Shown: positions 1-64,000 of the stretch, in pieces
Position numbering within the stretch: position 1 is the first letter of the stretch
Layout: each line of letters starts with the position of its first letter
Assembly: GCF_000002985.6 (NCBI RefSeq)
Contig: NC_003281.10
Span: 62,001-126,000, forward strand
Reading direction: 5' to 3'
Origin: Caenorhabditis elegans
Taxonomy: Eukaryota; Nematoda; Chromadorea; Rhabditida; Rhabditidae
DNA length: 64,000 bases
The notes under the pieces: generated by a model
Databases searched by the model: none
What the model saw: only the letters and a program-made list of their open reading frames with translations
What the model was told of the DNA's origin: nothing
Position numbers and translations under genes: made by a program

Positions 1-197
1 AATAGTGTTATTCTTCGAATATTTTTCTTCTGAATGTTTCATGCAAGAAATAATAAATTATTGTTTCAAAAGCAAAAAAAAAGAAAAAAAAAACTAATTC
101 AAGGAGGGAAGGTACAGTGCGTTGGGGTGCACTTGCATTCCGCATCAAAATGCAAATTTGATCGCATTTTTCTAATGTTGAGATAAACTTGTTTGAG

Positions 198-405
198 CAC
201 GTGGTGTCAGAGTGTCCCATCACGGTGTGATCTACAAAAAATGCGCGAAATAGGGACGCAGAAATTTTAACCGTTGGCACATGGTTAAAAACGTGCTGCT
301 GTCACACTTTTCTGGACTAAATTTTCCTCATTACTTACCTACTAAGTATCCTAAGTAAGTAAGTATTGTAGATCAAACCGTGATGGGACAACCTGACACC
401 ACGTG
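198..405. mobile_element. MITE-like inverted-repeat element, copy 1
   Basis: The two ends are near-perfect inverted repeats of about 38 bases. The left end begins CACGTGGTGTCAGAGTGTCC and the right end reads the same on the other strand with about three mismatches. There is no coding capacity. The hexamer TTTGAG flanks both sides (192-197 and 406-411), which looks like a 6-bp target-site duplication. Related copies lie at about 34540-34726 and 60418-60587. The family was not identified. Confidence 0.75.
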
Positions 406-899
406 TTTGAGTGAAAATTTTCAATTAGAAATATTTTCTAATTAAAAAAGAAGTTTTTACGAAGAGTCCTCAAAGTTCAAATAGAATTATTCCTTTTCCT
501 AAATATCTCCACTCAAAATACCCAATATTCTCCAACAATTTGTTTTCTCAAACATTGCTCCATGGGTCTAGCCAACGTAGTTAAACAATTTCTCGCTATT
601 TATTTGATTACCCCTATTGAATTTTGTGCACATTATGTCAATATGTAAGAAAATTTGAACAATAGGCGGGAAATTTTGTTTCAAAAGGAAAATTTTTGAT
701 GTTTTGAGCTTTCTTGATGCACCATGAGCAAAAACCCTCATATAGTCTTAGTTTGATCTGATTTTTCGAACGAGAATCTTGTTTTATATGAGTTTTTCTA
801 TATTTTTGTAGTTGAGAGATTTCTGTGAAATCTTAAGTTAGCTCAGTTATGTGCTCCCTAAAAAGAGTTCCCAGCAACATAAGAGTTAGCGAAAATACA
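406..899. other. AT-rich intergenic DNA, nothing recognised
   Basis: This stretch, together with 1-197 on the other side of the inverted-repeat element, is AT-rich. I see no coding exon, RNA gene or clear repeat in it. Confidence 0.5.
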
Positions 900-905
900 T
901 TTATT
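900..905 (-). terminator. poly(A) signal for pck-1
   Basis: AATAAA on the minus strand lies about 85 bases downstream of the pck-1 stop codon, a normal distance for a nematode 3' UTR. Confidence 0.55.
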
Positions 906-988
906 TAGCGAATTTAGCGGTTCTCTACTCAAATTATCGATGTAAATTGTACAAATTCATGCAAAACAAAAAATCAGTCTTAAATTAT

Positions 989-3900
989 TCAAAGTGCGTG
1001 AACTCTCTTCTCAAGCTTGTCGAGCTCATCTCTGATCGGTTGTGGGAGATCGGATCCGACTTGGGTGTCGAGGAAGTGTCTGCTCTCGTCAACATCTTCA
1101 ACCCAGTAGTCCTTTGGAATGCTCATCAAATCGTTCCAGTCGATGCGTGGGAGGCCGTCCAGGTTGATGGTTCCACGCTTTGGAACGTATCCGATCGCGG
1201 TCTCGATCTGGATATTTTTGATGGTTTTGGAAGGTTTTGAAGTGGAAAAAACTGAATTTTCTAGTAATTTTCAAGTAAAAGCCTCCAGTTTTGCTTAAAA
1301 TTTAATTTTCAAATCGGAAAACGGGGGAAAAAAAAAACTTACAGCGATCTCCTCCTCTCCACCAGCGACTCTTCTCAAGATCCAATCAAGAACACGGATG
1401 TTATCTCCGAATCCTGGCCACAAGAACTTGTGATCCTTAGTCTCACGGAACCAGTTGACGTGGAAGATCTTTGGCGCCTTGTGTGGAGCCTTGCCGAGCT
1501 TGATCCAGTGCTCCAAGTACTTACCGTAGTTGTATCCCATGAATGGTCTCATTGCCATTGGATCGTGCATCACATTCTTGCCAGTGAACTCGGCGGCGGC
1601 GGTGGTCTCGGATTTGACGAGGGCTCCGACAAGGATTCCGTGCTCCCAGGAGAAGGACTCGAAGACGAGTGGGACACCCTCTGGACGGCGGCCTCCGAAG
1701 ACGATAGCGTCGATTGGTACTCCTTGTGGGGCCTCCCAATCTGGATGAATATTCGGGCATTGCTTAGCTGGAGCCGTGAATCTCGAGTTCGGGTGAGCAG
1801 CCTTTCCCTCATCCCCGATATGCCATCTCTCTCCCAACCAGTTAGTGATTTCCAAGTGCTTCAACTGCTCATCAGTATATCCCTTGGCCTCCTTCAACTC
1901 CTTCTCCAGACCTTCCCAGAAGTATTCTCCGTCGGCGGTCTCGGCGACGTTTGTGAAAATTGTGTTAGCGCGGCACGACTCCATGGCCATGGCGTTTGTC
2001 TTATGAGAGGTTCCCGGGGCGACACCGAAGAATCCGGCTTCGGGATTGATTGCGTAGAGGCGACCGTCGGCTCCGAACTTCATCCAGGCGATGTCGTCTC
2101 CGACGACTCGGACCTTCCAGCCGGGAACCGTTGGGGTGAGCATGGCGAGGTTGGTCTTTCCGCAGGCGGATGGGAAGGCGGCGGCGATGAACTTCTCCTC
2201 GCCTTCTGGGTTGGTTACTCCCATGATCTGGAAATAAATTATTGTGGAAAAAAATTGTAGTGAACCAAAAATTGCGTTTACAGATAAGATATGTTAATTT
2301 TTGAACTGAAACTTGAAGTTTTGGGCCAAAATCTTATTTTTTTTCTGCTTCAGATTTAAGTTTCTGATCCAAATTTCTTATTCTCAGGTCAAGCTCAGTG
2401 GTTTTATCATTTCTAGATTTGAAATTTAATGGATTTCTGAGCCCAATTTTTAAAAATTTGAGTAATAAAATGGGCCAGATTTCGAGGCTTCCAAATTTGA
2501 AGTTTGTGAACTGGAATCCGCATTTCTAGACCATATTCAGAGTTTTATGGTCGAAATTTGAAGGTCTACTGAGGTTTTTCCTTGAAATTTGGGATTTGGA
2601 ATCTAATTTCATAGGTTTGTACATATGTCAAAATTTGAAAATTTAGTCCAAATTTCGCATTTCTCAACAAAATCCAAAAGTTCTACGTCTAAATTTTGCA
2701 CTTTTGGATCAACTTCAGTAGTTTAAGCTTAAAGTTTGAAGTTCTACTTCAAAATCTAAACTTTCCCCCTAAAATTTTGGGATTTCGAATCACTAACCAA
2801 CATGTGCTCGGCGAGCCATCCCTCGTCTCTTCCAATGTTGCAGGCAATACGGAGAGCGAAGCACTTCTTTCCGAGAATCGAGTTACCTCCGTAGCCCGAG
2901 CCGAATGACCAGATCTCGCGCTCCTTTGGACGATGGGCGATCATTACTTTCTCTGGGTTGCAGGGCCAGTGGTTGATCACCTTTTCTGAAAAAAATCACA
3001 CATATGGGCTCCGAAAACCCTACAAACTTACGCTTAACTGGACGTGGAAGTCCCACTGAATGAATACATCTAACAAAATCATTATCCCCGAGCGCCTCCA
3101 AAACCTTGGTTCCCATTCTGGTCATGGTACGCATGCAAAGCACGACATATGGTGAATCGGTCAACTCGATACCATTCTTGGACAATGGTCCTCCGATCGG
3201 ACCCATCGAGTATGGTACAACGTACATTGGACGTCCAGCCATGCATCCTGGGAAGCGGGAGTCGAGCTCCACACCGAACTGCTCCTCGCTCATCCATTGT
3301 CCCATGATTGGGCGGACACCGTCTGGGGTATGGCAGACTGAGTCGTACTTGTCCTTGGTGACCATCCAGGTTTTGGACTCGACGCGGGCCACATCACGTG
3401 GGTCGGTACGGCAGAGGTAGCTGGAAATTTTATCGAGTTTTTGGGTCTAAACTACAGTAATCCTACAGTACTCCTTTAACTAAAAACCCCCGAAATTTTC
3501 AAATTCCTATTTATGGTACAATGTCCGTCACGATCATAGAAACCCATGTTTTTCTTATGTTGATCATCAGGAAAATCATAGTTCAAATCGACAAACACTT
3601 GTTTATTTTTCTCATGTTGCTGCAGCAGCCAGCAGCCAGCAGAAGACACTTTCTCCTACTGCCAATCACTGATAATTCTCAGAGATCGGCGGCCGCTGGC
3701 TACGTGAGGGATAGGTGATATGATCGCCCGGTGGAGAGGTAAACAAGAGATAGAAAAAGTGATGAGATGTGGCAAATCATCTGATGGAATTAAAGTGATT
3801 AGTTCAAAAGTTCAAGAAAAAGTGCAAAAGTGACCACCCAAGGTTCTGGTTCAAAATTCGAGGTTCAGCCCCCAATTTTTGGATCGGGTACAGAATTCTA

Positions 3901-4256
3901 GTCCGGGTCCGTGGTCCGGGGTCCGGAGTCCTGCGGTCCTGGGGTCAGGGGTCCTGGGTTCTCTAAGATTTTCCCACTCACTTGTTTTCGTAGGCCTTCA
4001 ACGGAGTAAGGACACCACGCTCGACGAGCTTATCAACAATATCGTCGTATTCCTTCTGTGATCCATCGCAAATGTAGATTCCGGCCGGATTCATAAGCTC
4101 GGCCTTCTCGGCAACGAATCTCTGAACTTTTGGCGACAACGAAGCGAAGTCTCCCTTGAAAATTGGGATGTGGTTCAGCTTGTGGGTGACCACTTCGGTG
4201 ACCACCTGGAAACCATCGGTCTCCATGTTACGCAGAGAACGACACTCGTTTGCCAT
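989..4256 (-). CDS. pck-1: phosphoenolpyruvate carboxykinase (GTP)
   Basis: Cytosolic-type GTP-dependent PEPCK converts oxaloacetate to phosphoenolpyruvate, the committed step of gluconeogenesis. Five exons read on the minus strand: 4256-3982, 3420-3032, 2985-2798, 2227-1343 and 1207-989. They total 1,956 nt (651 aa) with consistent phases; human PCK1 has 622 aa. Family blocks seen are [14 protein letters not shown] in exon 3, the P-loop [13 protein letters not shown] at about residues 302-314 (C306 is the reactive cysteine, K308/T309 bind nucleotide), and [15 protein letters not shown]. The start at 4256 is chosen because ATTCCAG lies 4 bases upstream, so a longer open frame to 4385 would read through a splice acceptor. 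No key residue is missing. The symbol rests on recalled synteny with pat-4; a paralogue such as pck-2 cannot be excluded from sequence alone. Confidence 0.95.
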
Positions 4257-4434
4257 GGTTCTGGAATAGGTTGTTAAAATTTTTTCTAGCTGCAAAATGA
4301 GCAGAAAAAGTTGAGGAAAAATTAAGAAGAAACTTGGTCGGAGGAGCGGAAAAGTCACAGCTGCTACAAGAAACATTGTGGTCATCGGGAAATGTCAACA
4401 GACAGCTCAAGTTGTGCAGGAAATTTAGGCCAGA

Positions 4435-4562
4435 AACTCTGTGGTTTAGGCTTAGGCTAAGACTTAGGCTCATGTTTAGGCCTACGCATAGGCACAGACT
4501 CAAGATTAGGCTTAGGCTTAGGTTCATGCTCAGGCTTAGGTCTAGGCTTAGATTTAGGCTTT
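4435..4562 (+). repeat. interstitial telomere-like tract (TTAGGC)n, degenerate
   Basis: About 20 hexamers of TTAGGC and near variants (TTAGGT, TAGGCT, CTTAGA) run in one orientation just upstream of pck-1. TTAGGC is the nematode telomere repeat. A second tract in the opposite orientation lies at 56035-56190, so neither is a chromosome end. Confidence 0.8.
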
Positions 4563-5764
4563 TTATTTCTCAAAAACGTAAGTTTTTTTCGAAAGTGAGC
4601 TTAACTTTGTGTAAAAATCCTGTAGTTTTTCAAATTCTACTCCAAAATTTTGAGTTCTAACCAAATGTTTTTGGTTCTAAACAAAATTGCGAGGTTTTGT
4701 CCAATATTTTGGCTGGAAACTCAAGGTTCAGTGTTTGAAATTGGCAGATTCTCAATAAAAAATAGAGTTCTAAACCCTAAACCTAGATTTAAGGTCGGTC
4801 TAGGTCCAAACGGAAAAGCAAAAACTCTTTAAAAAATTTTCAAGATTCAGTGTGAAATGGTAAGTTTCTGGGCTGAATTTCAAGGTTTAGGGCTATATTT
4901 TTTAGGTTTAGGGTGTAAGTTTGCAGCCTTAAGCCATATTTTCAAGTATTTCGGCAGAATTTAGATGTGTAGAGGGGGGGGGGGGCCTAAAAGTTTGAAA
5001 CATTTCATGAAGAGTAGCAACAAATAAAAATGGGAAAAATGCAGAGCGGCTCCTTTTGGCCAAAAACCGAGCAAAGTCCTTTTTTCCAAACAACACATCA
5101 CACGAGAAGTAGGAGGTCTTAGAGAAAACGAGCACACAAACACATAGAAATGCAGAAGAAGTGGTGCCCGGCGCTTTCCTTTTCTATCTTTCTATCTGTT
5201 TCTCGTCGTCTTCTTCGAGAAGGTCGCCCCGCCCCCCGGTCCTCCCCAGCCGCCCGGTTTTGACAATTTGCACGTAGCGTGATTTTGTTCACGCTACGGC
5301 ATAGAATAGAGTGCTGGGCCGGGAGGATAAGTTGTGTCTGAAGCGATGAGGGAGCAGGAGAGTTGCATTTTGAAGACGCACATGTTTTTGGGGACAACTG
5401 TGATGGGGTTCTATGACTCCTGTTGACAAGAGCTCTTTGAGCCAAAACGCACGGAATCTACGGAAAAACGTCTGGACTTCTTGTACTTTTTCTGGCGGTT
5501 CTCCGAAATTCAAAATTCTCCAATGATCATTAAAGATTTCTACGCCGAGAATTGACCAACCATCATACTTTTACAGCTTTTGAGCTACTTTTTGAGCTTC
5601 TGCACCAAAAATATAGAGCTGATTTCAATTTTCATGCTTAGGCTATGGCTTTTGACTTAAAGTTTCACCACGAAAATTAGAAGATCTTAACAAATATTAA
5701 AATTTTTATAGACATTTTGAGGTTCTAAACTGAAATTACAAAAGACCTCTATATTCTGAAAAGT
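4563..5764. other. intergenic DNA upstream of pck-1
   Basis: No exon is recognised. The stretch contains a run of 12 G at 4974-4985, a GC-richer block at 5160-5270 and a perfect 10-bp hairpin at 5273-5298 (CGTAGCGTGA, 6-base loop, TCACGCTACG). It may include upstream pck-1 promoter or 5' UTR sequence, but nothing in it proves that. Confidence 0.5.
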
Positions 5765-6925
5765 GGCTGCGCACATGTGCACTGACCAAAAAAACATGTG
5801 CACTGACCAAAAAAAAAAGTGCACTGCCCAAAAAAAAATTGCACTGACCAAAAAAAAATTTGCAAAAAATTGTCATTTTTGCCACTTTTTAATAATTTTT
5901 GATGGGTTAAACCTAGATTTTCTGAATGCAGCATACATGAATTACCCATTTTCAACAAAATTAGACAACTTTTTATTTTTGCCCAAATTTTTTTAAGCCA
6001 TCTAATATGACTGTCCTTTTTTTATTTGGGCAAAAAAAAATTATTTTCGGAAAATGTACAAAACTACTGGAAATTAAAAAGGGCAATGTTTTAGTGTTTT
6101 TGAGTTAACTTTGAGCCCTCTAAATATAAAACCAACCATTTTAGAGAAGTTTCAAAAACATGTGCACTGACCAAAAAAAAAGCACTGACCAAAAAACATG
6201 TGCACTGACCAAAAAAAATGCACTGACCAAAAAAAATTATTGCCCATTTTGCCTCCTTTTAATAGTTTTTAATGGGTTAAACTTACATTTTCTGAATCCT
6301 GCATACATGAATTACCCATTTTCAACAAAATTAGACAACTTTTTATTTTTGCCCAAATTTTTTTCAGCCATCTAATGACTGTACTTTTTTTCTATTTGGG
6401 CAAAAAAACTTTTTTTCGGAAAATGTACAAAACTACTGGAAATTAAAAAAGGGCAAGGTTTTAGTATTTTTGAGTTAACTTTGAACCCTCTAAATATGAA
6501 ACCAACCATTTTAGAGAAGTTTCAAAAACATGTGCACTGACCAAAAAAAATGCACTGACCAAAAAAAATATTGCCCATTTTGCCACTTTTTAAAAATTTT
6601 TGATGGGTTAAACCTAGATTTTCTGAATGCTGCATACATGAATTACCCATTTTCAACAAAATTAGACAACTTTTTATTTTTGCCCAAATTTTTTAAAGCC
6701 ATCTAATGACTGTCCTTTTTTTTTTTGGCAAAAAAATATTTTTTCGGAAATTGTACAAAACCACTATATTCTTAAAAAGGGCAATGTTATAGTGCCAGAA
6801 AATCAATTTTGAGTCCTCTAACTATAAAACTAACCATTTTATGGGAGTTTCAAAATTGTGATTTTTTGCCATAAATTGCCATTTTTGCCACTTTTTTATA
6901 GTTTTTGAAGGGTTACAGTAGTGGT
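5765..6925. repeat. three and a part copies of a ~330-370 bp tandem repeat
   Basis: The same block recurs: several copies of GTGCACTGACCAAAAAA, then GATGGGTTAAAC, ATTACCCATTTTCAACAAAA and CAAAACTACTGGAAATTAAA. The anchor ATTACCCATT falls at 5941, 6311 and about 6642, giving periods of about 370 and 331. A partial fourth copy fades out near 6900. Short open frames here are by-products of the repeat. Confidence 0.85.
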
Positions 6926-7225
6926 GCTGTAGGGTTACTGTACATGTACTGCCGGGGTACTGTGTGGTTACTGTAGTCGCAGTCCCAGAGTACCGTAGGA
7001 TTACTATAGTTGTACTTTCCCATCCAAAAAAATTAGGAGAGCATTCAAAATTCCAAGGAAAAGGAAAAAACTCCCGTAAGTGTGATTTATTGGAAGATCG
7101 AGAAAAAAATGATTCAAAAATGGATATAAAAAGTTAAAAAAAAACACAGAAAATAAGTTAGGTTTGGGTCTGAAAAATCTTCAAAATCGACCAATTTTAG
7201 TGGAAAAAAAGGGTGAATAATTAAA
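6926..7225 (-). other. spt-4 3' flank
   Basis: AT-rich. It includes copies of the GGTTACTGTAG motif near 6915-7010 and a minus-strand AATAAA at 7086-7091, about 135 bases past the spt-4 stop, which is a plausible poly(A) signal. Confidence 0.5.
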
Positions 7226-7738
7226 TTATTTCTTGAATTGCGTCGAGTAGTCTCTCTGATTGGGCTTATAGCGGACGCCGAGGCTCTTGAGCTCGCTGAC
7301 AATATTGTTCGGCAGTACTCCAGACACACTGATCGCGTACATTCCCTTCACTTTTCGCTGCATTTTCTGCCATTTGCACACCCACGACTCGTTGTTGCTC
7401 ATCGCCGCGATCATTCCATCGTAGTTTGCACTGAAAAATGGGAAAATTCGAATTAAAAAAAAAAAAATTTTCAAAAAAAATTTTTTTTTCAAATTTTTAA
7501 AATCCCCCAATTTCCCGCCTAAAATCTCGCGGGAAATTCAAATTTCCACATAAAAATTCAAAATTTTCCACTCCTACTACCTGGTACAATCATAGACCTT
7601 CTCCTCGTCGCCTTTCAGGTGAAGCACGTCTTCACAATTCTCGCAGCCCTCTTTCTGGAAGCTTTCCACCGATTTTACCAGTGAGCAGAGTAGGCAGGCA
7701 CGTAGGTTTCGGAGATCCGCCGGTACCGAGGCTGACAT
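7226..7738 (-). CDS. spt-4: transcription elongation factor SPT4
   Basis: SPT4 is the small zinc-binding subunit of DSIF. It pairs with the NGN domain of SPT5 and helps RNA polymerase II pause and elongate in the nucleus. Two exons, 7738-7581 and 7430-7226, join in phase (158 + 205 nt) to give 120 aa, the usual metazoan length. A four-cysteine zinc site is visible (C15-x2-C18, C32-x2-C35), preceded by the family signature [11 protein letters not shown]. It is followed by VYDCTS and YDGMIAAM, then WVCKWQ and [10 protein letters not shown] before the C-terminal tail. A TTTCCAG acceptor lies about 12 bases upstream of the ATG, fitting trans-splicing. It lies 790 bases downstream of the large AT-hook gene on the same strand. 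Nothing appears broken. Confidence 0.96.
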
Positions 7739-8527
7739 TGTGCTGAAGTTCTGGAAATTTTCGAAATTTGGGGAATTCGTGAAAACATCGATAAAAAGTT
7801 GAGCAAAAAACTCTCAGGAAACCCACAAAAAAAATTAGAAAATCAAAAAAATATATAAAAATTTTTAACAAAAAAATTCGAAAATTAATAAAATATAAAT
7901 ATGGTGAGAGATCTCAGGATATGGAGATGATGGTACAAAATACTGAAGGATTCAATGCGAAATTCGAATTCCCCGCGAGATTTGGCTCTAAACAGCTTTT
8001 AGTTGGGCTCCCTAGCTAAATTTTCAAAAATTCGGGTTACTGTAGCGCCAAAAATACGCAAACACCATCCGAAACACCCGACCTTACGCGAAAATGCAGA
8101 ATAGCTCAAAAAATAGCGTTTTCCGGGGTGAAAAGTGACATGGAACTCGAATTTCGAGTCAAAATGCACTATAATTTTGAGATTTCATAGAAATCTTGGA
8201 AATTCCAAGATTTTTCAGGAATTTCACAGGTTAAAACTAAAATTTACCAAAAATTAGGATCAAAATCGGATTTCCCGCGAAATTTGGCTCTAAACAGCTT
8301 TTAATTGGACCTTCTAGCTCCAAATTTGAAAATTCGGGTTACTGTAGCGCCAAAAGTACGCAAACACCACCCGAAACACCCGACCTTATGCAAAAATGCA
8401 GAAAAGCTCTAAAACAATGTTTTCCGGGGTAAAAAATGGCAGGGAATTCGAATTTTGCATTGAAATCGCACAAAAACTGAGGGAAAGTACAGAAAATTCA
8501 AAAAAAATGTGGGGGGAAACACGAAAT
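7739..8527. other. intergenic DNA with two dispersed repeat modules
   Basis: This lies between spt-4 and the stop of the 18-exon gene. Two tandem-like copies of the dispersed module (minus orientation, GTTACTGTAGCGCCAAAA followed by ACGCAAACACC) sit at about 7985-8110 and 8275-8400. No exon is seen. Confidence 0.7.
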
Positions 8528-11500
8528 TTAGCGATACATAGAAGCCGATGTACATGGCTGTTGATCATCGTCGTCCATCAGATCGGCTTCTTCCTCCGGT
8601 AACATCATATGAACCTCCTCCTCGTGGTGTACAATTTCCGATGGACCCGTGTGTGGTAGAAGTGACGGTGGCGGTGATGACGTGGCAGGATCGTGCTGAA
8701 ATTTTAAATTTTTGGCTTAAATTATAGGATTTCTTGGCTTTTTAGGTGGTAAAATTCAAATTTCTCGCTAAAGTTGGCTCTAAATACGTAAAAATTCAAA
8801 ATTTTTTGGATTACTGTAGCCTCGAAAGTACGTAAACACCAAATCTGACGACAAGTTGCAGAAAATTGGAATTTTAGAGTTTTTTACATGAAAACTCAAG
8901 TTTCCAGCCATTTTTCACTACAAAAACTGATTTTTCTGCAATTTGTCGTCAGATTCGGTGTTTGCGTACTTTTGGGGCTACAGTAACCCGGAAATTTCTC
9001 AATTTAAGCTGGAAAGCCGAAAAACCACCCGTGCCGGAAACCAAATTTTGCGTAGAAACTGAATTTATTGCTAAAGTCTTTAAAATTTAAACTTTAAAAT
9101 CTGAAATTTAAAAATTCTGAAAAAAATCGGCATTTTCAAACTGAAAATTACACATTACTGAATTCTAATCATCAAATTCGAATTCTTGGTCATTTTTTAC
9201 CCCGGAAACCCAATTTTTAAAACTTTTCTGCATTTTTGCGTCAGATTCAGTGTTCTGGGGTACGGTAGTCGGTGTTTGCGTACTTTCGGTGCTACAGTAA
9301 CCCAAAAATTTCGAAAAAAGAGTTACAGAGCCGGGAAAATAGGTTACCAGGAGTGAAATGTGGCGGGAAATTTAATTTTAACGGTAAAAATTCGAAAAAT
9401 TTTGAATTTCGTCTTGAAAAACTTCAATTTTCAAGGTTTTCCATAAAAACTAGACGCTCTACTCAATTTTTGACACAAAATTCGAGTTAACCGTCAATTT
9501 TTACCCCGAAAGTCCAATTTTTAGAGCTTAGCCATCAAAAATACGAAAAATGTGCATTTTTCCGTAGGGTGGTTCCCGGTGTTTGCGTACTTTCGGGGCT
9601 ACCGTAATCCAAAAATTTGAAAATTAGGCTAGATAGCCAGGAAAAAACAGTTTCTAGATGAACATTTTGCGGGGAATCCGATTTCGAGAGAAAACTATCG
9701 AAAAATCTTTATTAGTTCTGCTCAATTTTTGACACAAAATTCGAAATCCTTGTCATTTTTCACCCTGGGACCCCATTTTTCAGGGCTAAGCCATCGAAAA
9801 TACGAAAAATGTGCAATTTCTCGTAGAGTCTTCTTCGGTGTATGCGTACTTTCGGGGCTACCGTAACCCAAATTTTCTAAATTTTGAGCTGGTGGCCCGA
9901 GAAATACGTCTTAGGTGTGAAATTTTGCAGGGAAATTGATTTTGAACATGCTTTTTGCGTTAAAAGCTCAGAAATCGGCCAAAAATGGGATTTTTTTTCT
10001 GGGATTTTCCAATTTTCGCTCCAGAATTTCGTTTTTTTTTTCTACCTCTTGCTCGTGGAGCTCATCATCATACTCTCCACTCCACTGTTCTTCCTCTTCC
10101 TCCTGTTTCGCCTGTCTCTGATGCTGTAAAATCGTCGTCATTTGATGGCCAGGAGGCCCATCGTAATCCTCGGGCGGCGTCGGAGCAGTCGGCGTCGAGC
10201 TCATCGCCATTTTCGCCTGCCTAGGCACATAGACAATCGGCCGCTGCTCTTTTTTCCGGCCATCGTAGGCGATTGCGTGGGCGGCGATGGCCCGCATCAC
10301 CTCTGGCGGACAGTCTCGGAGCTCGGCGAATCGGTCTCGCCGCTTACGGCTCCGAACTACTGAGCGGGTGGTTTCACGCCGCGGTGGTGGTGGGAGCACT
10401 GATTCTTGGTCCAATTCTTGTATCTGAAAATTAAAATATTTCAAAAAAAAAAAAAAAAATTTTTTTTTTAATTTTTCTCAGAAAATTTCAAAATTTTCCG
10501 AAAAATTGTTTTTCTCGTCATTTTTCAAATTTTTAACCAAAAAATTCCAATTCTCCGTCAAATTTTACCTCGAAAACCTATTTTCTAGAGCATTCGGAGC
10601 GTTTCCGCAAAATTGCGTAAAATCCGGTTAATTGGGGGCGGTGTTTGCGTACTTCTGGGGCTACAGTAACCCGAAAAGTTCAAAATTTGAGCTAAAAGGG
10701 ACATAAATATGGTTCCGGGGGTCAAATTTCGCGGGGAATTCGAATTTGAGCAAAATTTGACCCAAATTTTTTTTTGACCCAACTTTTAACGATGAAAAAT
10801 GAGATTTTTCTCGAAAACCAGCTGTGCTACTGAATTCCTGTGTGCCAAAATCGAATTCCTCACCATTTTTTACTCCGAAACTTCAGTTTTCAGTGTTTAG
10901 CCATAAAAAATACGGAAAATGTGCATTTTCGCGTAGGGTCATTGTGTTTGCGGACTTTTGGGGCTACAGTAACCCAAAAATTCAAAATATTGAGCTAGAG
11001 AGCCCAACTAAAAGCGATTTAGAGCCAAATTTCGCGGGAAATCCTATTTTGATACTAATTTTTGGAAAATTTTAGTTTTAACCTGTGAAATTCCTGAAAA
11101 ATCTTGGAATTTTCAAGTTTTCTATGAAATCTCAAAATTATAGCGCATTTTGACTCGAAATTCGAGTTCCCTGTCACTTTTTACCCCGAAAATCTCGATT
11201 TTAAGAGCATTTCCGCATTTTTGCGTAAGATCGGGTGTTTTGTGTGGTGTTTGCGTACTTTTGGGGCTACAGTAACCCGAAAATTCCAAAATTGAGTTAA
11301 AGAGCGCAAAAAAATGGTTCCAGGGGCCAAATTTCGCAGGGAATTCAATTTTGAGCCCAGTTTTTCGAAAAACATGCAGTAGGGGGTACTGTAATTAGTG
11401 TTTGCGTATTTTTGGGGATACAGTAACCCGAAAAATTCAAAAATAGGCTTAAACAGGCTCCCCAGGGATCAAATTTCGCGGGGAATTCAAAATTTTAGGT

Positions 11501-14500
11501 TAAAATCGTCGAATTTTTCAATTTTTCGCCCTAAAAAAGCTCTCAGGCTCCAAATTTCGTGAAAAAACCGATTTTTCCAGCTAATCTCCTCTACCTTTCT
11601 CGTAGGAATTCGAATTCTTCGCGACGGGCTCCGCGGCAGCTCATGGCTTATTACAGGCATCGGATCGAGCTTCTGATAGAGCCGTTGCCGGTGCGGCGGG
11701 ATTTTTGCCGGAATTTCGTGTTGTTCGTGCTGATCATCGACCATTTCCACATCGACAAGATCCTCCTGCTCCTCCTCATCGTCGTGTTCCACAATTTCTG
11801 ATGGTCCTTCTGCTGTGGCTTCTGGATCCTCGTCGAGATGATGATGATGGTGGTGATGATGGTCCTGAAGCTCGCCGAGCTCCTCGGTTTGGTGGCTCAG
11901 GTGCTCGGGTTTCTGGAAATTTTGAGCATTTTTTGGGTTTTTTTTTCGGTTAAAATGGGGAAAATCCACATTTTTTGAATAAAAATTCGAAAAAATCAGT
12001 GAAAAATCGATATTTTCAGCTTTTTTCCCACCAAAACGCTGTTGTAGAGATTTTCTGCATGTTTGCGTAAAATCGTGTGTTTTAAGGCGGTGTTTGCGTA
12101 CTTTTGACGCTACAGTAACCGGAAATTTCGATTTTTCACTGATTTTTTAGGAATTTTAAAGCAAAAATATTGATTTTTCACCAAAAATTTCCACATTTTC
12201 AAAGAAAAAATCAATTTTTCGGATTATTAGGCGAAAATATCGCTTTTTCTCTATTTTTTTTTCAATTTTAATTCGAAAAAAACAATTTTTGATCAGTTTT
12301 TCTCGAAATTATCGATTTTTTTTTCAAATTTTCATCTGAAAAAATCAATTTTTCACTGATTATTCAGTTTACAAGCGGCGGTAAAATTGATTTTCGTTCA
12401 GTTTTTCATGAGATTTTCAGTTTTTTAGTCTAAAAATCTCGATTTTCCGTACTTTTGGCGATACAGTAACCCGAAATTTCGATTTCACACAATTTTTTGA
12501 TGGAAATATCGATTTTTCACTGATTTTTAGGAATTTTTATGCAAAAAATATCGATTTTTCACCGAAAATTTCAACATTTTTTAAAGAAAAAGTCGATTTT
12601 CACAATTTTGATCGGAAAAATATCGATTTTTCGAATTTTTACAAAAAACTGATTTAAAAAAATCAATTTTTGATCAGTTTTTCTCAAAAAATGCCAGTTT
12701 TTGGGTTTGAAATTAATTTTTTTCGAATTTTTCGAATTTTCAACTAAAAATATCGATTTTTCACGACATTTTCCTCATTTTCCATGAAAATTCGTTGAAA
12801 AAGAGCACCTGCTGCTCGTGTAAATGTTGCTGAAGCTCTTCCTCTTCCAACCGCATATTATGGTGCATTTTATGCTCCTCTTCCAGATCATAATGTCCAC
12901 CATATTCAGGATAATCTTCATAAGTCTCGTAGATCACTTCTTCGTCTGGAAGCTCCGAGCCTTGAAGCTCGCTGGCGCCGTCAATTTCGTGGCCGATGAT
13001 TTCCTCTTCCACGACAACCTCGTCCCCGTCGTCGTCGTACATTAGAATTTGCGGGTTTTTGAACGGATTTTCGTGCTGAAAAATTGGAAATTTGGGGGGT
13101 TTCAAGGGTATTTTTCATGGTTTTTGCACTGAAAATTGAAATTTTTCGTAAAATTTCCAAAATTTTCAGTCAAAAATCGGGTTTTTGGTGGTGTTTTCAG
13201 GCAAAAAAAGCTACAACTCGCGGGGGTTTCAGCCAAAATTTGTCGTTTTTGCCAAAAATATTGATTTTTGTGTATGTTTAAAGCAAATTTCAGCCACAAT
13301 TCTCACACTTTTTCGTGAATTTTCAGATTTTCCGACCAAAATTCGAAATTTTTTGAGGTTTTCACACACAAAAAGCTGAAAATCGCCGATTTTTTGACCG
13401 AAATTTGGAATTTTTGTGCACTTTTCTCAATTTTTAAAGGAATCTTCCAATTTTTCCGTTTTCAATCAATTTTAAGCTATTTTTGGTCAATTTTCGGCCA
13501 TCTTTTATAATTTGCAGCTAAAATCCCAATTTTCACAGTCAAAATTGCGAAAAAACTTAAAAATAGTTGAAAAAATCGTCTTCCCCTCCATTTTTTACCT
13601 TGGAAATCCAATTTTTAGGCGTTTTCTGCAACTTTGCGTAAGATTCGGTGTTCGCGTACTTCCAAAGCTACAGTACTCCTAGGAATTTCAAAATTGAGCG
13701 GAAAGCGCATACTAAAAGCCATTTAGAGCCAAATTTTGGGCTGAATTCGAATTTGATGAAAATTTGAGCTGAAATTCTATTTTTCAGAAAATTTTAAGCC
13801 AATTTCGATCATTTTTGTCCGTTTTTAGCCAATTTTCAGCCGTTTTCAACCGAATTTTCACCAATTTTCAGCTAAAATCCCAATTTTCACAGTCAAAATT
13901 GCGAAAAAACTTAAAAATAGTTCAAAAATCGTCTTCCCCTTCATTTTTTACCCCGGAAAACCCATTTTTTAAAGCTTTTCTGCAATTTTGCGTAAGATTC
14001 GGTGTTTGCGTACTTCCGAGGCTACAGTACTCCTAGGAATTTCAAAATTGAGCTGGAAACGCGTACTAAAAGCCATTTAGAGCAAAATTTTGCGGTGAAT
14101 TTGAATTTGACAAAAATTTGAGCTGAAATTCTATTTTTCAGAAAATTTTAAGCCAATTTCGATCATTTGTGTCCGTTTTTAGCCAATTTTCAGCCGTTTT
14201 CAACCGAATTTTCACCAATTTTCAGCTAAAATCTGCAATTTCCCAGTTAAATTTGCGAAAAAACTTAAAAATAGTTCAAAAATCGACTTCCCCTCCATTT
14301 TTTACTTTGGAAATCCAATTTTTAGACTTTTTCTGCAATTTTGCGTAAGATTCGGTGTTTGCGTACTTCTAAAGCTACAGTACTCCTAGGAATTTCAAAA
14401 TTGAGCGGGAAACGCGTACTAAAAGCCATTTAGAGCAAAATTTTGCGGTGAATATGAATTTGACAAAAATTTGAGCTGAAATTCTATTTTTCAGCTAATT

Positions 14501-17500
14501 TAAGTCAAATCTAAGCAATTTTACTCAATTTTTTAACGTTTTTCAGCCAATTTTCGGCCATTTTCAGCCAAAATTCTACTTTTCAGAAAATTTTAAGCCA
14601 ATTTCGGTCATTTTTGTCTGTTTTTAGCCAATTTTTGGCCGTTTTCAACCGATTTTCATCCAAAATTTCTACCTCAGCTTCCTCGCCCTCCTCATCCTCT
14701 ACCGTAGTATAGAAGAATTTATGCGGGGGGTCCAAGGGTCTCAAAGTGTAGGTTTGTGTATTGGTAATTGCATTAAAATCCTCAATTCGCTGACAAATAT
14801 GCGAAAACCATTGATCTACACGTGGCGCGTCGTGATCCATATTCGCCGGATTCAAATACCAATCCCTTAGAATTCTGAAAGATGCTCCGAGAGTCGGATG
14901 GGCGTGGCTTGTCAGTGTGGTCCGATGAAGGGGACCCCAACGCTTAAAATATTCCATGTCGGAGAGCTGAGCGTCGAAAAATTCGGCTAAACCATCGTAG
15001 CCGCACTCGAAAAACGCCTCGAAAAGTTCCACGATTGTGTAATAGAGTTGATGAGCATCTTCGACGCGGAGCATACGGCGGAGAGCTGAAAAATTGGAGA
15101 TTTTGGGTGAAAATTTGGAAAAAAATGGCTTAAAAATCGATTTTTACATGGGAAAATCTAAGAAGAAAATAGCTAAAAACCCCGAGATTTTCAATGAAAA
15201 ATTCAAAATTTTGGGTGAAAATCGATGAAAATGGCTCAAAAATCGAGATTTTTTGCTCAAAAACTGGAAAAAAGATTCAACCGGATTTTCCGAGCTTTTC
15301 TGCATTTTTACGTAAGATCGGGTGTCTTGGGTGGTGTTTGCGTACTTTTGGCGCTACAGGAACCCGAAATTTCAAATTTTGAGCTAGAAAGCCCAATTAA
15401 AAGCTGTGTAGAGCCAAATTTCGTGGAGAATTCGATTTTGATATTTGTTTTTTGGCAAATTTCGATTTTAAAAACCGAAAATTCAGAAAAATCTCAAAAT
15501 TCTATTTTTTTCTCATAAAATCGTAAAATTTCAGCGAATTTTGATTTTCCCGCCACTTTTTAGCCAGGAAACTCCGATTTTCCGGGCTTTTCTGCATTTT
15601 TGCGTAAGATTGGGTGTCTTGGGTGGTGTTTGCGTACTTTTGGCGCTACAGTTACCCGAAATTTCTATTTTTACCGATTTTTTTGGAATTTTTTTTTCAA
15701 ATTCAGATATAAATCAGAGTTTTTGGGAAGAAATTTTGAATAAAAAAATTTTTTTTTTTGAAATAATTTTTTTTGAATAAAAATTTGAAAATTAATCGGA
15801 AAATTGATTCTTTAATGAAATTTTCACTTTCAAAGACAATCTCCAGTTCAAAATTGCATATTTAGCAACATTTCAAATTTTCCGGGTTACTGTAGCGCCG
15901 AAAGTACGCAAACACCGAAACTCACACAAAATTGCACAGATTTTCTGAAATTCCAAAGCTTCAAACCGAAATTTGTTCAGAGATAATTTGAAAATCGGTT
16001 TCTCCACGAGATTTGGCTCTAGACGCAGTTTAGTTCGGTTTTCTAGCTCAAAATTGAGAAATTTCGGGTTACTGTAGCGCCAAAAGTACGCAAACACTGC
16101 ATGGACACCGAATCTCACGCAAAAATGCAGAAAAGCTGTAAAAACTGATTTTCAGGAGTAAAAAGTGATGGGAAACTCGATTTTCTTGGTTAAAAATCTC
16201 AAAATCTTATTTTTTAGTCGAAAAATGCCGGTTTTTCACTCAAAATTAAGATTTTCGAGCCGAAAACCCGTACCAGTAACGATACAAAACACGTCAAATT
16301 CGTTTTTGACTAGTTCCTCCGTTTTCGCAGCCCAATAATCCATCAGAGTCCATTCGGAGATGAGAATCGTCACTTCCGACTCGGGATTATCCAAATCTGT
16401 GGGCCATAGGTCTTGGATAAGTTCCACCCAGAGTTGTGACGGGTCCACCATAAAAATTGTCGGCGGTCGAGGTTCTCTGAAAATGTTTTTGTTGAAAAAT
16501 TCGATTTTTCAGCAAATTTTGTTGAAAAACAGCCTGAAAACATGATTTTTTCGTACAAAAATGGTCCGATTTGTCACGTGTAGAGTGAAATTTCAGGATT
16601 TTTGGGTATGCTAAATAATTAGCAGACCAAAGTTGGGTCTGCTAAATAATTAGCAGACAAACGTTGGGTCTGCTAAATAATTAGCAGATTATATTTGGGT
16701 CTGCTAAATAATTAGCAGACCAACGTTGGGTCTGCTAAATAATTAGCAGACTATTTTTGGGTATGCTAAATATTTAGCAGACCAAAGTTTGGTCTGTTAA
16801 ATAATTAGCAGACCAACGTTGGGTCTGCTAAATATTTAGCAGACCATAGTTGGGTATGCTAAATAATTAGCAGACCAAAGTTGGGTCTGCTAAATAATTA
16901 GCAGACCAAAGTTGGGTATGCTAAATAATTAGCAGACCATTTTTGGGTATGCTAAATAATTAGCAGACCAAAGTTGGGTCTGCTAAATAATTAGCAGACC
17001 AAAGTTGGGTCTGCTAAATAATTAGCAGACCAAAGTTGGGTCTGCTAAATAATTAGCAGACAAACGTTGGGTCTGCTAAATAATTAGCAGATTATATTTG
17101 GGTCTGCTAAATAATTAGCAGACCAACGTTGGGTCTGCTAAATAATTAGCAGACTATTTTTGGGTATGCTAAATATTTAGCAGACCAAAGTTTGGTCTGT
17201 TAAATAATTAGCAGACCAACGTTGGGTCTGCTAAATATTTAGCAGACCATAGTTGGGTATGCTAAATAATTAGCAGACCAAAGTTGGGTCTGCTAAATAA
17301 TTAGCAGACCAAAGTTGGGTATGCTAAATAATTAGCAGACCATTTTGGGTATGCTAAATAATTAGCAGACCAAAGTTGGGTCTGCTAAATAATTAGCAGA
17401 CCAAAGTTGGGTCTGCTAAATAATTAGCAGACCAAAGTTGGGTCTGCTAAATAATTAGCAGACCAAAGTTGGGACTGCTAAATATTTAGCAGACCAAAGT

Positions 17501-20500
17501 TGGGTCTGCTAAATAATTAGCAGATTATATTTGGGTATGCTAAATAATTAGCAGACCAAAGTTGGGTCTGCTAAATAATTAGCAGACCAAAGTTGGGACT
17601 GCTAAATATTCAGCAGACCAACGTTGGGTCTGCTAAATAATTAGCAGATCATATTTGGGTATGCTAAATAATTAACTGACCACAGTTGGGTCTGCTAAAT
17701 AATTAGCAGACCATTTTTGGGTATGCTAAATAATTAGCAGACCAAAGTTGGGTCTGCTAAATATTTAGCAGACCATTTTTGTGTCTGCTAAATATTTAGC
17801 AGACCATTTTTGGGTATGCTAAATAATTAGCAGACCAAAGTTGGGTCTGCTAAATAATTAGCAGACCATAGCTGGGTCTGCTAAATAAAAAATTGTCAAT
17901 TTTTCGGTATTTTCCCAAGATTTTGTCTAGAAATTTCCAGATTTTCACTAAAAACAAGGCCTTACACAGCCTTCATTTGCCGCAAAATTGTGTGCGGAGC
18001 CCGTGAATTGTCCGTCGTCACGTAGATCATCGCACACTTTGGAATGTAATTCTCGTCGGTCACAATGACGCTGTACTGGAACAAATCCACTTCGCCAAAC
18101 TCCAGCGGGGACTGAAAATTTCAAGTTTTGGTGGTAATTTTAATCTGAAAATTTATCGAAATCTAAGCGAAATTTAGTCTTAAATAACTTTTAGATGGGC
18201 TCTCTCTAGCTTAATTGGAAAATTTCCGGATTACTGTAGCGCCAAAAGTACGCAAACACCGACTACAGTACCCAAATACATCAGATCTTACGTAAAATTG
18301 CAGAAACGCTCTGAAAATCGGGTTTCGGGGTAAAAAGTGACGGGGAATTCGAATTTTCAACTATTTTTTTAGTTATTTTAATCAAAAATATGCCGTTTTT
18401 TCACACTTTTGACACCAAAATCGAATTCCTCGTCATTTTTCCCCTCGAAACCGATTTTTAGAGCTTATCTGCATTTTTGCGTAAATTCAGGTGCATTGGG
18501 TGGTGTTTGCGTACTTTTGGGGATACAGTACCCCTTATTTTCAATTTTCGAGCTACAGAGCCCTGAAAACGGCTTTTCAGGGGCAAATTTCGCGGAAAAC
18601 TCAAATTTTCCCGTACCGAATCGATTGTAATTGTCCTTCCAGGCGCATATTTGCTCCACAACTTTTGCATCTCGTCGGACATGTAACCAAACGAAAATTG
18701 CTCCGGCGAATCGCCAAAATCGACGGAAAAATACGGATTTTGATAGGTTGAGGTGGAGGGAGCCTCGATGAATTCTCTGAGGGATTGGAATTGATTCGTG
18801 TGAAGGGGTTCCATCAGGATTACGGACCGCGGAGTGGTGTAATGATCCATTGTGAAGCCTTCGAATACTGAAAAATGGGGAAAATTTGGCTGGAAATCGT
18901 GAAAATTTGGCTTAAAATGTTGAAATTTTGGCTTAAAATGGTTCAAATTTGGCTTTAAATAGTGAAAATTTGGCTTAAAATGTTGAAAATTTGGCTTAAA
19001 ATGGTTCAAATTTGGCTTTAAATAGTGAAAAATCGGCTTGAAATGGTGAAATTTGGCTTGAAATGGTGAAAATTTGGCTTAAAATGTTGAAAATTTGGCT
19101 TAAAATGGTTCAAATTTGGCTTTAAATAGTGAAAAATCGGCTTTAAATAGTGAAAAATCGGCTTGAAATGGTGAAAATTTGGCTTGAAATGGTGAAAATT
19201 TGGCTTGAAATGGTGAAAATTTGGCTTTAAATAGTGAAAAATCGGCTTGAAATGTTGAAAATTTGGCTTAAAATGTTGAAAATTTGGCCAAAAATCATGA
19301 AAATTAGGCTAAAAACCAATTTTTTTTCCAATTTTTTACACAAAAATCGTCCAATTCCCAGTTTTTCACTAGATTTTTGGCTGAAATTCTTATTTTTCGG
19401 CAGTTTTTAGCTCTTTTCCAGTACCATTAAGCTTCTCGACAACGTCTAGAGCCATAAACTGAAAATCTCGTTGCTCTTTCCAGCTGAGCACTTCCGAATA
19501 TATTTGACGATCCATTGGAGCTGAAATTAGTGATTTTTAGGCTCGGAAGCTTGAATTTGGGCTTTTTTAGCTTAAAAACGGCTGAAAATGGCATTTTGCG
19601 AGTTTTTTAGGATTAAAAACCTCAAAAATAGGCGATTTTTGTCGATTTTTTAGCAAAAAAACCTTGGAAATAGGCGAATTTTGCCGATTTTTAGGCTAAA
19701 AAACCTTTAAAAATAGGCGATTTTTGCCGATTTTTTAGCAAAAAAACCTCGAAAATGTGCGATTTTTGCCGATTTTTAAGCTAAAAAACCTCAAAAACAT
19801 TGAAATTTCTACATGTCTGGGCTAAAAACCTCAAAAATGCCAAATTTTTTACCGAAAAAAGCCAAAAACCTACACATTCTGAGCAACGGAGTTCCGAAAC
19901 GATGGCCCGTGTGCTCCAGAGTGCCTTTCACGTGAATCGGGCCGTATTCCGAGTCCTCACGGACCTCCAAATGCACACAACAGTCATTTTTATTCCGAGT
20001 GAGCAGCTGTGGGTGTCGGCGTTTCAGAAAATTGTGCTTTTGGTAGATGTAGGCTCTGAAAATTCGAATTTTCGAGGATTTTTGGTGATTTGAAGCCATT
20101 TTTTCTGAAATTTTGGCACTTTTTACCCCAGAAACCCCATTTTTTAACGTTTTTGTGCAGTTTTGCGTAAGATCTGATGTTTTGGGGTACTGTAGACGGT
20201 GTTTGCGTACTTTTGGCGCTACCGTAACCAGGAAACTTTCAGATTTGAGTTACAAAAACGAATTAAACTCTTCCTAGAGCCAAATTTCGTGGGGAAACCG
20301 ATTTTCGAATTATTTCTGAACATTTTGTGTGAGATTCGGTGTTTGCGTACTTCTGGCGCTACAGTAACCCGGAAAATTTAAAATTTTTGTGCTTTTGGTA
20401 GATGTAGGCTCTGAAAAATCGATTTTTCTAGGATTTAAGGTGATTTTAGGCCATTTTTTCTGAAATTTTGGCACTTTTTACCCCAGAAACCCCATTTCCA

Positions 20501-23500
20501 ATGCTTTTTGTACAATTTTGCGTACGATCTGATGTTTTGGGGTACTGTAGTCGGTGTTTGCGTACTTTCGAAGCTACAGTAACCCGGAATGTTTCAAAGT
20601 TGAGCTACAAAAACGAATTAAACTTATTCTAGAGCCAAATTTCGTGGGGAAACCGATTTTCGAATTATTTCTGAATAAATTTTGCTTTTTGGAATTTCAG
20701 AAAATATGTTTTACATCGCCTTTTTAAGCTTCTGTGCGATTTTGCGTGAGATTCGGTGTTTGCGTACTTCTGGCTATACAGTAACCCGGAAAATTTGAAA
20801 TTTGTGTGCTTTTGGTCGATGTAGGCTCTGAAAATTCGAATTTTCGAGGATTTTAGGTGATTTTCTCCAAAAAAACCCAATTTTCAAAGCTTTTTCTGCA
20901 ATTTTGCGTAAGATCTGATGTATTGGGGTACTGTAGTCGGTGTTTGCGTACTTTCGAAGCTACAGTAACCCGGAATTTTTGTACATCGAGCTGGGGAGGC
21001 CAAATAAAAGCAATTTAGAGCTAAATTTTGCGCTGAAAGTCAATTTTCTCATTTTTGAGCCATTTTTCTCAAATTGTCAGCTTATTTCGGTTAATTTCCA
21101 CCGATTTCCTCGAATTTTGAGCCGTTTTCAGCCAAATTTCTACCTCGAATCCGTGGCGAGCTGCTCCCCACGTCCACCCACGCAATCGCAGTGTAGGACA
21201 TAGTTGTGAAGATCCTGCAGCTCAGGATCACTTCCAAATTCCGACCGTTCGAATGTGACACTGTAGACGCGTTCCATTTGTTGAAGCCAAGCCTGAAAAT
21301 TTGAGAATTTTGGGGTTTTTTAGGTGGAAAACTGAGAAAAATCTGAATTTTTTGGGGAAAAAATCGCAAAAATCGCCGATTTTCAACCTAAAAACCTCGA
21401 ATTTTCACATTTTTTGCCTAAAAACTCACCGAAAAATGGTGTTTATTGTCGAAACTTTGAGAAATCATAAGTGCCAAGCCGCCGTGAGTTATTGTGTGAT
21501 CAGCCAGCTGAGCGTACGTGTGGAAGGAGCTTTTGCAGTAGAAACACGACAAAACCGTCTGAAAAATTGGAATTTTGGACCATTTTAAGCCAATTTTGGA
21601 CCATTTTAAGCCAATTTTGGACCATTTTAAGCCAATTTTGGACCATTTTAAGCCAATTTTGGACCATTTTAAGCCAATTTTGGACCATTTTAAGCCAATT
21701 TTGGACCATTTTAAGCCAATTTTGGACCATTTTAAGCCAATTTTGGACCATTTTAAGCCAATTTTGGACCATTTTAAGCCAATTTTGGGCCATTTTAAGC
21801 CAATTTAGGACCATTTTAAGACAATTTAGGACCATTTTAAGACAATTTAGGACCATTTTAAGACAATTTAGATCATTTTAAGTCAATTTAGATCATTTTA
21901 AGTCAATTTAGATCATTTTAAGTCAATTTAGATCATTTTAAGTCAATTTAGATCATTTTAAGTCAATTTAGGACCATTTTAAGCCAATTTTGGATCATTT
22001 TAAGGCTATTTAGATCATTTTAAGGCTATTTAGATCATTTTAAGCCAATTTTGAACCATTTTAAGCCAATTTTGAACCATTTTAAGCCAATTTTGAACCA
22101 TTTTAAGCCAATTTTATTATTTTTCACGAATTTCAGTCGAATTTTCACGATTTTTTGCAATTTTTCAGCATTTTCATTCAAATTTCAGCCCGAAAAAGCC
22201 CGTACCATGACTCGATTATCATCGGGCCGCCACTCGGGATGAGCTTTTCGTAAATGTGTGCTTCTGGTCGACCGGGACCATCCCCGCCACTGACAAAGTG
22301 GAAAATGACAGTTGTATGTGCCATTTGAGTTGTATCCTGGAGCATTTCTCTTACGTTCAGCGTGCTCATTCGGGTGCACTTTTCGCATGTGTGAAGATCT
22401 GGAAATTTGGCGGTTTTTGGCTGAAAATTCAAGTTTTTCAGTAAAAATTCAGCTGGAACCATCTCAAAAACCATTTTTTTCACCTAAAAATGATGAAAAT
22501 CATCTTTTTTACACTAGAAAATAGTGGAAAAAAACGAAAAATTCAATGCCGACCAATCAGCGATGTGCAGGGGGCGTGGCCAACGTCGCTGATTGGTCGG
22601 AACGTTTTTGGCTCATTTTCAGCCAATTTTCGGGAATTTTGGTCCATTTTTCACCTTGAAGCCCGGAAATTTCCTCTCCAATTGCATCCTTTCACCTGAC
22701 AAGCGTATTGAGGCACATGCTCTTCCGGATTTACGTATTTTCCGTCTTTCGAGATTCTTTCCAGCAGGAATCTGTAAAAAATCGAGTTTTAAAGTGAAAA
22801 TTCGCAAAAAATTCGAAATTTTCGATTTTTTGACGGGACATTTGGTTAAAATTGCCATTTTCCTTCAATTTTCGACTAAAAATAGCAATTTTAGGTCATT
22901 TTTCACGATTTTAAGGTCGAATTTTGCCGAAAATCACGATTTTTCTAGTTAATCATAGATTTTTCCAGCACCTTGAAGGCATTTTCCATTCGGGGTGAAT
23001 CGCTTTCATATGATCCATACGAAGTGATCGATAGCCGCCTTTCCACAGACAATCCGGCATATAGCACTTATATTTTCCGTTGGCATCTCCAATGGTAAGT
23101 CTGTCCGGTAGACGATCGTTCGGGTACCGGCGGAATGCAGTTCGAGTCCGGTTTTGAACAAATTTCTGGAAAAACTGAAGGAATTAGCAGGTTTTTGAGG
23201 TGAAATTTGAGTTTTTCGCGGTTTTTTACGTATTTTTCGGGCTTTTCTGGGTTAAAATGTAATTACATAATTATTTAAATATTTTTAACAGATCATTTTT
23301 GGGTCTGCTAAATAATTAGCAGACCATTTTTGGGTCTGCTAAATAATTAGCAGACCATTTTTGGGTATGCTAAATAATTAGCAGACCATTTTTGGGTATG
23401 CTAAATAATTAGCAGACCATTTTTGGGTTTGCAAAATATTTAACAGACCAAAGTTGGGTATGCTAAATAATTAGCAGACCAAAGTTGGGTATGCTAAATA

Positions 23501-24377
23501 ATTAGCAGACCATTTTTGGGTATGCTAAATAATTAGCAGACCAAAGTTGGGTATGCTAAATAATTAGCAGACCAAAGTTGGGTATGCTAAATAATTAGCA
23601 GACCAAAGTTGGGTCTGCTAAATAATTAGCAGTCCAAAGTTGGGTCTGCTAAATATTTAGCAGACCATTTTTGGGTATGCTAAATATATATTCTCGTCCA
23701 TTTTCATCAGTTTTGGCTCAATTTTCACGAAAATTTTTCTCGAAATTTACAAATTTTCCTCGATTTACCGAATCCAACATAGGACTATCGTCATTTTCCT
23801 CGTCTTCCTCATGATCAATAACCACTTCTTGGCCGACAATCATGGAATTTCCGTCTAAATTCATGTCCGAGCCGCCCATCAGCTGATAATTGGCTCCACG
23901 GCGAACATAATCCCCAAGGGAAGTCTCTTCGTCAATAATTCCGAGTCCGTGAAGGCGAGAAGCTTCTTTATCGGTTCCTGGAAGCAAAAAATCGTTTTTT
24001 CACAGATTTTTTAAAAGATTTATTACTTATTGCCGAATCATCCACACATTCCACTATCGTTTTCGGACGTTTTCGACCGCCGAGAAGCTGTTTTGTGGTG
24101 ACTCGTTGCAGTGGAACCGGAGAATCTTCGTATTTTTTCGGTCGGCCCTGGAAAAAATTAAATTTTTTTTCGTTTTTCAATCAGAATCTTGAAATATCCG
24201 CCTTACCCTTGGTTTTTTATCATCTTCCTGACCTTCTGGCCGTGGATGTCTGTGTCTTTTGTGTGCACTGAGACTTCGATCGGATTTCCCGACGTATTCG
24301 CATAAATTGCACTGAAAATCGATATTTGTCGGCACATTCACCACGTCCACATCGTCCTGCTCATCGTTTTTCATCAT
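8528..24377 (-). CDS. attf-6: C2H2 zinc-finger / AT-hook protein with transposase-like core
   Basis: Predicted nuclear DNA-binding protein. Eighteen exons join without a frame break into 1,234 codons plus stop: 24377-24207, 24147-24027, 23977-23769, 23165-22972, 22771-22655, 22398-22206, 21558-21430, 21292-21144, 20055-19874, 19520-19425, 18867-18617, 18111-17966, 16476-16274, 15085-14673, 13075-12809, 11912-11595, 10423-10046, 8695-8528. C2H2 fingers start at C23, C201, C256, C301 and C340. AT-hooks are GRPKK at 58-62 and GGRKRP at 80-85. Residues 379-860 look like a MULE transposase: a C413/C453/H476/H479 zinc site resembling FLYWCH/WRKY-GCM, then TITIDS (D603) and FMVDPS (D664). The C-terminal third is acidic, with eight consecutive His and several E/D runs. 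A TTTTCAG acceptor 7 bases before the ATG supports the start. The symbol is recalled from synteny; the transposase relation is inference. Confidence 0.88.
13570..14490. repeat. three tandem copies of a ~355-bp intronic unit
   Basis: Within one intron of the 18-exon gene a 355-bp block repeats three times. The CGTACTTC core falls at about 13653, 14009 and 14363. Each unit contains one dispersed TTTGCGTAC module, with an unusual CTACAGTACTCCTAGGAATT in place of CTACAGTAACCC. Confidence 0.85.
16603..17888. repeat. 31-bp hairpin minisatellite, about 41 units
   Basis: Each 31-base unit contains the inverted arms GTCTGCTAA and TTAGCAGAC around ATAA, then a variable 9-base linker such as CAAAGTTGG or CATTTTTGG. 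The block starting near 16640 recurs 403 bases later (13 units) with the same order of linker variants, so a segment was itself duplicated. It lies wholly inside an intron of the 18-exon gene. Confidence 0.95.
18885..19315. repeat. ~20-bp minisatellite (AAATTTGGCTTAAAATGG)
   Basis: About 20 head-to-tail copies of a roughly 20-base unit with variants GGCTTGAAATGG and GGCTTTAAATAG fill the start of an intron of the 18-exon gene. Confidence 0.9.
19555..19800. repeat. ~42-bp intronic tandem repeat
   Basis: Five to six copies of a unit reading AAAAATAGGCGATTTTTGCC, then GATTTTTTAGCAAAAAAACC, lie between two exons of the 18-exon gene. Confidence 0.8.
21576..22112. repeat. 21-bp minisatellite (CCATTTTAAGCCAATTTTGGA)
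   Basis: About 25 copies of a 21-base unit (CCATTTTAAGCCAATTTTGG plus one base), with later copies changed to ATCATTTTAAGTCAATTTAG. Because 21 is a multiple of three, long open frames appear on both strands here; they are not genes. The array is in an intron of the 18-exon gene. Confidence 0.95.
23290..23689. repeat. 31-bp hairpin minisatellite, second array, about 13 units
   Basis: The same GCTAAATAATTAGCAGACCA unit as at 16603-17888 reappears in another intron of the same gene, about 13 units long. Nothing similar is seen outside this gene in the window. Confidence 0.95.
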
Positions 24378-24779
24378 TTTTTAGCTGAAAAATAACATTT
24401 TTCAATTTATTTCGTTAATTTCTTTGCATTTTTCCATTTAAATTCGAAAGCGAAGACGAGAGAGCATGCAAAAACGAGAGAGCGGGAGAGAAAAAGAAAA
24501 GGATAAACAATGTTTTCGGCGGCATTCGGAGCGTCGTCAGACGCGCGCTGCGAGACCCAACAGACGGGAAATGTCATGCGCCTTTGATTTTACAATTTAT
24601 TTCGGCTATTTATTGCGGTTTTTTTGCAGTTTTTCGCTCAATTTTCTTCTAAAATTTGAATAATACATGATAAAAAAAAAATACATAATTTATTTCGACA
24701 GCGATTGATACATAATTTCACAAATTTACATGGATTTTTGCCACAAAATTAAAAAAAAAATAAAATAAAGAAAGCACAT
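24378..24779. other. intergenic DNA between two minus-strand genes
   Basis: This is the 402 bases between the stop of the 119-aa gene and the ATG of the 18-exon gene. It includes a purine-rich block GAGAGAGCATGCAAAAACG near 24459 and a GC-richer stretch at 24510-24580 that may be the promoter of the 18-exon gene. A minus-strand AATAAA at 24689-24694 is a plausible poly(A) signal for the upstream gene. The spacing is too long for a typical worm operon. Confidence 0.5.
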
Positions 24780-25259
24780 TTAAAGTTTATTCATTTGCTT
24801 CTCCAAATGTTCCATATCCCGCGCATCGGCTGACTTTGTGATTCTATCGAAAATAAGCTTCTGCGTCTCCTCTAACATCTTGAGTTGCTCTTTATTCTGT
24901 AAAAAATCGGCTTTTAGGTTGGAAATTTTATTTTTCTAAAAAACGTACGCTTTTCATACTGGTAGCTTGAGATAATCGGCTCTTCATGCTGCTCAGAAAC
25001 TCGTCAAAGTCCGATTTGGCGGGTTTCTTGTGAATTCCAGAGTTTTTGACTTTTGGAATGGCGTTTTTCGGTTTTTTCGACGCTTTTTCGGTTTTCGATG
25101 CACTACAGTTGCTATTTGCTGAAAAAAAATTCGATTTTATTTGAAAAAAAACCTGAATTTTAATAAAAATTTGATAAAAAACTCACAATTGGCAGAAATC
25201 CCTGAAGAACTCTGCTCAGCAGCCATCATGGTCTCCTCGTCTTCGAAAATGGTTTCCAT
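24780..25259 (-). CDS. small lysine-rich protein of unknown function, 119 aa
   Basis: Three exons, 25259-25187, 25118-24949 and 24896-24780, join in phase (73 + 170 + 117 nt). The product starts METIFEDEE, has a Ser/Asn-rich stretch, a Lys-rich basic middle (KTEKASKKPKNAIPKVK) and ends with a charged helix (about residues 62-119, DFDEFLSSMKSRL through LEKQMNKL) that may form a coiled coil. I do not recognise the family. A TTTGGCAG acceptor 11 bases upstream of the ATG supports the start. It is divergent from mrpl-40, with 304 bases between the two start codons, so a shared promoter is likely. Confidence 0.8.
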
Positions 25260-25563
25260 AGTGTTTTAGCTGCCAAATCCTTATTAAAACTCAAAAATTG
25301 TCAATAAAAACGCGGAAAATTGTCCGAAAATCGATTAGGGACGACGAGAGAGTGTGGGGAAGTGAGAGACGGAGCTTGTGTAGATTTACGGTGAACAACG
25401 CGTGGGGGTGGGATAGCGGAGTGTCGTTTGGGAATTTATTTTATTAAATTTTTATTGTTTTTGTTGATTTTTAGGAGGTTTCCTTGGTTTTTTCGACTAT
25501 TTTCTTCAGAATTTTGATGATTTTGATGTAAAATCACTTCAAATTCCAATTTTTCCAGGTAAA
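25260..25563. promoter_or_regulatory. bidirectional promoter region
   Basis: The only DNA between two divergent start codons (25259 on minus, 25564 on plus). It holds a GC-richer block ACGACGAGAGAGTGTGGGG near 25342. Inference from gene arrangement; no defined motif was recognised. Confidence 0.5.
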
Positions 25564-27152
25564 ATGAGCTCCAGCCTGCTTGCGAGCCTCTCCCGGCTCT
25601 CCCTACTTCAAACCCGCCAAATTCATCAAACAATTCCCGCCGGCTCCTCGGTTTTTATGAAAAGACAGAAGAAAATTGATCCGGAGGTAGAGAAAATTAC
25701 AGTTACTCATTGAATAAAACGGGAAATTTAATAAAAATTGAGAAAAAATTCAAAAATTTTCCAGGTAGCAAAGCAGCGAGAGACCCGACGCAGAAAACGG
25801 CTGGAAAAGGATATTCGTCAGATGCAAAAGCACTCGAAAAAGCCGAAACCAGTGGATGAGCTCACTTTGGACGTGAAATCCGCGAAAAATATCGGGTTTT
25901 TCAGCGATTTTCTGCCTAAAAACTCGGAATTCTTACAGAGAACGCCGCCGCCCACGCACCGAGCTCACCTTGGAGCAAATTGACGAACGAGCCATCGCTC
26001 TGAAGGTAAAAATCTGAGAATTTCGCTTCAAATCCGTGGATTTTCAGGATTATACACGCTCCCGGTTGGCTTTGCAGCAGGAGGATGACGCGTGGATTCG
26101 TGGAGCCATCGAATCGCAGAGAAAAGCTCTAAATGAGCTGAAAATGCTCAAATTGGAGCTCTACGAGGCGGCTGTACAGCCAGCAGCCAAGGATTTACCG
26201 CTTATTGTTCAGGTAGCGGAGAAATTGAAGAAAAATGGTCAAAAAATTGATGAAAAACCCGAAAAACTCACGAAAATTCATTAAAATCTTAAAAATTGCT
26301 AGAAATTCGGAAAAATGCCCAAAATTTTAGAAAATGTTTAAATATTCCTGAGAAAATGTCAAAAATACCGAAATTTATTAGTAAAATCTTGAAAATTTTG
26401 CCAAAAATCTGGAAAAACCTGGAATTTTCGACTTTTTTTTTCTAAAAGTTTCAAAATTCCCAAATAATCATTCAAAAAAAAAAACTTTCTAAAAAATCTC
26501 TAAAATTTTTGCGGAAATTTTGAAAAAATTCACTAAAAAATTGAAATATCCCCGGAAATTTCGAGAAAATCCAAAAATTTCGGAAAATACACAAAAATAC
26601 CGGTTTTTGCTGAAAAAGCACAGAAGTTTTGCGACAAAACCTTTAAAAATCTGTAAAATCCCCCAAAAATTTTCAAATTTTTTCTCGAAAAATTGCAAAA
26701 AATGTAAAAATTCCCCCAAATAATCCGAAAATCCAAAAAAATTACCTAAAAATCGGGAAAATTTTGAAAAATCCCTGAAAATTGTCGTAAAAATACCAAA
26801 AATTTCGCTAAAAATCTGAAAAATTGCTAGAAATTCGAAAAAAAATGCTTAAAATTTCAGAAAATGTTAAAAATTCCCAAAAAACATGTAAAATCTTGAG
26901 AAAATGTCAAAAATACCGAAATTTATTAGAAAAATCTGAAAACTCACTGACATTTTGCGAAAAATTCCGAAAATTGGTTAAAAAATTTTTTTAAAAAACC
27001 TGGAATTTTCCAAATTTTTTTTTCTAAAAATTAAAAAATTCCGAAAAATCCTTTAAAATTTCTTACAGGGACCCTCACTGACTCCGCCCATTCGAAACTA
27101 CGAGGCTCCGGACGGCGACTACATTGATACTACGAGAAATTGGGCATCTTAG
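25564..27152 (+). CDS. mrpl-40: mitochondrial large-subunit ribosomal protein mL40
   Basis: Structural protein of the mitochondrial 39S subunit. Five exons, 25564-25686, 25765-25895, 25939-26005, 26048-26212 and 27069-27152, give 189 aa in open phase. The N-terminus (MSSSLLASLSRLSLLQTRQ) is basic and hydroxylated with no acidic residue, as expected for a mitochondrial presequence. It is followed by the family block KRQKKIDPEV, RRRKRLEKDIRQMQK, KPVDELT and RTELTLEQIDERAIALKDY. The exon 2 donor (GG then GTTTTT) is weak but is the only one that keeps the frame. The last intron is about 850 bases of AT-rich degenerate repeat. A TTTTCCAG acceptor just before GTAAAATG supports the start. mS26 was considered, but the basic block and ELTLEQID motif fit mL40 better. 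Confidence 0.85.
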
Positions 27153-27224
27153 AGCCGAAAATTGTTGATTTTTATGTGTTTTATGGGTATTTTTGTTGTA
27201 GACAGTGACATAGGATGACGCATT

Positions 27225-27230
27225 AATAAA
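27225..27230 (+). terminator. poly(A) signal for mrpl-40
   Basis: AATAAA lies 73 bases after the mrpl-40 stop. Confidence 0.6.
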
Positions 27231-27296
27231 GGAATTATCGATTTTTATGGAAAAAACTAAAAATTTCAGTGAAACCGAGCTGGAAAAAATAAATTT

Positions 27297-27370
27297 GCCA
27301 CTGCGGGGATCGAACCCAGGCCCTGTGATTGGCGGGCGAGGTCACTAGCCACTAGGCTACACGTGCAAAT
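27297..27370 (-). pseudogene. tRNA-like relic with A and B boxes
   Basis: The minus strand reads GTAGCCTAGTGGCTAGTGAC (A-box-like), then GGGTTCGATCCCCGC, a near-ideal B box and T-loop. GCC sits where an anticodon could be, suggesting a tRNA-Gly origin. The acceptor and anticodon stems do not pair well, so I call it a degraded tRNA gene or tRNA-derived repeat, not a working tRNA. Confidence 0.6.
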
Positions 27371-27642
27371 TTTTGGCAACTGATTATTTGGATACATGAA
27401 ACTTACTGCAGCGAACTTTTTTGTCGAAGAGTGTTTGCGTACAGTAATCCTTACATTTCATAAGATTTTATTGATTTTTTCATAAATTGAGCAATTTTTT
27501 TTGACAGTTTAACATTTAAAATTAATATATAGACGGAAAATGCGATGGGGCTGGACAAGGAGCAGGCACTTTTGATGTAAAGCTTTGATAAATTGAATTT
27601 TAAAAAAATTGTTGAAAACATTAGAAAAGCAAAATCGATAAA
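27371..27642 (-). other. pat-4 3' flank
   Basis: AT-rich. A minus-strand AATAAA at 27467-27472 lies about 170 bases past the pat-4 stop. A partial TTTGCGTACAGTAATCC motif is at about 27434. Confidence 0.45.
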
Positions 27643-30600
27643 TCATAATATCATTCTCTCTAAAATCGGAATGATTTGATCAAAGTTTGGCCGACGTCCC
27701 GGGTCCTCGTTCATGCAAATGTTCATCAAACGGTTCATATTACGGGCGATTCCAGGGGGAATGTGCACTCGGAGACCTTCCAGAGCGATCTGAAATTAAT
27801 AAATTTGGATTCAGCGTGAAATTTGGGTCTGGAAACGCTGATTTTGGAGGTGTAAGGGGTACTGTAACCCTAAAAGTACGCAAACACTGAATCTGACGAC
27901 GACTTGCAGAAAAGCGGTGGAAAATGAGTTTTTTGAGTTTATTGAGGTAGAAAGTGACGGGAAATTCAAATTTTTTGATAAAAATTATATTTGATCAAAA
28001 TTATACGAAGAAATTCGAATTTTTTGACAAAATTTCAGAAAAAAATTTTGATTTTATCTCAAAATGTCAACAAACTGTGGTTCAATTCGAATTTCTCGCA
28101 AAATTTTGAGCGTGGTCAGTCGTTACTAGACGTTTCTATTCCATTTTCAGGGCTTTCGGGGTACTGTAGTCTCGGAAGTACGCAAACACCGAATCTTACG
28201 ACATTGAGCCCAAACGAGCTAAAAAATGTTGTCACGGCCTGTTTTGAGCTTCTGAGTTTGAATTTAAGAATGAACACTTTTGAAAAAAATAATAGAAAAA
28301 CAATTTTTTTTGGGCCAAAAAAAAATTTTTTTCCAAAATTTCATCCGAAATTAACTGATAGATTAATTTTAGGATTTTAACATCATTTTTCACACTTTCA
28401 GCCCTCCAAAAACCCTCCCTTACCTTCATTCCGCATTCCATTGGCGGTAGATCAGAGAATGGGACCTCACGAGTGTTCAGCTCCCACAACAATATAGCAA
28501 ATGACCACATATCGGCAGCTCTAATATTCAAGTCTTCTGGAGCCCGTGACAAGGCTTCTGGGCTCATCCAGGCAGGCGAATAGGCTTTTCCGACCTCTTG
28601 GAACGAGAATTTCGTATCTGCCATTGAGAGTTTGGCGGTGAGCTCCTCGTCGACTACAACGTGTTTGGAGGAGAGGTAGAACCTGGAAACTGGGCTTTAG
28701 GCTTATGATAGCTTAAATTATCTGAAACTCTAAAATTAGTTAAGAAACGTAAAAAAATGGGGGGAAAATTAAAAAATTAAAAAAAAAAAAAAAAAAAATT
28801 TTTTTTAAGTTTTTTTTCGAGTAGTGCCCCAAAAACTCTTGGATTCCTGAAAACAATTTTTGAAAATTTTTGTTGTAGCTACTTTTCGAAGAACATTATT
28901 TCAGGCACATTTTAAGCCAAAAACCGTTTGAAAGTATCAAAAACTAAAAAAGTTATGAACTTTTGAAATTTGGAAAAAAAAATCCAAATTTTTTTAAAAA
29001 CATAAAATTCAAATTTTCCCGCCAGAAAAATGGGCGGAGCCTATAAAAATTTATACTTTTCTGGGAGCTCTTTTTAAGCTCCATTCAACCACACTAACCT
29101 CAAAAGCATAGGGTCCAAACTGTGCAAGTAGCTCATTCCTCTAGCAATGTCCAACGCGAATCTGACGGCTTGCCCGTGATCAATGACGACAGCTGCAATA
29201 TTTTATTGATTTTATTAAATTATTTCAGCGATTTTTCACAAATTAATGTCAAAATCTAATAGATCTCGTTAAGAGCTTTCAGAAAAGTATAATCATGCCT
29301 AGGCTCCGGCCATTTTAGCATGAATTCGAGAATTTTTGGGTCTCGCCACGAAAACTGTTGGGTTACTGTAGATAAGTTATCTAATATGATATTGATAATT
29401 TTACTAAAAAGACAATTTTTTGAGTTATCTGTGCGCAGTATTTTAACAAAAAATCTCAAAAATTGGGAAAAGTACAAATTTTGAAAAAAAAAAATTTATC
29501 AAAAAAAAATTTTTTTCTACTTTTTCGAAATCAAAAAAAAAAATTTTCAAAACATTTTCTAGGACTAATTTTTGCGCCCTTTTCAATGAAAACCTTCAAA
29601 ACTCACAACTTTGCTCGTGGAGCACGTTATACAGGCTTCCAAATGGCATGTACTGCGAGATGATCACCAAGTTCGGTGGCTGGTTAGCCGCGGCGAGCAC
29701 CGCACAAATATTCGGATGAGCAAAAATACGAAGAGCCGGAAACTCGGTCTGGAAGTCACGTGAGATACGGGCGGTCACTTCTTGAACATTCAAAATTCGC
29801 GCCACAATATCGTTGCCCTGCCATTTTCCACGCCACAGTTCTCCGGAGTGTGATTCAGCGATCTGTAACAGAGTGGGGGTTAAGCTGGAAATTTTTGGGA
29901 TTTTTAAAGTTTGAGGTAGCTTATCAAGTTCATCTTGATCTAGACTTTCAGAAAAGTATACATTTACTCAGGTCAAAAAAAATTTTTATTTCGAAAATGA
30001 AGTTTTTTTTTCAAACATTTCAAATCTTAATAACTTTGCCAATTTTTAAGATTTTTTGCAGATTTTTGACATAAAACACGTATAAAATATTGAAAAACAG
30101 TATTATTTATATTAAATAATAATATACACTACGGTAAGTGAATTCTGGAAGTTTACGTAGCGGGTTCCAATTTTCGACGAGTTTTTGAGTCCCACCGCGA
30201 AAATCCATAGTGTTAAGCTGTTTTGTGTCAATACAGTATTTTAATATTTTATTGACGTAGAACAAGTTTTTGTGCATATTTTGAGGTTAAAACCGGCTGA
30301 AAATCTCAAAAACAGTCAAAGTTATGATTTTTTCAATGTTTGAAAATTTTCCTTAAAAAATTTTTTTTTTCGAATTTTTTCAGAAACTTCGAAATTCGCG
30401 GAAAATTCCCATCCTTCAACGATTGAAACTAATTTTTTACGCTGAATTTGAATTTTTAAGTTATTTTCCACTGAAAAAATCTATAACCCACTTTAGTGAT
30501 CAAATTCAGCGAGGAGACGTCGACTCCGGTGTAGCGGGACAGTGTGGCGTCCCGAGTACGGGACTTTGTACCCTTCCATGTGGTATCCTTGAATGGTACA

Positions 30601-32803
30601 CGGTCATTTGGAGATTGTCCATGTTCTTGAGCAATTTCTAGAAAAAATCGATAATTTAAAAATTTATTAGAAAAAAGTCATCCCAAAAAAAAAACTTTTT
30701 GCGAGTCAAAAGTCTTTGCTGAAAAAAACATTAAATTTTTGTACACATTATTTTTAAGTATCAAAATTAAATTTTGCTCACCAAGAGCTTTCTGAAAAGT
30801 ATAATCATGCCCAGGCTCCACACAAAATGAGCATTGCCCAGAAGACTTCAGAATTTTTGGGTCTCACCACGAAAACTTATAGGGTTACTGTAGTTTATGT
30901 TTTTCAATTTTTTAAGTTAATTTACCAAAAAGCTTGATCTTTTAGACTTATTTTAACGTTAAATTAAATCGAATCGCTTGAAAACTAAAAAGTTATGAGT
31001 TTTTGAAAAGTTGTAAAAATGTTGAAAAATGTTTTTTTTTTCAAAAAATGCATTTTTTCTTCTAAAAATCTTATCTATATGTTTTCCGACTAAAAAAATT
31101 CAATTTTCAGATTAAAATGCACAAAAAACTTACCCAAAATAGTGTTTTTGCACATTGGCTGGCAAACGTCCAGTGGGGTCATTCCCTTCTTGTTGCACAC
31201 GTTGACAGCGGCGCCGCAGGAGATTAGGTCCTGAAGTTGTTATTTTGCAAGAAATCAAGGTAATTATTAACAAATTCAAATTCAGCTTGTTAAGAGCTTT
31301 CAAAAAAGTATAATCATGCCCGGGTTTTGAAAATTCTACAAATTTTCGATAAATTTTTGGGTCCCGCCACGAAAACTCCCAGGGGCTACTGTAAATAGGG
31401 ACTTTTTGTGTTTTTGGTATAATAAATTGAAATTTTAAAATATTTAGGACGCAAGTATGAAAACATAAAAAAAAATAGCCAAAAAACTTCCAAAGTTATA
31501 AAGTGTTGAAAAAATGATTTTTTTTTCAGAAATTTTTTCCGGCAAAAAAAAGCTCAAAATTTTTGGTCAAAAGTGGGCGCATCCTTTATGAATTTATACA
31601 TTTATTAAAGCTCAAATCTAGTTATATTTGATTATAAAAATAATTTCACCTAAACTATACATTTTCATTGCGAAATTAAAACTTTCCGAGAAGAACTTAT
31701 TCGAAAATTTGGAAAAAAAATTTTCTGAATTTTTTGAAAAATCATTTTTTTCCAATTTTCCCAAAAAATTTTCCCAATCGAGTTTATACTTATTTTGAAG
31801 CTCTAAACAAGCTCTATTCGAATTTATCAATAAAATCACCTCAGCAATTTGTTCATATCCCCAAAAGCAAGCATAATGCAGTGGAGTCATTCCGTGCTCG
31901 TTGGTAGCGTTAACATCGGCTTTTCTCGACAAAAGCTTCACCACAATTTGTCGGTGTCCATGGGCGGCCGCCAAATGCAATGACGTGTCATCTCCCATAT
32001 TCGTAGAGTTTACACGTGCTCCACGTGACAGGAGCATCTCTGCAATCGCCACGTGGCCGCCCTTCGCGGCCCAGTGGAGCAGTGAGAAGGCGTGATCGTC
32101 TCCGACGTTGAGATCGTGCTCGTGATCGTCCAACCAGACGCGGACCTGAAATTTTGATAGTAGTCTTAGTCTATAGTAAGGATTGTGATAAATCCTCTGC
32201 AAAAAAATTGGACAATTTCGGTGAAAGTTGATCAAGTTAGCATGAAAAGAAAAATCGGACAAAAATTACCGGAAATTCCAGATTTAAGCTTAAAATCTAG
32301 CTTTAAACTTGATTTTTCAAATTGGCAACAATTTTTTTCAAATTCAGCTTAATTTTAACTTTTAGAAAAGTATAAATTTGTATAAGCTCCGCCATTTTAA
32401 ATAGGAATTTAAATTTAAAAAAAAAAAATTTTTAATGAATTTTTTTTTTAGAAAATCTCAGAATTTCGGATTTAAATTTAAATTTTTTTAATTGAGGAAA
32501 AACATTAACTTTCAAAAAAGTATAAATTCATATACGCTCCGCCCACTTTTCAGCGAAAAAATTTGAATTTTTCTAGAATTAAAAAAAATAATTTCCAAAC
32601 ATTTTCAATTTTTTTCCAAATTTTTTTTTTCAAAAACCTATACAAAATTATACTTTTTCAAAAGCTCTCATCGAGCCTAACCCCATAAAAATATTTACAA
32701 AACTCACCTGAAAAGCGTTACCCTCGCGGACCCATCCAAACACATCCTCCATTATAATGGGCACATTTGGCTTGTGCGCATGGTAATGAGTCGACAAAGA
32801 CAT
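27643..32803 (-). CDS. pat-4: integrin-linked kinase (pseudokinase)
   Basis: ILK is the scaffold of muscle attachment sites, linking beta-integrin to PINCH and parvin. Eight exons, 32803-32708, 32145-31840, 31230-31134, 30637-30492, 29862-29607, 29192-29099, 28682-28424 and 27789-27643, give 466 aa in phase (the 29099 edge is plus or minus one base). Ankyrin repeats fill about residues 33-175 ([40 protein letters not shown]). The kinase-like domain starts near 216. It is degenerate as in the family: VARIL replaces the VxK lysine (R237), no HRD motif is present ([15 protein letters not shown]), and DFG is replaced by ADTKF (D354). The APE-like region [10 protein letters not shown] and [12 protein letters not shown] are intact. 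The ATG has a TTTCCAG acceptor 6 bases upstream. Introns carry repeated modules described separately. Confidence 0.97.
29265..31395. repeat. recurrent module in pat-4 introns
   Basis: Three introns carry the same roughly 110-bp block: GAGCTTTCAGAAAAGTATAA, ATCATGCC, a GGCTCC-like stretch, then TTTTTGGGTCTCGCCACGAA and GGGTTACTGTAG. Copies lie at 29270-29375, 30785-30895 and 31290-31395. Weaker pieces recur near 30180, 33730 and 33955 outside or at the edge of the gene. Confidence 0.75.
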
Positions 32804-34539
32804 TGTTGACTGGAAATATAAGGTTTTACGTGTGAAATAGTGTAAAATTTGAAAAAATCAAGAAAAATTGAGCAGGAACATGTAAAATTACAACAAAAAA
32901 AATCGGTGAAAATTGAAGAAAAAAACTATTAAAAAATCAATAAAAATCTCCAAAAATTTCCAAATTTTCTCAATTTTTCCAACTTTTTCCCGGGCCCCAT
33001 GAAGCCCGGAATCTATAATTTCAAGCCAAAAAAGTTAGATATAAGAGACATAGACAAATAAACAATGCAATAAGTACAACAGAAAGCAGTAGAATTTTGC
33101 TGAGGCGACGGCATGGGGGGGGGGGGGTCAACATTGTTCCCCCGCTGGCCAGGCGAGATAGTAGAGGACTATGTAGGAGACGCAGAGAACAAGACGAAAT
33201 TTGTTGTAAATGTATGTATTGTGGAGAGGGAGTAGTATCCCGCGCAGAGAACAAACGGCAAGCGATTGTGGGATATCTTTTCGTTGACCATTCCGTCGTC
33301 TAGAGGTTGGCTCAGAAAAAGCTCTGAAACTTCGCTTGAAATGAGCTTCTGGTCTTGAATGCTAAGAATTTGAAAAGATGAGAATTCGGGCTTTCAGAAA
33401 AGTACAAATTTGCCTGGATTTTGCCTGAAAATTTTTATCAAAAAACCGGCAAATTCGCTTCTAGGACATTTTCCAATTTTACCTTTCACAGCTAACTCCT
33501 GAAAAAGCTCTAAAATTTGGCTGAAAACGAGCTTCTGGTCTTGAAAATTCAAAATTTGAATAGGAAAATTTCCGAGCCATCAGAAAAATATTAATTTATG
33601 GTAACTTTCTCTTAAAAATTTTGAGGAAATCGTAATTTTTGCTCTGAAGCTCCGCAGCGAGTTTCAGAAGAATTACTGTAACTTGGCTGAAAATAGTTCG
33701 ACAAAGTTATACCTAGTTTCATTAAATTAAGCAGTTTAAGGGTTTTCAGAATAGTATAAATTTGCTAAAAAAGCTTTAAAAAACCCCAATATTCCAAAGG
33801 ACTTTTTTGATTAAAAAAGTAATTCAAAAAAAATTTTCACGTTATTTCAAAGCCCCCATCGCACATTTTTGTGCCCAAAAGATCTGTAAATTTTTCCTCT
33901 ACAGCACTGAAAAGTTATGTATCAATTCCTGTAAAAACTCTTGAAATTCCTAGCGTTTTCGTGGCGGGACCCAAGTTTTTTTAGCAATTTTCTTCTCAAA
34001 GACTGGGTTTACAAAATACCTGAACCCGGAGCATAACGAAAAATTGTGAAGCTTAACAAAGTTACCACTTCACAATTGCAGCACTAAAATTCAATGACGT
34101 TTTTCAGACAAAAAACCATTTTCAGACGCTTTTCCCAAAACAGCCAAGAAAGGGCCTAACGTGGCCTAACATCCCAAAATTTTGCCACGTGGCAGAAAAA
34201 TAACGGAATATCATATCACTAGAAAGTATATCATAAAATTGAGTTGGTTTTGAGGGGGCGAGAAGCTCATCGGAAGAAGGTATTCAAGAACATTTGAGAG
34301 AAAGAGAAGAGACGGGGGAGAGAGAGTGTGAAATGCAGTGAGAGACGCAGAGATTTGGTTCCCGTGGGAGTCGTGTGAGTTAGAGATAAAGAGATATGGA
34401 GAGAGATAGGAGACGCAGAGAAGCAGGGACGGATGTTGTAACACGATTCTCGGATGGAAACTGAGCATTGATGATGATGATGCCAAGGATTTTGGGGACC
34501 GGGAGGGTTGCGTAGAAAATTATTGATTTTCTGACAATT
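32804..34539. other. intergenic DNA upstream of pat-4
   Basis: Probable pat-4 promoter region. It holds a 13-G run at 33115-33127, a purine-rich GAGAGAG block at 34295-34430, and degraded copies of the GGGACCCAA / AAAAGTATAAATTTG module at 33390-34000. Open frames here look accidental; no exon was recognised. Confidence 0.5.
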
Positions 34540-34726
34540 CCAGCGGGGGGAGTCGGAGTGTCCCATTTCGGTTTGATCTACGTAGATCTTCTACAAAAAA
34601 TGCGAGAGAAGAGCCGCAGAGTGTTCTCAACTGATTTAGCAACGTGCTGACGTCACATTTTTTCGAGCTAAAAATTCCCGCATTTTTTGTAGATCAAACC
34701 GTAATGGGACAGCCTGGCACCTCGTG
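34540..34726. mobile_element. MITE-like inverted-repeat element, copy 2
   Basis: It shares GGAGTGTCCCATTTCGGTTTG, CTACAAAAAATGCG and CGTGCTGACGTCACATTT with the copies at 198-405 and 60418-60587, and the ends GTGTCCCAT/ATGGGACA are inverted. The outer ends are degraded, so the limits are approximate and no target duplication could be read. Confidence 0.65.
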
Positions 34727-34918
34727 TAAATAAGTTGCCAGCTGACGATATGTTTATTATCTTTTACTCTATAGCATAACAGTTACAATGTGTTATATTC
34801 AAAAATATCCAGAAATACGAGCTCCAAAGCTACCAAAGTTGATGAATGGGGGGACACTGACTTCGAGGTCTGAAATATTAAACTTACTTGGAAAATTCAG
34901 CAAATCTAAAAATCTAAC

Positions 34919-35524
34919 CTTCCTGGCCACCTCTTCACCACAAAACATCCTCCCCACAGTTTTCCGGTACAAAGTGTTCACTCCAAGGCAGAGAAGGCAG
35001 TGGAGAATCGCGTTAATTGGCACGAAAATCGTGAAAATGTCCAGGAAATTGTAGACTATATTTCTGAAAGCTCAGCTTATAAAGGTGTGCACTGCTACAG
35101 ACAAAAAACTTACACCATTCCAGCTTGCCCTGCAAAACCCCGCAGCTGTACAGGATACCAACGGGTCTTTCTAGTGCCACAAATGTAATTGCCATTGGGA
35201 TTTAGTTTTGTGAGTCAGAAATAATACAAAATTTACCTACTTTTCCGCGTTTTTTCCCATGCTCGCCGAGCTCTTCCGACGGACTTCTCTGACGTATTTC
35301 AGCTGCTGCTGTAGCAAAAAAGGTAAGTGCTGGAAAGGCTATTGTAAGGAAAACCTGAAATTTCTGACTGCAAAAAAAAAAATTAGGTAGCTGAAAAACT
35401 CCAAACCTTAACAACTCCATCACATGTGTTATAAAGAACATACACGACAGAAGTGTGATTAGAGTATTCTTCAATAGTTGAGTAGAACTGGGGTTGGCTG
35501 TAGTTTGCAGGGAAGCCAAAGCAC
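34919..35524 (-). pseudogene. seven-transmembrane receptor, broken C-terminal half (copy 1)
   Basis: Minus-strand exon-like pieces encode the end of a rhodopsin-type worm GPCR, SRW- or FMRFamide-receptor-like. They are 35524-35407 (extracellular loop 2, two Cys, NYS and NHT glycosylation sites, start of TM5), 35354-35241 (TM5 FLTIAFPALTFFATAAAE and a charged loop), about 35188-35116 (TM6 MAITFVALERPVGILY) and 35063-34919 (TM7 FVPINAILHCLLCLGV, then YRKTVGRMFC). It looks broken: no AG acceptor precedes the TM6 piece, a TAA lies in its frame, and the TM6-TM7 join creates a stop in either possible splice. The N-terminal half is not in the window. The family call is inference from topology. Confidence 0.65.
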
Positions 35525-36172
35525 CTGAAAAAAAATTTTAGGTGGTTAAATGACGTAGGCCTTACTCTCGCCACGCCCCGCACACAGCTATAGTGTCGCG
35601 AGGTGCCGCGCAGCGTCGGCTCCGAAGAGCGCTACCAACCTTCGGAGGTTTTCTTCTAGGTAGGAAGCCCAGAAGTCTAGCTGGCTTTGGAGGTAGGTCA
35701 GTGGTGGAGTGCTGAAATTTGTTCATATCTTTAGAGAGTCTAAGCTTAAGTCAGAGTCAGGACCACAGACCTGAACCAGGCGGTGGGTGGCAATTGCCGT
35801 TTGGCAAATGTTTTGGTCGACAAATTCGGCAAATTTCCGGTTTGCCGATTTGCCGGAAATTTTTATTTTCGGCAAATTGCCGGTTTGTCGAACATCATTT
35901 TGCCGGAAGTGTTTAGAGGTTTCCTGCTTTCTTCCCATAATTTCGTAGAATTTTCTTACTTTTCAAAAAAGATGTAGGAGCATTTATAGGATGCCTACAA
36001 TTTTGCAGATTATAGATAAAATCTGAAAGTTCCAAAAAAAAATTGCAAAACCAAAATTAGCCGCTTTTCCGGCAAATTTGGCAAATCGGCAATTTGCCGG
36101 TTTTCCGATATGTTGGAAGGTTCCAATTTTTTTTCAATTTGCCGACTAGCGGGCCCCATAGGGCCCGCTAGT
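34977..36172. repeat. 1,196-bp tandem duplication, left copy
   Basis: Each base here matches the one 1,196 positions further on wherever I compared, with no difference noticed, so the duplication is very recent. The unit runs from TTCACTCC to a palindrome ACTAGCGGGCCCCATAGGG closing in CCCGCTAGT. It covers most of the receptor relic and the CGGCAAAT-type repeats. Confidence 0.95.
35812..36150. repeat. CGGCAAATTGCCGG-type palindromic repeat
   Basis: Two clusters (35812-35915 and 36062-36148) made of GGCAAATT, TTGCCGGTTTGCCG and GCCGGAAA words in both orientations, separated by about 150 bases. The same words appear in the right copy of the duplication and at 61298-61390. Confidence 0.75.
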
Positions 36173-37368
36173 TTCACTCCAAGGCAGAGAAGGCAGTGGA
36201 GAATCGCGTTAATTGGCACGAAAATCGTGAAAATGTCCAGGAAATTGTAGACTATATTTCTGAAAGCTCAGCTTATAAAGGTGTGCACTGCTACAGACAA
36301 AAAACTTACACCATTCCAGCTTGCCCTGCAAAACCCCGCAGCTGTACAGGATACCAACGGGTCTTTCTAGTGCCACAAATGTAATTGCCATTGGGATTTA
36401 GTTTTGTGAGTCAGAAATAATACAAAATTTACCTACTTTTCCGCGTTTTTTCCCATGCTCGCCGAGCTCTTCCGACGGACTTCTCTGACGTATTTCAGCT
36501 GCTGCTGTAGCAAAAAAGGTAAGTGCTGGAAAGGCTATTGTAAGGAAAACCTGAAATTTCTGACTGCAAAAAAAAAAATTAGGTAGCTGAAAAACTCCAA
36601 ACCTTAACAACTCCATCACATGTGTTATAAAGAACATACACGACAGAAGTGTGATTAGAGTATTCTTCAATAGTTGAGTAGAACTGGGGTTGGCTGTAGT
36701 TTGCAGGGAAGCCAAAGCACCTGAAAAAAAATTTTAGGTGGTTAAATGACGTAGGCCTTACTCTCGCCACGCCCCGCACACAGCTATAGTGTCGCGAGGT
36801 GCCGCGCAGCGTCGGCTCCGAAGAGCGCTACCAACCTTCGGAGGTTTTCTTCTAGGTAGGAAGCCCAGAAGTCTAGCTGGCTTTGGAGGTAGGTCAGTGG
36901 TGGAGTGCTGAAATTTGTTCATATCTTTAGAGAGTCTAAGCTTAAGTCAGAGTCAGGACCACAGACCTGAACCAGGCGGTGGGTGGCAATTGCCGTTTGG
37001 CAAATGTTTTGGTCGACAAATTCGGCAAATTTCCGGTTTGCCGATTTGCCGGAAATTTTTATTTTCGGCAAATTGCCGGTTTGTCGAACATCATTTTGCC
37101 GGAAGTGTTTAGAGGTTTCCTGCTTTCTTCCCATAATTTCGTAGAATTTTCTTACTTTTCAAAAAAGATGTAGGAGCATTTATAGGATGCCTACAATTTT
37201 GCAGATTATAGATAAAATCTGAAAGTTCCAAAAAAAAATTGCAAAACCAAAATTAGCCGCTTTTCCGGCAAATTTGGCAAATCGGCAATTTGCCGGTTTT
37301 CCGATATGTTGGAAGGTTCCAATTTTTTTTCAATTTGCCGACTAGCGGGCCCCATAGGGCCCGCTAGT
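36173..37368. repeat. 1,196-bp tandem duplication, right copy
   Basis: Apparently identical to 34977-36172. Its left edge follows directly on the palindrome that ends the left copy, and its own terminal palindrome is followed at once by the satellite array. Confidence 0.95.
36175..36720 (-). pseudogene. receptor relic, copy 2 (truncated)
   Basis: Second copy of the receptor fragment, generated by the 1,196-bp duplication. The TM7 exon is cut at the duplication edge, so the cytoplasmic tail found in copy 1 (YRKTVGRMFC) is lost and replaced by repeat sequence. It carries the same stops and missing acceptor as copy 1. Confidence 0.65.
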
Positions 37369-40300
37369 CAGAATAGTTTTATAAAATCCCGAGTTTTGTG
37401 GTCGTACAAGTTAAAAAAAAACATCGTAGTTTATTACTATAAATTGACAATTAACAATTAAATGGATACAACACATTTCGGAATTAGTTTGAGAATAAAA
37501 TAATCCAGGAATATTTGAAATAACATTCAGTTCTCAAAATTAGATCAGAATAGTTTTATAAAATCCCGAGTTTTGTGGTCTTACAAGTTTTTTAAAAAAA
37601 TCGTAGTTTATTGCTATAAATTGACAATTAACAATTAAATGGATACAACAAATTTCGGAATTAGTTTGAGAATAAAAGAATCCATTAGTATTTGAAATAA
37701 CGTTCAGTTCTCAAAATTAGATCAGAATAGTTTTATAAAATCCCGAGTTTTGTGGTCTTACGAGTTAAAAAAAACATCGTAGTTTATTGCTATAAATTGA
37801 CAATTAACAATTAAATGGATACAACACATTTCGGAATTAGTTTGAGAATAAAAGAATCCATTAGTATTTGAAATAACGTTCAGTTCTCGAAATTAGATCA
37901 GAATAGTTTTATAAAATCCCGAGTTTTGTGGTCTTACGAGTTAAAAAAAAAACATCGTAGTTTATTGCTATAAATTGACAATTAACAATTAAATGGATAC
38001 AACACATTTCGGAATTAGTTTGAGAATAAAAGAATCCATTAGTATTTGAAATAACGTTCAGTTCTCAAAAATTAGATCAGAATAGTTTTATAAAATCCCG
38101 AGTTTTGTGGTCTTACAAGTTAAAAAAAAAACATCGTAGTTTATTGCTATAAATTGACAATTAACAATTAAATGGATACAACACATTTCGGAATTAGTTT
38201 GAGAATAAAATAATCCAGGAATATTTGAAATAACATTCAGTTCTCAAAATTAGATCAGAATAGTTTTATTAAATCCCGAGTTTTGTGGTCTTGCAAGTTA
38301 AAAAAAACATCGTAGTTTATTGCTATAATTTGACAATTAACAATTAAGTGGATACAACACATTTCGGAATTAGTTTGAGAATAAAAGAATCCATTAGTAT
38401 TTGAAATAACGTTCAGTTCTCAAAAATTAGATCAGAATAGTTTTATAAAATCCCGAGTTTTGTGGTCTTACAAGTTAAAAAAAAACATCGTAGTTTATTG
38501 CTATAAATTGACAATTAACAATTAAATGGAGACAACACATTTCGGAATTAGTTTGAGAATAAAATAATCCAGGAATATTTGAAATAACATTCAGTTCTCA
38601 AAATTAGATCAGAATAGTTTTATAAAATCCCGAGTTTTGTGGTCTTACAAGTTAAAAAAAAAACATCGTAGTTTATTGCTATAAATTGACAATTAACAAT
38701 TAAGTGGATACAACACATTTCGGAATTAGTTTGAGAATAAAATAGCCCAGGAAAATTTGAAATAACATTCAGTTCTCAAAATTAGATCAGAATAGTTTTA
38801 TAAAATCCCGAGTTTTGTGGTCTTACAAGTTAAAAAAAAACATCGTAGTTTATTGCTATAAATTGACAATTAACAATTAAATGGATACAACATATTTCGG
38901 AATTAGTTTGAGAATAAAATAATCCAGGAATATTTGAAATAACATTCAGTTCTCAAAATTAGATCAGAATAGTTTTATAAAATCCCGAGTTTTGTGGTCT
39001 TACAAGTTAAAAAAAAACATCGTAGTTTATTGCTATAAATTGACAATTAACAATTAAATGGATACAACACATTTCGGAATTAGTTTGAGAATAAAAGAAT
39101 CCATTAGTATTTGAAATAACGTTCAGTTCTCAAAAATTAGATCAGAATAGTTTTATAAAATCCCGAGTTTTGTGGTCTTACAAGTTAAAAAAAAACATCG
39201 TAGTTTATTGCTATAAATTGACAATTAACAATTAAATGGATACAACACATTTCGGAATTAGTTTGAGAATAAAATAATCCAGGAATATTTGAAATAACAT
39301 TCAGTTCTCAAAATTAGATCAGAACAGTTTTATAAAATCCCGAGTTTTGTGGTCTTACAAGTTAAAAAAAAACATCGTAGTTTATTGCTATAAATTGACA
39401 ATTAACAATTACATGGATACAACACATTTCGGAATTAGTTTTGAAATAACGTTCAGTTCTCAAAAATTAGATCAGAATAGTTTTATAAAATCCCGAGTTT
39501 TGTGGTCTTACAAGTTAAAAAAAAAACATCGTAGTTTATTGCTATAAATTGACAATTAACAATTAAATGGATACAACACATTTCGGAATTAGTTTGAGAA
39601 TAAAAGAATCCATTAGTATTTGAAATAACGTTCAGTTCTCAAAAATTAGATCAGAATAGTTTTATAAAATCCCGAGTTTTGTGGTCTTACAAGTTTAAAA
39701 AAAACATCGTAGTTTATTGCTATAAATTGACAATTAACAATTAAGTGGATACAACACATTTCGGAATTAGTTTGAGAATAAAAGAATCCATTAGTATTTG
39801 AAATAACGTTCAGTTCTCAAAAATTAGATCAGAATAGTTTTATAAAATCCCGAGTTTTGTGGTCTTACAAGTTAAAAAAAAACATCGTAGTTTATTGCTA
39901 TAAATTGACAATTAACAATTAAATGGAGACAACACATTTCGGAATTAGTTTGAGAATAAAATAATCCAGGAATATTTGAAATAACATTCAGTTCTCAAAA
40001 TTAGATCAGAATAGTTTTATAAAATCCCGAGTTTTGTGGTCTTACAAGTTAAAAAAAAAAAATCGTAGTTTATTGCTATAAATTGACAATTAACAATTAA
40101 GTGGATACAACACATTTCGGAATTAGTTTGAGAATAAAATAGCCCAGGAAAATTTGAAATAACATTCAGTTCTCAAAATTAGATCAGAATAGTTTTATAA
40201 AATCCCGAGTTTTGTGGTCTTACAAGTTAAAAAAAAACATCGTAGTTTATTGCTATAAATTGACAATTAACAATTAAATGGATACAACACATTTCGGAAT

Positions 40301-43300
40301 TAGTTTGAGAATAAAATAATCCAGGAATATTTGAAATAACATTCAGTTCTCAAAATTAGATCAGAACAGTTTTATAAAATCCCGAGTTTTGTGGTCTTAC
40401 AAGTTAAAAAAAAACATCGTAGTTTATTGCTATAAATTGACAATTAACAATTAAATGGATACAACACATTTCGGAATTAGTTTGAGAATAAAAGAATCCA
40501 TTAGTATTTGAAATAACGTTCAGTTCTCAAAAATTAGATCAGAATAGTTTTATAAAATCCCGAGTTTTGTGGTCTTACAAGTTAAAAAAAAAACATCGTA
40601 GTTTATTGCTATAAATTGACAATTAACAATTAAATGGATACAACACATTTCGGAATTAGTTTGAGAATAAAAGAATCCATTAGTATTTGAAATAACGTTC
40701 AGTTCTCAAAAATTAGATCAGAATAGTTTTATAAAATCCCGAGTTTTGTGGTCTTACAAGTTAAAAAAAAAACATCGTAGTTTATTGCTATAAATTGACA
40801 ATTAACAATTAAATGGATACAACACATTTCGGAATTAGTTTGAGAATAAAAGAATCCATTAGTATTTGAAATAACGTTCAGTTCTCAAAAATTAGATCAG
40901 AATAGTTTTATAAAATCCCGAGTTTTGTGGTCTTACAAGTTTAAAAAAAACATCGTAGTTTATTGCTATAAATTGACAATTAACAATTAAGTGGATACAA
41001 CACATTTCGGAATTAGTTTGAGAATAAAAGAATCCATTAGTATTTGAAATAACGTTCAGTTCTCAAAAATTAGATCAGAATAGTTTTATAAAATCCCGAG
41101 TTTTGTGGTCTTACAAGTTTAAAAAAAACATCGTAGTTTATTGCTATAAATTGACAATTAACAATTAAGTGGATACAACACATTTCGGAATTAGTTTGAG
41201 AATAAAATAATCCAGGAATATTTGAAATAACATTCAGTTCTCAAAATTAGATCAGAACAGTTTTATAAAATCCCGAGTTTTGTGGTCTTACAAGTTAAAA
41301 AAAAACATCGTAGTTTATTGCTATAAATTGACAATTAACAATTAAATGGATACAACACATTTCGGAATTAGTTTGAGAATAAAATAATCCAGGAATATTT
41401 GAAATAACATTCAGTTCTCAAAATTAGATCAGAACAGTTTTATAAAATCCCGAGTTTTGTGGTCTTACAAGTTAAAAAAAAACATCGTAGTTTATTGCTA
41501 TAAATTGACAATTAACAATTAAATGGATACAACACATTTCGGAATTAGTTTGAGAATAAAAGAATCCATTAGTATTTGAAATAACGTTCAGTTCTCAAAA
41601 ATTAGATCAGAATAGTTTTATAAAATCCCGAGTTTTGTGGTCTTACAAGTTTAAAAAAAACATCGTAGTTTATTGCTATAAATTGACAATTAACAATTAA
41701 GTGGATACAACACATTTCGGAATTAGTTTGAGAATAAAATAATCCAGGATTGCTATAATTTGACAATTAACAATTAAGTGGATACAACACATTTCGGAAT
41801 TAGTTTGAGAATAAAAGAATCCATTAGTATTTGAAATAACGTTCAGTTCTCAAAAATTAGATCAGAATAGTTTTATAAAATCCCGAGTTTTGTGGTCTTA
41901 CAAGTTAAAAAAAAAACATCGTAGTTTATTGCTATAAATTGACAATTAACAATTAAATGGATACAACACATTTCGGAATTAGTTTGAGAATAAAATAATC
42001 CAGGAATATTTGAAATAACATTCAGTTCTCAAAATTAGATCAGAATAGTTTTCTAAAATCCCGAGTTTTGTGGTCTTACAAGTTTAAAAAAAACATCGTA
42101 GTTTATTGCTATAAATTGACAATTAACAATTAAGTGGATACAACACATTTCGGAATTAGTTTGAGAATAAAATAATCCATTAGTACTTGAAATAACGTTC
42201 AGTTCTCAAAAATTAGATCAGAATAGTTTTATAAAATCCCGAGTTTTGTGGTCTTACAAGTTTAAAAAAAACATCGTAGTTTATTGCTATAATTTGACAA
42301 TTAACAATTAAGTGGATACAACACATTTCGGAATTAGTTTGAGAATAAAAGAATCCATTAGTATTTGAAATAACGTTCAGTTCTCAAAAATTAGATCAGA
42401 ATAGTTTTATAAAATCCCGAGTTTTGTGGTCTTACAAGTTAAAAAAAAACATCGTAGTTTATTGCTATAAATTGACAATTAACAATTAAATGGATACAAC
42501 ACATTTCGGAATTAGTTTGAGAATAAAATAATCCAGGAATATTTGAAATAACATTCAGTTCTCAAAATTAGATCAGAATAGTTTTATAAAATCCCGAGTT
42601 TTGTGGTCTTACAAGTTAAAAAAAACATCGTAGTTTATTGCTATAAATTGACAATTTACAATTAAATGGATACAACACATTTCGGAATTAGTTTGAGAAT
42701 AAAAGAATCCATTAGTATTTGAAATAACGTTCAGTTCTCAAAAATTAGATCAGAATAGTTTTATAAAATCTCGAGTTTTGTGGTCTTACAAGTTAAAAAA
42801 AACATCGTAGTTTATTGCTATAAATTGACAATTTACAATTAAATGGATACAACACATTTCGGAATTAGTTTGAGAATAAAAGAATCCATTAGTATTTGAA
42901 ATAACGTTCAGTTCTCAAAAATTAGATCAGAATAGTTTTATAAAATCTCGAGTTTTGTGGTCTTACAAGTTAAAAAAAACATCGTAGTTTATTGCTATAA
43001 TTTGACAATTAACAATTAAGTGGATACAACACATTTCGGAATTAGTTTGAGAATAAAAGAATCCATTAGTATTTGAAATAACGTTCAGTTCTCAAAAATT
43101 AGATCAGAATAGTTTTATAAAATCCCGAGTTTTGTGGTCTTACAAGTTAAAAAAAAACATCGTAGTTTATTGCTATAAATTGACAATTAACAATTAAATG
43201 GATACAACACATTTCGGAATTAGTTTGAGAATGAAATAATCCAGGAATATTTGAAATAACATTCAGTTCTCAAAATTAGATCAGAATAGTTTTATAAAAT

Positions 43301-43664
43301 CCCGAGTTTTGTGGTCTTACAAGTTAAAAAAAAACATCGTAGTTTATTGCTATAAATTGACAATTAACAATTAAATGGATACAACACATTTCGGAATTAG
43401 TTTGAGAATAAAATAATCCAGGAATATTTGAAATAACATTCAGTTCTCAAAATTAGATCAGAATAGTTTTATAAAATCCCGAGTTTTGTGGTCTTACAAG
43501 TTAAAAAAAAACATCGTAGTTTATTGCTATAAATTGACAATTAACAATTAAATGGATACAACACATTTCGGAATTAGTTTGAGAATAAAATAATCCAGGA
43601 AAATTTGAAATAACATTCAGTTTTCAAAATTAGATCAGAATAGTTTTATAAAATCCCGAGTTTT
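37369..43664. repeat. satellite array, ~178-bp unit, about 35 copies
   Basis: Head-to-tail units begin CAGAATAGTTTTATAAAATC, continue CCCGAGTTTTGTGGTCTTAC, CATCGTAGTTTATTGC, TGACAATTAACAATTAAATG and end GTTCTCAAAATTAGAT. Starts at 37369, 37546 and 37723 give a 177-base period; later units are 177-180. Two unit types alternate irregularly: AATAATCCAGGAATATTTG with CATTCAG, and AAGAATCCATTAGTATTTG with CGTTCAG. Rare variants (ATGGAGACAAC at about 38527 and 39924, TAGCCCAGGAAAA at about 38743 and 40140) recur about 1,397 bases apart, showing larger-scale duplication inside the array. One unit near 39440 lacks about 38 bases. No coding capacity. Confidence 0.97.
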
Positions 43665-43780
43665 GATTGATTGAATTTTGAGGAGGCTTTAAATTGGGGA
43701 AGACGTACCCATATTTTGTATAAAATTGAGTATTTCTATTCGAATCCCGATTACTCACAAAAAACAAAAAAATTTATCAC

Positions 43781-43850
43781 TTGGCAGAATTGAACCAACT
43801 ACCAAAAGTCCTGCAGTCATACGCACTAACCACACGGCCATGCGGGAGAC
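43781..43850 (-). pseudogene. tRNA-like box with Pol III signals, copy 1
   Basis: On the minus strand an A-box-like TGGCCGTGTGGTTAGTGCG is followed about 25 bases later by a perfect B box GGTTCAATTC. Runs of T (T7 and T6) lie about 10-25 bases downstream and would terminate Pol III. Stem pairing is poor, so this is more likely a tRNA-derived repeat than a tRNA gene. Copies 2 and 3 are at 44553-44622 and 48689-48758. Confidence 0.55.
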
Positions 43851-44051
43851 ACCTCAAACTGGGATGTAGGGAAGAAAATTTTCTGGAGGAAGTCGTCTTT
43901 CGATTCCGCTTTCTTCAATTACTACTATTTGGGGAAGAAGTTCGAAAACCGTTTATCACTGATAAGTCAGCGGAAAACCTAATTTTTGAAAATTTTATTA
44001 CAGCATTGTACTCATCATAAAATTCCCGAAAGGGAGACGTACATTTGAGGG

Positions 44052-44436
44052 CTATATCTTGTACACAGACAGAGCTGGAAACTCGTCAGTGTGGTCAATA
44101 GTGAAACATTTGAAATGAAAAAAATGAACAATCATTGCACTGGCAATCTTAGAATCCCAAAGTATAAATTCTTCTGCATTTCCCCATTGCTCCAAAAGGG
44201 TTATTCGTTCGAATTGGTCAATTGACACAATGAAAACCAATTCAATCTTTTTGAGCATTTTAGCATCTAACCATGAAAGAATCGTAAGGACTTCATCAAA
44301 ACCGAAATTCCAAAGTTCTATTTCTTTTACGTGAATACATTTTTCGGCTTTGAAAATCTTAATGAAAGTTGTAACAATGTCGCATCTATCATCCGTGTTG
44401 TTCCAAATTGTAATGTTCCGTGCGTGCTTCGATACT
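44052..44436 (-). pseudogene. 3' fragment of the F-box/FTH gene
   Basis: The last ~128 codons of the neighbouring FTH gene copied by the 772-bp duplication, ending in the same stop. It has no 5' part and runs directly into the second copy of the tRNA-like element, so it is not a gene by itself. Confidence 0.85.
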
Positions 44437-45208
44437 GATTGATTGAATTTTGAGGAGGCTTTAAATTGGGGAAGACGTACCCATATTTTGTATAAAATTG
44501 AGTATTTCTATTCGAATCCCGATTACTCACAAAAAACAAAAAAATTTATCACTTGGCAGAATTGAACCAACTACCAAAAGTCCTGCAGTCATACGCACTA
44601 ACCACACGGCCATGCGGGAGACACCTCAAACTGGGATGTAGGGAAGAAAATTTTCTGGAGGAAGTCGTCTTTCGATTCCGCTTTCTTCAATTACTACTAT
44701 TTGGGGAAGAAGTTCGAAAACCGTTTATCACTGATAAGTCAGCGGAAAACCTAATTTTTGAAAATTTTATTACAGCATTGTACTCATCATAAAATTCCCG
44801 AAAGGGAGACGTACATTTGAGGGCTATATCTTGTACACAGACAGAGCTGGAAACTCGTCAGTGTGGTCAATAGTGAAACATTTGAAATGAAAAAAATGAA
44901 CAATCATTGCACTGGCAATCTTAGAATCCCAAAGTATAAATTCTTCTGCATTTCCCCATTGCTCCAAAAGGGTTATTCGTTCGAATTGGTCAATTGACAC
45001 AATGAAAACCAATTCAATCTTTTTGAGCATTTTAGCATCTAACCATGAAAGAATCGTAAGGACTTCATCAAAACCGAAATTCCAAAGTTCTATTTCTTTT
45101 ACGTGAATACATTTTTCGGCTTTGAAAATCTTAATGAAAGTTGTAACAATGTCGCATCTATCATCCGTGTTGTTCCAAATTGTAATGTTCCGTGCGTGCT
45201 TCGATACT
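44437..45208. repeat. 772-bp tandem duplication, right copy
   Basis: Matches 43665-44436 throughout. Its right end lies inside the intact F-box gene at 45208, which marks the original gene copy. Confidence 0.95.
44553..44622 (-). pseudogene. tRNA-like box, copy 2
   Basis: Same A box, B box and downstream T runs as copy 1; part of the right copy of the 772-bp duplication. Confidence 0.55.
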
Positions 45209-45843
45209 ATCTTCAAATCCTTGAGCGCTCTATCCGCAAAGTCTTCTCTATCAATTAATTTTTCCTGTTCATTGTGGATCACATTCGAATTACCATTTGC
45301 AGCAGTAATATATCTGCTTGTAGTTCCACTCAAATTCATTTCGACTTCATCTTTCCTCAAGTACAAATCGATGCAATCAAAACGTAATCCAAATTTATCG
45401 ACAGCACTTCTCAAACTGCGACAGACTTTTCTCGCTCTTAGTCTGTAACACATAATGTTTAATGCAATATGAGCATTTCAGAAAACAAATGAATAGAATT
45501 GTGCCAAAGAATAATTATTTCTTAAACTCTACACAGCACATTCAATAATCAGTTTTACTTTTTACAGAGGAAATACGACACTTTACATGGCTCCTGCGTT
45601 GGGACACGCGGAATATAAATAACAAATCTAGGCCACAACACAATTTCTAGGTCATATTCATTTAACAAAACATTTATTCTAAATTCGTTTTTTTTCTCTA
45701 AAAGTTAAAGAAAACTGGAACAGAGAAAGTTCATAAAAATATTTTTTTCCGGTTTCCTATGCAATAAATGAAAGTTTTTTTGAAATATTTAAAGAAAAAA
45801 AACTATAATAACTTACAGATCCAAATGCTCCATTTTTTACAAC
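44824..45843 (-). CDS. F-box / FTH (DUF38) domain protein, possibly shortened
   Basis: Member of the large nematode F-box A family, whose proteins recruit substrates to SCF ubiquitin ligases. Exons 45843-45827 and 45442-44824 join in phase to give 211 aa. The start MEHLDLLRARKVCRSLR matches only the second half of an F-box, and a stop codon lies two codons upstream of this ATG, so the first F-box helix is missing or encoded by an exon I did not find. The FTH region holds HVKEIELWNFGFDEVLTILS, LEQWGNAEEF and a final HFFHFKCFTIDHTDEFPAL. Compared with the related gene at 47322-48185 it ends earlier, at the junction with the inserted tRNA-like element, so its last exon was probably lost. It may be a decaying gene. 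Confidence 0.65.
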
Positions 45844-47321
45844 ACTTGGTTAATGACCAGCAGAGGTATATTGAGGAAAGTTGGCAGTTCTCTGCTGTGT
45901 ATTCAAACCGATATCGGTCATTTTGAAAAGTTCCTGAATATCTAAATATATGATTGGAAAATTGAACCTGGAAAATAAGAAAATTCAATCTAACGAGGAG
46001 AAGTATTAAAAATGAAATGAAACCCAATTCTGGGAATCGAACACACAGAGACTGTAATATGACCGTCATTTACAGGAATCAAAAAAGTTGTTCGAAAGAA
46101 ATTTAAAAACGATTTGAAAATAGTGTTGACAGTTTGGAATACTTTATCAGTTTAACTTTATTTCTTTGTGTCTCTCAATTCTCTCCAATACTTTTTCTTA
46201 TCAGTTCACAACTGGCATGTGGATTTTGAGTTAATAAATATACATTTTTGCATAGATTTTACTATCTGTAATGATATTTCTCTAAATACATAAACCTTCT
46301 TTGAGCTCTACTTCTTGTATATCATTAACTTTTAACAATTAAGTGTATTTCTTACACTTTCAAATGATGCGACTAATTTTACTCCTGTATGAATAGAATG
46401 CATTTTTTTAATTTTCAATAATAAATGAACGAAAATTAAGAAAAAAAATACAAAAATCTCGGACAAAAAGATTTTTTTAAACTTACAATCAAACTGAAAG
46501 GGATCTTTTCATATTCAAAAGAAAACAGTATGAAAGCTCTTGAAGCTCATCACTTTTCCATTATTCTCTATTCTGCTTCCTTAGTTTTCACTTATCATTT
46601 TCCTTTTCACATTTTGCTATCGTTAACTTTTGCAGAGAAACACAAAAAACCTTGTGACTGCGGAATATATGTATTTCCAACATTAAAAATTAGGAATTTT
46701 TTTAATGAACTGTTATAACTGAATTAGATTTATTAATATTTCAAGAAGCTAGATAACCAGACAACAAAGTAAAAACAATTGGGTTTGATAAAAAATTATG
46801 CCAGTTTTCCATCAATCTTTTGTTCTATATCAGCCCACTCAATACAGTTAATGACGTCATTGCTTTTGCGTTTCGATTTTGGCCTGAAAACAAAATAAGA
46901 TTATTTGTAGGTTGAATTGAAAATGAACTCCTCAAAAAAAGTTGTATAGTAACTCTAAAGAGAAAAATCGTCAAAAGAAGAGTGCCTATATTTCTGAAAA
47001 TTGCTGGAACTTGGTTTTAGCGTCAAGGATTTGTAATAAATTGTGATCAGCCCAATCACATCAAAGTGTCATTGAAAAACACTGAAGACCATCTATAGTC
47101 TGAAAATCCTGGTAAGACACACACCAAAAGAGAAAAGTGACTGCCTTTGAAGTGTCTTTTGATTTATTCACAGTAATAGAACAAAAAACATACACGAGAA
47201 TTGGCTTTATTTATTTAAAAAAAAACAGAAGCAACATTAAAAATTACAAAATCGCGGAAAACAAATTTTTCAGACTGTTTCACATACAATCAAACTGACA
47301 GAATCAGATGGGAATGGATTT
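45844..47321. other. AT-rich DNA between two FTH genes
   Basis: No convincing gene. A minus-strand stretch near 46021-46080 contains GTGTTCGATTCCCAG, a B-box/T-loop-like word. Another near 46798-46885 reads like a short terminal exon (NDVINCIEWADIEQKIDGK then stop, preceded by an acceptor) but has no partner. Both are noted only. Confidence 0.4.
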
Positions 47322-48185
47322 TCACAATCTTCTCACATTCAATTGAAAATGATTTGAATTAAACTTCCAAAGCGAAATATCGAATGTGTCGTTACCATTT
47401 GGAAATTCAATCTTAAATACGTTTCCACCAGTGTAGTCCGGTTTGAATACTTTTGCAATTTCAATCGGATTTGACTTTGAATTTGCCAATTTTAAATCGC
47501 AACTTTGGAATGTACTTCTTCTTAAAAGATCCTGAAGAAAAATTAATTGAATGAAAAACAGGGTTATCTTACATCTCTCATTTGTATTGCAGCCTGTGCT
47601 GGAAATTCGTCAGTGTAGTCAACAGTGAAACATTTGAAATGAAAAAAATGAACAATCATTGTACTGGCAATCTTAGAACCATCAATTTTAACTACTTCTG
47701 CATTTTTCCATTGCTCCAATTGGGTTATACGTTCAAAACGGTCTATTGACTTCATTGACTCCATACATATTAATTTAATAGTTTTGAGCTCTTTAGCATC
47801 AAACCATGAAAGAATCGTAAGGACTTCATCAAAACCGAAAAACCAAAGTTCTATTTCTTTTACATGAATACATTTTTCGGCTTTGAAAATCTTAATGAAA
47901 GTTGTAACAATGTCGCATCTATTTCCCGAATAGTTCGAAATTACAATTTTCCCTGCGTGCTTCGATAATATCTTAAAATCCTTGGCCGCTTTTTCCACAA
48001 AGTTTTCTCCATCAATCAACTTTGTCTGTTCATTGTGAATTACAATCGAACTCGAACTGCCATTTGCTGCAGTATTAAATATCTCGACTTTATCTTTCCA
48101 CAAGCGTAACCTGATGCAATCAAAACGTAATCCAAATTTATCGACAGCAGTTCTCAAACTGCGACAGACTTTTCTCGCTCTCAGT
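47322..48185 (-). pseudogene. FTH (DUF38) gene truncated at its 5' end
   Basis: Exons 48185-47573 and 47531-47322 join in phase and encode about 275 residues ending NHFQLNVRRL, including the FTH block HVKEIELWFFGFDEV, LEQWKNAEVVK and a C-terminal piece (DLLRRSTFQSCDLKLAN) that the paralogue at 44824 lacks. The first complete residues, LRARKVCRSLRTAVDKFG, match the end of an F-box. The exon needs two bases from an upstream exon, as in the paralogue. The upstream intron is alignable to the paralogue as far as 48374, where the hairpin-ended element begins, and no F-box exon is present before it. The body is open, so inactivation is inferred from the missing 5' end only. Confidence 0.7.
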
Positions 48186-48572
48186 CTGTAATAAATAAAT
48201 CTTATTTGGGTGTGGCTATGAAGTTACTTTTTAGAAAATCTCCTCTATTGATATTTTAGCTTGGAATGCAAAATAAGCCTTTTTTGAAATCGGAATGAAT
48301 AGAATTGTGCCAAAGAACAAATATTTCTTAAATTCTGCGCAGCACATTTAATGTTTAATTGTACTTTTACAAAGGACTAGCGGGCCCTGCGGGCCCGCCA
48401 GTTGTAGGGGGTGTAAGGCGAGTCCCCTTGCCGGGCGTAGGTTCTCGGCTTCGCCTCGAACCTGTTAGAGGGTTTGTGAAAATTTCAGTAGGTCAATGGG
48501 AGTCTTCTTAATTTTTGAGTTCGGTTTGACCAAAAACAGATGCACCCGATGAATCAGTTAAAGCTGAGTTTT

Positions 48573-48980
48573 GATTGATTGAAGTTTGAGGAGGCTTTAT
48601 ATTAGGGGAGACGTACCCATATTTTGTATAAAATTGAGTATTTCTATTCGAATCCCGATTACTCACAAAAAACAAAAAAATTTATCACTTGGCAGAATTG
48701 AACCAACTACCAAAAGTCCTGCAGTCATACGCACTAACCACACGGCCATGCGGGAGACACCTCAAACTGGGATGTAGGGAAGAAAATTTTCTGGAGGAAG
48801 TCGTCTTTCGATTCCGCTTTCTTCAATTACTACTATTTGGGGAAGAAGTTCGAAAACCGTTTATCACTGATAAGTCAGCGGAAAACCTAATTTTTGAAAA
48901 TTTTATTACAGCATTGTACTCATCATAAAATTCCCGAAAGGGAGACGTACATTTGAGGGCTATATCTTGTACACAGACAG
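48573..48980. repeat. third copy of the ~408-bp tRNA-like element
   Basis: Matches 43665-44072 with a few differences near its start (GATTGATTGAAGTTTGAGG). It ends at the same TTGTACACAGACAG, but the sequence after it is unrelated to the F-box gene. That end point therefore defines the element boundary. Confidence 0.9.
48689..48758 (-). pseudogene. tRNA-like box, copy 3
   Basis: Identical in A box, B box and downstream T runs to the copies at 43781 and 44553, here in a different sequence context. Confidence 0.55.
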
Positions 48981-50770
48981 ATGTATAGAAAAAAAACAAG
49001 TTTTGGCCTGAAAATTAAAAAAAATAATATCTCTTGGCAGAGCATTGCTAACGCGACGAAACTTCATCTTCCATTAGATAAAATCAAAAACTATGAATCA
49101 AAAATACATTCCGCAAAACTTTAGTGGAAAAAATGTTCAGGAAACCCAGGAAACCACTCCCCCCAATACTAAATTTTTGAATTATTTTTTTCTTGAAAAA
49201 TTTTCCCACTGAACTTTTTACAAATTTTGGATGTCTCGATGCGTCTTGATGAGACCTACACGTCAATTTTTGGAAAACTAAGAAAACTTGAAAACTGACC
49301 GAGTTATGATTGAAAAAGTAGATTCGCGAAAATGGGAAAGTGTGCAAAATGTGGCACTTATTCGTCTTGCTCGGCCGACTCATAAAACTTTTCTTAATTC
49401 TGAGTTGAAAATCGTGTTCAGCGTACTCTTTTACGTGGGGTAGAAAAAAAGGTATCGAAAAAGATGAAGTAGAACTTGAGATAAAGACGAAAAACTACTT
49501 TTTCGGAAAAAAAATTTTTTTTTGGCAAAATGGCATTTTTTGGCCTTTTGTTTCATCACAACTTTTTGTGCAGTTTTTTGCTCCCCCGTGGGGTGAAATA
49601 TTTCTAGTAAGCTGTCAAATATTATAAAATTCAGTCAAACGGCTCTGGAGTTATTAATGAAAACGAAGTGTGACATTTTTTCGCAAGCCAAAAAAAATGC
49701 GAAAAAACGCGAAAAAGGGGCGGAGTCGCCACACTCGGCATTTATTAGAGGCTGCTTGGCAGACCGAATTTTGAAATTCTTTTTTCTCCACATTCACAAA
49801 ATATAGCGACGTGTGTTCATCTAAAAGGGGGTTGATTTTGGAGCATCCTGTCGGCTCCACAAGCGGAAAACCACACCCCGCTTGTTTTTGCGCACACCGA
49901 AGTACTGGCCGAAAACCACTTTAAATTGAAGGAAAATTCGAGTTTATGTTCAAAACGTTTGAAACTCGAAACTTAAGGTCTCCTTTTCAATACCTATCCA
50001 TAGTATCTAAATTTGTAGTGATATCTCTATCCGCTATTTTAAAAACGATAATTAAAGTTTTGCCAAAATTTCTGCACCTCCCCCCTTTTCTCACACACAC
50101 ACACCCACCTCCCCTTTTCATATTTGGTGTGTTTTCGGCCACATTTTCACCATTGTTTCGGTCAAATCTCCGTTAGTCTTGCTCCTTTTTCAAATTTTTT
50201 TTTGGAAAAATGTTCATCACATCGAGAGGAAGCGGAAAATATAATTTTTTGTTTCAAAAAAGGTAAATAATAGTCTCAAAAATCGACAAAATGAACACTT
50301 CTTTCAAACAATTTACATTTTTCCATAAAATTCACAAACTTTCCACTATCGTTCCGGTTTTTATGTTAAATTTAGAATTAATATAATGATTTAAAATGGA
50401 ATCTCAAATCACAGCTCGATCCGATCATTTTTCGCGGAGATAGGGTATTTAATTTTTTCACATGGAAATCCAGTTTTCCTTTGTTCCTGGACAAGTTTTC
50501 AACTAAAATTGTGATTTTATGTTTTAATTTTGATAATTTTCATTGAAGCAAGGTAGACAAACTAAATTTGGTCGGTCTTGACAATTTTCAGCACATTGGT
50601 GGAAGTTTTGAGCTTCCAGGCCTTCCCAGAAGGTGATATGTTTCAATTTTTGTTATTTTTTAAAATAATAACCGCCGTATTATTGTACTTTTACGCCAAT
50701 TTCAAAAATTATTTAATTTTTCTCAAACTCCTACTATGAGCAAAGTTATGACGGATTGAAGTCTTAGTGC
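48981..50770. other. AT-rich interior of the hairpin-ended element
   Basis: No coding exon recognised on either strand. It includes a CA-rich stretch CACACACACACACCCACC at about 50093 and a block similar to other noncoding worm repeats (GGGGCGGAGTCGCCACACTC near 49719). Confidence 0.45.
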
Positions 50771-50779
50771 ATAACTCCT

Positions 50780-51856
50780 CACAGGCCGCCTCTCCTCACA
50801 AGAGGCTGCATGCGTGCGGGTGGCTGGAAAATGTTTTCTTTCCAAAAAAAAACATAGAAAGGCACTTTAACTCTAAGAAGAAGTTCACTTTGAACATATA
50901 CTTCAGGCATTGCAGGCCGGAGGCCTGCTGTGCGATTACAACTGTTTCAAGCCCAGATTGTCTGGATTAAGTGCCGCAGGCACTCTTACTCTTAGAAGAC
51001 GCAGTCAACCTTAAATCATTATACCAAGGCAGGCCGGAGGCTTGATATGCGATTACTCTTAGATAAGTTTGATTTAGAAAGCTTTTATTATTTTCAGTTT
51101 TCTAAAACAATCCCCATTCCCGAAGGGCTGGGGGCCCACAGGCGTTCACGATTTTCCAAAAAGTAGATATGTTATTCACTCGAACCTAACAACCAGGTTC
51201 GAGGGCCGCAGGCCCGAACACTCTTGGAAACTATGGGCTGGCTTTGATCCTATCCTAAGCAGATATGTTATTCACTCAAGCCTAATAACCAGGTTTGAGG
51301 GCCGCAGGCCCGAATACTCTTGAAAACTGTGGGCTGGCTTTAATCCTATTCCAAGCAGGGCTGTTATTCACTCAAGCCTAATAACCAGGTTTGAGGGCCG
51401 CAGGCCAGAATACTCTTGAAAACTGTGGGCTGGCTGTAATCCTATTCCAAGCAGAGCAGGCCGTATTCATGAGTTTTCCTTTTCCTTCACTGTTTTTTGT
51501 AGTTCACAGTGATGATTGAAGGCACGCATATATTATTGATAAAACATTCAAATTATTCTTGAACAAAAACTCAGCCTAAAATGATTGTACAGTGTTGGTT
51601 CTGGAGCAACGAAACAAAGTTTAAAGATATTTCACTTTACACAATAAGAGCTTCGAGGCGAAGCCTTGAACCTGAATAGTCAGGTTTTCTAAACATATAC
51701 CCCACTCCCGAAGGAATTTCAAGGAGATCTCGAATAACCCCATACCAGGTTAGAGGCGAAGCCGAGAACCTTCGCCAGCTACCTTGCTAATAACTTAGAG
51801 CGAATTAACCCTATCCCCATTCCCGAAGGGCTGGCGGGCCCATAGGCCCGCTAGTC
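50780..51856. repeat. cluster of short GC-rich palindromes
   Basis: At least nine short self-complementary words interrupt AT-rich DNA: GGCCGGAGGCC near 50915, GTGCCGCAGGCAC near 50971, CCCGAAGGGCTGGGG near 51119, GGTTCGAGGGCCGCAGGCCC near 51197, TTCGAGGCGAAGCC near 51652, GAGGCGAAGCCGAGAACC near 51752 and CCCGAAGGGCTGGCGGGCC at 51823. They share the pattern of a few complementary GC bases around a 2-4 base centre. Confidence 0.75.
51165..51455. repeat. three tandem copies of a 96-bp unit
   Basis: GTTATTCACTC recurs at 51171, 51267 and 51363. Each unit contains an AACCAGGTT(C/T)GAGGGCC palindrome followed by GGGCTGGCTTTAATCCTATTC. Confidence 0.9.
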
Positions 51857-53277
51857 TTTTATATTTGATCATGCTAAACAGTTTTATAAAATAAAAAAGA
51901 ATGACTCCATATGATTTTGCCGTACTTTTGAATTTTTTAGAATAAACTTCCGGACAAGCTAGCATACTTTTTTGGCATTTTCTGGTATAAATGACAATTC
52001 TAAACAGTTTTATGAAAGAAAAAAGAAGCAATTCATATGATTTCCCGTACTTTTGGAATTTTGAAAATTACAGTTTTTGGCCAAATATTGCATTCAAAAA
52101 GGAAACTTTTTTTGTTTTTTGAAATGAATATTGTAGTTACAGAGATAAACTCATCTAAAAGAAGAAACAATTTGCTATTTATCTAGTCAGGACAATTTTT
52201 TCTGCATAAATATAACCGAGGTAAAATAATTTTTTTGGAATTCGGAATAAAATTTCACAGCTTAAACTGGAATTTCAGTCAAATTTTGAACGGCAAGAAA
52301 AAAAGAAAAAAAAGGTCAAATTTTGAAGCTACTTTTTTGATTATGTTTCAGAAATTTTGGATGTTTTTAGATAGTTTCGAAGAGAATTTTAAATTTTTGA
52401 AATTTTCAATAAATTGACATTTGAATAACTAGAGTTTCAGTCAACTCTAATTTTCTCATTGATTATATTTAAAAATTAGAGTTCCACAAATTTCAAGTAA
52501 AACCAAAAATGTATCCAGTGTACCGTATTTTCTCTTCCAGTTATTCTAGTCAGTTTCTCATTTGCCCCTGACACCTGTTCTTCACAAGCCCCTCGCGTGC
52601 CCATAACTGTGACATAGAAGCAGAGAAAGAGAGGGTCGGTGCCTGGCCCATCAGTCGACGGCACCTACCCCCCTCCGCTCCATGTTTATCTTGTTATCTC
52701 TAACCGTCTCCAGTTTTACAGTACCCTCTCGAAGTTGTAAAAGGACTCTTCTCTTGTTTTTTCCAAGTTTGAATCTCATAGATATGATATTATTTTTCTG
52801 ATATCATTTTTGGATTCTGATCAGCCCATAGAATTCTACAAAGAAATTTTTTGTGGACTCTGAGTCATGTGGATTTGCCCCAAATTTCCAATCGAATATT
52901 TGCTAGGATCAGAATCTCTGGATCGGCTTGCTCAACTAGGTCTGAGAGCTCGAGTTCGCCCAGATCAATCTAATGGTAGAAGCCTGTAGTCTATAAGTTT
53001 CGGGCCTGTTTTCTGACCCCTTAACTGCCATAACATTCACATCTGTCGCGGGACACCCTTAGAGAAGCAGAGAAAGAGGGGGTGGTGCCAGGGCCCTCTG
53101 CATCTCTGTGACCTCCTAATTTACAGTCTCTCAGAACCTTCACACAGTTTCGAAATCAGTTGTTTCTGGCCTAAAATTTCTGCGATTTTCCCAAATTTAC
53201 TGATCCGATGACTATTCCCAAGAACCCGCAAAGTTTGTCTTTACCTTCTTTCCTTTTAATTACCTAATAAATTTCAG
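51857..53277. other. intergenic DNA upstream of the first TAZ1-KIX gene
   Basis: AT-rich to about 52500, then of more even base content. Two similar blocks, GAAGCAGAGAAAGAGAGGGT at 52617 and GAAGCAGAGAAAGAGGGGGT at 53065, each sit by a GTGCC(T/A)GG word. The first exon and promoter of the gene at 53278 should be here, but I could not identify a matching start. Confidence 0.4.
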
Positions 53278-54494
53278 CCTTACACCTCTCCAACATTCGC
53301 ATCGTACAACCACCTTCCGAAGAAGATTTGGCGCTATCTACTCTCTCCCGCCAGCTCGGGCTCATGCTCCACGCCGAACGATGTCAGGTGAGTTACTGGA
53401 AAGACTCACTGGGGAACTTAGTCATTTGGCATGAGGGATACGTGATAGGCTGAGCTGAAAACCTAGAAGTTCTGTATCTCTGCGAGCTAGCATGGAATTG
53501 GAAAAAATCAGCTGAGGACTTTGTATCAGGGTTGTAGTGCAACTTGCTTAAGGAGTTCTAGAGCGTGTGCGGGGGCCGAGATGGAGGCTTTAGCGTCCCA
53601 GTTGTGATCTTGACTCCCTATAGAGCGCCTTGGGCTCCTGGCCGCGCGCTCCTAAAGCCCAATGCTTCCTAATCCAGGTACAAAGTCTGCTGAGAAGCAT
53701 GCATTTTCCAATTATAGTCAGCAAAGGTATCAAGCTTGAAAAGTGTTCAGATATCTCGGATCTTCTAAAGACTCGATTCTCTAGTTTGATTTTGCAGATC
53801 GCTGAGCAATGTCCTGTTCCGCAGTGCTCCACGATGAAGGAGGTGATCGGGCATATGATGACGTGTTGGAATGGGTTTCAGTGTCCCTGTAAGTTCAGAA
53901 GAGCCCCCCCCCCCCCCCCCCCAATAGTAACCTTATCCCTTCAATTTCAGCCGAACACTGCACTTCGTCTCGTATGGTCATCCACCATTGGACACGCTGT
54001 ACCAATGCGGAATGCCCGATTTGTGGAGCACACAGGACTGCACAGAATATGAACGCGTTGAGCACAATTCCTATCGTCAAGGATCCCGAGCCAAGACCTC
54101 CAGGAACCTCACAACCGTGGCACAGTGAAGTTCCGAAAACCGATAGAGAGGCAGTTATTGAGAGAATCTCCAAACACATCATGCTCCATCCGCAAAGATT
54201 CGAGCCAATTTGGAAGATAAAGGAGGACGCGAGGGCTGCTGAGCTTCAGATTTTTGAAGCAGCGGGGAGTAGGGATGAGTACTACCGCATGGTTGAGGAG
54301 CGAGCTCCCCGCGAGCAGGACAAAGCTCCTGAGGGCCCTGGCCAGGAGGCACAAAAAGAGGAGAAGGGGGCTGGAGGTAGACTTTTAGTCAGGTGTAATT
54401 TAAGTAATATGGAAGATTTTCAGAGGAAGATCCTGATGAGGTGTTTGATCATATGGAAGGCACTTCCAAGGACTTCCAGGGCTCCACAGACTGA
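53278..54494 (+). CDS. TAZ1-KIX protein, CBP/p300-related (paralogue 1, 5' end not found)
   Basis: Carries the two protein-binding modules of the CBP/p300 coactivator without bromodomain or acetyltransferase. Exons 53278-53387, 53678-53888, 53951-54376 and 54424-54494 stay open over about 272 codons. TAZ1 parts: SRQLGLMLHAERCQ, CPVPQCSTMKEVIGHMMTC and EHCTSSRMVIHHWTRC with CPIC. KIX parts: WHSEVPKTDREAVIERI, AAELQIFEAAGSRDEYYRM. The end MEGTSKDFQGSTD mirrors the neighbour's. Exon 1 needs one base from an upstream exon that I could not find. Within exon 2, 24 codons (53726-53797) extend the TAZ1 loop beyond the paralogue and end in TTTTGCAG like a retained intron; splicing there would shift frame. 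So this copy may be decaying. Confidence 0.78.
53904..53922. repeat. 19-base C homopolymer
   Basis: A run of 19 C (G19 on the minus strand) inside the 62-bp intron of the first TAZ1-KIX gene. Confidence 0.9.
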
Positions 54495-55555
54495 TGATCG
54501 CCAGCTTCACAGAATCTCAAATTGCAATACTTCTCATTTTAAGGACTTCTTTACAATGACTTTTTCTTATGTTAATTGACATTTTTATATCATTGCTCAA
54601 AAAAAGTATAGAAAACCAGTAGAATAAAAAAACAAAAAAAAATTTTGTTCAGAACTGGGTGAAGGGCTACTTGAAACTTCAGTATTTGGAAAAAAGTAAA
54701 AAATTCTGAAAGAACCTTTTCAGTAGATTCTTAGTCGGCTTCAGCATCACAGCTTTGGTCCCTTTGCACCACAATTGCCCCCATGGCCTTGCGGGGAATC
54801 TAGGAGGTACGGGACCCAGGAGGTACGGGCCCCCACAGGTATGGTCCTCACAGGAACGGGCCCACATGTACGGGACCTAAGAGGTACGGGTCCCTACACG
54901 AGCTCCACAGACATGGTCCTTTCGGGTACGGGGTCCACAGGAACGAGAACCACAGATATGGCCCAAAAAGTACGGCCTCACATCTACTGCCCCTACAGCT
55001 ACAGGCTTCCGAAGATTTAGCCCCACACGTACGGGCCCCACAGCTTCGGGCCCACAGCTTCAAGCCCCTAATAAGCTATGGTCCCTTCCAACACAGACAA
55101 AGCTCTTGGGCTCGCGGTCCTTATCATTCTGCTCCAACACGCCATGCGTGGGCCAGCTCCACATTATCACCCGTCATTCAAAACGGTTCCAGATACTTTG
55201 TCCAAAAACTCGTTCAAAATTGCGATACATATCACGCAACACACTTTTTATGGGAAAATGTGTGATTGAGAAACACAAGCCGGTGCCGGGGGGGTCTCCC
55301 GCTCTGTGTCTCTGAGACTCCTATACATTTACTGTGTATATTGAATAAAATCAATGTATGTGTGTCCAATTTTGCGTGGGCTTGGTACAGCTCATTCATA
55401 GCGTGACACTGGTTCCAGATACTTTGCCAATTGGTGTATTTAAAGAAGTGTGCCAAATTATTTCATTCATTTCCTTAAATTTTCTTTTAAAATTTGAAAT
55501 TCGTTGCGTTTTCAGCATCTCCTGGTTCTACTCCAACTTTTGACCCATTCTAGAA
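54495..55555. other. DNA between the two TAZ1-KIX genes, with degenerate minisatellite
   Basis: From about 54795 to 55075 a degenerate unit of roughly 17-22 bases recurs, built on GGTACGGGACC, CCACAGGTACGGGCCC and CACATGTACGGGACC variants. The remainder has no exon. An AATAAA at about 55343 is far from the upstream stop, so its use is uncertain. Confidence 0.65.
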
Positions 55556-56767
55556 ATGTCGGAATCCCTTGAGGAAGCGCTTAGTAAGTTACGATCCTTC
55601 GCACCTCTAATCTCGCCTGAACCTTTCAGTCGAGGACCTCTCCAATCTCCGAATCTGTGTTACCTCCGATAACGTCCAGCAACAACCCAGGGTCTCAACA
55701 GCCACGATGAACACGCTGATCTCCCGTCAACTAGGGCTTCTGCTTCACGCCCACGAGTGTGTCCGTCGGGATATTGTGAGTTTCTGGGCTCCCGGGGGTT
55801 CTAAGAAATATTTTACAGAAAATCCGTGAAGCTGCCGAGAAGAACGAGCCGGCTCCTCATGCAATGTGTAAGATTCAGGATTGTGTGATCATGAAGGAGG
55901 TGCTGAAGCATATGACGTCGTGCAAGGAAGGACCCAAGTGTAACTGTGAGTGAAAATAGATGAAGGATTGCTAAAAGGATCTAGACGGTGCCGCGCTTGA
56001 GTTTCAGCAGGCTGAAATGACCCTGAGCCTTGTAAGTCTGGTCCCATGCCTGACCCTACATCATAGCCTGATCCTAAGTCTAAGACTAAGCTTAAGCCTA
56101 AGCCTAAGTCATGGCCTAAGCCTAAGTCATAGCCTAAGCCTAAGCCTAAGCCTAGGCCTCAGCCTAAGCCTAAGCCTAAGCCGAAGCATAGGTCTTTCCT
56201 CTAAAACCCACAAACCCTGAAATTCCAGCGGTCCACTGTGCTTCCTCCCGCACCATCCTCAGCCATTGGAAGAAATGCTTCAACGAGGAATGCCCAGTGT
56301 GCAAGCCGATTATTGAGCAGCGGACTGCTCCTCCTCAGGGTAACTATTTGAGATTCTACCCCACCGGCTCAGTAAATCGGCCTATTCTTTCAGACACCAC
56401 CCCTGCGGAGCCCAAAAAACCAGAACACGACCAGATCTGGCACCTGGAAGTCCCCAAAACCTACCGAAGCGAACTCATCGAGAAGATCTACAAGGGAATC
56501 ATGTCCAATGTGAAGCCGGGTACCCTGTCCGAGGCCCAAATGGATACCTGGAAGGAGTACTCGAGATCTGCGGAGCTTCAGATCTTCGATACCGCCCAAA
56601 AGCTGGAAGCGTACTACCATATGGCTAGAGAGAAGGTTTGCCGCTACCAGGAAGGATTTCCAAGACGTCAGAAGACGGAGGAGAAGGATGAAAGTGATGG
56701 TTCAGAGAAGGAGGATGAGGCTGACGATCGCTTGGAGGGGACTTCCACGGACTACCAGGGTTCCTAA
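55556..56767 (+). CDS. TAZ1-KIX protein, CBP/p300-related (paralogue 2)
   Basis: Five exons, 55556-55583, 55630-55775, 55819-55945, 56229-56339 and 56394-56767, give 261 aa in phase. The 54-base last intron is also open, so a form keeping it is possible. TAZ1 spans about residues 36-128: [14 protein letters not shown] (C53), then C75-x4-C80, [26 protein letters not shown] and CPVC, the HCCC-type zinc ligands of p300 TAZ1. KIX spans about 151-225 ([37 protein letters not shown]). The tail is acidic. Catalytic CBP domains are absent. In CBP these modules bind transcription-factor activation domains, so a competitor or adaptor role is possible but is inference. TTCTAG lies just before AAATG, fitting trans-splicing. 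It sits 1.06 kb downstream of paralogue 1 in the same direction. Confidence 0.9.
56035..56190 (-). repeat. interstitial telomere-like tract (GCCTAA)n
   Basis: About 20 copies of CCTAAG/GCCTAA with variants fill most of an intron of the second TAZ1-KIX gene. The orientation is opposite to the tract at 4435-4562. Confidence 0.85.
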
Positions 56768-56920
56768 TCACCTATCAAAAGATTTCATGTTCAATTGACC
56801 AAATCACTACTGTAGTGGCTGAATTTACCAACTGTTAGTACAAGAATCTTAACCATGTCTCTTGTAGCTTCGTTTAACCTAGTGTTTCCTGAACTTTGTA
56901 TCCTTGGAATTTTTTTTTGA

Positions 56921-56926
56921 AATAAA
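56921..56926 (+). terminator. poly(A) signal for the second TAZ1-KIX gene
   Basis: AATAAA lies 154 bases past the stop. Confidence 0.55.
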
Positions 56927-56939
56927 TTACTCTCTGGCA

Positions 56940-57451
56940 TAATTCATTTGTTTTCAATTTTGATGCAGAAGACTCGAAGTGGAAAGACCTTAAATAAACA
57001 AAAAAACATAACCAAGGTCACGGGGAACACCTGGTGTTCTTTTTTTCACTACGGATTACATGTTAATTAATAACATCTAAGTTTACATGTTAATTTGTAG
57101 GTCCCTAGCCGTGTAAAAGACTGAAAAAAGCGTTTTTTCTGCAACACCTGATCATGGAAAATTATAATTTTTTATAAAAGAGGTTTTACAGATTTTATTA
57201 CTGGTGGATGAGCGGCGCGATTCTGCATTCAATTGATATTAACTATAATCCAGTTGTTGTATGTTGTTGTTGTAAAATGGCGCCCCTTCTTTTTGTTTGC
57301 GAAAGCCACCTCAAATATTCGATTACTCCAATGGTATCCTTGTTCATTCTTCAATAATTTCTCATAAATTTTCACTTGAACATTGCATTTTAGTGCCTTT
57401 TGGGGAAAAATACACAATTTTCATTGATTTTCACATAAAATATGAAGTTTT
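56940..57451. other. intergenic DNA, no gene called
   Basis: AT-rich. A minus-strand open frame at 57229-57417 (KNEQGYHWSNRIFEVAF region) has a somewhat protein-like composition but no splice partners or family match, so it is not called. Confidence 0.4.
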
Positions 57452-57686
57452 ATGAGAGAATTTGAGAATTTTCGAAGCGATTTCGAACAGTTTATGAGTA
57501 ACGATACTCGTATACCTCCAATACTATTTGAATTCTTATTGGTATCTCATTAAAGAAATTAGCAAAGTTTATTCCTTGACATTACAGAGATTGCAAATTG
57601 ATTTGGCGGAGTTGATGAACAACACGGATTTTATTGCAGTCTGCACACATCTACCGCAAGCTGTTGAAAAAAAAATAACCAAATGA
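57452..57686 (+). pseudogene. fragment of the coiled-coil gene at 58492-62641
   Basis: Two pieces, 57452-57541 and 57588-57686, join in phase to 62 residues that align with the C-terminal part of the downstream gene: REFENFRSDFEQFMSND with ELENFEKVTAEFTKYLVNTD, then RLQIDLAELMNNTDFIAV and LPQAVEKK with MRLETVMNDENVFAI and LPEAIAER. A stop follows at once, but the next frame continues the similarity (ILFYGKKVRAFNVHFAKI), which points to a one-base frameshift. No exons for the N-terminal half were found upstream. Confidence 0.7.
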
Positions 57687-57699
57687 TTTTGTTTTATGG

Positions 57700-58491
57700 A
57701 AAGAAAGTTAGAGCCTTCAACGTGCATTTTGCAAAAATCAAAGGCGATACCGAGAAAGAACTACATCAAATTGTACTCGTGAATGTCAAAGAGCCCACAT
57801 ATCCAAGCTTCTAGTATTAATGATCTCAAGTCTTTTAATGTATCCTTGAAAATTCCTTAAAATTTCAAGTGTGTTATTAATGATTTTATCCATACAAATC
57901 GGGCAAGACTTTGTTTTAAATTCGGAATCTCAATAGAAAATACTTTATTCGACTTTCATCTCTCTGGACACCTTCTATAAGTCGGTCGATTTCAGAGACG
58001 TGTGAGGGCGAGCTTCGTAAAACAATGATAGAACATAAAACATAAAAAACCAGATCATGAATAATTATTGAAATTTTAATGAAAAAAAGAATTTATAGAT
58101 TTTTCCGGGCCTCCAGATTTATGCTGATTGCTTCAGTCCACTTTTCTTTGTTTTTCTCTGAAAGTCTCTACTTGAATAGTGGAGGCTCAACTGATAAGGA
58201 AACTGTTTATTCATTTGCTCTTGATTAGAGCATACTGACTTCAAAAACATTTTATTTACGTTCTCGAAATTTGGTAGAGAACTTCTTGTAGATAATTTTG
58301 AAAAATTCAGTTTCAGCTATTTCAACATATTTCAAAATATTGTTTAAATTTTCCGGTCTTGATACTCAGTCTGACGGGCGGGGCTCAAATTGGAAAACTG
58401 ATAGTGAGAGCAAGCAATTCTAATGCGTTTCTTCTTCCAAACATTATGTTTACTTATTTCCTTGTGATAATTTATGTTTCAGCACACAGCT
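57700..58491. other. intergenic DNA upstream of the coiled-coil gene
   Basis: No exon recognised beyond the frameshifted tail of the fragment just upstream (to about 57813). The region presumably includes the promoter of the gene starting at 58492; ATGTTTCAG lies 11 bases before its ATG. Confidence 0.45.
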
Positions 58492-61400
58492 ATGACTGCT
58501 CGAAAAAATGACGAAGGTTTGTGCTCTGTTTGTTCTTGTTGTAAATATGTATAGTTTTAGATGCTCTACAAAACCTTTCAAAAATAAATTTGGTTGGTTT
58601 TGACCAGCAACCCTTCAAATATTTGATTTTTAACAGGAAAACACGAATTCTGAAAGTAATGTTAAATATTTGTTGTTTTTGCAAAACTTGGAAAAACAGT
58701 AAGTCGAAAAAAAATTTGTCGATTAAAATTTTGGTGATTTTCAGCGAGAAGATGATGGAGACGGAACAAGCGGAGGTAACAAAAAAACTGTATTTTTTTT
58801 GAGATTTTCAATTTTCCCAAACTACAGTAATCCTACAGTACTACAGTACCTCTTTAGTACTACTGCAGTACCCCGACCATATCCGCCATTGGTCTTAAAC
58901 CAATATCCCTATGAAGACAAACAATCAATTTTTCTTAAACTAAAGTAATCCTACAGTACTACTGCAGTCTCCCCATTAACCCCAAACCAAAATCCCTTCA
59001 TTAATCCATAACTTTGCACACTACAACGACTACATAGACTGCAAACTATGGGCAGACCCACCATTTTTTTTAAATATATAAGTAATGATAAAAATTGGAC
59101 CGCAAAAACTTCTTGATCGCGCACCCGACACATTTTATGTCAAAAAATTATTTCAGCGGAAGATGCTCAGATTAAAACAAGAAGAGCAATTAGAAGAAGT
59201 GATGAAGGTCAGTTTTGCCTCAATTACGTGCAATACCTCAAGCATATATTTAATGCAAAGCATGAATTTTTGAAGCAACACAAAAAACCTAACGCGAACT
59301 CTCAGATAAACCGAACCACGCAGGCGCCGCTCCAAACCACGCAGGCAACGCGTACAAACCACGCTCAAGAATGCCAGTCCCTGCGTGGTTTCAACGCGTT
59401 GCCTGTGTGGTTTGGAGGCGATGCCTGCGTTGTCTTGCAGCAATGGCAGTTCGCAGCCCGCTCCTTCCCCTTCCTACCGTTTAACCATATAAAACGCAAA
59501 TTACGATTGTTTCTTAAAAATATTGTTTATTTCTAAACTAAAAAAACAAAAATTACCAAAAAAGTCACGAAATTTACAGAAAATCTGACTAATTGTGATG
59601 AAATTCCTAACAAAATCTTACAGAAAAAATCGAAAAATAAGTACAAAATTCTAACAACGAAAATCTCAAAAATAACAACAAAAAAAAGGTTGAAAAAATT
59701 TAAGTCTATTAGCCAGTTGTTTTCGTCCCAGTGATCAGTGTGATGAAGTTTCCTTTTCCTTGCTCATGTTTTTGCGTTCGAACTGAAAAATTATTGATTT
59801 TTGGAAATACAAATAGAAAATACGTTGCTTACAATTTTTGATCCACCTGTCGGGAGAAAACGTCTCCAAAATCGGCACTCAATAACTTCGAGCTGACACT
59901 GATGGTGTGAAGGAGCTCTGGAGGAATTGTCTGAAAAATAAACTATTGTAGCTAAATCCGGGGATTTCACAACTTACAGTTTTCGGTTTCCTTTCTGGGT
60001 TTACGGGCTAGGATTGACATATTTAGCTGAAAATATATATTTAGTTTCATAAAGACATGGTAACAAACATTAAAGTGCTTTTCGCAAGAAAAAAGACGGG
60101 TAAATCAACTAAATTGGGAAAAAAAATTAAAAGAAAAGCTTGTCCGAAAGGAGTACGCAGCCATTGGCCTAGGGAGCCCGCGCGTGGCTGAACGTTGGCT
60201 GCCTGCGTGGTGTGTAGGCGTCGCCTGCGTGGTTTTGCAGCCACTGCCCACAGCTGCCCACCGTTGAGTCGCCTGCGTGGTTTCTAGGCGTCACCTGCGT
60301 GCTTTTTGGTTGCCTGCGTGGTCTTGACGCGTTGCCTGCGTGGTGGGCAGTCACCTGCGTGGTTTGGAGCGGCGCCTGTGTGGTTCGATTTATCTGAGCT
60401 GTTCAAAACTAATAGGACATGTGGTGTCAGAGTGTCCCATATCGGTTTGATCTGAACTACAAAAAATGCGGGAGAGTTCTCAACTGATTTCGCGCGATTA
60501 AGAACGTGCTGACGTCACATTTGATGGGTGAAAAAATCCCGCATTTTTCGTAGATCAAACAGTGATGGGACATCATGACACCACGTGATAGGAGAAACAA
60601 TCCTAACATTTTAACTAAACTTATTCTTTTTTGAATGTTTCATTGCATCGACACAACGTTTACAATTTTTATCATTTCAGTTGATAGAGATTACGAAAAA
60701 TTCGTTGAAGATGGATTTCCAGAAAAAGAAACAAATATTGAAGCAACACGCTGAAAAGGTATTTGTTTCACATAAATCTTATTTTTTAATATTTTATTTT
60801 TGTGATGAAAAATTTAAAGGTGGGGTAACTTATAATAAACCAAAACGGCAGAATATCATAATAAAACACTTTCAAAGTTTTGGCAAAATTGAAAATTTTA
60901 AAAAATGTTTCTAAAGCGGTTGAGAATTTTGAAAAATTGCCCAAATTTAACGAAACTTTCAAAATTTGTTATTTGGTCATTTGTTGATTTTTGTACAATT
61001 CTTACTGTACAATTTTTTACAGTTACCTATTCGGTTTAGGGCTGTAATGGGGACGTCTCTCCTAGTACTCATTGATTTTTAAGGAACCTATACCGGTTCC
61101 TGCTAACAGAAAACAAAATCCCCACAGGAAATCTGAGTAAATATAAAATAAATAGATAAAATAATTATTTCAGTGGAGGATGTTGAAAGAGCAACACAAA
61201 AAGGAAATCGAAGAATTTGAGAAACAGGTTCAGTTTCGTTTTTTTTTTTCATTTCAAAATATTAAAATAAAAAATGTAAGCAACTGCCCTTTGGCGAATT
61301 TTCTGTTAAAAAATTTGGCAAATTGGCAAATTGCCGGTATGCCGATTTGCCGAAAATTTAAATTCCGGCAAATTGATTTTGTCGCTCCAGGTTTTTTTAA

Positions 61401-62641
61401 ACAATACGTGCATATTTCGATAATTTTAGTACTCCCCCTTTAAAGGTGGGCCAGTGGGGATTTTGTCTAAATGCACGTTTTAATGGTCCAAAACAACCAA
61501 ATATCATAATAAAACACTCCAAAAAATTTTAGATTTATCGTAATTTCCGGTCAAAGTTTTGGCAATTTGCCAAAATTTTGAAAAACACGAGCTTTTGAGG
61601 AAATGTTTTAATACAAACAATTGAAACAAAATTAAAACATAAAAAATGTCGAAAAATTTTTTTTTGGTCGACTTCCAAAATTATGAGTGGCAAAAACTGA
61701 GCAATTGCCACTTTTTGACAGTAAATAAACAATTTTCAAAATTGTTTTGAAAAGTTTTATCATGATATTTGGTCGTTTTGGGACTCAAGGAGTGGTTTTC
61801 AACATTTTCCCCACTGGCGCTACTCCACCTGCAAGCGCAATTTGATTGTGAACCAGTAATCTAGATGCGCCCTCTCCATGCTCCAGGAGGAGCAATTTGT
61901 CGTATTTTGTAGTTCTAGAGAGATAAGAGACGTAGTGATAAAGTTTCGCTACAACTACCAATATTTCAGAATGCGGATCAAAAAGAAACTGACGGAACAT
62001 CGTTAGGAAAATTACAGGATCCGCTGAAACCTCTTCTTCCTTTTTTTGTAAGTTATTCTACACGTATTGCTAACGAAAATATACAATTAATTTAGAAATC
62101 ACAAAGGGATGAATTTGAAAGAATTCGCTATGATCCTGAACTTGCGGAAGAACACTTTATCGAGGCTTATAAGAGGAAGAAAAGTGTCATTACGGAAGTT
62201 TTTGACGAATTTGAAAATATTCTATGGTCTGTTTGTTCATTCAGCGACAAGTTGACATCCATAAGCTGTGTAAGAGCAATTTTATGCAGCATCTGTTATA
62301 TATTTAATAAGGTCTTACAGTACAAAAAAGAAATGGACCCGGATTGCCTAATAGAAAACGTTAACACTTTGTCGAATGAGTTGGAAAACTTTGAGAAAGT
62401 TACTGCAGAGTTTACCAAGTATTTGGTGAACACCGATGGCATTCATCCGGATTTATACAAAGCCTGCTCGGATTATAAAATGCGACTAGAAACCGTAATG
62501 AATGACGAAAATGTTTTTGCAATTTTGATGCAACTCCCAGAAGCAATTGCTGAAAGAAATCAGGAGGACATTGATTTCTATGTCGATTTAGCAGAAAGCT
62601 TGGAGACCGAATTATTGCCTTTCCTTCCAGAGTCTATTTAA
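58492..62641 (+). CDS. coiled-coil protein of unknown family, 301 aa
   Basis: Ten small exons join in phase: 58492-58516, 58561-58592, 58637-58698, 58745-58775, 59157-59207, 60681-60758, 61174-61227, 61970-62047, 62096-62269 and 62321-62641. The 51-bp last intron is also open. The first two thirds are highly charged helix (QAERKMLRLKQEEQLEEVMK, MDFQKKKQILKQHAEKWRM, KEQHKKEIEEFEKQ), likely a coiled coil. The rest is acidic (ERIRYDPELAEEHFIEAYKR, LPEAIAERNQEDIDFYVDLA) and ends LLPFLPESI. I do not recognise the family. A partial paralogue lies at 57452. The large fifth intron hosts a 1.1-kb inverted-repeat insert and a MITE. The next gene starts 164 bases after this stop on the same strand, which would suit an operon but is unproven. 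The tiny first exons are the least certain. Confidence 0.72.
59301..60398. mobile_element. 1.1-kb inverted-repeat insert with CCTGCGTGGT repeats
   Basis: The left end CTCAGATAAACCGAACCACG (59301) continues into CAGGCGCCGCTCCAAACCAC. The right end (to 60398) is its inverse: GTGGTTTGGAGCGGCGCCTG, then TGTGGTTCGATTTATCTGAG. Inside both ends CCTGCGTGGT recurs every 15-25 bases (about five at 60195-60365, several at 59320-59430 in both orientations). The middle carries a small exon-like unit on the minus strand. No transposase is visible and no clear target duplication was read. Confidence 0.7.
59735..60020 (-). CDS. small spliced open unit inside the 1.1-kb insert, 62 codons
   Basis: Three minus-strand exon-like pieces, 60020-59978, 59930-59833 and 59782-59735, have good splice sites and join in phase to an ATG-started frame ending KNMSKEKETSSH and stop. 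The middle piece also reads openly in another frame (TIPPELLHTISVSSKLL). The first piece could then start at an internal CTAG acceptor, so the true frame is unclear. It may be a host gene fragment captured by the insert. No family recognised. Confidence 0.35.
60418..60587. mobile_element. MITE-like inverted-repeat element, copy 3
   Basis: 170 bp, ends CATGTGGTGTCAGAGTGTCC and the inverse of CACGTGGTGTCATGATGTCC. It is flanked by ATAGGA on both sides (60412-60417 and 60588-60593), a 6-bp target-site duplication like that of copy 1. It lies in the fifth intron of the coiled-coil gene, 19 bases after the 1.1-kb insert. Confidence 0.8.
61298..61390. repeat. CGGCAAATTGCCGG-type palindromic repeat
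   Basis: TTTGGCAAATTGGCAAATTG, CCGGTATGCCGATTTGCCG and TTCCGGCAAATTG: the same family as at 35812-36150, here in an intron of the coiled-coil gene. Confidence 0.75.
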
Positions 62642-62804
62642 AAATAATCGAGTTAGGTAATAACTCTCAATTTAAAAATTTGATCTGAACGTTTTACATT
62701 ATTTTATTTTCATCCGCAAAGATCGGTGCGATTTTTATACTTTTTGTGATTGTCTTTTAAACTTTGTGTTTTTAAAGTTGAGTTTTTTCGCGGATATTGA
62801 TGCA

Positions 62805-64000
62805 ATGAGCCATGAACTGCTGTTCTCGAAGGTAAAGCTCAAGATTAATCAATTTATAGATGACTTGAAGTCGACTGATAGTTTGGTGGGTTACTTTTTA
62901 ACAAACAAAAATACTTTTGTACTGAAGTTCAGTGGAATGAAGTTCGCTTCGATGCTCATGTTGATAAGATATCGGACTGCAGAACTTCTATCAAGGAGCT
63001 TATCACTAATTTCTTGGAAAAAACGAACAAAAACCCCGGCCAATTCCTCACGGCGCAAGGGGTTAGTCGATTCTCTTACAATGGAAGTATTTTGAACTAA
63101 TCCCGGACTTCTGAATATGTGAGTTGAAAGAAGACTTTCCAAATAAGCCCCTACAAAAAATTTAACGGCAGAGGAGCACTTTGAACTGGAAAAAAATTGC
63201 AATGAATTTTTTTAACGATTTTTTTCGAATATTGGTTTTGCAGTTCCAAAAAACTTTCAAAATTGTTTTCATAACCTTAAACAGCTTTTTTAGAATTTTT
63301 TTTTGAATGATAAATATTTTGTTATTGACTTATTCAAAAAATTTCAAAAAATTCCACCAAAAAGTCCTGAATGTTTACCGGCCCCTGAACATCCTAGAAA
63401 TCATCAAAAATCTGCAAAAATTCACATTTTGAGCAATTCTATGGTTCTCGAAAATTTTTCAGTGCGATTTTTCTCCAGTTCAAAGTGCTCCTCTGCCGCT
63501 AAATTTTTTGTAGGGGCCTATTTGGAAAGTGTTCTTTCAACTCACATAGGCTTCATTCAAAATTGCAGGATTAGGCCGAAATACTTCCCTTGGTGTTCTT
63601 TATTACATTACTTTTATGCAGAACTTTGCGACCAGCATTCTTGGCATTCTTAATGATCGCTTCATGATTGCTATTGTCACGAAAGGTCTGTCAAAAGCAG
63701 ATGGTGAAGAATTTAAAAGTTATGGCGAACTCGCAGACAGTCTGATCAACAACTTCAGAGTGCAAATTTCCAGTCTCAACAGCGTTAAACAAGAACTAAC
63801 AAGAAAGCGGGAACGTGTAGGAAACGCTAAGCCAACCATTGATAAATTTCAAACCATTTTATACTGGACCAATGCGATTAGGACAAATATGTCGATCATT
63901 GGAGCTATTGTAATAAGACATTTTTTGGTTTAGTTTGACTTCATAAAAATTCCAGATTTACCCAATGCAAAGGACGGTTGTAAAAGTCAATGCCAAGACA
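62805..64000 (+). CDS. unrecognised gene, 5' part (runs off the window)
   Basis: Exons 62805-62885, 62933-63061, 63622-63909 and 63956 onward join in phase and stay open to the window end (181 codons so far). The product starts MSHELLFSKVKLKINQFIDD and continues WNEVRFDAHVDKISDC, ITNFLEKTNKNPGQFLTAQG, NFATSILGILNDRF and SLINNFRVQISSLNSVKQEL. It is mostly helical in character with no domain I can name. The second exon also reads on to a stop at 63098-63100, so an unspliced short form of 82 aa is possible. The third intron contains a 430-bp inverted-repeat insert. It starts 164 bases after the coiled-coil gene, in the same direction. Confidence 0.65.
63116..63548. mobile_element. inverted-repeat insert with ~88-bp arms
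   Basis: The left arm 63116-63205 (TATGTGAGTTGAAAGAAGAC, AAGCCCCTACAAAAAATTTA, GAGGAGCACTTTGAACTGG) and right arm 63462-63548 are complementary with about six mismatches, separated by about 255 bases of AT-rich DNA without coding sense. It lies within an intron of the gene starting at 62805 and is probably a nonautonomous DNA transposon. No target duplication was recognised. Confidence 0.75.

Follow-up and report, generated by a model that had tools for sequence, protein, structure and literature searches.

DNA-binding proteins derived from Mutator-like (MULE) transposases are well known in plants, and in animals they have been recorded piecemeal. In the accessible portions of two reports, the plant FHY3/FAR1 transcription factors are described as transposase-derived regulators of MULE origin (PMC6000157, PMC13306707), and the part of a further report available to us states that the zinc-binding domain of the C. 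elegans FLYWCH proteins reportedly came from a Mutator transposase (PMC10027918). MULE transposons have already been reported in Caenorhabditis (PMC10015627, available in part). In the mostly open-access literature searched, as far as its accessible text goes, we found no account of the locus analyzed here or of a C. elegans C2H2-FAR1-MULE gene.

The locus lies in a stretch of 64,000 nucleotides of the C. elegans genome (contig NC_003281.10, positions 62,001 to 126,000), hereafter called the window, and all coordinates without a chromosome name are those of the window. Unlike FHY3/FAR1, the encoded protein has C2H2 fingers and an AT-hook and matches neither Pfam FAR1 (PF03101; E up to 10) nor PF10551, the latter compared with residues 379-858 and 599-713 at E up to 10. 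In contrast to the FLYWCH proteins, the gene is absent from the PF04500 matches in its own genome (three places above the cut-off, eight matches at E up to 10), and membership of that family is ruled out by the lack of a PF04500 match. ZSWIM1/ZSWIM3 (PF21056) have an RNase H-like core akin to those of the worm relatives described below, but the window protein gives no PF21056 match and no Cys-rich end is seen in it. Thus the profile search proposed in the earlier note returned no match to Pfam MULE or FLYWCH at E up to 10, an outcome which the note had listed among those that would count against its proposal. Nor was a relative of the protein found in the PDB (best E 0.23), and its domain had no match in viral contigs and plasmids.

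The gene is on the minus strand and runs from 24377 to 8528 in 18 exons with 1,234 codons and a stop, a model built on sequence only with splice sites picked by reading. The earlier note had described a continuous frame of 1,234 codons within 14673-24377; the length stands, whereas in the DNA the frame is interrupted, being assembled from the 18 exons, and that span holds exons 1-14, residues 1-858, with residues 859-1234 lying outside it at 13075-8528. The residues quoted there, D603 (TITIDS), D664 (FMVDPS), C413, C453 and H476-x2-H479, all match the spliced frame starting at 24377. The exons are as follows.

24207..24377, minus strand: exon 1, residues 1-57; begins with the start codon and holds C2H2 finger 1 (C23/C26/H39, with either H42 or H44) and the N-terminal half of the AT-hook
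24027..24147, minus strand: exon 2, residues 58-97; C-terminal half of the AT-hook KPRGRPKK, weak hook GRKRP at 81
23769..23977, minus strand: exon 3, residues 98-167; acidic linker
22972..23165, minus strand: exon 4; C2H2 finger 2 from C201, of the C-x4-C-x-WKG type
22655..22771, minus strand: exon 5; N-terminal half of C2H2 finger 3 from C256, of the C-x4-C-x-WRG type
22206..22398, minus strand: exon 6; C-terminal half of finger 3, followed by C2H2 finger 4 from C301
21430..21558, minus strand: exon 7; opens the transposase-associated zinc module with C2H2 finger 5 (from C340) and F371
21144..21292, minus strand: exon 8; zinc module continued, with W380, presumed ligand C413 and G420
19874..20055, minus strand: exon 9; zinc module continued, with presumed ligands C453, H476 and H479, and G478
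19425..19520, minus strand: exon 10, residues 489-520; linker behind the zinc module
18617..18867, minus strand: exon 11; region preceding the core, then its first strand, where D603 aligns with catalytic acid 1
17966..18111, minus strand: exon 12, residues 605-652; middle of the MULE-like core
16274..16476, minus strand: exon 13; part of the core in which D664 aligns with catalytic acid 2, and ISEWT replacing the C-x-WH of the relatives
14673..15085, minus strand: exon 14; post-core region, where the position of catalytic acid 3 is taken most likely by G787, less likely by E822
12809..13075, minus strand: exon 15, residues 859-947; acidic tail
11595..11912, minus strand: exon 16, residues 948-1053; acidic and His-rich tail
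10046..10423, minus strand: exon 17, residues 1054-1179; tail with a basic patch
8528..8695, minus strand: exon 18, residues 1180-1234; last part of the acidic tail, with the stop codon

Each of the 17 introns has GT-AG ends and preserves the reading frame. The exons are 49.6% GC (3,705 bases) and the introns 33.6% (12,145 bases), and GC at the three codon positions is 0.60/0.37/0.52; together with the in-phase introns these values make the frame look like a real coding gene, and on the composition contrast between exons and introns a chance frame was rejected. The gene is single copy with its frame intact: in a tblastn search of its own genome with residues 379-858, all seven matches were its own exons, and no paralogue was found. 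Its introns carry tandem arrays; inverted repeats number 293, and the longest 25 all sit in the 31-bp arrays of the introns. An early guess at the gene name, T17H7.1, was dropped. A neighbouring open reading frame at 53893-54573 has KIX and TAZ matches and fits C29F9.5, which is described in the accessible part of one report as an EP300 orthologue (PMC6540470).

The five C2H2 motifs noticed earlier were recovered by a regular expression at residues 23, 201, 256, 301 and 340. As to the two AT-hooks, KPRGRPKK (55-62) holds, although split over the exon 1/2 junction and scored by Pfam AT_hook at 16.7 bits, just below the cut-off of 17.4, while GRKRP is weakly hook-like. The acidic tail is 376 residues long and contains 2 cysteines.

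What connects the protein to transposases is a set of relatives elsewhere in its genome. MULE-type elements lie at IV:2.896-2.902 Mb (L042), IV:15.515-15.520 Mb (L043) and II:1.930-1.936 Mb (L044); among the relatives, three exon-joined cores score 32.6-33.2 bits with PF10551, whose cut-off is 27.6, and the relatives' cores score 20.3-26.9 bits with PF21056, whose cut-off is 27.2. L042 and its copy L045 carry 61-bp inverted ends flanked by 10-11-bp target duplications. Because three cores pass the PF10551 cut-off and two copies have inverted ends and target duplications, these genomic relatives are MULEs. Searched against the whole genome, PF10551 found nothing at E up to 10, presumably because the search proceeds exon by exon, and PF21056 gave two matches (best E 0.057), none above the cut-off. 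When the PF03101 profile was compared with the zinc modules of five relatives, L046 at II:7.868 Mb alone matched (19.5 bits, E 0.0017, below the cut-off of 28.1), and L042, L047, L048 and L049 did not. A match at II:10.66 Mb (E 0.02) was rejected on reading as an Arg/Ser-rich chance similarity. Outside the worm, a DNA pattern for the peptide WHVDRAW found six stretches in viral contigs, all chance frames on reading; a MULE consensus found one unconfirmed stretch in viral contigs and two phage records (best E 1), and none of the stretches found with a family alignment in viral contigs (77) and genome contigs (47) was confirmed.

L042, L043 and L044 have a C2H2 finger, an F...WL segment, a C-C-H-H zinc module and a MULE core in the same order as in the window protein, but they keep C-x-WH, a clear third Glu (FAES/SSES) and Cys-rich SWIM-like ends. 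The L042/L045 family further differs in its terminal repeats. None of these features is recognisable in the window gene, which has the acidic tail instead; in a search that covered the L042/L045 repeat alone, no copy of a 20-base piece of it was found in the window with 3 mismatches or fewer. Closest by sequence is L046, a gene-like locus, whose upstream finger of the C-x4-C-x-WRG type also occurs in the window protein and which has acidic stretches near its module; it differs in that no MULE-like core was recognised in the fetched DNA. The same is true of L053 (III:8.779 Mb), which was used for the zinc module only. In the C2H2 finger of the module, C-x2-C is found in the window protein, L046 and L053, and C-x4-C in L042, L043, L044, L047, L048 and L049.

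A zinc-module profile of six relatives ranked the spliced window protein first of 3,244 sequences (this protein, 1,243 window open reading frames including its own exons, and 2,000 shuffles) at 23.6 bits and E 9.3e-6, followed by the exon-9 reading frame (E 0.0013), with the best shuffle at 11.3 bits; with eight relatives, the protein scored 28.5 bits (E 3.1e-7). In pairwise blastp, it matched L046 over residues 306-479 (E 1e-9), a relative at V:8.300 Mb (2.9e-6) and L053 (2.3e-4), while comparisons with L042 (E 15) and L047 (E 0.069) were not significant. When the part with the C2H2 finger was removed, the exon-9 reading frame came top (E 2.7e-4; 0.0087 without L046), and end-to-end alignment gave z 8.7 and 6.8, with none of 1,000 shuffles as high. 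Thirteen of the 16 columns invariant in seven relatives are kept, including all eight presumed zinc ligands. The result leans on L046. When it was dropped, E rose to 0.053 (five relatives) and 0.04 (six relatives), the window protein still ranking first, and adding L053 to the profile without L046 gave E 4.8e-4. The branch of the window protein in a tree is extreme (8.79), so its placement beside L046 is untrustworthy. The site C413/C453/H476/H479 had been read as of FLYWCH/WRKY-GCM type; with its conserved F/W, C-C-H-H ligands and glycines it belongs instead to the FAR1-like module of the worm elements, not to FLYWCH proper. The C2H2 finger at the position of residue 340 is part of this module in all eight relatives profiled, and several have more C2H2 fingers upstream, which suggests that at least some of the fingers probably arrived with the transposase.

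The core is strongly diverged. A profile of the full-length relatives matched the window protein at 32.8 bits (E 6.3e-9) in a single collinear match over residues 340-744, in which D603 and D664 fall at the positions of catalytic acids 1 and 2. This exceeds the zinc profile of six relatives by 9 bits and that of eight by 4 bits, so the core contributes little of the score. Core profiles alone gave 4.7-5.7 bits in HMMER, which is not significant, as shuffles reach 7.2-7.4, and hhalign gave P 0.015-0.034 with a probability of 1.5-3%. Aligned end to end, however, they outscored all 1,000 shuffles, at z 5.5 and 5.6, and every one of 96 decoy segments from E. coli (17.7 bits against a maximum of -1.6, and 19.7 against 8.5). 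The assignment of the core, which we regard as putative, thus rests on collinearity and end-to-end alignment, without a significant local match of its own. After residue 545, 20 of the 78 columns invariant in three full-length relatives are kept, E822 being counted by gapped alignment. The C-x-x-H after the second Asp is absent: at 692-696 the protein reads ISEWT (S693/T696), where the relatives have C-x-WH. As to the third catalytic acid, the best fit without gaps for the last 36 columns of the profile falls on Gly787 (6.9 bits, against -1.6 for E822), a margin that disappears with a shorter profile segment, and MAFFT with gaps sets E822 opposite the catalytic Glu. The earlier note had called this acid unclear and the enzyme probably dead; its position can now be narrowed, the acid having most likely become Gly787, with Glu822 a less likely alternative.

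We consider it likely that the window gene is a diverged single-copy descendant of a MULE transposase that has kept its DNA-binding front, with a probably dead core and an acidic tail. The ancestry proposed earlier thus finds support through relatives in the same genome, whose cores pass the MULE cut-off and whose zinc module matches the window protein, though not through a direct family match. The ancestor would have been a worm Mutator-like transposase with C2H2 fingers, a FAR1-like C-C-H-H zinc module, an RNase H-type MULE core and a cysteine-rich SWIM-like C-terminus, and one copy would have turned into a single-copy host gene. It would have kept the five fingers, the AT-hook, the zinc module and the first two catalytic aspartates; the C-x-x-H of the core would be lost, as would the Cys-rich end and probably the third acid, and the copy now carries the acidic tail. 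In the nucleus, fingers, AT-hook and module may bind to chromosomal DNA; the dead core may act as a scaffold for structure or dimerisation, and the tail may recruit other proteins, as in FHY3/FAR1-type regulators.

It is possible, though rather unlikely, that the C2H2 finger and zinc module (~338-490) alone are transposase-derived, the region after 545 being unrelated or de novo and its two Asp motifs resembling MULE cores by chance. The weak HMMER and hhalign results for the core point this way, as do L046 and L053, which have the module with no recognisable core; yet the core aligns in order right behind the module with both aspartates in register, and its end-to-end scores beat every shuffle and every decoy. 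We think it improbable that the gene is a decaying transposon copy, a pseudogene-to-be, instead of a co-opted host gene. Its lineage does include real transposons with terminal repeats, and its introns hold tandem arrays, but stops would be expected in an old neutral copy, and here 1,234 codons are open across 18 exons with canonical splice sites and strong composition contrast to the introns; moreover, there is no close copy, divergence is extreme, every presumed zinc ligand is kept and the L042/L045 repeat is absent. Least probable is a working enzyme, in which D603, D664 and E822 form a DDE triad for host DNA cutting or joining, steered to chosen targets by the fingers, the AT-hook and the FAR1-like module. 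Acids 1 and 2 and the gapped placement of E822 would suit it, whereas the ungapped placement at Gly787 (margin lost with the shorter segment), the S693/T696 replacement and the alteration of most core columns speak against it.

If the preferred reading, a co-opted and diverged MULE descendant, is correct, one genome holds both a putative ancestor lineage, complete with terminal repeats and target duplications, and one very diverged single-copy descendant, alongside two further gene-like loci that carry the zinc module. It would mean that a standard family-profile scan misses the origin of such a protein, as happened here, and that a co-opted transposase can drift far while its zinc ligands stay fixed. 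Were the protein an enzyme after all, the worm would have domesticated a MULE-derived protein that cuts or joins DNA at directed sites. On the preferred reading, the window gene would also be a candidate regulator open to testing in a widely used laboratory animal.

The gene lies on the minus strand of the window and runs in 18 exons from 24377 to 8528, encoding 1,234 codons and a stop. Its splice sites were picked by reading the sequence; each of the 17 introns has GT-AG ends and preserves the reading frame, the GC content is 0.496 in exons versus 0.336 in introns, and the codon-position pattern is clear. In the rebuilt spliced frame D603, D664, C413, C453, H476 and H479 fall where the earlier note had placed them, and the frame has the length it gave, although the span 14673..24377 assigned to that frame covers exons 1–14 and residues 1–858 only. 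The C-terminal tail has 376 residues, 25% of them Asp or Glu, with two cysteines. Five C2H2 motifs were matched by a pattern search, as had been claimed, whereas of the two AT-hooks proposed one reaches 16.7 bits (Pfam cut-off 17.4) and the second is weak.

Repeats in introns of the gene, and neighbouring ORFs (window positions)
23285–23686, intron 3: the 31-bp palindromic unit of intron 12 again in tandem, 13 copies
21571–22115, intron 6: tandem 21-bp unit, 26.3 copies
18872–19315, intron 10: tandem 21-bp unit, 21.2 copies
16602–17888, intron 12: tandem 31-bp palindromic unit, 41.5 copies
13509–14508, intron 14: 354-bp unit, 2.8 copies, 91% matches
1298–2293: PEPCK ORF
28–32 kb: ankyrin and kinase ORFs
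44055–48223, minus strand: tandem F-box/FTH-type ORFs, closely alike (the one tested has an FTH match of 100 bits; the others were classed by eye)
53.9 kb: KIX/TAZ ORF

When residues 379–858 were compared with Pfam at E up to 10, a check proposed in the earlier note, no MULE, FLYWCH or FAR1 profile matched and the sole match was a sub-threshold Death_Lrrd1 (E 0.038); the FLYWCH assignment was wrong in detail. Residues 599–713 alone had no Pfam match, the best PDB match of the protein was at E 0.23, all seven tblastn matches of residues 379–858 in the C. elegans genome were the gene's own exons, and PF10551 matched nothing in that genome exon by exon. By themselves, these direct results would lead to rejection of the MULE reading on the terms of the note that proposed it. 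The support for MULE ancestry stems instead from relatives, and through them the main inference of the note, a co-opted transposase, stands in part, but with no direct profile match.

The segments HTGH...LLRM and PPTIFMVDPS...ISEW resemble animal MULE proteins, a likeness used as a lead only. A hand-written MULE consensus (Pfam MULE, 52.2 bits; ZSWIM1-3 RNase H-like, 40.9 bits) served as a probe only, and the later results rest on real genomic relatives. Against the C. elegans genome at E up to 10 it gave 12 matches at seven places, and relatives were gathered by reading these loci and then searching the genome with three of them.

C. elegans relatives, from locus reading and searches
II:1.93 Mb (L044)
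III:2.97 Mb (L045)
IV:0.77 Mb
IV:2.90 Mb (L042)
IV:15.52 Mb (L043)
V:8.30 Mb (L049)
V:14.05 Mb (L051)
V:19.77 Mb
X:0.14 Mb
II:7.868 Mb (L046), further relative
III:8.779 Mb (L053), further relative

Three of the 11 relatives (L042, L043 and L044) carry both the complete zinc module, that is, a C2H2 finger followed by the C/C/H/H site, and the complete core; L045 has a core fragment, L047 (on IV) the core's start only, and in the others the zinc module was observed, whole or in parts. A zinc-module fragment occurs twice with equal scores and in opposite orientation, at V:14.045 Mb (in L051) and V:14.049 Mb, and the L051 copy is 99.2% identical to L047 over 1,186 bp.

These relatives are MULEs. 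On exon-joined cores of L042, L044 and L043, PF10551 (cut-off 27.6) scored 32.6, 32.8 and 33.2 bits, and PF21056 (cut-off 27.2) 26.9, 22.7 and 20.3 bits, respectively. L042 and L045 are flanked by 61-bp inverted repeats (96.7% and 95.1% alike) and by perfect duplications of 10–11 bp and 10 bp, identified by scanning duplication lengths of 8–11 at offsets of no more than 6 bases, the duplication at L045 being weaker evidence because it is purine-rich; MULE groups have target duplications of 8–11 bp (PMC6446971). No inverted ends were found in the stretches of L043 and L044 examined. L042 (IV:2896000–2902500) and L045 (III:2964500–2971500) share five stretches of 239–1,055 bp at 95.4–98.8% identity, a likeness that suggests fairly recent movement. 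A partial Turmoil-1 element, listed at IV:2900974–2901153 of an older assembly (PMC2572040), falls within or near L042. L042, L043 and L044 have Cys-rich SWIM-like C-terminal ends, a label that is our reading of a CxC...CxH pattern; Pfam did not recognise SWIM in the tested pieces of these ends. FAR1-like is likewise a weak label for the zinc module, since four of the five modules scanned (L042, L047, L048 and L049) had no FAR1 match and that of L046 was sub-threshold (19.5 bits, E 0.0017).

The zinc module of the window protein is homologous to that of the relatives. Among 3,244 sequences (the spliced protein, 1,243 window ORFs including its own exons, and 2,000 shuffles), a six-relative zinc-module profile ranked the spliced protein first (23.6 bits, E 9.3e-6) and its exon-9 ORF second (E 0.0013), the top shuffle reaching 11.3 bits; an eight-relative profile gave 28.5 bits (E 3.1e-7). 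Pairwise E-values, each for a single subject with the low-complexity filter off, were 4.6e-11 (L046), 2.9e-6 (L049), 2.3e-4 (L053), 5.2e-4 (L048), 0.001 (L044), 0.004 (L043), 0.069 (L047) and 15 (L042), and L046 matched the whole protein by blastp at E 1e-9. The profile result does depend on L046: when this relative was left out, E was 0.053 (five relatives), 0.04 (six) or 4.8e-4 (seven, L053 included), with the window protein still top-ranked every time. With the C2H2 finger part removed, the exon-9 ORF came top (E 2.7e-4; 0.0087 when L046 was omitted), followed in second place by the spliced protein (E 0.0016; 0.011 when L046 was omitted), and end-to-end alignment of the finger-less module gave z of 8.7 and 6.8, a score matched by none of 1,000 shuffles. 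Seven relatives share 16 invariant columns, of which the window protein keeps 13, every one of the eight presumed zinc ligands among them.

The core is probably homologous to MULE cores as well, but very diverged. Built from seven relatives, three with the full core, a full-length profile gave a single collinear match over residues 340–744 (32.8 bits, E 6.3e-9) that puts D603 and D664 opposite the first and second catalytic Asp; its significance comes mostly from the zinc module, because the score exceeds that of the six-relative zinc profile by 9 bits and that of the eight-relative one by only 4. Core profiles alone were not significant against the window protein in HMMER (4.7–5.7 bits; shuffles up to 7.4), and hhalign gave P of 0.015–0.034 and probabilities of 1.5–3%. 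The stronger result came from end-to-end core alignment, by an aligner and gap costs of our own making and uncalibrated: the two scores were 17.7 bits (z 5.5) and 19.7 bits (z 5.6), and none of 1,000 shuffles equalled them. Nor did any of 96 bacterial decoy segments, cut from 72 long E. coli ORFs, whose highest scores were −1.6 and 8.5 bits, and none attained the query's z of 5.0 (maxima 3.4 and 4.5). After residue 545 the window protein keeps 20 of the 78 columns invariant in three relatives.

The relatives' C-x-WH is replaced by S-E-W-T (S693, T696). The earlier note had found the third acid unclear and the enzyme probably dead, and the two placements disagree. In a gapped MAFFT alignment E822 stands across from the relatives' Glu, while the last 36 columns of the profile, placed without gaps, fit best at residues 763–798 (6.9 bits; next best 2.1, E822 placement −1.6), with Gly787 at the third-acid place. 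With a shorter segment the margin is gone (2.9 bits, tied with a tail position, versus 1.8 for the E822 placement); therefore loss of the third catalytic acid is likely only.

A C2H2 finger adjoins the zinc module in all eight relatives profiled, and several of them show upstream fingers on inspection by eye, so the transposase probably supplied at least some of the array. Fingers 2–4 of the window protein share the form C-x4-C-x-W-[RK]-G with L046. The module's own finger is C-x4-C in L042, L043, L044, L047, L048 and L049 and takes the short form C-x2-C in the window protein, L046 and L053, the three loci resembling host genes. A tree built without L053 joined the window protein and L046 with 98/98 support on a window branch of length 8.79, a length at which the tree program warns against trusting a join; common ancestry of the window gene, L046 and L053 is offered as a suggestion only. 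L046 (II:7864500–7871000) and L053 (III:8776500–8782500), both on the minus strand, are gene-like and carry the MULE-associated zinc module, and no core was recognisable in the DNA examined around each. Acidic stretches also occur in L046. L046 and L053 may be further co-opted relatives, and the window gene itself, on the best-supported reading of the sequence, would encode a MULE-derived, single-copy, probably non-catalytic predicted DNA-binding protein.
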